IMG/VR virus record: IMGVR_UViG_3300037258_000427
Coordinates: 1-40,584 of that record
Direction: 5' to 3' (one strand)
DNA length: 40,584 nt
Origin: a virus
Part shown: one piece after another, positions 1-40,584 of the stretch
Numbering within the stretch: the stretch's first letter is position 1
How the letters are laid out: each line of letters opens with the position of its first letter
Made by a program: the position numbers and the translations under genes
The notes under the pieces: model-generated
Databases searched by the model: none
What the model saw: only the letters and a program-made list of their open reading frames with translations
What the model was told of the DNA's origin: nothing

Positions 1-269
1 TCTCAAGAGCTGGGGTTAGACGAGCCCACCTGGTGGAGTCGACCGCCCCGCAGATCGTGGCCGATTGCCTCTTTAGGCCTTGGCTAAACCAGATCTGTCA
101 GCAGGGAGACTCTTACCTAGACCGTCACGGCAGCCCCTATCCCCTGATCGAGCGCACGGTGCATTCCGGCTCAAACATGATCCACCTGACCCGAGATGAG
201 ACGGCGGCTATCCGGTCCGGTACCGAGTACCGGCAGCTCATCGCCGCCTTTGGACAAATCCCGTGCTAG
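1..269 (+). CDS. C-terminal part of the family 2 glycosyltransferase that begins at 40135 (partial)
   Basis: This frame is open from base 3 and stops with TAG at 267-269, so the gene enters from outside the window. The reading is SRAGVRRAHLVE followed by about 75 more residues. The segment RRAHLVE with a later RPW and a Ser-Pro-Tyr-Pro-Leu stretch resembles the end of phage-type GT-A glycosyltransferases. The gene at 40135 runs off the other end after Asp-Asn-Glu, where this family normally continues Trp-Leu-Gly-Arg-Leu and then a segment like this one. I infer one gene cut by the contig ends, with 3n+1 bases missing. A GTG at 33 could be called as a start but sits inside the conserved segment, so it is not the true start. 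The stop overlaps the stop of the convergent methyltransferase in the tetranucleotide CTAG. Confidence 0.7.
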   Translation, partial: SRAGVRRAHLVESTAPQIVADCLFRPWLNQICQQGDSYLDRHGSPYPLIERTVHSGSNMIHLTRDETAAIRSGTEYRQLIAAFGQIPC

Positions 270-922
270 CGCTTCTCGAGCACGAAGAGGACAGACCAGG
301 TGTCCTGACTGGGAGGGCGCCCCGTCATGAATTCCTCGGCATGGATGACCGAGAACTGCGGGGCAAAACGCTCTATGTCATCAAAGCCCAGGGGACGCAT
401 GACATGCAGCTCCTCGGCTGCTCCGTTGAACGTATAGCGGACCTCCACGCAGCCATCGTCCCTGACATGAGGGGTCGCAATTCTCCGGATACCGCCGCAT
501 TCCTTGACTCTAACTGAGGGGCCCATATGAGCGACCGCCGGTTGATACCAGACTTCGATAGCGAAGATTCCCCGTGGCACAAGATTCTGGCTGGTTACCT
601 CGAACTGAGAGAGCAGTGCGGTATCAGTAATCTGGTAATTCATCACGTGAAACAGGGCCGTCGCGGAGCTGAATTGTCGTTCCGTGCGATGTTTCGTGAT
701 ATCAGCGACGACACACGGGTGGGAACAATAAGAGGCAAGTTCTTTATCGGAATCGATGCCAAATACGTCAAAGCCCAGTTTCACAAGAGCTTTGCCGTGT
801 TGCCCCGTTCCACAACCAAGATCGAGATTAACCTTCCCCCGCGCTATCAAAAATTGAGTTAGATAATCCGCTTCAGCCTCATAATTCTTATCTGCATAGA
901 AAAGGTCGTAATAAGCGAACAT
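266..922 (-). CDS. Class I SAM-dependent methyltransferase
   Basis: The 218-residue product carries a clear SAM-binding motif I, LDLGCGTGQHG at residues 33-43, followed by the acidic end of strand 2 (FGIDSD, 53-58). This marks a Rossmann-fold small-molecule or sugar methyltransferase. Acceptor specificity cannot be read, but the neighbours make a sugar or glycan acceptor likely. The gene is inverted relative to the cassette. Its stop overlaps the glycosyltransferase stop (CTAG, 266-269) and its start codon overlaps the cupin start codon (CATG, 920-923), leaving no intergenic base and no room for a dedicated promoter outside coding sequence. Plus-strand open frames inside it (263-517 and 527-862) show no family resemblance and are rejected. 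Confidence 0.85.
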   Translation of the reverse strand: MFAYYDLFYADKNYEAEADYLTQFLIARGKVNLDLGCGTGQHGKALVKLGFDVFGIDSDKELASYCSHPCVVADITKHRTERQFSSATALFHVMNYQITDTALLSQFEVTSQNLVPRGIFAIEVWYQPAVAHMGPSVRVKECGGIRRIATPHVRDDGCVEVRYTFNGAAEELHVMRPLGFDDIERFAPQFSVIHAEEFMTGRPPSQDTWSVLFVLEKR

Positions 923-1358
923 GGCTACCTACACAATGAAAGCCGAGACGGGATATTTCGGTCCCACAATCGAATACGTCGAGCACGAGGGAGTGCTGCT
1001 GGCGATCATTATTCCCCATAACTACAAGAAAGACGGTATCGAATTCCTCACTAAACCAGAATATTCCCAGCAGTTAGGGATCATGAAGCGTCCCTCGGGC
1101 TATGTTATCGCCCCGCATATCCATACTGCCGTACCCAGAGAAGTCTCCTATACCCAGGAAGTCCTATTTATCCGCAAAGGACGCGTAGCAGTCGATTTCT
1201 ATGACGAGTCTGGTTCCTACCTCAGCAATAGAACTCTTGAGACCGGCGACGTCATTCTCCTGGCCCGTGGTGGTCACGGATTTCTAATGCTGGAGGAAAG
1301 CGAGATTATTGAGGTCAAGCAAGGACCCTACACCGAGAACGATAAGAGACGGTTTTGA
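921..1358 (+). CDS. Cupin-fold protein, possible sugar-nucleotide isomerase-like enzyme
   Basis: The 145-residue protein has the two cupin motifs: a His-x-His followed by a glutamate (PHIHTAVPREVSYTQEVLFI, residues about 55-74) and a Gly-Asp-x4-5-Gly-Gly-His turn (GDVILLARGGHGF). Proteins of this type sit beside DegT aminotransferases in surface-glycan loci and are often called WxcM- or FdtA-like. A 3,4-ketoisomerase step that feeds the aminotransferase is plausible but not proven, because the FdtA active-site signature is not clearly visible. The stop TGA overlaps the TTG start of the next gene, which indicates translational coupling in the cassette. Confidence 0.75.
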   Translation: MATYTMKAETGYFGPTIEYVEHEGVLLAIIIPHNYKKDGIEFLTKPEYSQQLGIMKRPSGYVIAPHIHTAVPREVSYTQEVLFIRKGRVAVDFYDESGSYLSNRTLETGDVILLARGGHGFLMLEESEIIEVKQGPYTENDKRRF

Positions 1359-2356
1359 TCCCAGTCAATCGGCCGCTCCTGGACGGCAATGAATCAGAGT
1401 ACCTGCAGGAGTGTATTACCTCCGGCTGGGTGGGCTCTGAAGGACCGTTCGTTAAACGCTTTGAGGAAGCCTTCGCGGCCTACCTAGGAAGAAAATACGC
1501 CATAGCGGTCAGTAGCGGAACTGCGGCCCTGGATATCGCCGTATCGGCTCTCAGGCCAAGGTACCTGCGCCTACCCACGATGACGATTATCTCGTGCGTA
1601 AGGGAGCTCGAACGTCTAGAGATTCCCTACGACTTTGTCGATAGCGATCCGGATACCTGGAACATGACAGTCCCTGATGATCCGTTCATGGCGGTACACC
1701 TGTGGGGGTTACCGGTAGATATATCTGAGCGAAGCCCTCTTATTGAGGACTGCTCACAGATGCTGGGGCAAACCTACTACGGGAAGAAGTGCGGGACTCT
1801 AGGGTCTGTCAGCACGTTCAGCTTTTACCCCAACAAGCTCATTACCTGCGGCGAGGGCGGGATGCTCGCGACCGATGACGAATGGATCGCGCGTGAGTGC
1901 CGGAGTCTGCGGGATCTTTATCATGGCCCACGCTTCCACCACGCCCGGCTCGGATTTAACTATCGCATGAGTAACCTACAGGCTGCCGTGGGACTTGCTC
2001 AGCTCGAAGGAATCGATCGAAAGATCCGGCGCAAAAGACAGATAGGAGAGCGCTATAATCAGGGACTGAAGGGCCTCAATGTCCAGCTTCCTCAGGCACG
2101 CACCCCCTATGCGGAGAATCTCTATTGGGTTTATCCGGTCGTGACCGATCGGCCGATGGCGACAGCACTGAAAAAGCAGGGTATCGAGACACGGCCTTTC
2201 TTCTATCCCTTGCACCTGCAGCCGTGTCTGAACGGTGTCGGCTCGTTCCCAGTGGCGGAATATCTCTCGAGTTCAGGGCTTTATCTGCCTTCAGGGAACG
2301 GCACCACGGATGAGGAAATAGACCAAGTCATAGCCGCCGTGAGAGCGAATGCATGA
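1355..2356 (+). CDS. DegT/DnrJ/EryC1/StrS family PLP-dependent sugar aminotransferase
   Basis: The 333-residue protein begins IPVNRPLLDGNE and has the family landmarks: Gly-Trp-Val/Gly (24-27), SSGTAALD for phosphate binding (53-60), IEDCSQ (130-135) for the cofactor-ring Asp132, and the Schiff-base lysine in SFYPNKLITCGEGG (K161). These enzymes transfer an amino group from glutamate to a keto-sugar nucleotide, giving an amino-deoxy sugar. The start is TTG at 1355, overlapping the cupin stop; the N-terminal family motif begins at once, so no other start fits. It is a little shorter than the usual 370 residues or so, but all core elements are present. It probably acts after the cupin enzyme. 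Confidence 0.9.
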   Translation: MIPVNRPLLDGNESEYLQECITSGWVGSEGPFVKRFEEAFAAYLGRKYAIAVSSGTAALDIAVSALRPRYLRLPTMTIISCVRELERLEIPYDFVDSDPDTWNMTVPDDPFMAVHLWGLPVDISERSPLIEDCSQMLGQTYYGKKCGTLGSVSTFSFYPNKLITCGEGGMLATDDEWIARECRSLRDLYHGPRFHHARLGFNYRMSNLQAAVGLAQLEGIDRKIRRKRQIGERYNQGLKGLNVQLPQARTPYAENLYWVYPVVTDRPMATALKKQGIETRPFFYPLHLQPCLNGVGSFPVAEYLSSSGLYLPSGNGTTDEEIDQVIAAVRANA

Positions 2357-3360
2357 AAGTCGCCTTTATTACCCCTCCCTGCCAGCCCACAGATGGGGGT
2401 GTATATAGCTTCGCGCATACAGCCCTCGAAGGACTCAAGGCAGTAGAGACGCAGCACGAGTTCGAATATGTAGAACTCGGAGGCAAGATCGATGCGGACT
2501 TCGCCTGGTTTCTAACCCCGCATTGGCAGCAGGTTAATTGCCCCTTTGCGATTACGGTGTGGGACCTGGGACACAGAGTATTACCAGAGTTCCCTGAAGT
2601 CTCGCTCTCTGGATGGACTTTCGATCAAAGAGAGTCTTTCTATAGCCACGTGCTCACGAGAGCGACTCTTGTTGTGACAGGTAACGAGGCCGGTCGTAGG
2701 CAAATCAGAAGATATTATTCTGTCGATGAGCAGCGAATTGTGATCAATCCGCTGCCGTTATCTTCTGCGCTGGCAAAGGCCAAGTCCTCGGGCGTCAGTG
2801 AGACCTATAAACCTTACTTGCTCTATCCGGCTCAGTTCTGGCCTCACAAGAATCACGTGATGATTCTGGACGCAATGAAGCGATTACCTGACTTCAAGGT
2901 GATATTTACTGGAGCCGACAAGGGTAATCAGGGCTATGTAGAGCAATACGCCCAAAAGCTTGGATTGACTCAGCAGGTCATATTCAAGGGATTCGTGCCC
3001 ATAGAGGAACTGAAGGGATTATATGAGAATGCGCACGCGATGGTGTTTGCCTCACTCCTGGGCCCGGACAATCTTCCGCCAGTTGAGGCTCTGTCGCTAG
3101 GCTGTCCTGTCCTCTGCTATGACTACGATGGAGCCCGTGAGGATTTGTCTCCGTATGTAGATCACTTCATTGACGCTGAAGAGATAGCAGAATTTGTTAT
3201 CAATGAAGAGATAGCAGAATTTGTTATCAATCCAATGAAACACAATCTATCTACTTATCAGCCCCCTACGGCCAATAGTTATGCGTCAAGAATCGTTGAA
3301 GAATTAGATGATTTCTCTTCCACCAGAAAGCTCTGGGATAGAAACTACGTGCATTTATGA
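2353..3360 (+). CDS. Family 4 glycosyltransferase (GT-B fold)
   Basis: The 335-residue product begins KVAFITPPCQPTDGGVYSF, a GT-B N-terminal nucleotide-fold start. It contains YPAQFWPHKNHVMILDAM, the typical linker into the donor-binding domain, and the acidic donor-binding stretch LPPVEALSLGCPVL, which matches the second half of the family E-x7-E motif. A sugar nucleotide donor is expected. The gene overlaps its neighbours by 4 bases on both sides (ATGA type). Near the C-terminus a 9-residue segment (EEIAEFVIN) is duplicated exactly at the DNA level; see the repeat feature. Confidence 0.88.
   Translation: MKVAFITPPCQPTDGGVYSFAHTALEGLKAVETQHEFEYVELGGKIDADFAWFLTPHWQQVNCPFAITVWDLGHRVLPEFPEVSLSGWTFDQRESFYSHVLTRATLVVTGNEAGRRQIRRYYSVDEQRIVINPLPLSSALAKAKSSGVSETYKPYLLYPAQFWPHKNHVMILDAMKRLPDFKVIFTGADKGNQGYVEQYAQKLGLTQQVIFKGFVPIEELKGLYENAHAMVFASLLGPDNLPPVEALSLGCPVLCYDYDGAREDLSPYVDHFIDAEEIAEFVINEEIAEFVINPMKHNLSTYQPPTANSYASRIVEELDDFSSTRKLWDRNYVHL
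3178..3231 (+). repeat. Perfect 27-bp tandem duplication inside the GT4 gene
   Basis: Bases 3178-3204 and 3205-3231 are identical. The unit is 9 codons and keeps the frame, so the protein carries EEIAEFVIN twice in a row. The absence of any difference, synonymous or not, suggests a very recent duplication or an assembly artefact at a short repeat. Confidence 0.97.
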
Positions 3361-4091
3361 GGCTGGCGGAGTACGGCTATCGGGTCACGTCTCAGTATGA
3401 TGAAGACGGGATCATTCAATACCTGGTCAATCAGGTGCCCATCGAGCACAAGACGTTCATTGAGTTCGGGGTGGATAAGTTCGATGAGTCCAACTGTCGC
3501 TACTTACTCGGAGTAGACGATTGGACCGGCCTGGTGATGGACTCCAGCCCCTATAATACCGCCTATATCAATCGCAGGTATGGGCTCGAGGCTAAGTGCG
3601 CCTTTGTCACGGCAGAGAACATCAATGATCTGATCAAAGAGACTCCGGCCGATCTCATCTCGATAGATATCGACGGGATGGATTACTTCGTCTGGGAAGC
3701 GATAGAGATGAGGCCCTCGATCGTGATCTGTGAGTTTAATCCCTTCTATGGGTCGAGACCCGTCACGACGCCTTATGAGCCGAAGTTTGATCGATTCAAG
3801 GCTTATGCCCACGGGAAATATCACGGCGCTTCATTGAGTGCCCTATGTGTTCTGGCGAAGCAGAAAGGCTACAGCTTCTTGGGAACCAATAGTGCTGCTC
3901 ATAATGCATTCTTCGTGCTCTCTGAGATGCTAGGAAATCTGGAGGAGGCCGATCCACTGGAAGTGGAGCAGACTTCTATTTGCACGGCCTATGGTAAAAA
4001 CAATCCGGCTTATTCTTATCAGGACATTCGCGTAATGATTCGAGGGCTTTCAGTGGTTAACGTGGTAACTCAAGAGATGGAGAAACTGTGA
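3357..4091 (+). CDS. FkbM-like SAM methyltransferase-fold protein
   Basis: The 244-residue product has the arrangement SQYDEDGIIQYLV (12-24), FIEFGVDKFDESNCRYLL (from residue 37), GLVMDSSPYNTAYI, and DLISIDIDGMDYFVWEAI. This pattern of Ser-Gln-x-Glu/Asp-Asp-Gly followed by a Glu-Phe-Gly-Val SAM loop and a strand ending Ile-Asp-Ile-Asp-Gly is that of FkbM-like sugar methyltransferases in surface-polysaccharide loci. O-methylation of a sugar is the likely role. The start overlaps the preceding stop (ATGA) and the stop overlaps the GTG of the sulfotransferase. Confidence 0.75.
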   Translation: MRLAEYGYRVTSQYDEDGIIQYLVNQVPIEHKTFIEFGVDKFDESNCRYLLGVDDWTGLVMDSSPYNTAYINRRYGLEAKCAFVTAENINDLIKETPADLISIDIDGMDYFVWEAIEMRPSIVICEFNPFYGSRPVTTPYEPKFDRFKAYAHGKYHGASLSALCVLAKQKGYSFLGTNSAAHNAFFVLSEMLGNLEEADPLEVEQTSICTAYGKNNPAYSYQDIRVMIRGLSVVNVVTQEMEKL

Positions 4092-4795
4092 AGAGTAATG
4101 ACATTTATGTAGCGGCTTACCCTAAGTCAGGGATCACCTGGCTCAGTTTCCTATTAGCCACCGCTCGCCTGCGCTACAACAATATGGCGATGCTGCCGAC
4201 GTTCTATAACATCGATTGGTTAGTGATCGATAGCCACAAGATGGGGGAACTTGAGTACGCCAATATCTGGAATGACGGCATGGGGAACTTCATCAAGACG
4301 CACGCTCACGTTCCTGCCGCTAACGCGATTTATCTGCTCAGAAACCCCTATGACACGCTCAAGAGCTATTACCACTTCGAGAAACGGGTCGGGGGAGCCA
4401 AGGATATTGATTCATTTCTCAAAGTGAGGTGCTCACAGTGGTGTGATCACGTTAGAAACTGGCTGATCGATAGCCGCTACTATTCCCAATCGCTTTATCT
4501 GATCGAGTACGAGAACTTAAGCTCAGCCAGCGTCTGTGCTCTTGGGATGATGCTGGGATTTAACTGGAGACTGGGGGATAACTCCAAGATCTGCGATCGC
4601 AAGAGCATGCGAGATAGTGAGCTGTGGTTTGCCAAGAACAATCCGGTTTATGCGCGTTACGAGATCGACTTCGTGCGGGAAGGCAATAAACGTGAGGTGG
4701 AGGGGTTTGAGGCATATCGGGAGTTCATCGAGGAATGCTGTGGGGCGGTCTATCGTTGTGCTCGTGGACAAGTCCCGTCTTTAACGCTATCGTAG
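4088..4795 (+). CDS. Sulfotransferase (PAPS-dependent)
   Basis: The 235-residue product shows both PAPS-binding signatures: the 5'-phosphosulfate loop YPKSGITWL (residues 11-19) and the 3'-phosphate motif RNPYDTLKSYYHF (85-97). The family moves sulfate from PAPS to a hydroxyl or amine on a carbohydrate or small molecule. The start is GTG at 4088 overlapping the upstream TGA, the last coupled junction of the cassette. Its position after sugar aminotransferase, glycosyltransferase and methyltransferase genes suggests the acceptor is the cassette's glycan. The phage would depend on host PAPS. Confidence 0.88.
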   Translation: MKSNDIYVAAYPKSGITWLSFLLATARLRYNNMAMLPTFYNIDWLVIDSHKMGELEYANIWNDGMGNFIKTHAHVPAANAIYLLRNPYDTLKSYYHFEKRVGGAKDIDSFLKVRCSQWCDHVRNWLIDSRYYSQSLYLIEYENLSSASVCALGMMLGFNWRLGDNSKICDRKSMRDSELWFAKNNPVYARYEIDFVREGNKREVEGFEAYREFIEECCGAVYRCARGQVPSLTLS

Positions 4796-4813
4796 GACTT
4801 ACGGAGGGGTTCA

Positions 4814-4957
4814 TTGCCAGAACGTCATAAAGGTGAGCCTTTAAATCAGTTCATCTCGCGCTTTGCCAAGAGCAAGCGTGAGCGCAAGCAATTCCCAAAG
4901 GTCAAGCAGAGAATTGCTGTGGCCTATAGCGAAGCCCGAAGAGGTGCCCGTGGCTAA
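4814..4957 (+). CDS. Small basic phage protein (47 aa)
   Basis: TTG at 4814 follows a strong ribosome site (GGAGGGG at 4803-4809). The product MPERHKGEPLNQFISRFAKS and on to SEARRGARG is 47 residues, rich in Lys and Arg, with FPKVKQRIAVAYSEARR near its end. Small proteins with such a lysine-rich 'KQ-IA-A-SEAR' ending recur before terminase genes in phages, but I know no function. It overlaps the next gene by 8 bases if that gene starts at GTG 4950. Confidence 0.7.
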   Translation: MPERHKGEPLNQFISRFAKSKRERKQFPKVKQRIAVAYSEARRGARG

Positions 4958-5093
4958 GATGGTCCTGGCGCCTCACTTCTCTGCCCTCTCTGCCCAAAAG
5001 CAGGGCGCCAAAACGGCCAAAGTCGCCGCCCAGACGAAAGCCGAGGAACGATCCACCCGAGATAAGATCCTCCATCGTCGCAAGAGGCACTGA
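4950..5093 (+). CDS. Small basic phage protein (47 aa)
   Basis: The product reads MAKMVLAPHFSALSAQKQGA and ends RSTRDKILHRRKRH. GTG at 4950 is chosen because GAAGAGG lies 5 bases upstream; ATG at 4959 is the alternative and gives 44 residues. The upstream extension of this frame to 4863 overlaps a better small gene and is not used. It is strongly basic, with a Lys/Arg-His tail that the next small protein shares (KPSYTRKRH), suggesting the two are related in role. Function unknown. Confidence 0.6.
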   Translation: MAKMVLAPHFSALSAQKQGAKTAKVAAQTKAEERSTRDKILHRRKRH

Positions 5094-5094
5094 C

Positions 5095-5313
5095 ATGGCC
5101 GATAAAACCGCAGCCCATATCAAAGAAAAGGGCCACATGCCCGATAAGAACGAAGATCCAGGCACCGAGCATTGCCCACATTGCGCCGATCACCACGCTC
5201 GCCTTTCTGCGGTAGAGGCCCACCTGGGTATGGCCACTGAGCATGGAGTCGCTGCCGAGGAAACCGGGGCACACAAGGAAAAGAAGCCCAGCTATACGAG
5301 AAAGCGCCATTAA
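5095..5313 (+). CDS. Small Cys/His-containing hypothetical protein (72 aa)
   Basis: The product has a CPHCADHHARLSAVEAHLG segment at residues 27-45, a plausible metal-binding CxxC plus His cluster, and a basic C-terminus ending TRKRH. The stop overlaps the next start as TAATG (5311-5315), typical of coupled phage genes. No family recognised. Confidence 0.65.
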   Translation: MADKTAAHIKEKGHMPDKNEDPGTEHCPHCADHHARLSAVEAHLGMATEHGVAAEETGAHKEKKPSYTRKRH

Positions 5314-5720
5314 TGAGACCGCAGCCGATGCGCACGAGCCGCGGGGCTCGTTTTGCAGGAGAGACGCTCGAGCATGTACCCGGCAATGAAAAGATCAGGC
5401 CTCTCAGAGATCAGATCATTGTCGCGCCCCTGGAAGTCGTCTATTCCCGCTATATCTATGTCGGCCAGAACCATAAACCGTTGCGTGGCAAGGTTTTAGC
5501 AGTAGGACCTGGCTGTTATCCGAAAGTCTATGACCACCCGGAAAAGCACAAAAGAACCAAAATGTGGGAAAGTAAGGCTTTCCGTCCCACCGAAGTTAGA
5601 GCCGGAGACACAGTGGAGCTCGGAGGCTCAGAAATCGAAGGATATGCTTTCGAGCAGTTCTGGTGGGGAGATGAATTATGTCTTATCTGTCGGGAAGCCG
5701 ACGTGTGCTTCGTTTCCTGA
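5313..5720 (+). CDS. GroES-like co-chaperonin (phage Cpn10)
   Basis: The 135-residue product aligns by eye with Cpn10: IRPLRDQIIVAPLE (residues 28-41) for the first strand, a mobile-loop-like stretch, LRGKVLAVGPGCY, VRAGDTVELGG, and the final GDELCLICREADV. Phage GroES analogues (T4 gp31 and relatives) replace host GroES on GroEL to fold large coat proteins. An extra 20-residue lysine-rich insertion (YDHPEKHKRTKMW) lies between the two halves. Position just before the terminase, portal and coat genes supports a head-folding role. Confidence 0.8.
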   Translation: MRPQPMRTSRGARFAGETLEHVPGNEKIRPLRDQIIVAPLEVVYSRYIYVGQNHKPLRGKVLAVGPGCYPKVYDHPEKHKRTKMWESKAFRPTEVRAGDTVELGGSEIEGYAFEQFWWGDELCLICREADVCFVS

Positions 5721-5904
5721 ATACTGGATTCGGGGCCAACTCCTAGGAGTCACCCGCTTCGCCGACGGAAGCTTCGATATAGAGCTCTTCGGCGACCCGA
5801 ACGAGACACCCGATAAGCTTCACTTCGATAACGGCTGGGATACCCAAGCCTTCGTCAGCTGGTGGTACTGCATAGAGCAACGCGAATGGTACCCGAGCGC
5901 CTAA
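5671..5904 (+). CDS. Hypothetical protein (77 aa)
   Basis: ATG at 5671, directly after GGTGGGGAG, gives MNYVLSVGKPTCASFPEYWI through WWYCIEQREWYPSA. The frame is also open upstream to 5530, but that part lies wholly inside the GroES-like gene, so the downstream ATG is preferred. It overlaps that gene by 50 bases. The compact sequence rich in Trp, Asp and Gly suggests a small beta protein. Function unknown. Confidence 0.6.
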   Translation: MNYVLSVGKPTCASFPEYWIRGQLLGVTRFADGSFDIELFGDPNETPDKLHFDNGWDTQAFVSWWYCIEQREWYPSA

Positions 5905-6144
5905 ATGGCTATACGTAAAAGGCTCTATCACCCCGAAGAGGTGAGAGCAAAGATCAGAACCAGTCAGCTCGTTAACCGCCTGAATGCATTCGTAAATGGT
6001 AAAATCGAGCTTTCTCCCCATCAAGTCAGTGCCGCATTAGGCCTGATCAAGAAAACCATGCCAGATCTACAAGCCATAGATCTGACAGCCAAGGGAGACG
6101 CCAGCCATCCCCTGGTGGTCAGTCACATCGATGGCGCCCTTTAA
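5905..6144 (+). CDS. Putative terminase small subunit
   Basis: The 79-residue product (RKRLYHPEEVRAKIRTSQLVNRL, then ELSPHQVSAALGLIKKTMPDL) has the helical pattern of a short protein that regularly precedes the large terminase in podophages: a basic N-terminus, then a helix-turn-helix-like 'SPHQVSAALGLIKK'. It overlaps the large subunit by 14 bases. The DNA-recognition role is inferred from position and pattern. Confidence 0.6.
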   Translation: MAIRKRLYHPEEVRAKIRTSQLVNRLNAFVNGKIELSPHQVSAALGLIKKTMPDLQAIDLTAKGDASHPLVVSHIDGAL

Positions 6145-7483
6145 GCTCACTCCCAAGCAGGAACACGCTAATGCGCTTTTAGCCAGCTTAGCCACCCATA
6201 TCATGCTGGCCGGAGGGTCCAGATCCGGTAAGACCTTGCTGCTCATCAGAGCCATGGTGATTAGGGCCCTGAAGGCTCCAGGCTCTAGGCACGCTGTATT
6301 GAGATTCCGGTTCGGTCACGTCAAGCAATCGATAGTGCATGACACGTTCCCCAAGGTGATGGGCCTGTGCTTTCCGCAGGTGAAACATGAAATCAACCGC
6401 TCTGACTGGTTCGCAACGCTACCTGGCGGCTCTGAAATCTGGTTCGGAGGACTGGACGACAAAGAAAGGACTGAAAAGATTCTCGGCACTGAATTCGCGA
6501 CGATCTTCTTCAACGAATGTAGTCAGATTCCCTACGCCTCCCGGAACATGGCTCTCACGCGTCTGGCGCAGCTGGTTCAGGACTCGGTAACCAAGAAGCC
6601 CTTAGCCCTCAAAGCCTATTACGACGAGAATCCTCCGGATAAGGGCCATTGGAGCTATAAGCTTTTTAAGCTCAAGCAGGACCCAGAGACCAAGCGTCAG
6701 CTGGAGAGCCCAGAGGACTATGGTTATGACAGGTTGAACCCCAAGGATAACGAAGAGAATCTCTCGCCCGATTACCTAAAGACGCTGGAGTCTCTCCCCC
6801 CGCGGCTGCGTAAGCGGTTCTTAGAGGGCGAATTCCGCGATGCGGCGCCCAATGCGCTCTTTACCGATGAGACGCTCGATCGCTGGCGTCTTATCGATAG
6901 CGATATCCCTCAAATGCTCAGGATCGTGGTGGCCATAGATCCTTCGGGGGCAGACGATGAAGAAAACATCGATAACGATGAAATCGGGATTGTGGTCTGC
7001 GGACTGGGCATCGATGGTAACGGATACGTCCTTGAGGACCTCACTTGTAAAGTGGGTCCAGCCCATTGGGGTCGTATTGCTACCCAAGCGTATGAGCGTC
7101 ACAGCGCTGACCGCATTGTCGGGGAAGTTAATTTCGGAGGGGCAATGGTCAAAGCTGTTATCCATTCTGCGCGACCACGAACCCCTTTCCGGGCGGTGAC
7201 GGCTTCCCGAGGAAAGGTAGTACGGGCCGAGCCCATGTCGGCTCTGTGCGATCTGGGCAAGATCAGAATGGCCGGGATATTCAGGGATCTAGAGGACGAA
7301 CTAACCGGGTTCACTACCCACGGCTATATGGGCGATCACAGCCCTAACCGTGCGGATGCCATGGTTTGGGGAATGTCAGATCTTTTCCCAGAACTCACTA
7401 AGTTCAAAGAGAAGCCCGAGGTTGTAGTACAGCCGACGGTCTATCGACCGAGTAAGACCGCCTGGATGAGGAACATGGGCTAA
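6131..7483 (+). CDS. terL: Terminase large subunit
   Basis: The 450-residue product carries Walker A GGSRSGKT at 28-35, a Walker B-type strand TIFFNE at 124-129, and an RNase H-like nuclease domain with an acidic strand VVAIDPSGADDEE near residue 260 and the late acidic motif NRADAMVWG near 405. It is the ATP-driven DNA packaging motor and headful or cos nuclease. The length matches phage large terminases. It is followed without gap by the portal gene (TAATG). Confidence 0.95.
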   Translation: MAPFKLTPKQEHANALLASLATHIMLAGGSRSGKTLLLIRAMVIRALKAPGSRHAVLRFRFGHVKQSIVHDTFPKVMGLCFPQVKHEINRSDWFATLPGGSEIWFGGLDDKERTEKILGTEFATIFFNECSQIPYASRNMALTRLAQLVQDSVTKKPLALKAYYDENPPDKGHWSYKLFKLKQDPETKRQLESPEDYGYDRLNPKDNEENLSPDYLKTLESLPPRLRKRFLEGEFRDAAPNALFTDETLDRWRLIDSDIPQMLRIVVAIDPSGADDEENIDNDEIGIVVCGLGIDGNGYVLEDLTCKVGPAHWGRIATQAYERHSADRIVGEVNFGGAMVKAVIHSARPRTPFRAVTASRGKVVRAEPMSALCDLGKIRMAGIFRDLEDELTGFTTHGYMGDHSPNRADAMVWGMSDLFPELTKFKEKPEVVVQPTVYRPSKTAWMRNMG

Positions 7484-9552
7484 TGACCAGAGACCCAGAA
7501 TTCGACGCGATCTCAGAGCGCGATATCTTCGATGAAGCCCGAGATAGGCTCGAGATCGCTATCAGCGCCGAGAGCGATAACCGTAATGGGGCTAAAGAGG
7601 ATCTGAAGTTCAAAGAGGGTGATCAATGGGACGATGAGCCTGTCACGACGCTATCCATGGAGACCCCGGAGCTGGTGATTAACTTCACGGACGCTCTGGT
7701 GCGTCGCGTGGTCAATAACATGAAGCAGCAGCGTCCCCGCGGGAAGTGCCACCCCGTAGGGGATGGTGCTCAGATCGAGACAGCTGAAGTAATCAACGGC
7801 ATCGGCAGGCACGTCGAATATCGGTCCGAGGCCTCGGTCGCCTATGACACGGCAGGCGATATGGCGGTCGCCTGCGGCTGGGGCTATGCCCGCCTGGTTG
7901 CTGAGTATGTAGCAGCCAATTCCTTCGAGAAGGACTTAAGAATCCTTCCGATCAGGAACATATTCACCGTTTACATGGACCCGGCTGCTTTGATGCCGAC
8001 CGCCTGTGATGCGGACTGGTGCCTGATTACGATCGTGATGAAGCGGACGGAGTACAAGAGGCTCTATCCGAATGCCGATAACAAGGCCTGGAGTGATACC
8101 GGTCGGGATGAATGGCGCCATAACTGGGAGGACAAGGAAGAGATTCGCTTAGCCGAGTACTTCCGTATCCGGGAAAAGGAAGAAAAGCTCTTTGAGCTCA
8201 CGAACGCTCAGGGCAAGAAGTTCACGCGCTTTGAGTCCGAGCTGCCAGACCCTGAGACCTTGGCCAACGCTCAGCTGACGGTCACCCAGGAGAGGGAGGG
8301 CTCACGCAGGCGGGTAGAGTGGTTCCGGCTCAATGGAACCAAGGTCGTTGATCGAGAGATCCTGCCCGGGACCTTTATCCCGGTGGTCCGCTGCGAGGGT
8401 AATGCAGTCGATATCGATGGCAAGGTCGTGCGCCGCGGAATGGTTCGCATGATGCAGGACCCCCAGCGCATGGTGAACTATGGGGAGGTGGCAAAGATTC
8501 GCCGGCTCGGATTAACCCCACAGGCGCCCTGGGTAGGGGCCGAGGGCCAGTTCGACGGCCATCCAGAGTGGGATAATGCGAACCAGCAGCCTTTCGCCAA
8601 GCTGATCTATAAGCCCGTCACAATCCAGACAGAGCAGGGCGAGGTGTTATTGCCTCCTCCCCAGAGGCAGCAACCGGCTCAGCTAGAAGCAGGATTTAGC
8701 GAATTTACCCAGCAGATGCGCTCTAACCTGCTAGCCATAGCGGGTATGCCCAATGAGCCGGGGCAAGACGAACAGGGACAGGTCGTCTCGGGCAGAGCGA
8801 TCCAGAAACGCCAGAAGCTCTCGGATCAGTCTCACTTTCAGTATTACGATAACCAGACTCTGATGATCGCTCAGCTCTGGCGCATCATGCTGGAATATAT
8901 CCCCGTGATCTATGTCGAGCCGGGCCGGCTCCAGAGGGTCATCGGGGAGGACGGGGTCCCCGAGATGGCGACGCTGAATAAAAAGACCATGGAGGGGGAT
9001 ACCCAGGTCATCAAGAACAATGTTCTTGTGGGTCGATATGACGTGGTCATGGATACCGGCCCCGGCTACGACACGAAGCGGGAAGAGGGCGCCGATACCT
9101 TGCTGGGGATGCTCCAGTCGCCTCCGGTTGCGGAAACACTGATGAAGATCGCTCCCGATCTCATATTCCGCTCGATAGACCACCCCTATATGCAGGAGAT
9201 CGCTGATCGGTTCTCTGCCATGACGCCGGATGGGTTGAAGCAGGTCATGAGCGAACTGCCGGAGCGGGCTAAATCGGTGGTTCAGTCCCTGGCGAATGAG
9301 AACGCTCAGCTCAAGCAGGCTCTGCAGGCGGCTCAATCAGGTATCACCAAGGCCCACCTGGCTGCGACCGTGAAGGCTCACGATACGGAAGTGAGGGCCA
9401 AGACCGCTAAGGAAGATCGGGAGCTGCAGGCAGGCGTAGACGTCTTTATCGAGGCTATGAAGCACGGGCATGAGATCAAGCTGGCCGATAAACAGGCCGA
9501 ACAACTGGTGAAGGAAGGACAGGGAAATGGCTCAAACGGTACTGGACAGTAA
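7483..9552 (+). CDS. Portal protein, P22 type
   Basis: The 689-residue product resembles the P22-like portal family: an N-terminal RNGAKEDLKFKEGDQW motif, FTDALVRRVVNNMKQQRP, a central stem region, and a long Gln/Ala/Lys-rich C-terminal helix (from about residue 600) like the P22 barrel. It forms the dodecameric DNA channel at one head vertex. The gene starts one base into the terminase stop (TAATG) and overlaps the scaffold start by 26 bases. Confidence 0.9.
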   Translation: MTRDPEFDAISERDIFDEARDRLEIAISAESDNRNGAKEDLKFKEGDQWDDEPVTTLSMETPELVINFTDALVRRVVNNMKQQRPRGKCHPVGDGAQIETAEVINGIGRHVEYRSEASVAYDTAGDMAVACGWGYARLVAEYVAANSFEKDLRILPIRNIFTVYMDPAALMPTACDADWCLITIVMKRTEYKRLYPNADNKAWSDTGRDEWRHNWEDKEEIRLAEYFRIREKEEKLFELTNAQGKKFTRFESELPDPETLANAQLTVTQEREGSRRRVEWFRLNGTKVVDREILPGTFIPVVRCEGNAVDIDGKVVRRGMVRMMQDPQRMVNYGEVAKIRRLGLTPQAPWVGAEGQFDGHPEWDNANQQPFAKLIYKPVTIQTEQGEVLLPPPQRQQPAQLEAGFSEFTQQMRSNLLAIAGMPNEPGQDEQGQVVSGRAIQKRQKLSDQSHFQYYDNQTLMIAQLWRIMLEYIPVIYVEPGRLQRVIGEDGVPEMATLNKKTMEGDTQVIKNNVLVGRYDVVMDTGPGYDTKREEGADTLLGMLQSPPVAETLMKIAPDLIFRSIDHPYMQEIADRFSAMTPDGLKQVMSELPERAKSVVQSLANENAQLKQALQAAQSGITKAHLAATVKAHDTEVRAKTAKEDRELQAGVDVFIEAMKHGHEIKLADKQAEQLVKEGQGNGSNGTGQ

Positions 9553-10510
9553 TGACCTTGATGCGATCATCGCGGACGCGACGGGGGAAGCGCCTCAAGA
9601 AGCTGATAAGCCGAAGGAGGAGCCAAAAGTAGAGGCCAAGACCGAGCCTAAAGAAGAGTCGGACGACCTGGAGGGTGAAGATGGCCTGACTCCCCGCCAG
9701 AAGCGGGAACTAACGGCCAAGATGCAGACAGCGATCGGAAAGAAGCACCGAGCCCTCAAGGACGCCGAGGAGTTCGCGACCGAACAGTACAACGAGCGGC
9801 GCCTAGCCGAAGAGCGGGCACAGACTCTGACCGCTCAGCTTGAAGAGATTCGTAAGCAGAATGTTCCACGTGAAACATTGCCGGTCGAGCCCAAGCGTGA
9901 GAACTTCAAGACTGATGCCGAATACGCCGATGCTCTCATTGATTACCGGGTGGACAGGAAGCTCAAGGCAAAAGCGGAGGCTGATGAGAAGCTCGCCGCT
10001 GAACGTCGACAAGAAGAGATCCTAGCCACCGCTAAAGGCCGTATTGCGCAGGCGATCGAGTTGGTTCCCGACTTCGTCGAGGTCACGGAGGCTGTTGACT
10101 GGCCGACTCCTCCTGCCATAGCCGGCTACATGCAAGAGTCCGATATGTTTGCCGAGCTTGGCTATTACCTAGCTCAGCATAGTGATGAGCGTTCTCGCCT
10201 CGAGAAACTATCACCGCAACGACAATTAGTTGAAATCGGTAAAATTGAGAGTAAGCTAGAGCCATTCTCAGCCAAAACTGAGAAAGTCAAGCTAAACGGC
10301 TCTGAGAAGCCGAGTCAGGGAAACGGCGCACTGCCGAGTGAGACGGTGGAAACACCGAGCCAGCCCCGTACAGCGCCCGTTATCAAGCCGCTGAGTTCAG
10401 GTAGCGCGATCCAAGTCGAGAAGGCCCCTCACGAGCGTAACTACGCCGAGGAAAAGGCCGCTTGGCAAAGAAAGCAGCACGTGAACCTAGCTAAGCGATC
10501 CAGGCACTGA
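9527..10510 (+). CDS. Scaffolding protein
   Basis: The 327-residue product is highly acidic at the N-terminus (residues 15-55, many Glu, Asp, Lys), has a long predicted coiled coil at about 60-120, and ends with a basic segment (EEKAAWQRKQHVNLAKRSRH). This acidic, helical, basic-tail plan and the position between portal and coat identify the scaffold that guides procapsid assembly and leaves the head. Sequence identity to known scaffolds is not obvious, so the call rests on composition and synteny. ATG at 9527 follows AAGGAAGGACAGGG. Confidence 0.82.
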   Translation: MAQTVLDSNDLDAIIADATGEAPQEADKPKEEPKVEAKTEPKEESDDLEGEDGLTPRQKRELTAKMQTAIGKKHRALKDAEEFATEQYNERRLAEERAQTLTAQLEEIRKQNVPRETLPVEPKRENFKTDAEYADALIDYRVDRKLKAKAEADEKLAAERRQEEILATAKGRIAQAIELVPDFVEVTEAVDWPTPPAIAGYMQESDMFAELGYYLAQHSDERSRLEKLSPQRQLVEIGKIESKLEPFSAKTEKVKLNGSEKPSQGNGALPSETVETPSQPRTAPVIKPLSSGSAIQVEKAPHERNYAEEKAAWQRKQHVNLAKRSRH

Positions 10511-10544
10511 CGGGAGGAAAGATCCGTGCTTGGAGTGAACTCGC

Positions 10545-11903
10545 TTGGCAAATCAATTACTTACGATCAGCATGATTACGAATCGAGCACTGCCGGTGCT
10601 CGCGAATACGTGTGTACTGACCGATAAGTTCAACCGGCAATATGACAAAGAATTCGGTGTAAAGGGCCGCAAGATCGGCGCCACCTGTAACGTCAGGTTG
10701 CCGCCTCGATATCTGGGCACCTTCGGGCCGGCTCTGAACGTTGAGCCGAGCACTGAGAACTACGTTCCCGTGTCGATACTTTATCAGTATCACGTGGACG
10801 TTCAGTTCAACACGATTAACATGCTGCTCGACATTGATGAGTTCGAGGAGCGCTTTATCAATCCGGCCTGTATCGCAGTCGGTAACCGTATCGATAGCGA
10901 TGGGGCCTACTTCGGCTACCAGAATACCGGGAACCGCCTAGGAACTCCTGGAACCGCTCCCGTATCGTACCTGGCCTTTGCCCAGGCACGAGCGATCCTG
11001 GCCTCCGAGGGTATGCCCAAGGGCCTGATGCCCACCACGGTTCTGCATCCTCTGGCCAATGCCTCGATGTCGGATAGCTTCAAGGGACTTTATAACCCGC
11101 AGGTCGATATCTCGGATATCTACGAGACCGGCATGATTGCCGGCAAGACCGCGGGGGCCGATTGGTTCGAAGATCCGAATATTGCTGCTTACAGCACCGG
11201 CTCTCTCCTGGGAACTCCGGTTCTGGCAGGCGGAACCTCGGCTGCGGGTGGAACCGCTCTGATCACCTCGGGCTACGCGCAGACTGGAACTCTGGAGCTC
11301 TCAGGGCTCACGAGCAATTCGGCTGCTTGCTATGTCGGGGATACGATTCAGATCCTTGGCGTCTATCCGGTCAATCCTCAGTCACGAGGTCGATACGGCA
11401 ATACGCTCAAACAGTTCGTGGTTCTCCCTCCGGGCGGCTACGCGCAGATGACCGGCTCAGCCTCTCCGGGCGGGCCGCAGTTCAATAGCGCTACGCTGCA
11501 TAACGGCCTCTTCAACGCCACCACGGGACTCTATACGGCCACCGCAGGCGGTCTACTGACCGTCACGATCGGCGAGTGCCTGATCTCAGGAGGCCAGTTC
11601 CAGAACGTGAGTGCCGCTCCGGTCTCACCCTACACCGTGACGCTGAACGGCGGGACGACCTTGGCGACCAGCTCAACGGAGAACCTCTACTTTCACCGAG
11701 ACGCCTTTGCTCTGGCCTTCGTGGATCTCCCTCTTCCACGAACGGCTGTCGAGGCCTCACGTGCATACGATGAGGATCTCGGTCTTTCTATCCGCGTTGC
11801 TACTCAGTATACGATCAACAACGATGCCGAACCGACCCGTATGGACGTGGCTTACGGTTTCGGCTCCTTGTATCGCTCGCTGGGTGCCCGAGTCTCGGGT
11901 TAG
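10545..11903 (+). CDS. Major capsid (coat) protein, P22 gp5-like
   Basis: The 452-residue product begins ANQLLTISMITNRALPVL and contains GRKIGATCNVRLPPRY and VDVQFNTINMLLDIDEFEERFI, features of the P22 coat family. The start is TTG at 10545: an in-frame TGA at 10536 excludes anything earlier, and GGAG at 10532-10535 lies at correct distance. A stronger SD (GGGAGGAAAGA, 10512-10522) lies farther upstream and may serve a leader peptide or be unused. Residues about 230-370 form a Thr/Gly-rich insertion that may be a surface domain. Confidence 0.92.
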   Translation: MANQLLTISMITNRALPVLANTCVLTDKFNRQYDKEFGVKGRKIGATCNVRLPPRYLGTFGPALNVEPSTENYVPVSILYQYHVDVQFNTINMLLDIDEFEERFINPACIAVGNRIDSDGAYFGYQNTGNRLGTPGTAPVSYLAFAQARAILASEGMPKGLMPTTVLHPLANASMSDSFKGLYNPQVDISDIYETGMIAGKTAGADWFEDPNIAAYSTGSLLGTPVLAGGTSAAGGTALITSGYAQTGTLELSGLTSNSAACYVGDTIQILGVYPVNPQSRGRYGNTLKQFVVLPPGGYAQMTGSASPGGPQFNSATLHNGLFNATTGLYTATAGGLLTVTIGECLISGGQFQNVSAAPVSPYTVTLNGGTTLATSSTENLYFHRDAFALAFVDLPLPRTAVEASRAYDEDLGLSIRVATQYTINNDAEPTRMDVAYGFGSLYRSLGARVSG

Positions 11904-11914
11904 GAGAAAACTAG

Positions 11915-12325
11915 ATGGCATTTCCTTCAGTCACTAACGTCGATGGCTCAAATCCGGGCCCGAACAGCACGGTACTGCCAGATACCGTCCAGATGCCGAC
12001 CGGCAATATCTGGAAAAGCGGGGTTTTTAACCTCACGCTGGCTCCGGTAACGATCGCCTCCTCTACTACGGCCGAGCAGACCTTTGCTGCCACTGGCATT
12101 GGGCTGATCACGACCGATTGGGTTTGGGTCACTTCGAGCCAGACCAATAACGGGGTCGGTATCGTCAATGCTCGGGTATCCGCCTACGACACGCTGAATA
12201 TCACTTGGGTCAACCCTCAGCCGACCGCAGGCACTCCGAGCACGACCGCAAGCTATAGCGTGTTCGTGGTCCGAGTGCAACCGAACTGGGTCAAGCCCTC
12301 ATCGGGTAATCAGCTTGACTGGTAA
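11915..12325 (+). CDS. Putative head decoration/structural beta protein A (136 aa)
   Basis: ATG at 11915 follows GGAGAAAA. The product is Thr/Ser/Val-rich with an all-beta look. Its second half (GIVNARVSAYDTLNITWVNP, then YSVFVVRV) parallels the protein encoded at 13025-13369 (GIVNSRVTAVNSLQIEYLN, then YELVVTRPE). The pair are therefore paralogues placed on either side of a glycosyltransferase-like gene. Location right after coat suggests a decoration or head-completion protein. Confidence 0.7.
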   Translation: MAFPSVTNVDGSNPGPNSTVLPDTVQMPTGNIWKSGVFNLTLAPVTIASSTTAEQTFAATGIGLITTDWVWVTSSQTNNGVGIVNARVSAYDTLNITWVNPQPTAGTPSTTASYSVFVVRVQPNWVKPSSGNQLDW

Positions 12326-13022
12326 CGATTGTCCCTACAAAGGGCATGTATTTTTCGCGACTCCGGCATATGACTCGAACGTCTGTGTTGAATATGTAAG
12401 TTCCATGATCATGTCCGGGATGCTGCTCACGAAGTCCGGCGTGAACATGGAGCACAATATTCATTGCGGAAACTACGACCTGGGTCACGCCAGGAATGCC
12501 CTGGTGGAATCGTTCTTGGAGTCAGATGCCACGGACTTGATCTTTGTGGATTCAGACGTGGGTTTCGATGCCAAGGTGCTGCCGAGAATCTTGCTATCGG
12601 ACAAGCTCGTCGTTGGTGGATTGGTCCCAAAGCGGGACCGTCTGCAGGACGACGTCTATCACATGAATGCGATCACGGGGGTAATCGAAGGCAGCTTGAT
12701 GCAGTCGGTTGAGCTACCCACGGCCTTCATGCGGATCAAGCGCGAGACCTTCGCGAAGCTCAAAAAGCCTTATTTCAAGCTCAATTCCAGTGATTCGGCC
12801 AAGGGTGAGGATATCTATTTCTGTCGCAAGCTGATCGCTGCGGGTGAGTTTTGCTGGATCGATGCCGACATTAACTTCACCCATCGCGGTACCAAGGGCT
12901 GGACAGGTAATTTCTACGAGCACGCGGTTAAGAGTGGTCTTTTAACCACGCCGGAGCCGAAAGTATCGGTCAAACCCTACTTGGGGATGCCGCTGGGTAA
13001 CGGGGCAGAACACAGGATCTAA
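12315..13022 (+). CDS. GT-A fold glycosyltransferase in the head-gene cluster
   Basis: The 235-residue product has GHARNALVESFLES (57-70) followed by DLIFVDSDVGF (74-84), with a DxD motif Asp79-Ser-Asp81 that would coordinate the metal and sugar nucleotide. Later residues (THRGTKGWTGNFYEH) fit the acceptor side of this phage GT group. It begins with TTG at 12315, overlapping the upstream gene by 11 bases; no ATG lies in frame nearby. Being embedded directly after coat rather than in the sugar cassette, it is a good candidate for glycosylating a head protein. Confidence 0.78.
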   Translation: MTGNDCPYKGHVFFATPAYDSNVCVEYVSSMIMSGMLLTKSGVNMEHNIHCGNYDLGHARNALVESFLESDATDLIFVDSDVGFDAKVLPRILLSDKLVVGGLVPKRDRLQDDVYHMNAITGVIEGSLMQSVELPTAFMRIKRETFAKLKKPYFKLNSSDSAKGEDIYFCRKLIAAGEFCWIDADINFTHRGTKGWTGNFYEHAVKSGLLTTPEPKVSVKPYLGMPLGNGAEHRI

Positions 13023-13024
13023 TC

Positions 13025-13369
13025 ATGGCTAATCCGTCAACCTTATCGCGTGGAAACATTATTGGGCAGTGGGGCCTAGCGGTCACTCTATCGCCGGCCA
13101 CGTGCTCTGCGACCACGACCACGCTTCAGACCTTTACGATTCCAGGGCTAGCATTGGGGGATATCGTATCGGTGACGACCAGCGTGCCGATTGCTTATGG
13201 ACTCGGGATCGTCAATTCACGCGTGACGGCGGTCAATTCGCTTCAGATCGAGTACCTGAATACGACCGCTCTGACCCTGACTCCGGCTACGAATACCATC
13301 TATGAGCTGGTAGTGACGCGGCCAGAGAATCTGGTCAACAACGTGTCGAATCTCACGCAGATCACCTGA
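13025..13369 (+). CDS. Putative head decoration/structural beta protein B (114 aa)
   Basis: This is a Thr/Ser-rich all-beta protein, paralogous in its C-terminal half to the product at 11915-12325 (shared GIVN-R-AV/Y-L pattern). It follows the glycosyltransferase by 2 bases. A structural role is inferred from neighbours and composition. Confidence 0.68.
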   Translation: MANPSTLSRGNIIGQWGLAVTLSPATCSATTTTLQTFTIPGLALGDIVSVTTSVPIAYGLGIVNSRVTAVNSLQIEYLNTTALTLTPATNTIYELVVTRPENLVNNVSNLTQIT

Positions 13370-13371
13370 TT

Positions 13372-13716
13372 ATGTATGTCGTCAAAGCGACAACTGGGAG
13401 CGGCACGCCCGCGTTAAATCCGATCGGTGGGGGTCGTGACGTCGATATTCACGGGGTCATAGCGACCTCGGCCGAGACAGGGCCTTACTTCGTTAAATTC
13501 TGGTGGGGCACGAGCCAAAGCGCCTCGCCGATTCCGTCTATTGGCACTACTGTGCCAAATTTTACTATGGCGATTACGACCGCGGCCCCGGGCTTCGTGT
13601 GCTCTATCCCGATTCACGCGATCGCGCCAGTCTATTGGGCAGCCACAGGGAATGCCGGAGATACGGACGATACGGCTCTGGCCGGCGGGGACGTGATCAA
13701 TATTCTTTTGGGGTAA
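13372..13716 (+). CDS. Hypothetical structural protein (114 aa)
   Basis: The product begins YVVKATTGSGTPALNP and has a central FVKFWWGTS and a Gly/Asp-rich C-terminus ending VINILLG. It looks like a compact beta-sandwich virion protein. It lies 2 bases after its neighbour in a tightly packed head/neck run. No family recognised. Confidence 0.65.
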   Translation: MYVVKATTGSGTPALNPIGGGRDVDIHGVIATSAETGPYFVKFWWGTSQSASPIPSIGTTVPNFTMAITTAAPGFVCSIPIHAIAPVYWAATGNAGDTDDTALAGGDVINILLG

Positions 13717-13722
13717 ACCTAA

Positions 13723-14148
13723 ATGGCCGCTTTTAACAAGTTTCAGCCCTTCGCGGCCAATATGCCCAACGGGCTGTTTAATCTCGCTTCAGATACCGTG
13801 AAGGTAGCTCTGACCGATACCGCCCCGCTCAATACGTATAGCCAGTTCTCGAGCTTGAGTGAGATCTCAGCGGCGAACGGTTATGCGGCCGGCGGGGCCA
13901 CCGTCACCACGACGAGCTCGACCCAGACCGGCGGGACTTATAAGTACATCGGCGCGTGTGCGAATCCGACCTGGACGGCCTCGGGCGGTTCGATCGCTCA
14001 GTTCCGATATATCGTGATTTATGATGCGACGCCTGCTAATAAGTATCTGATCGGCTGGTGGGACTACGGATCAGAGGTGAATCTGTCCTCGGGCAACACC
14101 TTTTACGTGCAGTTAGACGCGACGAACGGTGTGATCCAGTTTGCCTAA
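13723..14148 (+). CDS. Phage structural protein of a common short family (141 aa)
   Basis: The start AAFNKFQPFAANMPNGLFNL, then DTVKVALTDTAPLNTYSQFS and LSEISAANGYAAGG, matches a widespread phage and prophage protein that begins 'Phe-Asn-Lys-Phe, Val-Lys-Val-Ala-Leu-Thr' and is found among virion genes. Its exact role is unknown. It ends directly against the spike gene (TAAATG). Confidence 0.72.
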   Translation: MAAFNKFQPFAANMPNGLFNLASDTVKVALTDTAPLNTYSQFSSLSEISAANGYAAGGATVTTTSSTQTGGTYKYIGACANPTWTASGGSIAQFRYIVIYDATPANKYLIGWWDYGSEVNLSSGNTFYVQLDATNGVIQFA

Positions 14149-17100
14149 ATGTCGACAATCACTATCGGCTTTACGGCAGGTCCTCTACAGCTTCAGGCCT
14201 CACGGGGACTGTTCTCTCTAGAAAGCCCGTCGGCAGCGTTCTTTAAGCAGACGGGCTCGGGTGGTGGACCGCTTGCGGTAGTTACCGCATCTCTCCCCAA
14301 TGCTCTCGTTGGACAATTCTATAGTGCGTCTTTGTCTGCTAGCGGAGGGGTATCCCCTTACAGCTGGAATATCGTCACAGCGACTCCTAATGCGGATATG
14401 TGGCTGCGCTGTGGGAATAGCGCCCTCTACGGTATCCCGCAGCTCAATGAGACTGAATCCGTCACGCTCCAGGTGACAGATTCCCTAGGAACCACCGCTC
14501 AGGCGAACTTGAACCTGGTGGTAGGCGTCACCGGCGCTCTTTCAATCGTCACGCCCAGCGGACAGGCGACCTATTACCAGCCGACAGCGGTAGTCGGCAC
14601 GCTCTTTTCCCAGAGGATGCTGGCCTCGGGAGGAAATCCCCCTTACTACTGGAGCTTTACCGGACCGGCCTTTGCCACCATCGGGTCGGTTACCTCGACT
14701 AACTATGCGCTCCCCCAAAGCGGGTGGCTCTCGTGTGCGGCTATCGCGGCCGGAGCCGATACCTTTAATGTCCAGGTGACAGACAACAATGGGACCGTCG
14801 TTACCCAGAGCGTACAGGTTACGCACCAGAGTACCGGGATCACTTTCTATCCGGTCGATCTCACGGGAACTCCCGTCGTCAATCTCCCGGACGCCTTTGC
14901 CTCTACCTCCTACCTATACCAGCTCAAGGTAGCCGGCGGCAGCGGATCGGGCCGGGTGTTCTCGATCGCCTCGGGATCTCTTCCCTCTGGGCTAGCTCTG
15001 TCCTCTTCTGGAGCGATCAGCGGGGCGCCGTCATTTTCAGGATCGATTTCGACCTGCCAGGTCAAGTGCGTCGATAGCGCGAGTAATAGCACGACTATCC
15101 CGCTCTACCTGAACGTAGGCTCACTCAATAAGGTCTCAAGGCCGGCCTACAACACGGGAACCGGATTCTTCGTCGATAGCAATGGGTACTTTCGTGATCC
15201 GAACGGTTATCTGTACCAGTTCAGGGGGATGGATCGAGCGCATTACAATTCAGCTAATTGGTCGAGTACGGCCAGCGGGGCTCTAGCCTATCCCGGAGTT
15301 GCGAGAACGAATTATTTTAATCTCGGACTGACTCCTGCCGGGATTATGGCGAACGCCCTAGCGCAGAATATCAATAACTACATTCTGCCCGTCTTTATGT
15401 ATGGCTACTTTCCTGATGGCACAGGAACCAGCGGTAATACCAGCCTGGTGGAGTTTGCTGCCTGTCTGACCGACTGGATCAATGCCTTTTCCTCGTTCAG
15501 TGCCTATCAGAATGAAATTGTTATTAATGTCGCCAATGAATGGGGCTCTCAGACCTCATCGGACCCCGTCTGGGCGAATGCCTACTTAGGAGTATTCGCC
15601 AATATCTCGGCTATCTCGGGCACCACGATCACCGTTAGTACGGTCTCTGCGACCAATCCCTTCGCGAGCTGCCAGGTGGCCTATATCCTCAATGCGGGGG
15701 GAATCACAAGCCAGGTCGTGAATCTGTCGACGCCGGCCGGATCGTCAGGTGCCTGGACGGTACAGAGCTCGGTATCGCTCTCGGGCTATACCAGCGGTGG
15801 AACCCTGAACGGTGGGGCGATTGGAGCCCTTAGGTCCGCAGGCTATACGTGCCCGATTCTGATCGACGCGAATGCCTCAGGAGAAGACCCCTACGGACTT
15901 ATTAATTACGGGCAGAGCCTGACGGCTTCCGACCCGCAGAAGAATATTGTCCTGGCGCATCACTCTTACCACTGCCCCCTCCCGTATCAAGGAACGATCG
16001 GAAGCGTAGCCCAGGGTACTACGACGACCCTGACGCTCTCGAATAACACCACTTCTCACCCCTTGGCCCCATTCGGGGGAACCACCCAGTTTGCTAATAC
16101 GCTCTATATCTCTGGGGCACTCGGATTGACGCAGCTCAATGGAGCCCAGAGCGCGAGCGGTACGATTTCAGGATCTCCAGGGGCTTGGATTGTCAAGCTC
16201 AACGTCGATAGCACTGCGTGGAGCGGGTCCTATACCGCCAATAGCGCGACTATTGTGCTCGATGCCACCACGGGCCAGAACATTGACTATCGCATTTTGT
16301 ATCCCAAGTTCGCCGCTCTGCGATCTAGCGGAGTGTGTGTGGCGATCATGGAGAGTGGACCCGGAAATCAGACCGGATCACTAACCAGTACGAGTACTTG
16401 GAACGATAACCAATGGACGACGCCTAGCCAGGTCATATCCACCGCAGAAGCCAATGGTCTGCCGTGGGTTGAATGGGCTTGGGACGATCACAATGCGGTT
16501 ATTACCAGTCCCGCGGCTTTTGCCAATAACTCGTTCTCGATGACCTTCGGTAATAACGGGGTCTATACCGCCCCGTCTAACCTGACGGCCTTTGGTTTAG
16601 ATATCGTCGGAAACCCCCGCTATGGCTTATGGGCCTTGGCACAGCCAGCGCCTTACTTCCTGCCGCAATCGTCCCCATTATCTCTACCCACAGTGACCGC
16701 TGGAGACAATATATTTGCGTTTCTTGGATCGTTTAAAGCTCCGTCCGTATTTACAGGTGGGATCGGTTTCCGTGGAGGAATGAACGTCAGCAATGGCACG
16801 CTCTACATGACGGGTGAGTATGTCAATCCATTGAACGTAAATCAGTACATTCCCGGCATGGGATCAATGCTGCTCCCGACTCTGACTCCAGTAACGCCGG
16901 CTCTCGATGGCTCTAATTGGCCGACTCCAACGACTTTTTCCGCTCCTGTTCGGCCCATCATCACTCCGGGGTCGAGCTGGACTCCAGATTATCCCTGGGG
17001 ACAAGCCAGCGGGGACTATATCTGCGGCTCGTTGGTCTACAACGGAAACATGTATTTGACCGGAGCGCCATTCTATGACTCGGTTAATAACGCCACCTTG

Positions 17101-18240
17101 GGCTGGATCGTTCAATCTAATCTGGCTAATACAACCTGGGGACCAGTTAATTCAGTATCGGGGCAACCATCCCAAGCCGGAGCTTTGCCGCAAGGTTCTA
17201 GGCGCTACGGGTGCTGCACCATTGGTGCGCTTCCCGCGATTTGGCAGCCCATTCTAGGTGGGACTGCTTATATCGCCTCAGGCCCAGGAGGGGGGCCAGG
17301 AAATGTAGGAATCGATTCGGCGAGCTTACCGAGTGGTTTTACGTTCTCTACCTTCAATCCAGCCAATGTCAGCTCGAGTTCTGGTAACGCCGTACCGATA
17401 AATCCCTGGCTTGATTATTTCTATCAGGGCGCCCTAACTCAGATTTGGCCGGAGTCTCTTGCGGGTCGTTCAATGTCTGGCCCATTCCCATTGGCCGGAC
17501 CTCCATATCCTTCCGCAACGACTTTCACCCTGACAGCCATACCGTCCATAGGAGCTCAGAAAGCTACGTTGACGGCTGTCTTTGTTGATCCATTTCCGAC
17601 CGATTCAGGGGTTACGGGCGCTCATTTTCAGGTGATTTTTTCATCAGGTGAGACTCGTAACGTCTACATGAGTTACACATCAGCTTCTATCCCGGCCCAG
17701 TCTGGAGGTGGATCAGGGGATGCGATCACATTCGCCCCTCTCACTCTGACGAATACCTCGACCTCAGTGACGATTCTTCCTTTAGGGGACAATTACGTCA
17801 CGGGATATAATGGCGCCTTGGGATGCGCTCTGATTGTTCCTGGCAGTAGAACGCTCCTATTTATTGGCCTGCAGTGTTATGGCCCATTGGGCCCCGCGAA
17901 TCCGACCTGCGTGCCGGGACAGAGCGGATCGACCATGACAGCGGTTGGGGCTGATGTTTATCCCTATGCACGCATACAGTGCACGGCCTATGACCTGAAC
18001 GAGATATACGAAAATATCCAGTCCGGCGGCAATCTGTGGGACATAAATCCTTATGCCATATGGGATTTCCCCAGTTGGTCTAACTGGAGGCAGACCTCAG
18101 GAGGATATTGTTTGACTGTCGGGTCTCCGGGATGGATCGCGATTGATTATGCCAACAGCGTGATGTACGGCATCTTCAATGCGAACATTGAGGGGACGAC
18201 GACTCACATAATTAACGCCTGGTCTATTGCCTCATTATGA
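14149..18240 (+). CDS. Giant spike or fibre with Ig-like repeats and a GH5-like glycosidase domain
   Basis: The 1363-residue product has a short N-terminal virion-binding segment (1-45) and then three putative-Ig repeats of the 'LP-A-VG--Y---L-ASGG-PPY-W' kind (about 50-325). From residue 331 there is a GH5 cellulase-like domain: GYFRDPNGYLYQFRGMDRA, the acid/base glutamate in VINVANEWG (E464), and a second glutamate in VAIMESG (E735) suited as nucleophile, then WVEWAWDDHN. Two beta-rich stretches (about 485-560 and 620-715) interrupt the domain. The C-terminal 500 residues look like a beta-propeller or receptor-binding region. A polysaccharide depolymerase acting at the host surface is inferred. 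Its stop overlaps the next start (ATGA). Confidence 0.75.
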   Translation: MSTITIGFTAGPLQLQASRGLFSLESPSAAFFKQTGSGGGPLAVVTASLPNALVGQFYSASLSASGGVSPYSWNIVTATPNADMWLRCGNSALYGIPQLNETESVTLQVTDSLGTTAQANLNLVVGVTGALSIVTPSGQATYYQPTAVVGTLFSQRMLASGGNPPYYWSFTGPAFATIGSVTSTNYALPQSGWLSCAAIAAGADTFNVQVTDNNGTVVTQSVQVTHQSTGITFYPVDLTGTPVVNLPDAFASTSYLYQLKVAGGSGSGRVFSIASGSLPSGLALSSSGAISGAPSFSGSISTCQVKCVDSASNSTTIPLYLNVGSLNKVSRPAYNTGTGFFVDSNGYFRDPNGYLYQFRGMDRAHYNSANWSSTASGALAYPGVARTNYFNLGLTPAGIMANALAQNINNYILPVFMYGYFPDGTGTSGNTSLVEFAACLTDWINAFSSFSAYQNEIVINVANEWGSQTSSDPVWANAYLGVFANISAISGTTITVSTVSATNPFASCQVAYILNAGGITSQVVNLSTPAGSSGAWTVQSSVSLSGYTSGGTLNGGAIGALRSAGYTCPILIDANASGEDPYGLINYGQSLTASDPQKNIVLAHHSYHCPLPYQGTIGSVAQGTTTTLTLSNNTTSHPLAPFGGTTQFANTLYISGALGLTQLNGAQSASGTISGSPGAWIVKLNVDSTAWSGSYTANSATIVLDATTGQNIDYRILYPKFAALRSSGVCVAIMESGPGNQTGSLTSTSTWNDNQWTTPSQVISTAEANGLPWVEWAWDDHNAVITSPAAFANNSFSMTFGNNGVYTAPSNLTAFGLDIVGNPRYGLWALAQPAPYFLPQSSPLSLPTVTAGDNIFAFLGSFKAPSVFTGGIGFRGGMNVSNGTLYMTGEYVNPLNVNQYIPGMGSMLLPTLTPVTPALDGSNWPTPTTFSAPVRPIITPGSSWTPDYPWGQASGDYICGSLVYNGNMYLTGAPFYDSVNNATLGWIVQSNLANTTWGPVNSVSGQPSQAGALPQGSRRYGCCTIGALPAIWQPILGGTAYIASGPGGGPGNVGIDSASLPSGFTFSTFNPANVSSSSGNAVPINPWLDYFYQGALTQIWPESLAGRSMSGPFPLAGPPYPSATTFTLTAIPSIGAQKATLTAVFVDPFPTDSGVTGAHFQVIFSSGETRNVYMSYTSASIPAQSGGGSGDAITFAPLTLTNTSTSVTILPLGDNYVTGYNGALGCALIVPGSRTLLFIGLQCYGPLGPANPTCVPGQSGSTMTAVGADVYPYARIQCTAYDLNEIYENIQSGGNLWDINPYAIWDFPSWSNWRQTSGGYCLTVGSPGWIAIDYANSVMYGIFNANIEGTTTHIINAWSIASL

Positions 18241-18917
18241 GTATCTCCCGACTACAAACAGCGACTCCAGTAGCATTCAGCGCCAATCTGGGTCCGAGCA
18301 TTAGTTATGTTTCTGCTGTTCAGCCCGGATCGCTTCTAGTTCTTTATCTGGCTTCCAATAACTCGGCCGCCCCTACGTTGATAACGGAGGGAGCAGAAAC
18401 GGTCAACACGGCCGTTACTTATGCTGGAAACGCTTCGCTATCCTCCTGGCAGTCGATTTACTACGTTACCAATACCGCGGGCGGGACTCTTTCGTTCTCT
18501 GTGACGTTTGGACAAACCAGGAACGGTGTTCTATTCGCAGAGGAATGGGCAGGAATAGCCACAAGCTCCGCTTTTGATGTTGCTAGCGTTGTTGGAACTG
18601 GAGATAGTACCAGTCCCGCGAGCGCCTCGGTGACTCCTGGAGCTACAGGAGAATTGGCTCTAGCGCTACTCGTAGCAGGCTCTGCTGGAACTTTGAGTTC
18701 ATGGAGTAACGGCTTCGGAGCGCAGAACTCAAATACTTCTGGTCCTAATTATTACTCAGCCTCTCAGATACTGGCGAGCACCTCAGGTATAGCCTCTGGC
18801 GCCACTATCGCTTCTTCGGTCAATTGGGCCACTTCGGTAGCTCTGTTCAAGCCGGCCGCATCTCCTCCTCCTTCAAATCCCGCCATGGGATCTGCCGCTC
18901 TTTTGCTGCTGGGCTGA
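18237..18917 (+). CDS. Beta-rich virion protein (226 aa), paralogue of the next gene's N-terminus
   Basis: The sequence LLVLYLASNNSAAPT, FAEEWAGIATSSAFD and VTPGATGELALALLVAGS parallels the first 210 residues of the following gene (LIALFDCQNTTSTTA, ILEYSGISGAFDAAS, VTPAASGELAIFFAATGG). Both end with NWxxxxxLFK. This lectin-like beta-sandwich is frequent in phage fibres and exported proteins. It ends in a Pro/Ser linker and a hydrophobic LLLLG tail. Start overlaps the spike stop. Confidence 0.65.
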   Translation: MSISRLQTATPVAFSANLGPSISYVSAVQPGSLLVLYLASNNSAAPTLITEGAETVNTAVTYAGNASLSSWQSIYYVTNTAGGTLSFSVTFGQTRNGVLFAEEWAGIATSSAFDVASVVGTGDSTSPASASVTPGATGELALALLVAGSAGTLSSWSNGFGAQNSNTSGPNYYSASQILASTSGIASGATIASSVNWATSVALFKPAASPPPSNPAMGSAALLLLG

Positions 18918-18921
18918 TCAG

Positions 18922-20793
18922 ATGACGATAGCCTTAGTCAATAAGTCAAAGCATCAGGTTATCTCGCTCGCAACGACTAACCCTATTAGTTATTCGGCAG
19001 CTGGCGGCACCACGCTGATTGCACTATTTGATTGCCAGAATACGACCTCCACCACAGCCACTATCGCGGATACGGTGGGTAATAGCTGGTCTACTGCGGT
19101 CGGATTTTCTACCGGATCAGGCAATGCGCACATAGCTGCTTTCTATGTGCCGAGTTCAATTTCAGGTGCGAACACCATTACGGTCACCACCGACGGCTCA
19201 GTGCTGTCGAATCTGTTTATTCTTGAATATTCCGGTATTTCTGGGGCTTTTGATGCCGCTTCGGTCATCAAGGGTGCGTTCGGAACCGGCGTTTTAGCGA
19301 ATTCTGTTACTCCTGCTGCATCAGGAGAGTTGGCTATTTTCTTTGCCGCCACTGGTGGCACCAGCGGAGTCTTTAGCGCCTTTACAGGCGGATTCACTCA
19401 GGAAGATTCTCAGTCCGGAGGGCCCTCGGCTACCTGGGGAGATCTGATAGCAGGCTCTGGAGCAGTCAATGCTTCGGCCACATTGAGCGTCAGCACCAAC
19501 TGGTCAGCGATTATTCTCTTATTCAAGAGTCTCGCTGTCCTGTCGTTGGCCGATTCCTCTGCGTCTGTGGTGACTAGCAGTGTTACTGCCAGTAGCCCAT
19601 GCGTGGTTAATGATTTGCTGCTGTCGCAGTTTCAGCTCAACAACGTTTCTGCTGCGCATTCTACCTTCACTCCTACAATCTCAGATACGGTCAATATCAG
19701 TACCTATGCGGTGCCGTGGTCTACTTACTACGCAGCCGGATCTAAGATCTATGGTTACGCGTGGCTGGCTGCGACGACTGCAGGAACTCCGACGGTATCG
19801 GTAGCCTCAAATGTCGCCTTCAGCGGAGGGGAATTTAACTACATCCGCATCACTAATTTCGCCGTCACTCCGGCGCTTGATCCTGCCTCAACCAGTGCTA
19901 GCAGTAGTACAAATCCGATCACGGGAAGCATTACCACAGGGGGGATTAATGAGGCCGTCTTGCAGCTGATGTGGAATACCGCAGGCGGCAGTATCCCCTC
20001 CGGTCCTGGCGGCTGGAGCGAGATATTTAACGCCAGTGGTGGCGGCATTATCGATCCTTTCTGGCTCGAGAATGCAGCTCCAGGAACGGCGACATTCTCT
20101 GCTAATGGCAGCACATCGGCGCCGTGGTATTCAGTCACGGCAGGCTTTGCCTCGGGAGCTTTTGGCGGAACACTGAATGCCAACGTGGGGACGTTCTCTC
20201 TCACCGGGCAATCTGCCACCCTGACGTTATCCCAGATCCAGCAGCTGGTGCTGCTCGCCAACCCAGGTGCGTTCGACCTTCTGGGGGCGCAATCGCAGAG
20301 TCTGCTGCAGCAGTCGTTCGATACCGGAGTCTTTTCATGGACCGGTAGAAGCGCCTCATTCTCTCAGAGCACCGGCTATACGCCCTTTGTGGTCTCGACC
20401 GGGATATTCGCGCTCACTGGATTTGATGCCGCCCTTCAGACTGGAAACTACGTCTTTTCGGCATTCTCCGGAACCTTTGCGATCTCAGGCCAGAATGCTA
20501 CCTTTACCCTGATTGTTCAGGGAAACATGCCCAACTTGGTAGGGATGGATTTCTATCAGGCTCTGGATGCTCTGCAAAATGCGGGTATCTATGTTCCCGG
20601 GGGGCCGGTGAGCACGACCTCGAGCCTATCGGTGATATGGGCTCCGAGCACGGTTACTCCCGGGTTTGTCTCGGCGCAATCGTTAGCCTTTGGCACGGAA
20701 GTGGCGGCTGGTACTCCACTAGTTCTGACCTTGTCTCAGTTCCCTTTTAGCAGCGTGATCGATCTACCTCCGGACTGGAAGCAGGCACACTAA
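18922..20793 (+). CDS. Multidomain beta-rich virion protein with a PASTA-like C-terminus
   Basis: The 623-residue protein has two tandem beta-sandwich domains (1-210 and about 210-415) and then five short repeats of the form G-x-F-x-hydrophobic-x-G-x-x-A (GTFSLTGQSATL, GAFDLLGAQSQSL, GVFSWTGRSASFS, GIFALTGFDAALQ, GTFAISGQNATF; about 420-530). The end is a PASTA-like domain from residue 536 (MPNLVGMDFYQALDALQNAG, then the 'SLAFGTEVAAGTPLVLTLS' ending). PASTA domains bind peptidoglycan or beta-lactam-like ligands in kinases and PBPs. In a virion this suggests cell-wall contact during entry. It abuts the gp4-like gene (TAATG). Confidence 0.7.
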   Translation: MTIALVNKSKHQVISLATTNPISYSAAGGTTLIALFDCQNTTSTTATIADTVGNSWSTAVGFSTGSGNAHIAAFYVPSSISGANTITVTTDGSVLSNLFILEYSGISGAFDAASVIKGAFGTGVLANSVTPAASGELAIFFAATGGTSGVFSAFTGGFTQEDSQSGGPSATWGDLIAGSGAVNASATLSVSTNWSAIILLFKSLAVLSLADSSASVVTSSVTASSPCVVNDLLLSQFQLNNVSAAHSTFTPTISDTVNISTYAVPWSTYYAAGSKIYGYAWLAATTAGTPTVSVASNVAFSGGEFNYIRITNFAVTPALDPASTSASSSTNPITGSITTGGINEAVLQLMWNTAGGSIPSGPGGWSEIFNASGGGIIDPFWLENAAPGTATFSANGSTSAPWYSVTAGFASGAFGGTLNANVGTFSLTGQSATLTLSQIQQLVLLANPGAFDLLGAQSQSLLQQSFDTGVFSWTGRSASFSQSTGYTPFVVSTGIFALTGFDAALQTGNYVFSAFSGTFAISGQNATFTLIVQGNMPNLVGMDFYQALDALQNAGIYVPGGPVSTTSSLSVIWAPSTVTPGFVSAQSLAFGTEVAAGTPLVLTLSQFPFSSVIDLPPDWKQAH

Positions 20794-21752
20794 TGGCACA
20801 GACAGCCCTAGATATCATAGAAGCCGCTCTGCGAAGGATTAATTCCTATCAGCACGGAGAGACGATCGCTCAGCCGGATCAGGCTGATTGCCTGGAAACC
20901 TTGAACGATCTGCTGGAATCCTGGAGCACGGATAAGCAACAGATATTCGGCAGCCAGGAACATATTCTGCAGTGGGTGAACGGTCAGAAACAGTACAAGA
21001 TCGGAAACCCCACTTGTACTGATTTGGGAGAGCCACCCTTTACGGGGACACTATCTGCTGGTTCAACTACCATCAGCGGCATTACTAATATGCCCTCCGA
21101 TCTGATCGTGGACGCGACTTTGACCGATGTGGCTAATGTGATCCCTGCGGGGACGACTGTCACCGCGATCAGCGTAGGAAGCTTAACGATGAGTGCGAGT
21201 GCTACAGCGACCCCGGCGGGAACGGACAATATTACTTATACGATACCCGGAGACTTTGCTGTACCGCGTCCCTTGAGGATCACCGGAGGCTATACCCGGA
21301 TCAATGAGCTGGATTTTTGGCTCGATGTTTATATGAGTCAGGATGAGTACAACGCCATTCTGCTCAAGATCCAGCCGGGACCGTGGCCCACCGTGATGTG
21401 GTACAACCCATTGATGCCCTATGGAATCCTGAACGTCTATATGACTCCGGGCCAAAATGCAGAACTGCATCTCTTTACAGATACGATCCTGTCTAATCTA
21501 ACTCTGACACAAACTCTCATACTTCCTCAGGGATACTCCAGAGCGCTGAAATGGAACCTGGCTAAAGAACTGTGGAGCGAATATTGGAGCGGAACTCCGA
21601 TTCCTTCGAGCATTAGCGTGAATGCTAAAGAGTCTTTGAATGCGATCAAAGCCCTAAACGCTCAGCCACCACAGAGAGCCGGATATGATCGGGCGCTGAT
21701 TCGAGGCAATAGGCCCGATGGCAGCTGGATCATCCACGGGGGATTCAACTAG
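20793..21752 (+). CDS. Tail accessory factor, P22 gp4-like head-tail adaptor
   Basis: The first 60 residues (TALDIIEAALRRINSYQHGE, then DCLETLNDLLESWSTD) match the helical adaptor family represented by P22 gp4, which binds below the portal. Residues about 80-145 are a Thr/Ser/Gly-rich beta insertion (GTLSAGSTTISGITNMPSDL), not found in the 166-residue P22 protein and explaining the length of 319. The C-terminal part returns to helices (LKWNLAKELWSEYWSG). Confidence 0.82.
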   Translation: MAQTALDIIEAALRRINSYQHGETIAQPDQADCLETLNDLLESWSTDKQQIFGSQEHILQWVNGQKQYKIGNPTCTDLGEPPFTGTLSAGSTTISGITNMPSDLIVDATLTDVANVIPAGTTVTAISVGSLTMSASATATPAGTDNITYTIPGDFAVPRPLRITGGYTRINELDFWLDVYMSQDEYNAILLKIQPGPWPTVMWYNPLMPYGILNVYMTPGQNAELHLFTDTILSNLTLTQTLILPQGYSRALKWNLAKELWSEYWSGTPIPSSISVNAKESLNAIKALNAQPPQRAGYDRALIRGNRPDGSWIIHGGFN

Positions 21753-21765
21753 GATGAAAGCCTAA

Positions 21766-23325
21766 GTGGCGCTGCAGCTATTCGGAGATTTTGGATTCGT
21801 TGGAGGATCTGACGAAACTGCCAATCCTTATCAGGATGCGCAGCAGTGCATCAATTATTTTCCTGAACTATCCCCATCAAAGGCCGCAAAAGAGACAGTG
21901 TCTCTATTGGGCACGCCGGGGCTAATCCAGGTAGCTGCCGCTCCGGGTGGCGGGGCTCCCACTCTAGGGAATATCTGGGCACCGCCATCCACGGTGACGA
22001 ATTTACCGGTCCGAGGGATGTGGGTGCTTCCGGGATGGACACAGGCTCTAGCAGTCATCGGAAATACCTGCTACTTGGTTCGAATCATCACCTATGGGGA
22101 CCAGGATAATCCTGGGAGTTTATTACTAATCCCAGTAGGGAACCTTCTCACCGCAAACGGGCCGGTGAACATCCGGGATAATGGAATAGGAGGCTACGCC
22201 GTTTTGGTCGACGGAGACAACGGCTATCTCTATAGCATTCAGACCATGGGATTCAGCCGGATCATTTCACCCGCGTGGCTGGGTTCAAATACGGTCGCCT
22301 TTATCGACGGTTGGTGGATCTTTAACCAACCGGGAACACAGGTGTTTTATACCAATTATCCCCAGTATGGAACTGGCTTCTCAGGCTCCTATTACGCTCT
22401 CAAGGATGCGTCCTCGGACAAACTTATAGGAGTTATTGAGAACAAGGAAGAGCTCTGGCTGATCGGGGAGAGAACGACAGAAATATGGTACGACGCCGGA
22501 GGCACGTATTTCCCCTTCTCAAGACTTGTGGGAACCGAAATACAGATGGGCTGCAAGGCCGTCTATTCGATCGCTCGCCTGATCACCTCGGATGGAGAGG
22601 GACTGATCTGGTTTGGCAGATCAGAGCGCGGGGAGAACCTCGTTGTTAGGACGCAGGGGTTTACTCAGAAAGTGGTATCCACCCCTGCGGTATCCAATGC
22701 CATTGCCAAATATCAGACTACCTCGGATGCGATCGGCTATACGTATAGTTCTGGGGGACATGAGTTCTATGTGCTTTTATTCCCTACGGCCGATGCTTGC
22801 TGGGTTTATGACGCGACGCTGCCTCCTGAATTAGCCTGGCATCAGAGGCTCTCTTACGACCCCTATGCGGCGGCTTTCCACCGGCACCGCTCTAACTGCT
22901 TCATGAACTTCGCTGGCATGAGAATAGTCGGGGATTATCAGAATGGTGCTCTGTATCAGATGACGCGAGCAGCCTATAGCGATATGGGCTGGCCCATGGT
23001 GGCCAGGCGTCGTAGCCCCTATGTCTGGAATAAAGAGAACCGAGAACGAGCCTTTATGCAGAGTCTGCAGGTGGACTTTCAGCCCGGTAAAGGCACTTCA
23101 TCAGGTTTAGGAGCCGATCCACAGGCAACGCTGAGGATTTCCAGAGATTACGGCACGACCTATGGTCCTGCGGTCCAGTCACCCATGGGGGCCATCGGTA
23201 ATTCCCAGAATCGTTGTATGTGGAGAAAGCTGGGGTTTTCGAGAGGAGCCGTAGCGGAGATTGAAGTTATCGCCCCCGTTAACCGGGATATCGTCGGGGT
23301 GACGCTCAGAGCGTTAGGTCCCTGA
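21766..23325 (+). CDS. Packaged DNA stabilisation protein, P22 gp10-like
   Basis: The 519-residue product has the hallmarks of the gp10 family: NPYQDAQQCINYFPE near the N-terminus, LLGTPGL, VPVRGMW-like repeats, and late DMGWPMVARRRSPYVW and SRDYGTTYGP. It forms the hexameric tail ring that closes the portal after packaging. Start is GTG at 21766 after AGGATGAAAG. The stop overlaps the next ATG (TGATG). Confidence 0.88.
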   Translation: MALQLFGDFGFVGGSDETANPYQDAQQCINYFPELSPSKAAKETVSLLGTPGLIQVAAAPGGGAPTLGNIWAPPSTVTNLPVRGMWVLPGWTQALAVIGNTCYLVRIITYGDQDNPGSLLLIPVGNLLTANGPVNIRDNGIGGYAVLVDGDNGYLYSIQTMGFSRIISPAWLGSNTVAFIDGWWIFNQPGTQVFYTNYPQYGTGFSGSYYALKDASSDKLIGVIENKEELWLIGERTTEIWYDAGGTYFPFSRLVGTEIQMGCKAVYSIARLITSDGEGLIWFGRSERGENLVVRTQGFTQKVVSTPAVSNAIAKYQTTSDAIGYTYSSGGHEFYVLLFPTADACWVYDATLPPELAWHQRLSYDPYAAAFHRHRSNCFMNFAGMRIVGDYQNGALYQMTRAAYSDMGWPMVARRRSPYVWNKENRERAFMQSLQVDFQPGKGTSSGLGADPQATLRISRDYGTTYGPAVQSPMGAIGNSQNRCMWRKLGFSRGAVAEIEVIAPVNRDIVGVTLRALGP

Positions 23326-23909
23326 TGGCCAGTCTCTTACCATCGACCATCCTGCCTTATACCGAGCCCATCGGGCAGGTCATGCAGGACGGATCAGTTC
23401 AGATCGATAAGAACTGGTGGCTGCTGATTTATAACCTCTGCATCAATATCCTGGGGACCAGCCAGACGGGGCTTCCAGCTGATGCCCTGCAGGACCTGTT
23501 CTCTGCTGACCTGGACGCCATCGACTCGGATGCGGTCGCGCTACGCCGGCCGATCGCTAACCTTGCCGTTGAGCTCGAGGACCCGCTCAAGATTAGTGCC
23601 AGCGAGCTCCCAGAGATCTTTAGGAACTACCTGCTGGCTCAGGACGCTCTTTTGCCCGATGCGCCAACGTGGCCGCAGCCCATTGCCTCGATCGTCCCCA
23701 CGGGCTCCGTATTCACCTATACGGCCTCTTACCCAGGGACTGTGGTGATTCAGGGCGGGACGGTCTCTGTCATAGCGCTGGTCAGGCAGAAAACCTCGGT
23801 TACGACAGGACTCACGGACGGAGTTATTCCGATGAGCCGATATGATCAGGTTCAGGTGACGTATGTATCGGCCCCGACCATGTCCTTTATTCCCTGGAGT
23901 TCGATGTGA
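23325..23909 (+). CDS. Hypothetical tail protein (194 aa)
   Basis: The N-terminal half is mixed helical (QMQDGSVQIDKNWWLLIYNLC-like segment at 20-40) and the C-terminal 60 residues form a beta segment (TYTASYPGTVVIQGGTVSVI). Its place directly after gp10 is that of tail-needle or tail-completion genes, but there is no long coiled coil, so it is not a P22 gp26-type needle. Confidence 0.6.
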   Translation: MASLLPSTILPYTEPIGQVMQDGSVQIDKNWWLLIYNLCINILGTSQTGLPADALQDLFSADLDAIDSDAVALRRPIANLAVELEDPLKISASELPEIFRNYLLAQDALLPDAPTWPQPIASIVPTGSVFTYTASYPGTVVIQGGTVSVIALVRQKTSVTTGLTDGVIPMSRYDQVQVTYVSAPTMSFIPWSSM

Positions 23910-24247
23910 CCACGGTAACCCAAACCCAACTCATAGCCCCAGCTGCCATATCCACGGCGGATAATGTGCTCTTTACCGTCCCTGGACAGACCACCATAAA
24001 AATTGGCCGCGCGGTTTTTATCAATACCTCCACGGTAGCCGACACCATTACGGCGGCTATCACCACGGGGGGCGCCATCGGGCCTGGAACCGAATTAATA
24101 GCCGGTCGCCCCATCGCTCCAGGGGAGTCCTATGTCTCACCGGAACTGGCTGGGGCGGTGGCTCCTGCCGGATCTCAGATCAGGGCGGTTCACAGCGTGG
24201 GGAGTGCTTCGATAACCTTTACGGTTTCTGGACTTACCATCGTTTAA
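23906..24247 (+). CDS. Hypothetical tail-module beta protein (113 aa)
   Basis: GTG at 23906 overlaps the previous stop (ATGTGA context). The sequence (TTVTQTQLIAPAAISTAD, then ELIAGRPIAPGESYVSPELA) has the pattern of small phage proteins with alternating Thr/Ile strands. Function unknown. Confidence 0.62.
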   Translation: MTTVTQTQLIAPAAISTADNVLFTVPGQTTIKIGRAVFINTSTVADTITAAITTGGAIGPGTELIAGRPIAPGESYVSPELAGAVAPAGSQIRAVHSVGSASITFTVSGLTIV

Positions 24248-24323
24248 GGGTTAGATTTGTCCTACGGGCTCGCGCTCGAGTGCTCTCCATGTACTCGAGT
24301 ATCCAGTTGCAGCCTATACCTAA
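24248..24323. other. 76-bp gap in the tail module
   Basis: No convincing gene is seen. A 15-codon frame from GTG 24279 ([15 protein letters not shown]) ends by overlapping the next ATG and might be a leader peptide. The inverted CTCGAG...CTCGAG pair (24278 and 24295 region) is short. Confidence 0.35.
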
Positions 24324-24506
24324 ATGAGTACCGAAAAGGCCTATAGAAATCTGGCCTGGGATACTTATTTTGCCTCCATCTTCGGGATGAGTCTTCATCC
24401 TGGTACGACGCGAGATGCCGCTCAACATCGAAGCATCGAGGAGTGCGCCAGGCTGGCAGACGAGATGCTCAAAGAGCGCGATAAACGCTGGCCGGAAGAT
24501 GCTTAG
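24324..24506 (+). CDS. Hypothetical protein (60 aa)
   Basis: The product reads [20 protein letters not shown], then a helical acidic/basic C-terminus ([20 protein letters not shown]). It overlaps the following oxygenase gene by 8 bases. The helical amphipathic look suggests a small soluble partner protein. Function unknown. Confidence 0.6.
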
Positions 24507-25047
24507 ATTGCTTCAGGATGCCTACGCAGATACGTCCAGGCTCACAGAGCAGCTCGAGGCTCATCCTGAGGTATGGAACACCATTACTTTAAGAACCGAG
24601 CACCCGCGCTCCCCTCATAGGGAGATAGATGATATCTGGGTCCGATACAACCCGATAGAGCACTATCACGGTGATATGTCCGCCTTCAATGGCGAGCACG
24701 CAGGGGAATGGTATCCGTCTGCTGAAATTCTCCCAGAAGCTAAGCGCCTAGCGCAGGGTATTCAGCGCGACTATCTTGGGAACACATTGGGAGCAGTCCT
24801 GATTACCAAGATTCCAGCCGGAAAGAGGTGTTATCCACATATAGACCAGGGCTGGCACGCCGGCTATTACGAAAAGTTTGCCCTGCAGGTTAAGGGAAAC
24901 AAGCAACAGACGTTCCACGTGGCTGAAGAGACGCTGCGCACGAAAAGTGGCGATCTATTCGAGTTCGATAACTCCATAGAGCACTGGGTGCTCAATCCCT
25001 CGGATGAGGATCGAATTACGATGATCGTCTGTATTAGGAGACACTGA
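24499..25047 (+). CDS. 2-oxoglutarate/Fe(II) oxygenase, aspartyl/asparaginyl beta-hydroxylase-like
   Basis: ATG at 24499 gives 182 residues. The double-stranded beta-helix signature is present: the HxD iron pair in [11 protein letters not shown] (H114, D116), the distal histidine in [19 protein letters not shown] (H162), and the 2-oxoglutarate-binding arginine in DEDRITMIV (R172). The spacing fits the Asp/Asn beta-hydroxylase family, which hydroxylates Asp or Asn side chains in proteins. An open extension to 24415 overlaps the upstream gene and lacks family residues, so it is excluded. Placed between tail genes and ejection proteins, its target may be a virion protein. Confidence 0.82.
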
Positions 25048-25838
25048 TGCCGCTCGGTGCTATTGGTGGGGCAATACTCGGTGGTGCTCTGGTGGGTACC
25101 GCCGGATCTCTTATAGCGAGTAATCAGCAGGCTGGAGCCCAGAAGCAGGCAGCTAGTACCCAAGCTAATGAACTCTCTAGCATTCAGCAGCTTGAGAATC
25201 CCTATGTACAGGCAGGCTATGGAGCTACTAGCACTTTAAACGAGCTGCTGGGAACAGCCCCCACGACCGGGTCCGGAGGAACAGCCGGAACTACCGGTCT
25301 GCCGGGTGGATATCTCACGCAACAATTCAATCCCACCCAAGCGCAGCTGAACTCATATCCTGGCTATCAGTTTCAGCTACAGACCGGCGGACAGGCGATA
25401 CGTAATGCGGATACTCCTGGTGTGGGCGCTCTTTCTGGAGCTGCTCTCAAGGATCTAACGAGCTTTAATCAGGGCCTAGCTGGCACTAATTACCAAAACT
25501 ATTTCAACCAGTTTCAGACTCAGCAGAACAATATTTTTAGTCGTCTCTCTGGCATTGCCCAGTTAGGTCAGGCGTCCGCTGGTGGAGTGGCTAGCGCCGG
25601 AACTCAGTTGGGTCAGGGGGTCGCTCAGGCTCAGGCTGGAGCGGGAGCCTCATACGCTGGGGGTACGGTCGGCGCTGCAAATGCAGCCGGAAACTCCGGA
25701 TTGAATTATCTGTTGCTCAATAGCGCCCTTGGGGGCAGTAGTGGAGGCTTCAATCCAGCTGCCACGCCAGGAATTACTGGAGGGGAAAGCACAGCAGTAG
25801 ATTCCTCCACTGGTCTTAACTATTTGACCGGCGGATAA
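25047..25838 (+). CDS. DNA ejection (pilot) protein, P22 gp7-like
   Basis: The N-terminus GAIGGAILGGALVGTAGSLI is a glycine-zipper membrane segment, followed by ASNQQAGAQKQAASTQANEL and a Gln/Ala/Gly-rich body. This is the plan of P22 gp7-type and related virion proteins that are ejected and insert into the cell envelope. Length 263 is close to gp7. It is the first of three co-directional ejection-type genes. Confidence 0.78.
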   Translation: MPLGAIGGAILGGALVGTAGSLIASNQQAGAQKQAASTQANELSSIQQLENPYVQAGYGATSTLNELLGTAPTTGSGGTAGTTGLPGGYLTQQFNPTQAQLNSYPGYQFQLQTGGQAIRNADTPGVGALSGAALKDLTSFNQGLAGTNYQNYFNQFQTQQNNIFSRLSGIAQLGQASAGGVASAGTQLGQGVAQAQAGAGASYAGGTVGAANAAGNSGLNYLLLNSALGGSSGGFNPAATPGITGGESTAVDSSTGLNYLTGG

Positions 25839-25839
25839 A

Positions 25840-27417
25840 ATGCCTGACTTCGGCACTCCTGTCGCTCAGAACGTCAACATAAATCCTCAGCAGGGGATTC
25901 AGACATTATCCGGATTGCTGGGGCTCAAGCAGCAGCAGTTAGCTCTACAAACCGGACAGGCTCAGCTAGGAACGGCCCAGGCGGTCGCTCAGCAGGAGCA
26001 GCAGACCGCGCAGCAGCGAGCTAACGTTGCCACATTCATGCAGCATTACGATGCTGAAAAGCATACCGGCCCCGATGGCACGTTAGATCTAGATGCTACC
26101 TTTAGTGATCCGAATTTAAGAGCCGCTGCCGGGGATCAATTCCCAGCGATTATGCAGAACCTGTTAGGAGTGAAAAACGCTCAGCTACAGGCCAAGCAAT
26201 CGTTATTGAATCTGAATAATGACTCTCGCGTGCAATTCGAGGGAATAGTCGGAGGTTTAAGAACAGATAAAGACGTCATAGCAGACAATGAAGCCGGAAG
26301 ATCCAAGGTACAAAACGCTATTGATGAGTACTCTTCTACTGGTCCAGATGCAGCGCGAGCAGCGAAGATCTATGGCGGATCGTTTACGAATGCTCCGCAA
26401 GGCCACTTGGTAGATGCTGTATCGAATGCCCAGCTTCAGGCTTTGGATGCCTCTGCTCAGGCGTCCCATCAGGCTCCAAACTATGCCAATACTGGCACTG
26501 GCCTAGTCAATGTTAACCCGCAGGCGGTTGGCGGAAATTTATCCGGACCTCCTCAGCAGGGTCCTCCTCAGATTCCGTTGCATCAGCCGATATCTCTGCC
26601 TAATGGACAGCAGGCCATCTGGAATACGGCGACCAATCGTTATGAGGTTGCTCAACCAGGCGGCCCACAATCCTCTCAAACACCACCAAAATCGAGTAAC
26701 CCATTTCTGAATTCAGATGGTAGCGCTCGCACTGCGACGCAAGATGCGCCGCCAGCTAACGCACCCAAGCAGGTTCAGGACCAATACGCCCAGTCAGCCA
26801 CCGCTGCATCTCAGTACGTAGGGCAAGTGAGAGATGCCGATGAAGGCTACGGCACTAACCTTGCCATATCCAACGCTATCCGCAGATTATCTGTCGATAC
26901 CAAAACAGGCCCAGGAACACAAAAATGGCACGATGTTCTGGGTGCTCTAGGGGCTCCTGCTGATCTAAACAACGTATCCGATTATCAGCAATTAGGGGCA
27001 TGGCTAGAGAGACAGGCCGCCGGAATGAGACAGACACTGGGATTACCGCAAACTAACTTGGGGCAAACGACCGCCGGAGCTATTTCAGGTACAACTGAAT
27101 ATCAACCTGAGGCCATACAAGCCAAGAATGATTTTAATCAGGCTCTGATAGAGGGCCTGCATTCCTATCGCCAGGGAATGGATAAGGTCACAGGATTCGG
27201 GACGATTCCGAGCCCTAAATCAGTACAGTCATTCCGAGGGGCCTGGACGAACAATTTCGATCCGACGGTCTATGAGCTGAAATCTGCCCAACAGAGACTC
27301 AAGGAAGATCCACAAGCGGTGCAAAAGGTGATTGCCAATCTAACTCCTGAACAAGCCCAGGAGATAAGAACGAAGCGCAAAGCACTGCAAAATCTGACGA
27401 TTGGACAACCGCCGTGA
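25840..27417 (+). CDS. Putative internal virion/ejection protein (525 aa)
   Basis: The protein is hydrophilic and Gln/Ala-rich with an extended N-terminal helix (LKQQQLALQTGQAQLGTAQA, residues about 25-70), a Pro/Gln-rich linker at about 225-315, and a more ordered C-terminal helical part. This low-complexity helical composition and position match P22 gp20/gp16-type ejection proteins. No enzymatic motif is seen. GTG of the next gene overlaps its stop. Confidence 0.65.
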   Translation: MPDFGTPVAQNVNINPQQGIQTLSGLLGLKQQQLALQTGQAQLGTAQAVAQQEQQTAQQRANVATFMQHYDAEKHTGPDGTLDLDATFSDPNLRAAAGDQFPAIMQNLLGVKNAQLQAKQSLLNLNNDSRVQFEGIVGGLRTDKDVIADNEAGRSKVQNAIDEYSSTGPDAARAAKIYGGSFTNAPQGHLVDAVSNAQLQALDASAQASHQAPNYANTGTGLVNVNPQAVGGNLSGPPQQGPPQIPLHQPISLPNGQQAIWNTATNRYEVAQPGGPQSSQTPPKSSNPFLNSDGSARTATQDAPPANAPKQVQDQYAQSATAASQYVGQVRDADEGYGTNLAISNAIRRLSVDTKTGPGTQKWHDVLGALGAPADLNNVSDYQQLGAWLERQAAGMRQTLGLPQTNLGQTTAGAISGTTEYQPEAIQAKNDFNQALIEGLHSYRQGMDKVTGFGTIPSPKSVQSFRGAWTNNFDPTVYELKSAQQRLKEDPQAVQKVIANLTPEQAQEIRTKRKALQNLTIGQPP

Positions 27418-28685
27418 GCGTTCCGAGTGACGCCATTGATCAGGCGCTAGCGGCTAGAGCTAATAGCGGGATGCCGATATCTGCCGGAGCTGATCCAATC
27501 GATGCAGCTTTATCGGCGCGAGCGACTTCTTCAGGAAACGCTGGTTTCAATCCAGATCCAAATGTCTCCAGGCAATCAGATAAACCGATCGAATCAGGCG
27601 GCCCTGTGTCGACTCTTTTGGGGTCATATAACGATTGGGCAGGGAAGCAACTTGAAAGTGAGGCGCGGTTATTCGGCGTCAGCGATGCAAAATCTCTGCA
27701 GTATGTACGCTCTATCCCGTCTGCTACAGAGACAGTTCTGGGGGCCTCAGCTGGTGATGGGAGACCATCGAATGAACCATTCGGTTCGCCGGCCACTTCG
27801 GCGCCGCAAGTCCATCCATTGCAAGAAGCAGCCAATGCTGTGCAGTCAGATATAGACGCAACCAAGGCCCAAGCGAGTGCGCAAGGATTTGAGTTGTCCG
27901 ACAAAGCCCCATCTGTTCCTCAGCAAATATCCAACAGATTATCTCGAGAACAATTAAATTTACCCAAAGATAGCCCGCTTTATCCGGATATGCTGCACGC
28001 GGCCAATAAAGCGTATGTTTCTCCTGCCTTTGAGGCTGTCAAAAGCTGGCCGCAACCGATTAAATTAAGTGATTACACTAAGGCCACACTGGAGGATGTG
28101 AAGCCTCTAATGCCGGCCAATGAAGTTAAAGCCCTTCCGTCCGGGGATGAAATTACTGCGCAACAGGGTGTCGATGCTTCCATTGCTTTGAGGGCCAAAG
28201 CCAAACAGTTTCCTGATTATGGTGTCAACGCTAATAATCAATCATGGGAATCTGTAGCTAAAGCACATGTTGATGCTGCCCGAGCAATCGAAGGAGACAT
28301 TAGGACTAATCTTTCTTCCAATGGACAAGAATCGCTAGCTGACGACTGGGACAACGCTCGTGTGTATAGAGCGATATCTGGCGCTTACGAGGACGCACTC
28401 GATGGGGCTGGTAATGTGCGAGTGCCTGAATTAAAGAAGCAATTACTCAGGCAAGGGGTCCCATTAACGGGTAACGCAGCGATGCTAGCTAAGATCGGTG
28501 CGGCATACCCTGAAATGTTCAAAGCCACCCCGGCTGCGCCACAGGTGGGTATAGTCAAGAAAGCTGTTGCGAGTACGCTGCCAGCGGTTCTTGGGGCAGC
28601 CGGTGCTCACGTGGGTGGTCCATTTGGGGCCGCACTAGGAGTGGGAGCCGGAGAAAGTCTTGGGAACAAGGTCCTTAGGCCCTAA
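27414..28685 (+). CDS. Putative internal virion/ejection protein with C-terminal glycine zipper (423 aa)
   Basis: The N-terminus carries two copies of a short motif (DAIDQALAARANSG and DPIDAALSARATSSG). The middle is helical and hydrophilic. The last 45 residues form a glycine-zipper membrane segment (LPAVLGAAGAHVGGPFGAAL). Ejected proteins often carry such segments for inner-membrane insertion. Start is GTG 27414. Its stop overlaps the stop of the small convergent gene. Confidence 0.65.
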   Translation: MSVPSDAIDQALAARANSGMPISAGADPIDAALSARATSSGNAGFNPDPNVSRQSDKPIESGGPVSTLLGSYNDWAGKQLESEARLFGVSDAKSLQYVRSIPSATETVLGASAGDGRPSNEPFGSPATSAPQVHPLQEAANAVQSDIDATKAQASAQGFELSDKAPSVPQQISNRLSREQLNLPKDSPLYPDMLHAANKAYVSPAFEAVKSWPQPIKLSDYTKATLEDVKPLMPANEVKALPSGDEITAQQGVDASIALRAKAKQFPDYGVNANNQSWESVAKAHVDAARAIEGDIRTNLSSNGQESLADDWDNARVYRAISGAYEDALDGAGNVRVPELKKQLLRQGVPLTGNAAMLAKIGAAYPEMFKATPAAPQVGIVKKAVASTLPAVLGAAGAHVGGPFGAALGVGAGESLGNKVLRP

Positions 28686-28831
28686 CCGCCATTAGAGCCA
28701 TAGCAAAGTACCAAAGCAAAAATGGTTAAAAACGCCCCAGCACTGATACCAAGCAGCCAATACATGAGCTTTCTAAACCCCGTGTGGCACACGGCTAAGA
28801 CGATAAGTCCTAGGATGAATATCCAGATCAT
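28682..28831 (-). CDS. Small two-helix membrane protein (49 aa) on the opposite strand
   Basis: ATG at 28831 gives IWIFILGLIVLAVCH and KLMYWLLGISAGAFLTIFAL, two hydrophobic helices joined by a short basic loop. An extension to 28879 would overlap the tail-spike start. It occupies the whole 155-bp gap between two plus-strand late genes, and its stop overlaps the upstream gene's stop (CTAA). Function unknown; possible holin or antiholin, immunity or superinfection-exclusion protein. Codon pattern and hydrophobicity make a chance frame less likely, but no strong ribosome site is visible. Confidence 0.55.
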   Translation of the reverse strand: MIWIFILGLIVLAVCHTGFRKLMYWLLGISAGAFLTIFALVLCYGSNGG

Positions 28832-28840
28832 GGTGCACCG

Positions 28841-30451
28841 ATGGTCACTGTAGTTGCCTGTCCCGCTCCGGTATTCCAATTCTTCGATAATTCGGGGAAA
28901 CCTGCTATCGGAGGATCACTGCTGACTCAGGTTGCAGGAGTCAATTATCCCACATATCAGGATTCGGCAGGCACCATTCCGCTACCAAACCCTATTCCGT
29001 TAAATAGCCGCGGAGAGGTCTCTAACGCCTCTGGGCAGACCTGCCAGCTCTTTGTGATTCCCAATACCGTCTATGCGTTTACTCTCTCCGATGAGAACGG
29101 AAATCTGCTCTGGAATGAGCCTTATGTTAATGGCATTTCGGTCACCCAGACTCAGGCTCAGATAGGGCAGCTCTTATGGCCCCAGACGGCCTCAGAACTC
29201 GCTGCGGGTGTTACCCCGACTTACTACTACTATCCGCCCTATAACGTGCTGCGCTACGGGGCTGATCCGAACGGGATCTCCTCGAGCCTCGCAGCCTTCA
29301 ATGCCGCCTACGCCTCTGCCATGGAGACAATCCCGCACGATAGCATCTACGCTCCCACTGGGACGTACCTGATTCCCGCTCCCGGACTCAACTGGACCAA
29401 TCAGAACAGCATCTATCTTCACGGTGACGGGGCTGGACTCTCGGTTCTCAACGGGGACGGATCTAACGCTTACACAATCCTGACGCTCAGTGCGGACACC
29501 GGCAGCGGGACGACTGGAACGGACGTCGAACTTCGGGATTTCTCAATTAAGAGCGGCGCAGCCGGCCAGCCCGCACTGCTCATAGCGGACTACCTGGGGG
29601 TGCTGGTAGAAAGCCTGTTGCTCTTTAGCAGCGGCAACGCCCTTACTCTCAATGGCTGCGCCAATCTCTACGGGGCTCATCTGAACTGCCTGACTGGGTG
29701 GGTTATTAGTGCGTCTGGCAGCTCAGCGCTTCTCCTGTCGACAGACACCAACAGCATCGGCTGTGGGCCACTGACCTTCAACAGCTGCGAGTTCAACGGA
29801 CAGGGCAATGCCCTTACGGCGGGAGCGGCGGTCAGTTCAAAGCGCACCATCTGCGGAGTATTCCAGGGCTGCGCGTTCTACGCCTCAGGCACGGGGTTGA
29901 CCTCGGTGGTGGAACTCACCGATGCCGACGACGTCACCTGCATCGAGTGTTATAGCGAGGATAGCCAAAACACCGCCAACAACAACGCGGTACTGTTCAA
30001 TTTGAGCGGCACGGTTTCTCAGGTACAGCAGTTCGCCATTATCGGGGGAACGTATTTCAATGGGAACGGAACTTTCAGCGCCAACTACCTCGTGAATGGG
30101 GTGATGTTTAACAAACTCAAGATTGACGGGGTGACCGCGGCCGGCTTCGCTACCGCGATGCTCAACTGGACGGTGGGCAATCTCACTGGCCTCTCGATGA
30201 TCGATGTTGCTAATGCGTACAGCAGCGGCAGCGGCAGTCCGCCGGTATTCAATACGGGGCTGGGCGCCCCGAGCGGCATCGTGGTGGCGGCTTGGCAGTA
30301 CCCGCCTTTATCGACCGGATGGGGCACTCCGACGGGGGGGGCAGTCGAGAGCGACTACACCGCCAGTCCCACTCAGACCATGGCGGCTACCAGCGCTGCG
30401 CTCGCGCAGATCATCAAAGATCTTACGACGCGCGGTATCCTTGGGTCATAG
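28841..30451 (+). CDS. Tail spike with beta-helix (pectate-lyase-like) body
   Basis: The N-terminus VFQFFDNSGKPAIGGSLLTQ, then TYQDSAGTIPLPNPIPLNSR, is a widespread head-binding domain of podophage spikes. From about residue 135 (YNVLRYGADPNGISSSLAAF) the sequence becomes a right-handed beta-helix: repeated G-N/D-G strands such as IYLHGDGAGLSVLNGDGSN. Such spikes bind and usually cleave a surface polysaccharide. The short C-terminal helix (ATSAALAQIIKDLTTRG) may be a trimerisation or maturation segment. Length 536. Confidence 0.85.
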   Translation: MVTVVACPAPVFQFFDNSGKPAIGGSLLTQVAGVNYPTYQDSAGTIPLPNPIPLNSRGEVSNASGQTCQLFVIPNTVYAFTLSDENGNLLWNEPYVNGISVTQTQAQIGQLLWPQTASELAAGVTPTYYYYPPYNVLRYGADPNGISSSLAAFNAAYASAMETIPHDSIYAPTGTYLIPAPGLNWTNQNSIYLHGDGAGLSVLNGDGSNAYTILTLSADTGSGTTGTDVELRDFSIKSGAAGQPALLIADYLGVLVESLLLFSSGNALTLNGCANLYGAHLNCLTGWVISASGSSALLLSTDTNSIGCGPLTFNSCEFNGQGNALTAGAAVSSKRTICGVFQGCAFYASGTGLTSVVELTDADDVTCIECYSEDSQNTANNNAVLFNLSGTVSQVQQFAIIGGTYFNGNGTFSANYLVNGVMFNKLKIDGVTAAGFATAMLNWTVGNLTGLSMIDVANAYSSGSGSPPVFNTGLGAPSGIVVAAWQYPPLSTGWGTPTGGAVESDYTASPTQTMAATSAALAQIIKDLTTRGILGS

Positions 30452-30542
30452 TGTGCAAGTCAATTGCAAATCCGGAGATTGGAGCTATTTACCGTATATC
30501 GAGCAGTTACTACCCGCAGGGCGGGATCTTCGGTACCAACTT

Positions 30543-30836
30543 ATGCAGCCCGATAACCAGAGCCCTTGGCACCTATTACATCTCTTGCTTCTACCCCTAA
30601 CAGGAGTGATGGGCTGGATGGCCAGACAACTCTCGCTCAAGGCTGACAAAACCTACCTTGACGAAAAGCATGCCGAGAACGTCAAGCGCTTCGATGCGAT
30701 CATTGCTATGATTTCCGAGGCGAATCGGGTCTCATCCACAGAGCGACACTCAATAAACGACAAGCTCGGGGCTCTAACGGCGACAGTCGCGGTCCTCGGC
30801 GACCGAGCGGGACTGGATCACGCGAGACGCAAGTGA
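30543..30836 (+). CDS. Membrane-anchored coiled-coil protein of the lysis region (97 aa)
   Basis: From ATG 30543 the protein has a hydrophobic segment (HLLHLLLLPLTGVMGWMA, residues 10-27) and then a charged helix (KTYLDEKHAENVKRFDAIIA) ending in basic residues. The start is uncertain: GTG 30453 gives 127 residues and ATG 30618 gives only the coiled coil. One transmembrane helix plus coiled coil before the endolysin gene resembles lysis accessory proteins such as i-spanins or XhlA-like factors. It overlaps the endolysin start (GTGA). Confidence 0.6.
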   Translation: MQPDNQSPWHLLHLLLLPLTGVMGWMARQLSLKADKTYLDEKHAENVKRFDAIIAMISEANRVSSTERHSINDKLGALTATVAVLGDRAGLDHARRK

Positions 30837-31177
30837 CCCTCAGGGAACAGCAATCGCTCTTTGCCCAGTTAGCCGCCAGTCTTATCACATATGCCTATAG
30901 CGCTGGCTATGAGATCACCCTAGGGGAGGCGTGGAGGACCCCTGAGCAGGCCCAATGGAATGCCGATAACGGCTCAGGGATCGTCCACAGCCTCCACACG
31001 CAGCGCCTGGCGATTGATCTGAACCTATTCAAGGATGGGGCTCTCCTTGAGACGGTCGACGGCTACCGACCCATGGGAACCTACTGGAAGGGCCTACACG
31101 AGCTCGCCCGCTGGGGCGGGGATTTCAGTAAGCCTGATTCAGATCATTTTTCACTGGAATTTGACGGCATACAATAG
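30833..31177 (+). CDS. Endolysin: L-alanyl-D-glutamate-type peptidase, M15 family
   Basis: The 114-residue product carries the M15 zinc site: HSLHTQRLAIDLNLF (H55 and D62), YWKGLHELARWGGDF, and the final DSDHFSLEF (H105). Small enzymes of this family, such as the phage T5 endolysin, cut peptidoglycan cross-bridge peptides. There is no signal peptide, so export needs a holin. GTG 30833 overlaps the upstream TGA. Confidence 0.92.
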   Translation: MTLREQQSLFAQLAASLITYAYSAGYEITLGEAWRTPEQAQWNADNGSGIVHSLHTQRLAIDLNLFKDGALLETVDGYRPMGTYWKGLHELARWGGDFSKPDSDHFSLEFDGIQ

Positions 31178-31190
31178 ACAGGTAAGAACG

Positions 31191-31478
31191 ATGGCAAATC
31201 TTAACTTTTGGGGATTTCTGGTGCTCTGTTCCGAATGGGTATCGGACCGGGCTACCCGCATCCTGGGTATCACGGGCGGCACTCTCAGTGTGTTACTGGC
31301 CTCGAACGTCATTCCCATCGCGTATGCCAAATATTGCATGGCCGCGATCGCGGTATTGACCTACTGGCGGGGGCAATCCAATGCCAGTACGGTCAGTGTG
31401 GCTAAGAACATTGTTGGAGTCTCCAAAGCCGCTGACCTTCCCAAGCCACCGGACCCTCCGGTAGTGAGCCCTAAATGA
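31191..31478 (+). CDS. Putative holin (95 aa)
   Basis: ATG at 31191 has AGGTAAG upstream. The frame also extends to 31035 but only through the endolysin gene. Two hydrophobic stretches (ILGITGGTLSVLLASNVIPI and AKYCMAAIAVLTYW) are followed by a polar C-terminus with KPPDPP. Size and position right after the endolysin support a holin. The stop overlaps the next ATG. Confidence 0.65.
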   Translation: MANLNFWGFLVLCSEWVSDRATRILGITGGTLSVLLASNVIPIAYAKYCMAAIAVLTYWRGQSNASTVSVAKNIVGVSKAADLPKPPDPPVVSPK

Positions 31479-31675
31479 TCCACTTACTCCTGGTCGCCTT
31501 CATCGTTCTATGCATTGTCGGGGTTATTCTGTGGGGCATTAACCAGATCCCAGGAATCCCGCCAGTCGTCAAGGTCGTGGTTTACGTCATTGTCGCTATC
31601 GTGCTGCTACTCTGGCTGTTGTCTTTTGTCAGTGGTAGTGATTTCACCCTATCCAGCCATTACAGAGGACCCTAA
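31475..31675 (+). CDS. Small two-helix membrane protein (66 aa)
   Basis: The sequence IHLLLVAFIVLCIVGVILWG and VVKVVVYVIVAIVLLLWLLS are two long transmembrane helices separated by NQIPGIPP. This pattern is a common phage and bacterial short membrane family (Thivi_2564-like). It may be a second holin or antiholin. It overlaps the previous gene by 4 bases. Confidence 0.7.
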   Translation: MIHLLLVAFIVLCIVGVILWGINQIPGIPPVVKVVVYVIVAIVLLLWLLSFVSGSDFTLSSHYRGP

Positions 31676-32032
31676 ATGAAGCTCCTTTTACCCTTACTGC
31701 TGTGTCTAGCCGGATGTGCTACGACACCCACCCTGACCTCCTCGATCGCGACCGCGACTGAGCTCAATACGGCCGCTCTGACGGCTGCAGTCTCGTTAGC
31801 GAATTCCGGGGCGATCACGAGCAAGCAACTCACCGAGGTCTATGGAGTCACCAATGCGGTCGAGGCCGCGCTTGTGGTGGCTGAGCAGGCCAGTAACGCC
31901 GGGAACGCTGCGAGCGCCCAGGCGACCTATACGGCCGTTATGGCGACCCTTGCCGGAGTGACGGCCTGTCTGACGCCCAAGGCTCCGGCTGCCACGATCG
32001 ACGCCTGCATTGCGGGAGTAAAAGCGCCATGA
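31676..32032 (+). CDS. Lipoprotein (118 aa)
   Basis: The N-terminus KLLLPLLLCLAGCATTPT is a lipoprotein signal with lipobox LAGC and acylated Cys at residue 13-14. The mature part is Ala/Thr-rich and helical. In a lysis region an outer-membrane spanin is possible, though a Pro-rich Rz1-like tail is not present. Starts immediately after the previous stop (TAAATG). Confidence 0.75.
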   Translation: MKLLLPLLLCLAGCATTPTLTSSIATATELNTAALTAAVSLANSGAITSKQLTEVYGVTNAVEAALVVAEQASNAGNAASAQATYTAVMATLAGVTACLTPKAPAATIDACIAGVKAP

Positions 32033-32214
32033 ATATAGCCGCTCTACTGACCGCGCTCCTGGAGATTGCCCCGCAGCTGTTCTCACTGATCCAGCAGCAA
32101 ACCGCTGGAGCCACAGTGACGGACGCGCAGGTCCAAGCCCTATTCACCGCCTACGGGGTGGAAGCCGATATTGCCTCTAAACTCATAGCGACCCTGCAGG
32201 CGCAGGGTAAATAA
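32029..32214 (+). CDS. Small hydrophobic/amphipathic protein (61 aa)
   Basis: The product NIAALLTALLEIAPQLFSLI, then TVTDAQVQALFTAYGVEADI, resembles short phage helical proteins after the lipoprotein. It overlaps the lipoprotein stop. Function unknown. Confidence 0.6.
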   Translation: MNIAALLTALLEIAPQLFSLIQQQTAGATVTDAQVQALFTAYGVEADIASKLIATLQAQGK

Positions 32215-32224
32215 GGACAGTCCC

Positions 32225-32527
32225 ATGTATAACGTACTCGTAACCCTCGCCAAGACTGACACTCCTCTCCCGGATGGCGTCATCTTCGGCCACACGAACC
32301 TGACCGTTACCGATTCAGCCAGTGCGGTACAGAACTTCTCGCTTAATGGCTCTGAAGCCACTCCCTGGACGCAGACCGTAGCCGGTCTTGCCGATGGAGC
32401 CTCGACCTACTCGGCCCAAGACGTTGACTCCAATGGAGCGGCTATTGGAAGCGCGATCACGGCGACCTACACTCCGACGGTAGCCACATTCCCTGCTACC
32501 TCGGGTATTACCGTCACCCCGGCGTGA
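32225..32527 (+). CDS. Beta-sandwich-type hypothetical protein (100 aa)
   Basis: The sequence TNLTVTDSASAVQNFSLNG, WTQTVAGLADGASTYSAQDV and IGSAITATYTPT gives a fibronectin- or Ig-like strand pattern. RBS AAGGACAG lies before 32225. A secreted or virion-bound role is possible. The next small gene overlaps its stop as GTGA. Confidence 0.62.
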   Translation: MYNVLVTLAKTDTPLPDGVIFGHTNLTVTDSASAVQNFSLNGSEATPWTQTVAGLADGASTYSAQDVDSNGAAIGSAITATYTPTVATFPATSGITVTPA

Positions 32528-32664
32528 GGGATCGATATCTAGAGCGGCGTCTGGAGCGCATCGAGGAGACGCTCCGGACGCTGCTGCATATCGTTGAGCA
32601 CTTATTCAAGAGGGGTAAGTGCCGTTACCCTGCGACGACGGGAATCAAGGTAACAAAGGCATAA
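32524..32664 (+). CDS. Small charged helical protein (46 aa)
   Basis: GTG at 32524 overlaps the previous TGA. The product starts RDRYLERRLERIEETLRTLL, a strongly amphipathic helix, and ends RGKCRYPATTGIKVTKA. It overlaps the 3' end of the convergent minus-strand gene by 63 bases. Coupling and composition support it; length makes it uncertain. Confidence 0.5.
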   Translation: MRDRYLERRLERIEETLRTLLHIVEHLFKRGKCRYPATTGIKVTKA

Positions 32665-32922
32665 GCCTGACAGCAGAGTCATCGCAGTCCACGCGCCTCT
32701 AGAACTGATTTCAGGGACTGCCTGAGGATCAGCCTGGAATGATGCCGCTGAGTTATCGAAGTAATAGGTAAAGGAATTATCGGCAGCCTGACTTCCTAGC
32801 GCTTCGCAAGAATATGGGACACCGTTCTCATATTGCATATGGATACAGCCATAGCCTGCCGGCATACCGGGCTGAGCTAGAGCGGCTGTGGGTAGTAAAA
32901 GCAATAATCCCCAAGGTTTCAT
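32602..32922 (-). CDS. Exported protein with PEP-CTERM-like (VPEI) sorting tail
   Basis: ATG at 32922 with GGGGA 6 bases upstream is preferred over TTG at 32928. The 106-residue product has a signal peptide (KPWGLLLLLPTAALAQ), a short extracellular part with paired cysteines, and a C-terminal tripartite signal: VPEISSRGAW (from residue 69), a hydrophobic helix (AMTLLSGLCLCYL) and a basic cluster RRRR (95-98). This is the plan of PEP-CTERM or VPEID-CTERM proteins, which exosortases of Gram-negative bacteria cleave and sort. Eight extra residues after the Arg cluster are atypical. The gene is distal in the minus-strand operon. Confidence 0.7.
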   Translation of the reverse strand: MKPWGLLLLLPTAALAQPGMPAGYGCIHMQYENGVPYSCEALGSQAADNSFTYYFDNSAASFQADPQAVPEISSRGAWTAMTLLSGLCLCYLDSRRRRVTALTPLE

Positions 32923-32982
32923 TTTCAATCCCCATGTTGTTCCCTGTCTCGGGTTATCGTTGTGGAGTCGGTTGATCCGGTG

Positions 32983-33531
32983 TTACCACTTCAGGCCAAA
33001 ATCGCGGCGCTTAATCTTCGCCATGCGACCGTCCGAGTGATGCCATACCAGACCCTCGATGACGCGCTCGGCTAGCCAAGCCTTCAGACCATCAAAGGTC
33101 CGCGGGGCATCCTCGTAGACTGCGGCATCCTCGTGGGCCATCAGCGTATGCGCGAGCGTGCCGTCCTTGTTACCCTGGATCTTCGGCCCGATCAGCTCAT
33201 AAGTGCCCGGCACCTTGGCGACGTAATCGTTGAACGCCTCCCGATGCCAGCGGTCATCCGGACCATCGCCAACCGGCACCCAGCCGACGGTTTTACCCGT
33301 GTTCTCGTCGGTTCCAAGACTCTCAAAGTCTGTAGGCGCCCTATCCCCTGGCTTTAGTTCGCGTCGCTTGTAGAGCTTCCCATCGCGTACCAGGCAGCTT
33401 GTGCCGTCATATTTTCGGGTGGCGACTCCTTCCCCGTCCCGGACCCACTTACAGTCAGCCGACCATACCGGCGTCACGAGCGCCGGCTGCTTGGTCATGT
33501 CCCTGGAGAAGATTGTTGGTATTTTGTTCAT
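32983..33531 (-). CDS. RNA ligase-type nucleotidyltransferase (DUF5565-like)
   Basis: The 182-residue product contains the adenylation lysine motif KYDGTS (K40-S45) and later motifs EGLVWHHSDG and MAKIKRRDFG, matching motifs IV and V of the ligase fold. This short family is annotated as RNA ligase 1-like (DUF5565). It would repair or modify RNA ends, perhaps countering tRNA cleavage by host defences. It has no OB or C-terminal domain. A strong hairpin sits 23-45 bases upstream of the start. Confidence 0.82.
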   Translation of the reverse strand: MNKIPTIFSRDMTKQPALVTPVWSADCKWVRDGEGVATRKYDGTSCLVRDGKLYKRRELKPGDRAPTDFESLGTDENTGKTVGWVPVGDGPDDRWHREAFNDYVAKVPGTYELIGPKIQGNKDGTLAHTLMAHEDAAVYEDAPRTFDGLKAWLAERVIEGLVWHHSDGRMAKIKRRDFGLKW

Positions 33532-33553
33532 AGTTCACCGGATAGTTGATCAG

Positions 33554-33576
33554 AAAGGCGCGCGTTGCGCGCCTTT
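33554..33576. terminator. Perfect hairpin, candidate intrinsic terminator or processing site
   Basis: AAAGGCGCGC (33554-33563) pairs fully with GCGCGCCTTT (33567-33576) around a GTT loop. Because the arms begin with AAA and end with TTT it could act on both strands. It lies between the minus-strand small genes and the RNA ligase gene, so it may attenuate expression of the distal ligase and VPEI genes. A long U-tract is absent. Confidence 0.5.
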
Positions 33577-33580
33577 AGAA

Positions 33581-33667
33581 TCAATGACTAACGAAGTTAA
33601 CACGCCAGAAAATGCCCATTTGGCGCGCGCCGCTGCGCGCGTCCTTCGATGCTCTATTAAATTTCAT
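33581..33667 (-). CDS. Possible 28-aa peptide
   Basis: ATG at 33667 gives KFNRASKDARSGARQMGIFW and a few more residues, stopping at the terminator-like hairpin. No ribosome site stands out and the region also contains GCGCGC inverted repeats (33622-33641), so it may be non-coding. The remainder of 33532-33746 shows no better gene. Confidence 0.25.
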   Translation of the reverse strand: MKFNRASKDARSGARQMGIFWRVNFVSH

Positions 33668-33746
33668 TTAGCCCGCCAAGACACGTGCCAAGTCCCATTC
33701 GCCTGGCTGTGGCTGTTCCTCGATACCCGCGTCCAGTCGGACCCGT

Positions 33747-33902
33747 TCACTTGTGGCATCGCTTGTAGCGGTACCCGGATTTCCATGCATGAACCAACGC
33801 TTGGAAAAACAGACGCTCCTTGTCGGGCAAGCCGATGACCTTCATCCATCCGGCGTACCGGATTGCCTCGGCGCCGGGCGGTAGTCGTCTACGCTTGGCC
33901 AT
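33747..33902 (-). CDS. Small basic hypothetical protein (51 aa)
   Basis: ATG at 33902 gives AKRRRLPPGAEAIRYAGWMK and ends SGYRYKRCHK. It overlaps the end of the upstream zinc-ribbon gene by 14 bases, as usual in this operon. Basic with aromatic residues; no family recognised. Confidence 0.6.
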   Translation of the reverse strand: MAKRRRLPPGAEAIRYAGWMKVIGLPDKERLFFQALVHAWKSGYRYKRCHK

Positions 33903-34242
33903 CGGATGTTTTCTCAGCGCCGCAGTTGGCGCACTTGGTTACGTCAGCCGGACGGCCGCGCATCCCGCATTCCTCGCACGTCCATGTACTCGCCGACGTT
34001 TCCTCCGCAGTTATCGGCCCGTGATCGTGAGGCTCTGACCGCATGCACCCGGGTAGATCGCAACCGGTCTCGCTCTCCGAAGCTAAGAACTCTTCGACTC
34101 GCTCGCGTGCTGCCCCGTCCAGGCGCGCCGAATACTCCTCGTAGCACTTGTACTTTCCCGCTTGATAGTCGAGCTGAATGTCGCCTCCCTGTGAGAGTAG
34201 TCGGCGAAACAGCGACCAAAGCTTTCCCTCGTCGAATGTCAT
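33889..34242 (-). CDS. Zinc-ribbon protein with shared Cys/His module (117 aa)
   Basis: The C-terminus has a four-cysteine ribbon (TCEECGMRGRPADVTKCANC). Before it lies TGCDLPGCMRSEPHDHGPIT (starting near residue 58), identical in protein and DNA to a segment of the next upstream gene. The N-terminal half is helical. The ribbon suggests nucleic-acid or protein binding. Confidence 0.7.
   Translation of the reverse strand: MTFDEGKLWSLFRRLLSQGGDIQLDYQAGKYKCYEEYSARLDGAARERVEEFLASESETGCDLPGCMRSEPHDHGPITAEETSASTWTCEECGMRGRPADVTKCANCGAEKTSDGQA
33997..34068. repeat. 72-bp direct repeat, copy 1
   Basis: This block is identical over 72 bases to 34323-34394. It encodes 24 residues (TGCDLPGCMRSEPHDHGPIT plus AEET) in the zinc-ribbon gene, in the same frame as in the other gene, so it is a transferable protein module. 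Confidence 0.96.
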
Positions 34243-34856
34243 GCGGACCCGTTCTCAGCCAAGCATTCACCGCTTGCGCGCGGGCAGTCGGCTAGATCGC
34301 TGCCGCAAAACGCGCACGCTTTCGTTTCCTCCGCAGTTATCGGCCCGTGATCGTGAGGCTCTGACCGCATGCACCCGGGTAGATCGCAACCGGTAGTCTC
34401 GTCAGCGGGTCGGAGCTTGGATGCGATGAGCCCCAGCTCGGTAACAGCGTGCTTGACCTCGCAGCCGTTGTTCAGCCACGCCGCGACATTGTTGAGTTGG
34501 GCCGGTAGCTTATCCAGCGCCGCGCGCAGCCGCTCGTAGTCCTCATACAGCACCCACGGCCCCTTACCAACTTCAAGCATTTCGTGCCCGTGCGTCGCCT
34601 GGCACCAGTTCACATAGCGCTTCGGATTTGAGGACAGCGGCTCTTTTGGCTCTGGAGCTGCAGGGAACTTGCCGCCAGCGGCCTCGAACCACGCCTCAAC
34701 CGGCATGACCCGAACGAAACCTCCGCAGTTGATCCCAATGGCCCCTTCCTTGGTGACGTGGATGCTGTCGGCATAGTAATCGCCAGGCACCTTCCGCCAT
34801 ATCTCACGGTCTGTGTTCTCACAGGCTTGGTGATTCTCGGACAGCGGCTCATTCAT
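34239..34856 (-). CDS. Hypothetical protein with shared Cys/His module (205 aa)
   Basis: ATG at 34856 overlaps the end of the methyltransferase frame (TCAT); the longer frame to 34940 would lie inside the methyltransferase gene. The N-terminal part has the phage-typical stretch PGDYYADSIHVTKEGAIGIN. The C-terminal part has the repeated TGCDLPGCMRSEPHDHGPIT module followed by CAFCGSDLADCP, a likely metal site. It overlaps the next gene start by 4 bases. Confidence 0.7.
   Translation of the reverse strand: MNEPLSENHQACENTDREIWRKVPGDYYADSIHVTKEGAIGINCGGFVRVMPVEAWFEAAGGKFPAAPEPKEPLSSNPKRYVNWCQATHGHEMLEVGKGPWVLYEDYERLRAALDKLPAQLNNVAAWLNNGCEVKHAVTELGLIASKLRPADETTGCDLPGCMRSEPHDHGPITAEETKACAFCGSDLADCPRASGECLAENGSA
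34323..34394. repeat. 72-bp direct repeat, copy 2
   Basis: Identical to 33997-34068 over all 72 bases; the flanking bases differ at both ends. The two copies start 326 bp apart in adjacent genes. Confidence 0.96.
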
Positions 34857-35497
34857 GCGGCGCTCCTGATGGCTTTCGCGATGAGCTGCGCGACCGGCGG
34901 GCAGACGGCGTTGCCAAGGGCATAGCGGCGGTCCACCCAATTGGAAAGCCCATCATTCGCTCCCAGTCTTCTGGGTGCAGAATCCCAAGTGACTGCAAGC
35001 TCATCCGCCACTTGCCGACCCGGCCCGCGCCACCACCGCGACAGCTCCCGTAGCTGCTCGCTGTCGGAGTGGGCAATGACAAAAGCTCGCGCGCGCCCGT
35101 GGACGGCTCCAACTTCAGAGGCGCGCACTCGAAGCGGCAGCGAGGCGTACCCATAGGCCCATAGCTCGCGCCGCAATTCGGGCACCCAGTTGCGCCAGCA
35201 GTGGTGCGTGTTTTCGACAACCACCCAGTCAGGACGTACATCAGCGAGCTCCGAGAGCCTGAGAGCCCGGCTCTCTTGCCAGCTACCGACAAGTCCTGAC
35301 ACGGGAAACCCGCCGTTAATACGAGCGTCCCGGTACGCAGGTACGCTGGGCCATCGGTGGCTGAGGACTGCGCGGCACCCGTCGCCGAGTTCGATAAAGG
35401 CTGCTGGGCGGAATCCTTCGCGATCGAATCCAAGGCTGAACCCTCCAATGCCTGCAAACAAATCGACGTGGTGATCCGATGACAGTGACTCAGCCAT
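34849..35497 (-). pseudogene. C5 cytosine DNA methyltransferase with motifs split between two frames
   Basis: Frame A (34853-35497, start MAESLSSDHHVDLFAGIGGF) holds motif I, then motif VI as WVVVENT, motif VIII as HGRARAFVIAH, and a motif IX/X-like ALGNAVCPPVAQLIAKAI end. The catalytic motif IV is absent there; it appears in frame B (34849-35457) as LTAGFPCQDLSVAGKRAGLS, the Cys codon at 35299-35301. The frame must change near 35310-35330 and back near 35237-35255, a compensating pair. Frame B also has family-like ends (LPTPTASSYG at about 35044-35076 and MGFPIGWT at 34930-34953). The gene is therefore broken, misassembled, or uses recoding. As read, neither single frame gives an active enzyme. 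Confidence 0.75.
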
Positions 35498-35747
35498 GAC
35501 TTAGCGCCTCACGTATAGGCTTCATTTCCGGCGCGTTGCGCCAGTAGATGTCCCACATCTCAGAAGCGTGCTTGCCGGCCAGTCCCATGTTGTGCCATGT
35601 CTGAATCACCTCGATGGCACCAATAAGTGCGGCGCGCAGCATCTCAAGGCGGTCAGCAGCCTCGCGCATCTGCGCGGCCGTTGTACCTACCGGCCGATGG
35701 CGTAGGCAGTCGATTAGCTGCTCATCAGTAGTTCGCTGCTCGGTCAT
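35490..35747 (-). CDS. Small helical hypothetical protein (85 aa)
   Basis: The product has AADRLEMLRAALIGAIEVIQ, a helical segment frequent in short phage early proteins ('RxAADRLExL'). It overlaps the methyltransferase start (shared ATGGCTGA) and follows the 59-residue gene upstream. Function unknown. Confidence 0.68.
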   Translation of the reverse strand: MTEQRTTDEQLIDCLRHRPVGTTAAQMREAADRLEMLRAALIGAIEVIQTWHNMGLAGKHASEMWDIYWRNAPEMKPIREALSHG

Positions 35748-35923
35748 TTCGGCACCCTCCCCAATTGCTCAACGAGCCGATCAATCTCCATCTGATACGT
35801 CATACCCAACAGCGGCTTACCGAGCACGTCGCACGCATGATCGCGCTTCTTTGCTGCCAGCTCGATCCTGAGATTTAACTCGTGTCGCGCGAGTTTCGGA
35901 TCAGTAGTTAGCGGAGCATTCAT
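35744..35923 (-). CDS. Small hypothetical protein (59 aa)
   Basis: ATG at 35923 overlaps the upstream stop as ATGA; the product NAPLTTDPKLARHELNLRIE continues to a Lys-rich helix and ends LGRVPK. Stop overlaps the next start by 4 bases (GGTCAT region). The two coupled junctions make it likely to be real. Confidence 0.62.
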   Translation of the reverse strand: MNAPLTTDPKLARHELNLRIELAAKKRDHACDVLGKPLLGMTYQMEIDRLVEQLGRVPK

Positions 35924-36129
35924 AGGTGAGGCTCCGAATCCCTGCCACCAATAGCCACCAGCGTGCGCCCTCGGTACGGGAACTCAACCTGCTGCTTGGC
36001 GCAGGGTACGCCCAGCTTCTTCGCCAAGTCCCGTGGCGCCAGGTTCACATCGATACGCTGACCAGATTCAGGCTTGAATTTCTCGTACCAGTTGATCAGC
36101 TGATTGATCGCATTTAGCGGTTTAGCCAT
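35920..36129 (-). CDS. Small hypothetical protein (69 aa)
   Basis: The product has a helical start (AINQLINWYEKFKP) and a short beta part (VEFPYRGRTLVAIGG). It is coupled to the following gene by an ATGA overlap. Possible small DNA-binding or regulatory protein; no family recognised. Confidence 0.62.
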   Translation of the reverse strand: MAKPLNAINQLINWYEKFKPESGQRIDVNLAPRDLAKKLGVPCAKQQVEFPYRGRTLVAIGGRDSEPHL

Positions 36130-36159
36130 AGAGCACCTGTTCTGCCTACTTAATCTCTC

Positions 36160-36471
36160 TCACTTCACGATCCCCTGATCCACCAGCTGTATCCAGGTCA
36201 AAGCTACGTAATGCAGGAACTCTTCCGAGAGCATCCAGCGCTCTGCCTTGTTCCTCGAGCGCGTATCCATCCTTTCGTGGCAAATGCGGCACAGCCATGC
36301 CATGACGCAGTCACTGCCTTTGCGAGATAGGCCACCGCCATAGCTGTGCCTGCGAGGACCGAAATAATGAGCAGCCACGATAGTGCCATCACGAACGCCA
36401 CAGGCAACGCACGCTAAGCTTTTCGTATTCGACAACAGCTTGAAAATGTACTTGCCAGGATTCTTGGGCAC
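36160..36471 (-). CDS. HNH-type zinc-binding nuclease-like protein
   Basis: The core is CVACGVRDGTIVAAHYFGPR, then GGLSRKGSDCVMAWLCRICH, with four metal-ligand cysteines, an Ala-His-His/Tyr-like motif and a closing CH pair, the pattern of phage HNH-like proteins (DUF968/DUF1364-type). The frame is open back to 36606, but the N-terminal part there is basic and low in structure and overlaps a better gene. GTG 36471 is a provisional start giving 103 residues; TTG about 36430 is another. No clear ribosome site is seen at any. Confidence 0.62.
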   Translation of the reverse strand: MPKNPGKYIFKLLSNTKSLACVACGVRDGTIVAAHYFGPRRHSYGGGLSRKGSDCVMAWLCRICHERMDTRSRNKAERWMLSEEFLHYVALTWIQLVDQGIVK

Positions 36472-36661
36472 TGACGTCTGTTTTCGAGCTGACCTCTCGG
36501 TCTTTGACCGTGTCTCCTTCGGCTGCTTTGAAGGCGAACGCTTCCTTGAGCTTGGCGAGATACTCGGTTTTTGCGACCTGAGATTTGTATTCCGCGATCT
36601 TCTCATCGGTATTTGCCAGGTAATTCAAGGCTTGTTCCATTCTCTCTTGACTGATCGGCAC
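36389..36661 (-). CDS. Helical hypothetical protein (90 aa)
   Basis: The sequence MEQALNYLANTDEKIAEYKS, then KTEYLAKLKEAFAF and WQVHFQAVVEYEKLSVR, is a coiled-coil pattern that I recognise as a recurring short phage early protein with Glu-x-Ala-Leu-x-Tyr-Leu-Ala at the start. The start may be GTG 36661 or ATG 36640. The last few residues (CLWRS) depart from the family pattern and overlap the HNH gene in another frame, so a frameshift near 36400-36430 is possible. Confidence 0.65.
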   Translation of the reverse strand: MPISQERMEQALNYLANTDEKIAEYKSQVAKTEYLAKLKEAFAFKAAEGDTVKDREVSSKTDVSAQESWQVHFQAVVEYEKLSVRCLWRS

Positions 36662-36869
36662 GGTAAATCTCTAAGTAAGCGGTCCAATACCGACGGAATG
36701 GGGCCCCAAGCCTCGACCAGACAGCCAAGAAGAGGATCTGGTCGTGTACCAGACCCTCGTTAACCGTGAATACGGCTTCCAGGGATTGATCAACCGCTTG
36801 GAACATTTCTGCAAGGACTGCATGAATATCTTCCTCAGAAGGAAGGCCCAGATTCGTCAATGGGTCCAT
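36603..36869 (-). CDS. Helical hypothetical protein (88 aa)
   Basis: ATG at 36869 has AAAGGTAGG 5 bases upstream and is chosen over GTG 36875. Product DPLTNLGLPSEEDIHAVLAE continues as helices (LFLAVWSRLGAPFRRYWTAY). It overlaps both neighbours. Function unknown. Confidence 0.62.
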   Translation of the reverse strand: MDPLTNLGLPSEEDIHAVLAEMFQAVDQSLEAVFTVNEGLVHDQILFLAVWSRLGAPFRRYWTAYLEIYRADQSRENGTSLELPGKYR

Positions 36870-37338
36870 CGACACCTACCTTTACCCCAAAGTCAGGGAG
36901 AGGTTCGTCTAGAGCAATTGGCTTGCCATTACTGACACCCTCGACATACCGGTAAGTTCTTTCGAACCAGGGAGCCATTTCCTCCGGAATACCAATTAGT
37001 CCCTTGTCGAAAGCCGCCTTTAACACGACTTCCAAGATGATCGCTCGATCCTTGGAGTCTAAGTTCCAGCCCTTGGAAGGAAGCAGTCGTGTCGATGAAA
37101 CCTGAACTGTGGTAGGAGCTTCCGGCTGACCCGCCGGTTTCCAGCCGTTCAGGTACCAGTAAGTTTTACCCTGGTAGTCACTAGAAGCTGTATTTGCATC
37201 GATGGACTGACCGACCAAGGGAGCCTCGATCTTCTTACTGACGTAATAAGCGTCTTTCCAGTCGTGCTTATTGTCGAAATAGACTCTGGGGGCCCCTCCC
37301 TTGGAGGTATCGGCCTTAGTGACGGTATGGGTAGGCAT
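36835..37338 (-). CDS. Early hypothetical protein (167 aa), possibly nucleic-acid binding
   Basis: ATG at 37338 follows GGAAAGAG, which decides the start over an upstream extension to 37431. Residues 10-75 (APRVYFDNKHDWKDAYYVSK, then SSDYQGKTYWYLNGWKP) have a strand-rich, aromatic pattern that could be an OB-fold. The C-terminal half contains a helix (KDRAIILEVVLKAAFDKG). A single-strand binding role would suit an early operon but is only a guess. Confidence 0.6.
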   Translation of the reverse strand: MPTHTVTKADTSKGGAPRVYFDNKHDWKDAYYVSKKIEAPLVGQSIDANTASSDYQGKTYWYLNGWKPAGQPEAPTTVQVSSTRLLPSKGWNLDSKDRAIILEVVLKAAFDKGLIGIPEEMAPWFERTYRYVEGVSNGKPIALDEPLPDFGVKVGVDGPIDESGPSF

Positions 37339-37468
37339 CGCTCTTTCCTTCGGAATCGACAAACTCAAGCCACGCAGCAAAGTCTTTATCGTAGTCAAGC
37401 CACCAGTGATCGTAGAGATACCTCTGGCCACTATCGAAACCTGATTCGTTGTTCTCTTCCGGATTCAT
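37316..37468 (-). CDS. Small acidic protein (50 aa)
   Basis: ATG at 37468 overlaps the upstream membrane gene stop as ATGA. Product NPEENNESGFDSGQRYLYDH continues DKDFAAWLEFVDSEG. Many Asp, Glu and aromatic residues; a small acidic early protein of DNA-mimic or inhibitor type is conceivable, without proof. Confidence 0.6.
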   Translation of the reverse strand: MNPEENNESGFDSGQRYLYDHWWLDYDKDFAAWLEFVDSEGKSDAYPYRH

Positions 37469-37632
37469 CGCTTTTCCTGCGGAGGATTGTTCTTAAATCC
37501 GATCTGCCAGGCGCTATCCATGCGAATATTCCTGTGCTTTGAATGAAAGCGCAGGAAGTCAACGATCAGTCCCACTATGGATACGCATCCGGCGATGGCC
37601 AGAACCACCATGGCTGAATAGAGGAAATTCAT
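37465..37632 (-). CDS. Single-helix membrane protein (55 aa)
   Basis: ATG at 37632 overlaps the stop of the Ala-rich gene (TCAT). Residues 2-25 (NFLYSAMVVLAIAGCVSIVG) form one transmembrane helix, followed by a basic cytoplasmic tail. The longer frame to 37710 overlaps the neighbour and is rejected. Function unknown. Confidence 0.62.
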   Translation of the reverse strand: MNFLYSAMVVLAIAGCVSIVGLIVDFLRFHSKHRNIRMDSAWQIGFKNNPPQEKR

Positions 37633-38399
37633 GCTGCTACTCCCATCGATACGAGCGGAGTGACCGCGAGCATTCGATCCACTAGATCGAGTGCGCTCAT
37701 CTGCAGCCATTCAACGGTGGGTTTGAGTGCGGCCCGCGCTTCGTCCCCCGCTGCGTCCCACGCTGCGGCCCCCGCTGCGGCCCGCGCTGCGTCCCGCGCT
37801 GCGTCCCGCGCTGCTGCGGCCCCCGCTGCGGCCCGAGCTGCGGCCCACGCTGCGGCCCACGCTGCTGCGGCCCCCGCTGCGGCCCGCGCTGCGTCCCGCG
37901 CTGCGTCCCGCGCTGCTGCGGCCCCCGCTGCGGCCCGAGCTGCGGCCCACGCTGCGGCCCCCGCAGCGGCCGTCACCTTTCCGGCCGCTACAGCGCCAGC
38001 CATGTCTGCAATTTCTTCCAAGTCGCGCAGAGCTGCCGCGTGCGATGCGAGCGTGGGAACGAGATCCAGAAATTTCGGCGTGAATACCCTAACCAGCCAA
38101 TCGAGCGCGAGATAGGATCGGCGCTCCTCGACGCCTGCTGTGGATTTACTGTCGACCAGCTGGGAGATGAGCGGCTTTAGCAAGCGATCGCGCTCGGCAT
38201 CGCTCGGCAGCGAATCGTTCCACGAGCGCAGGAACGAAGAGATAACCGGGCAGGCACAGACCGGATGATCGCTCCAGGGCTCGCCTGCGACATAGCTCAC
38301 GGCTTCCATGGCGCACATGCCCTTTTCGATATCGGAGTGCTTGGAACGATTGAGCGAACGTGCCAGCACTTCGGCCAACTTGGATTCGATGACGATCAT
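37629..38399 (-). CDS. Protein with long Ala-rich repeat region (256 aa)
   Basis: Residues 1-140 are a normal globular helical domain (SYVAGEPWSDHPVCACPVIS, LALDWLVRVFTPKFLDLVPT). Residues about 143-222 are almost only Ala with spaced Arg, Asp, Trp and Gly (AAARDAARDAARAAAGAAAA), then a short helical end. This repeat would form long alanine helices. Similar Ala/Arg/Asp/Trp repeats occur in phage and bacterial early proteins of unknown role. The DNA below it is a 102-bp tandem repeat. Confidence 0.75.
   Translation of the reverse strand: MIVIESKLAEVLARSLNRSKHSDIEKGMCAMEAVSYVAGEPWSDHPVCACPVISSFLRSWNDSLPSDAERDRLLKPLISQLVDSKSTAGVEERRSYLALDWLVRVFTPKFLDLVPTLASHAAALRDLEEIADMAGAVAAGKVTAAAGAAAWAAARAAAGAAAARDAARDAARAAAGAAAAWAAAWAAARAAAGAAAARDAARDAARAAAGAAAWDAAGDEARAALKPTVEWLQMSALDLVDRMLAVTPLVSMGVAA
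37762..37960. repeat. 102-bp tandem repeat (34 codons) in the Ala-rich gene
   Basis: Bases 37762-37858 and 37864-37960 are identical over 97 bp, with a period of 102 bp. Inside each copy are shorter near-repeats of about 10-15 bp (CGCTGCGGCCC variants). The period is a multiple of three, so copy-number change would keep the frame. Confidence 0.93.
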
Positions 38400-38602
38400 C
38401 CCATTGCCCTCATAACAGTCTCGTGAATATCAGACATATTGCGCTGCCCCTCGACGAACCCATGGGCTCTACCAGCGTTATAGCCGGCCCTCCAGCTCTC
38501 ATGCAGTGCCTTGAGCAGATCGGCCGAAGTAGGCAACAGGGGCATCTGAGTGGCTATACGAGCGACGTCAGAGGACTGTGTTGAGAGAATTCTATCGCTC
38601 AT
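38396..38602 (-). CDS. Small helical hypothetical protein (68 aa)
   Basis: The product SDRILSTQSSDVARIATQMP continues with LLKALHESWRAGYNAGRAHG, a helical segment with a Gly-rich turn. It overlaps genes on both sides by 4 bases (ATGA). Function unknown. Confidence 0.65.
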   Translation of the reverse strand: MSDRILSTQSSDVARIATQMPLLPTSADLLKALHESWRAGYNAGRAHGFVEGQRNMSDIHETVMRAMG

Positions 38603-38757
38603 GACTCATCTCCGTTTTCTGGGTAGAAAGATTCGCTATCCGTATCCTCTTCCCGATCAGGAAAATAAGCATCCCAGACAGCCTCATCGCAGTCCGGTCC
38701 CGACAGCAGCTCGCTCTCTGATGGCTCCATGGGAACTCCAGTTACTTGCATTTCCAT
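38599..38757 (-). CDS. Small acidic protein (52 aa), first gene of the leftward operon
   Basis: ATG at 38757 (or 38751) gives EMQVTGVPMEPSESELLSGP and a tail with many Glu and Asp (REEDTDSESFYPENGD). Net charge is strongly negative, as in phage DNA-mimic or host-takeover peptides. It starts 48 bases from the divergent HTH gene. Stop and next start overlap as ATGA. Confidence 0.62.
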   Translation of the reverse strand: MEMQVTGVPMEPSESELLSGPDCDEAVWDAYFPDREEDTDSESFYPENGDES

Positions 38758-38776
38758 GTAAACGAGGTTAATCTAA

Positions 38777-38794
38777 GGTCAACGTCAATGTCAA
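38777..38794. promoter_or_regulatory. Three tandem hexamers in the divergent control region; candidate operator and leftward -35
   Basis: GGTCAA, CGTCAA and TGTCAA follow each other without gap. Read leftward they give TTGACA, TTGACG and TTGACC, the first being a perfect -35 consensus. A -10 is weak (ATTAAC or TTAACC near 38766-38772). Located between the acidic-protein start (38757) and the HTH start (38805), the array is suited to binding by the HTH protein and to overlapping the leftward promoter. Confidence 0.45.
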
Positions 38795-38804
38795 GCATTT
38801 AATT

Positions 38805-38972
38805 ATGGATCGACACAAAGCATTCAGATTGGCCAAGAAGCGATCCGGGCTGACTCTGCTCGAGATAGCCCGGCTATTCGACGTCAATGCGGGAACGGTG
38901 AGGAATTGGCACTGTGGCTATCAGCCGGTACCCCCTCAACGATTAAAGCAATTGGAGGACATGAGACGATGA
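38805..38972 (+). CDS. Small helix-turn-helix regulator (Cro/CI-like, 55 aa)
   Basis: ATG at 38805 gives DRHKAFRLAKKRSGLTLLEI, then ARLFDVNAGTVRNWHCG, a classical HTH: helix 2 LTLLEIARLFD, turn, recognition helix NAGTVRNWH. There is no visible Shine-Dalgarno before it. It is divergent from the leftward early operon and probably controls it through the tandem hexamers. The next gene overlaps its stop (ATGA). Confidence 0.75.
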   Translation: MDRHKAFRLAKKRSGLTLLEIARLFDVNAGTVRNWHCGYQPVPPQRLKQLEDMRR

Positions 38973-39160
38973 GCCAATCACAAGAGATTCTGCGAGCCCT
39001 GAAGAAAGGCAAGAGCATTACCGCTCTGGAGTGCTTGCTCTCTTTTAACTGCCTAAGGCTAGCAGCCAGAGTGAAGGAACTGCGGGAAGCGGGCTATCGC
39101 ATCAAGACACAGATCGTGAGTAGTGGGCGTAAGAGATACGCCCGGTACACCCTTGATTAG
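38969..39160 (+). CDS. Winged helix-turn-helix protein (HTH_39-type, 63 aa)
   Basis: ATG at 38969 is coupled to the HTH gene; an earlier in-frame start at 38906 lies within that gene. The sequence SQSQEILRALKKGKSITALE, then LLSFNCLRLAARVKELREAG and a final wing (SGRKRYARYTL) matches the short phage helix-turn-helix family that begins 'Ser-x-x-x-x-Ile-Leu-x-x-Leu'. Probably a second DNA-binding control protein. Confidence 0.8.
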   Translation: MSQSQEILRALKKGKSITALECLLSFNCLRLAARVKELREAGYRIKTQIVSSGRKRYARYTLD

Positions 39161-39572
39161 GCTTACGTCAAGGACGGGATTTGTCTTGCGCAACAATTAC
39201 AAGGGGTCTATAAACGCTACGGGCCCAGTGAACTTAATCACTGAGCCCTTAGGTCCGGTTGGAAGCCGGGCCGGTACGCTGAGGGAATACCGGATGCGCC
39301 TATCTTGCCATCCGAGACACCAAAGTCAACCGGCCAGCTCCTACACGGACACCCGCTAGGGCGTGCAACTCGGCCTATCGGTCTTGCCCCCATTTAAATG
39401 GATGAGGGCGTGCAGGACTGATAGTGCGGCTAAGTGTGATCGGCGGGCAAAAGGGAAAGATCGCAGCCTCATGATGACGGGATGGCTCCATACCGGCCTG
39501 AGGTCTCTTCACCCCTTCACGGGGGTAGGGGGGCCTTTTCCCCCAAGATTCACCACCCAACCTGAGGTGTGT
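39161..39572. other. Structured non-coding stretch of about 410 bp
   Basis: No convincing gene was seen on either strand; open frames at 39123-39359 and upstream of 39573 have no family resemblance. Several hairpins exist: 39221-39248 (GGGC..AGTG / CACT..GCCC), 39271-39293 (CCGGTA / TACCGG, perfect 6 bp), an alternative 39291-39314 (CGGATG / CATCCG) that shares bases with it, a perfect 12-bp palindrome CCATTTAAATGG (39390-39401), and two C/G hairpins at about 39510-39546. It may be a leader RNA, antitermination or attenuation region, origin or packaging site. Confidence 0.5.
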
Positions 39573-39860
39573 ATGAGTAGAGCTAAAGATCTTAGGGGAT
39601 TCTGGAAGTCAGAGAATGCTTGGAAGTATCAAGAGTTACCCTTAAACAGAATCACATTAACTAAACGATTTAAGTTTAGGGATTATCGAGATAAAAGACC
39701 TGGAATAACGTATTCGGATGACTCCATTACCTGTTTCTACCATGGTGATATTCCGGTATGGGAGTTAGAGGGGAAATATCGGAACTTTACTGAGATCGAG
39801 AAAGTAGAGCTCGATCACTGTTATTCGGTAGGAGATGCTCCTCCGGACTCGGGGGCCTGA
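39573..39860 (+). CDS. Hypothetical protein (95 aa)
   Basis: ATG at 39573 follows a GAGGTG ribosome site, which is why the upstream extension to 39363 is not used. The product SRAKDLRGFWKSENAWKYQE continues with mixed strands (ITLTKRFKFRDYRDKRPGIT, CFYHGDIPVWELEG). AT-richer than the structural genes. Function unknown. Confidence 0.62.
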   Translation: MSRAKDLRGFWKSENAWKYQELPLNRITLTKRFKFRDYRDKRPGITYSDDSITCFYHGDIPVWELEGKYRNFTEIEKVELDHCYSVGDAPPDSGA

Positions 39861-39962
39861 CCGGCCGGAGGAAGCTGGAGCTGATCCTAGGACTGGATAA
39901 ATTCTAGAATATCTCGGCAGTATGATGCAAGACCCTGATTACTATCAGAAGAATCCCACAGA

Positions 39963-40138
39963 ATGAAATTCAATCGTAGGGACCTAAATGAAGCTTCAAT
40001 CGTATCAGCCCTCCAAAGGGGTGGTTGTCAGGTCGATTACGTAGAGCGCAGGCCCTATGACCTGGTAGGGTTGGCTGGAGTGCTCACTATGCCGTCGTTA
40101 GAACACCAGAAGAAGCACTAAAAGCGGTAGGACTATGA
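39963..40138 (+). pseudogene. Decayed VRR-NUC/RecB-like small nuclease
   Basis: ATG at 39963 reads KFNRRDLNEASIVSALQRGG, then YDLVGLAGVL, the typical beginning of a short phage nuclease family. The C-terminal typical end, AHYAVVRTPEEALKAVGL, follows immediately in another frame and overlaps the GT2 start as ATGA. The central part with the Glu-x-Lys catalytic core is missing, so an internal deletion with frameshift removed about half the gene. The remaining open frame stops at 40121 after 52 residues. An extra 14-codon frame (39922-39966) precedes it. Confidence 0.6.
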
Positions 40139-40584
40139 TTTCTATAGTAATTCCCTCAAAGAAACGTTCTAGACAGTCAGAATTCCTGTTGAAGGCTATT
40201 CAATCGATCAGAGCTCAAGGGAAAGATATCGAAATCATCGTTGCAGTCGATGAACTCGAGTTACAGGAATTCGCCGGCGTGAGGTTCGTTCAGGGGAACG
40301 GCGGACAGGCTCACGCCATGAACGCGGGCGTACAGGCCACAGGAGGCGATTACATCGGCTTTCTGGAAGATGACGACAGCTGGAGCCCTGGAAGGCTAGA
40401 GGCCGCCCTAGAGGCTCTTAATGATGCTGACTTCACGTCCTGCACTCAGCTTGAGGTCGACCGAGATGGGAGAGCAATCCGGATAAACGACTTTCCGACC
40501 CCTTCGGGCTGGCTCATGAAGCGTCAGGTCTGGGAAGTGGTCGGGCAATTTAATCCTGACTATCGCTACCACCTCGATAACGAA
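40135..40584 (+). CDS. Family 2 glycosyltransferase (GT-A), N-terminal 150 residues, continues past the window end
   Basis: The product begins ISIVIPSKKRSRQSEFLLKA and has GNGGQAHAMNAGVQATGGDY, then IGFLEDDDSWSPGRLEAAL with the Asp-Asp-Asp metal/donor motif at about 78-82, and ends YRYHLDNE. This is a standard GT2 donor-binding domain. The frame is open at the last base with a complete codon. Its missing C-terminus is found at 1-269. As first gene of the glycan cassette it likely transfers a sugar to the cassette's acceptor. Confidence 0.9.
   Translation, partial: MISIVIPSKKRSRQSEFLLKAIQSIRAQGKDIEIIVAVDELELQEFAGVRFVQGNGGQAHAMNAGVQATGGDYIGFLEDDDSWSPGRLEAALEALNDADFTSCTQLEVDRDGRAIRINDFPTPSGWLMKRQVWEVVGQFNPDYRYHLDNE

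Follow-up and report, generated by a model that had tools for sequence, protein, structure and literature searches.

What does a phage of 40 kb build with a set of glycan genes that includes a sulfotransferase, and onto which acceptor would the product be placed? The locus lies in IMG/VR record IMGVR_UViG_3300037258_000427, a stretch of 40,584 bases from an environmental metagenome that was analysed over its full length and is referred to here as the window. Its terminase, portal, scaffold, and capsid genes identify it, by homology, as a P22-like podophage, and its closest named relative by portal protein is Xanthomonas phage PBR31 (39.6%). A host search with the capsid protein, covering 385 genomes of one class and 297 of one family, returned distant prophages only, the best at ~33% identity. 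Among the minus-strand genes of the window is a small RNA ligase at 32983–33531 (phrog_14301, E = 8e-54; RLIG1 domain).

Enzymes and layout of the cassette

The first-pass annotation of this DNA had claimed a coupled run of cupin, DegT aminotransferase, GT4, FkbM-like methyltransferase, and PAPS sulfotransferase genes, with a SAM methyltransferase and a GT2 at the join. The whole set is present, with families assigned by Pfam, fold, and PDB matches, and all genes named within 266–4795 are intact ORFs. The cassette and the phage genes that follow it are:

40135–40584, plus strand: GT2 glycosyltransferase, N-terminal part, running off the contig end (PF00535, E = 2.3e-16)
3–269, plus strand: probable C-terminal part of the GT2, in another frame, open from the contig start
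266–922, minus strand: class I SAM methyltransferase of the sugar N-methyltransferase kind, DesVI/TylM1-like (DesVI 3bxo, 1.4e-8; TylM1)
921–1358, plus strand: WbuC-like metal-binding cupin (TIGR04366, 2.8e-8, below the curated cut-off)
1355–2356, plus strand: DegT/DnrJ/EryC1/StrS PLP aminotransferase (PF01041, 1.5e-75)
2353–3360, plus strand: GT4 glycosyltransferase (PF00534, 1.1e-20)
3357–4091, plus strand: FkbM-like SAM methyltransferase (50% to an Azospirillum protein)
4088–4795, plus strand: PAPS-dependent sulfotransferase, SULT type (PF00685, 2e-15)
5313–5720, plus strand: GroES-like phage protein (Cpn10, 4.5e-4), a lineage-conserved anchor downstream of the cassette
6131–7483, plus strand: large terminase, TerL (phrog_979, 1.2e-68)
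7483–9552, plus strand: P22-like portal protein (phrog_156, 2.7e-101)
9527–10510: scaffold
10545–11903, plus strand: major capsid protein (phrog_283, 8e-54)

The five plus-strand genes, from the cupin to the sulfotransferase, overlap by 4 bp at each junction, a sign of translational coupling, and run on the same strand into the GroES–TerL–portal module; orthologues of the GroES-like gene also precede TerL in relatives of the lineage. The coupling claimed earlier does not extend to the first methyltransferase, which lies on the minus strand and hence outside the operon. The two start codons, its own and the cupin's, overlap (920–923), leaving no space for a separate promoter, so its expression from this divergent position is uncertain; promoter and terminator scans gave no signal above shuffled sequence. 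The GT2 at the join is borne out by its domain, but its two parts do not join in frame, so that closure of the contig at this gene is presumed, a few bases probably being missing at the ends. Weak plasmid matches to the joined protein reach slightly beyond the join.

Among solved structures, the minus-strand methyltransferase is most similar to DesVI and TylM1, which N,N-dimethylate 3-amino sugars linked to nucleotides, and the DLGCGTG motif of the phage protein is invariant in an alignment with bacterial partners; solved homologues and SAM motif alike place it, by sequence, among the sugar N-methyltransferases of this type. The desosamine/mycaminose pathway (Tyl1a, TylB, TylM1; DesVI) follows a logic of cupin, DegT aminotransferase, and N-methyltransferase. 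The phage methyltransferase matches that pathway, whereas the phage aminotransferase most resembles perosamine synthase (perosamine synthetase 3bn1, 1.5e-59), a C4 enzyme, and for the cupin neither sequence nor profile searches gave a solved relative. Perosamine synthase is a C4 aminotransferase acting on GDP-4-keto-6-deoxymannose. In the phage aminotransferase, Lys161 of the SFYPNK motif is invariant. The cupin gave no Pfam match; it is 46–54% identical to plasmid cupins, up to 66% identical to bacterial cupins, and has conserved HxH...E...H residues, and it is probably a sugar-nucleotide isomerase or epimerase.

The GT4 is 38–39% identical to two glycosyltransferases of a Bradyrhizobium locus. 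Its gene holds an exact 27-bp tandem duplication (EEIAEFVIN twice), which would reflect either recent slippage or an assembly error. Neither Pfam nor NCBIfam gave a match for the FkbM-like protein; the fold matches of its AlphaFold model (pLDDT 87.6) are SAM methyltransferases, with sugar C3'-methyltransferases on top, and it is confidently predicted to fold as a SAM methyltransferase. In its match to human SULT2B1 (3.7e-9), the sulfotransferase aligns over the PAPS-binding YPKSG and RNP motifs, and it shares an invariant catalytic Lys and His, K70 and H72, with bacterial homologues; its 5'-PSB YPKSGxTW, catalytic K-x-H, and 3'-PB RNP elements are those expected from sequence of a cytosolic-type SULT (PF00685). 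PHROGs v4 contains no family for the cupin, the FkbM-like protein, or the sulfotransferase.

The earlier proposal of a methylated, sulfated amino-sugar on virion proteins or at the host surface is supported in part. The window ORFs scanned by Pfam include no NDP-sugar 4,6-dehydratase, so the sugar pathway is incomplete and its precursor must be the host's; that annotation had overlooked both this gap and a glycosyltransferase in the head module.

Bacterial counterparts and other viruses

The notion that amino-sugar synthesis, methylation, and sulfation form one linked pathway is well supported, as surface-polysaccharide loci of bacteria hold these genes in clusters too. A close counterpart is on the Bradyrhizobium sp. 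ISRA443 plasmid NZ_CP094524, where two sulfotransferases, a cupin, a DegT aminotransferase, a methyltransferase, and glycosyltransferases lie within one locus that matches the phage sulfotransferase (32%), cupin (54%), DegT (49%), N-methyltransferase (32%), and GT4 (39%). This bacterial locus differs in adding an ABC exporter, asnB, UDP-glucuronate decarboxylase, and more glycosyltransferases, and there was no match between its annotated FkbM gene and the phage FkbM-like protein. An Azospirillum plasmid carries cupin, DegT, methyltransferase, and sulfotransferase genes, and a Caballeronia plasmid has a cupin and a DegT gene near gmd and a methyltransferase gene.

Cupin, DegT, and methyltransferase occur together in 68 of the 80 bacterial loci with the closest cupins, and positions 266–2356 of the window hold this surface-glycan trio, by sequence, within a few genes. 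The chemistry of the trio is not new, being that of a widespread bacterial surface-polysaccharide module, and homology places the origin of the cassette gene set in bacteria. The phage cupin groups with bacterial cupins, apart from most other viral cupins (moderate support), which suggests an acquisition separate from the other viral ones. The GDP-mannose 4,6-dehydratase gene gmd lies near the trio in 20 of 83 bacterial loci and rfbB in none, a count that covers only the stretch around each locus and in which a nearby gmd is no strict criterion. About half of the gmd loci also carry a fucose synthase, so the link of the gene set to GDP-4-keto-6-deoxymannose is suggestive rather than proven.

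The search for the same gene set in other phages, which had been recommended, succeeded in part: the trio is present in six other viral contigs (L021, L024, L026/L027, L029, L209, and L212; L026 and L027, each with a terminase in its record, are counted as one), and in L029 a T4-like major head protein lies ~7 kb from it. No sulfotransferase was found in the searched parts of these six, nor in 19 viral contigs whose cupin is related. The window protein and a bacterial homologue were also used as queries against IMG/VR (as single sequence and as profile) and against 50,697 phage records, likewise without any sulfotransferase match, and no other record among those searched combines amino-sugar synthesis, N-methylation, and SULT-type sulfation in one phage. 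It had been remarked that phage sulfotransferases are rarely discussed, which is fair: they are known, and their function in phages has been called unclear (PMC10580990). Phage glycan genes, virion glycosylation, and phage sulfotransferases are each known separately; new among the records searched is a glycan cassette of a 40-kb phage that includes a SULT-type sulfotransferase.

The head-module glycosyltransferase

Beyond the major capsid gene, the following features bear on the acceptor:

11915–12325, plus strand: dec1, a small capsid-adjacent protein that adjoins the major capsid protein in most of the lineage and is related to 13025–13369
12315–13022, plus strand: head-module glycosyltransferase, GT-A type (phrog_1574, 3e-15; weakly, glycosyltransferase phrog_34859)
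13025–13369, plus strand: dec2, a second small capsid-adjacent protein, paralogue of dec1
24415–25047, plus strand: 2OG-Fe(II) Asp/Asn-hydroxylase-like enzyme of the tail module (PF05118, 2.1e-9)

The gene at 12315–13022 places a glycosyltransferase inside the structural module, as expected of a virion glycosylation system. A profile scan found it in ~30 relatives of the same metagenomic podophage lineage (L238–L269), where it follows the major capsid gene and is usually flanked by two related small proteins. DxD and GED motifs are typical of GT-A enzymes, and both (residues 79–81 and 164–166) are kept in 25 relatives; the AlphaFold model of the protein is poor (pLDDT 54), with no fold match under E = 1e-3. 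These observations point to glycosylation near the capsid as a core feature of the lineage, and dec1 is a candidate glycan acceptor. The cassette genes had no match in the head-glycosyltransferase loci of the relatives or upstream of their TerL, which makes the cassette, as far as these loci go, an extra carried by this phage. Since relatives with the head-module glycosyltransferase lack the cassette, the two need not cooperate. The glycosyltransferase may be the more general of the two.

The tail-module oxygenase has homologues in relatives L249 and L254, and a tie between it and the glycan is a candidate only. In L254 (IMGVR_UViG_3300014325_000008), the large terminase (~2568–4697) carries a ~255-residue in-frame insertion with Cys at its start, HN before Cys at its end, and a LAGLIDADG-like motif, by sequence an intein. 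A 486-residue ORF upstream of GroES in the relative L002 looked glycosyltransferase-like by eye, an identity to which Pfam, PHROGs, and the PDB lent no support.

Proposed pathway and acceptor of the glycan

We propose that an NDP-4-keto-6-deoxyhexose, most likely GDP-4-keto-6-deoxymannose, comes from the host and would probably be isomerised or epimerised by the cupin. The DegT enzyme would then add the amino group, which the minus-strand methyltransferase would N-methylate. Sugars would next be transferred by the GT4 and GT2, in the cytoplasm, as none of the cassette proteins has a transmembrane segment; the FkbM-like enzyme would O-methylate the glycan, and the sulfotransferase would add sulfate from host PAPS. 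The likeliest acceptor would be a virion protein, for example one of the small capsid-adjacent proteins, which the conserved head-module glycosyltransferase of the lineage would already have primed.

The virion is favoured by the lineage-conserved glycosyltransferase beside the major capsid protein, the position in the late operon, and the lack of membrane proteins. The position is used by other phages too: podovirus ct7QV12 (MW202713; Manatee Spring) has glycosyltransferase, methyltransferase, and DegT-like genes on the same strand immediately before TerL, although its capsid and portal genes are different, no sulfotransferase or cupin is annotated, and its DegT is 33% identical. Glycans on major capsid proteins have been reported for mycobacteriophages (Freeman 2023, cited in PMC11256854); there, in Che8 and relatives, the glycosyltransferases are phage-encoded as well, but the phage group is an unrelated one, and the citing account describes no amino-sugar synthesis or sulfation cassette for it. 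Counting against the virion, the bacterial counterparts make surface polysaccharides. What the analysis shows is the families of the enzymes, the linkage of their genes, and the bacterial origin of the set; which sugar is made, in which order the enzymes act, and that the virion receives the glycan are inferred. A phage-borne glycan cassette fed by a host keto-sugar, with a virion protein as the likeliest acceptor, is therefore our preferred reading, held tentatively and at close to even confidence. Its fullest form, in which capsid-associated proteins are coated with a self-built, sulfated, N-methylated amino-sugar glycan as the first phage-encoded virion sulfation, we regard as unlikely.

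The main rival is modification of the host surface, in which lipid-linked host O-antigen or exopolysaccharide would receive, in the cytoplasm, a methylated, sulfated amino-sugar cap that alters the receptor and prevents superinfection. It stays in contention because in bacteria these genes serve surface polysaccharides, and ABC exporter genes are often close by (in 20–25 of 83 loci); in Bradyrhizobium, an ABC permease and ATPase lie just upstream of the sulfotransferases, and the related phage PBR31 has a putative O-antigen-modifying deacetylase. The cassette nonetheless directly precedes packaging and head genes and has no flippase, GtrA/GtrB-like protein, or membrane segment, whereas gtrABC serotype conversion employs a GtrA flippase and a GtrB membrane glycosyltransferase. 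No integrase was found in the genome of this phage, and seroconversion benefits a lytic phage less. We consider a host-surface target possible but somewhat doubtful.

The enzymes might instead glycosylate, aminate, methylate, or sulfate a modified DNA base and so evade restriction, a very unlikely reading. Glycosyltransferases and sulfotransferases have figured in proposed DNA-modification systems of phages (Iyer et al. 2013, as cited in PMC10829341), and the window carries a 2OG oxygenase and a C5-cytosine methylase-like gene (34853–35497, minus strand). The product of the latter retains motif I and the C-terminal motifs, yet has GGFPVSG in place of the expected catalytic PC motif, and the oxygenase belongs to the Asp/Asn-hydroxylase family. 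The window gave no Tet/JBP match in a search run without a positive control. A search for a thymidylate synthase homologue, in which the control was positive, found none, and the cassette genes match surface-sugar genes.

Least probable of all is the chimera that had been named as grounds for refutation, a bacterial polysaccharide fragment fused to a phage contig: the set falls partly at the contig ends, with the GT2 broken over the join, and the cassette is absent from all relatives examined, but phage genes flank it on both sides, its codon usage falls inside the range of the phage's own genes, and its proteins are all well diverged from bacterial homologues (the cupin at most 66% identical), several of them being shorter.

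The unusual part of the cassette is its sulfation gene. Phage sulfotransferases have been known only as orphan genes (PMC10580990), and here one belongs to a coherent glycan pathway whose product can be tested. Were the virion the target, phages would join the biological particles that bear sulfated glycans, which would affect how virions adsorb, how stable they are, and how antibodies recognise them. To judge by the conserved glycosyltransferase beside the capsid gene, virion glycosylation may be ordinary across a whole metagenomic podophage lineage.
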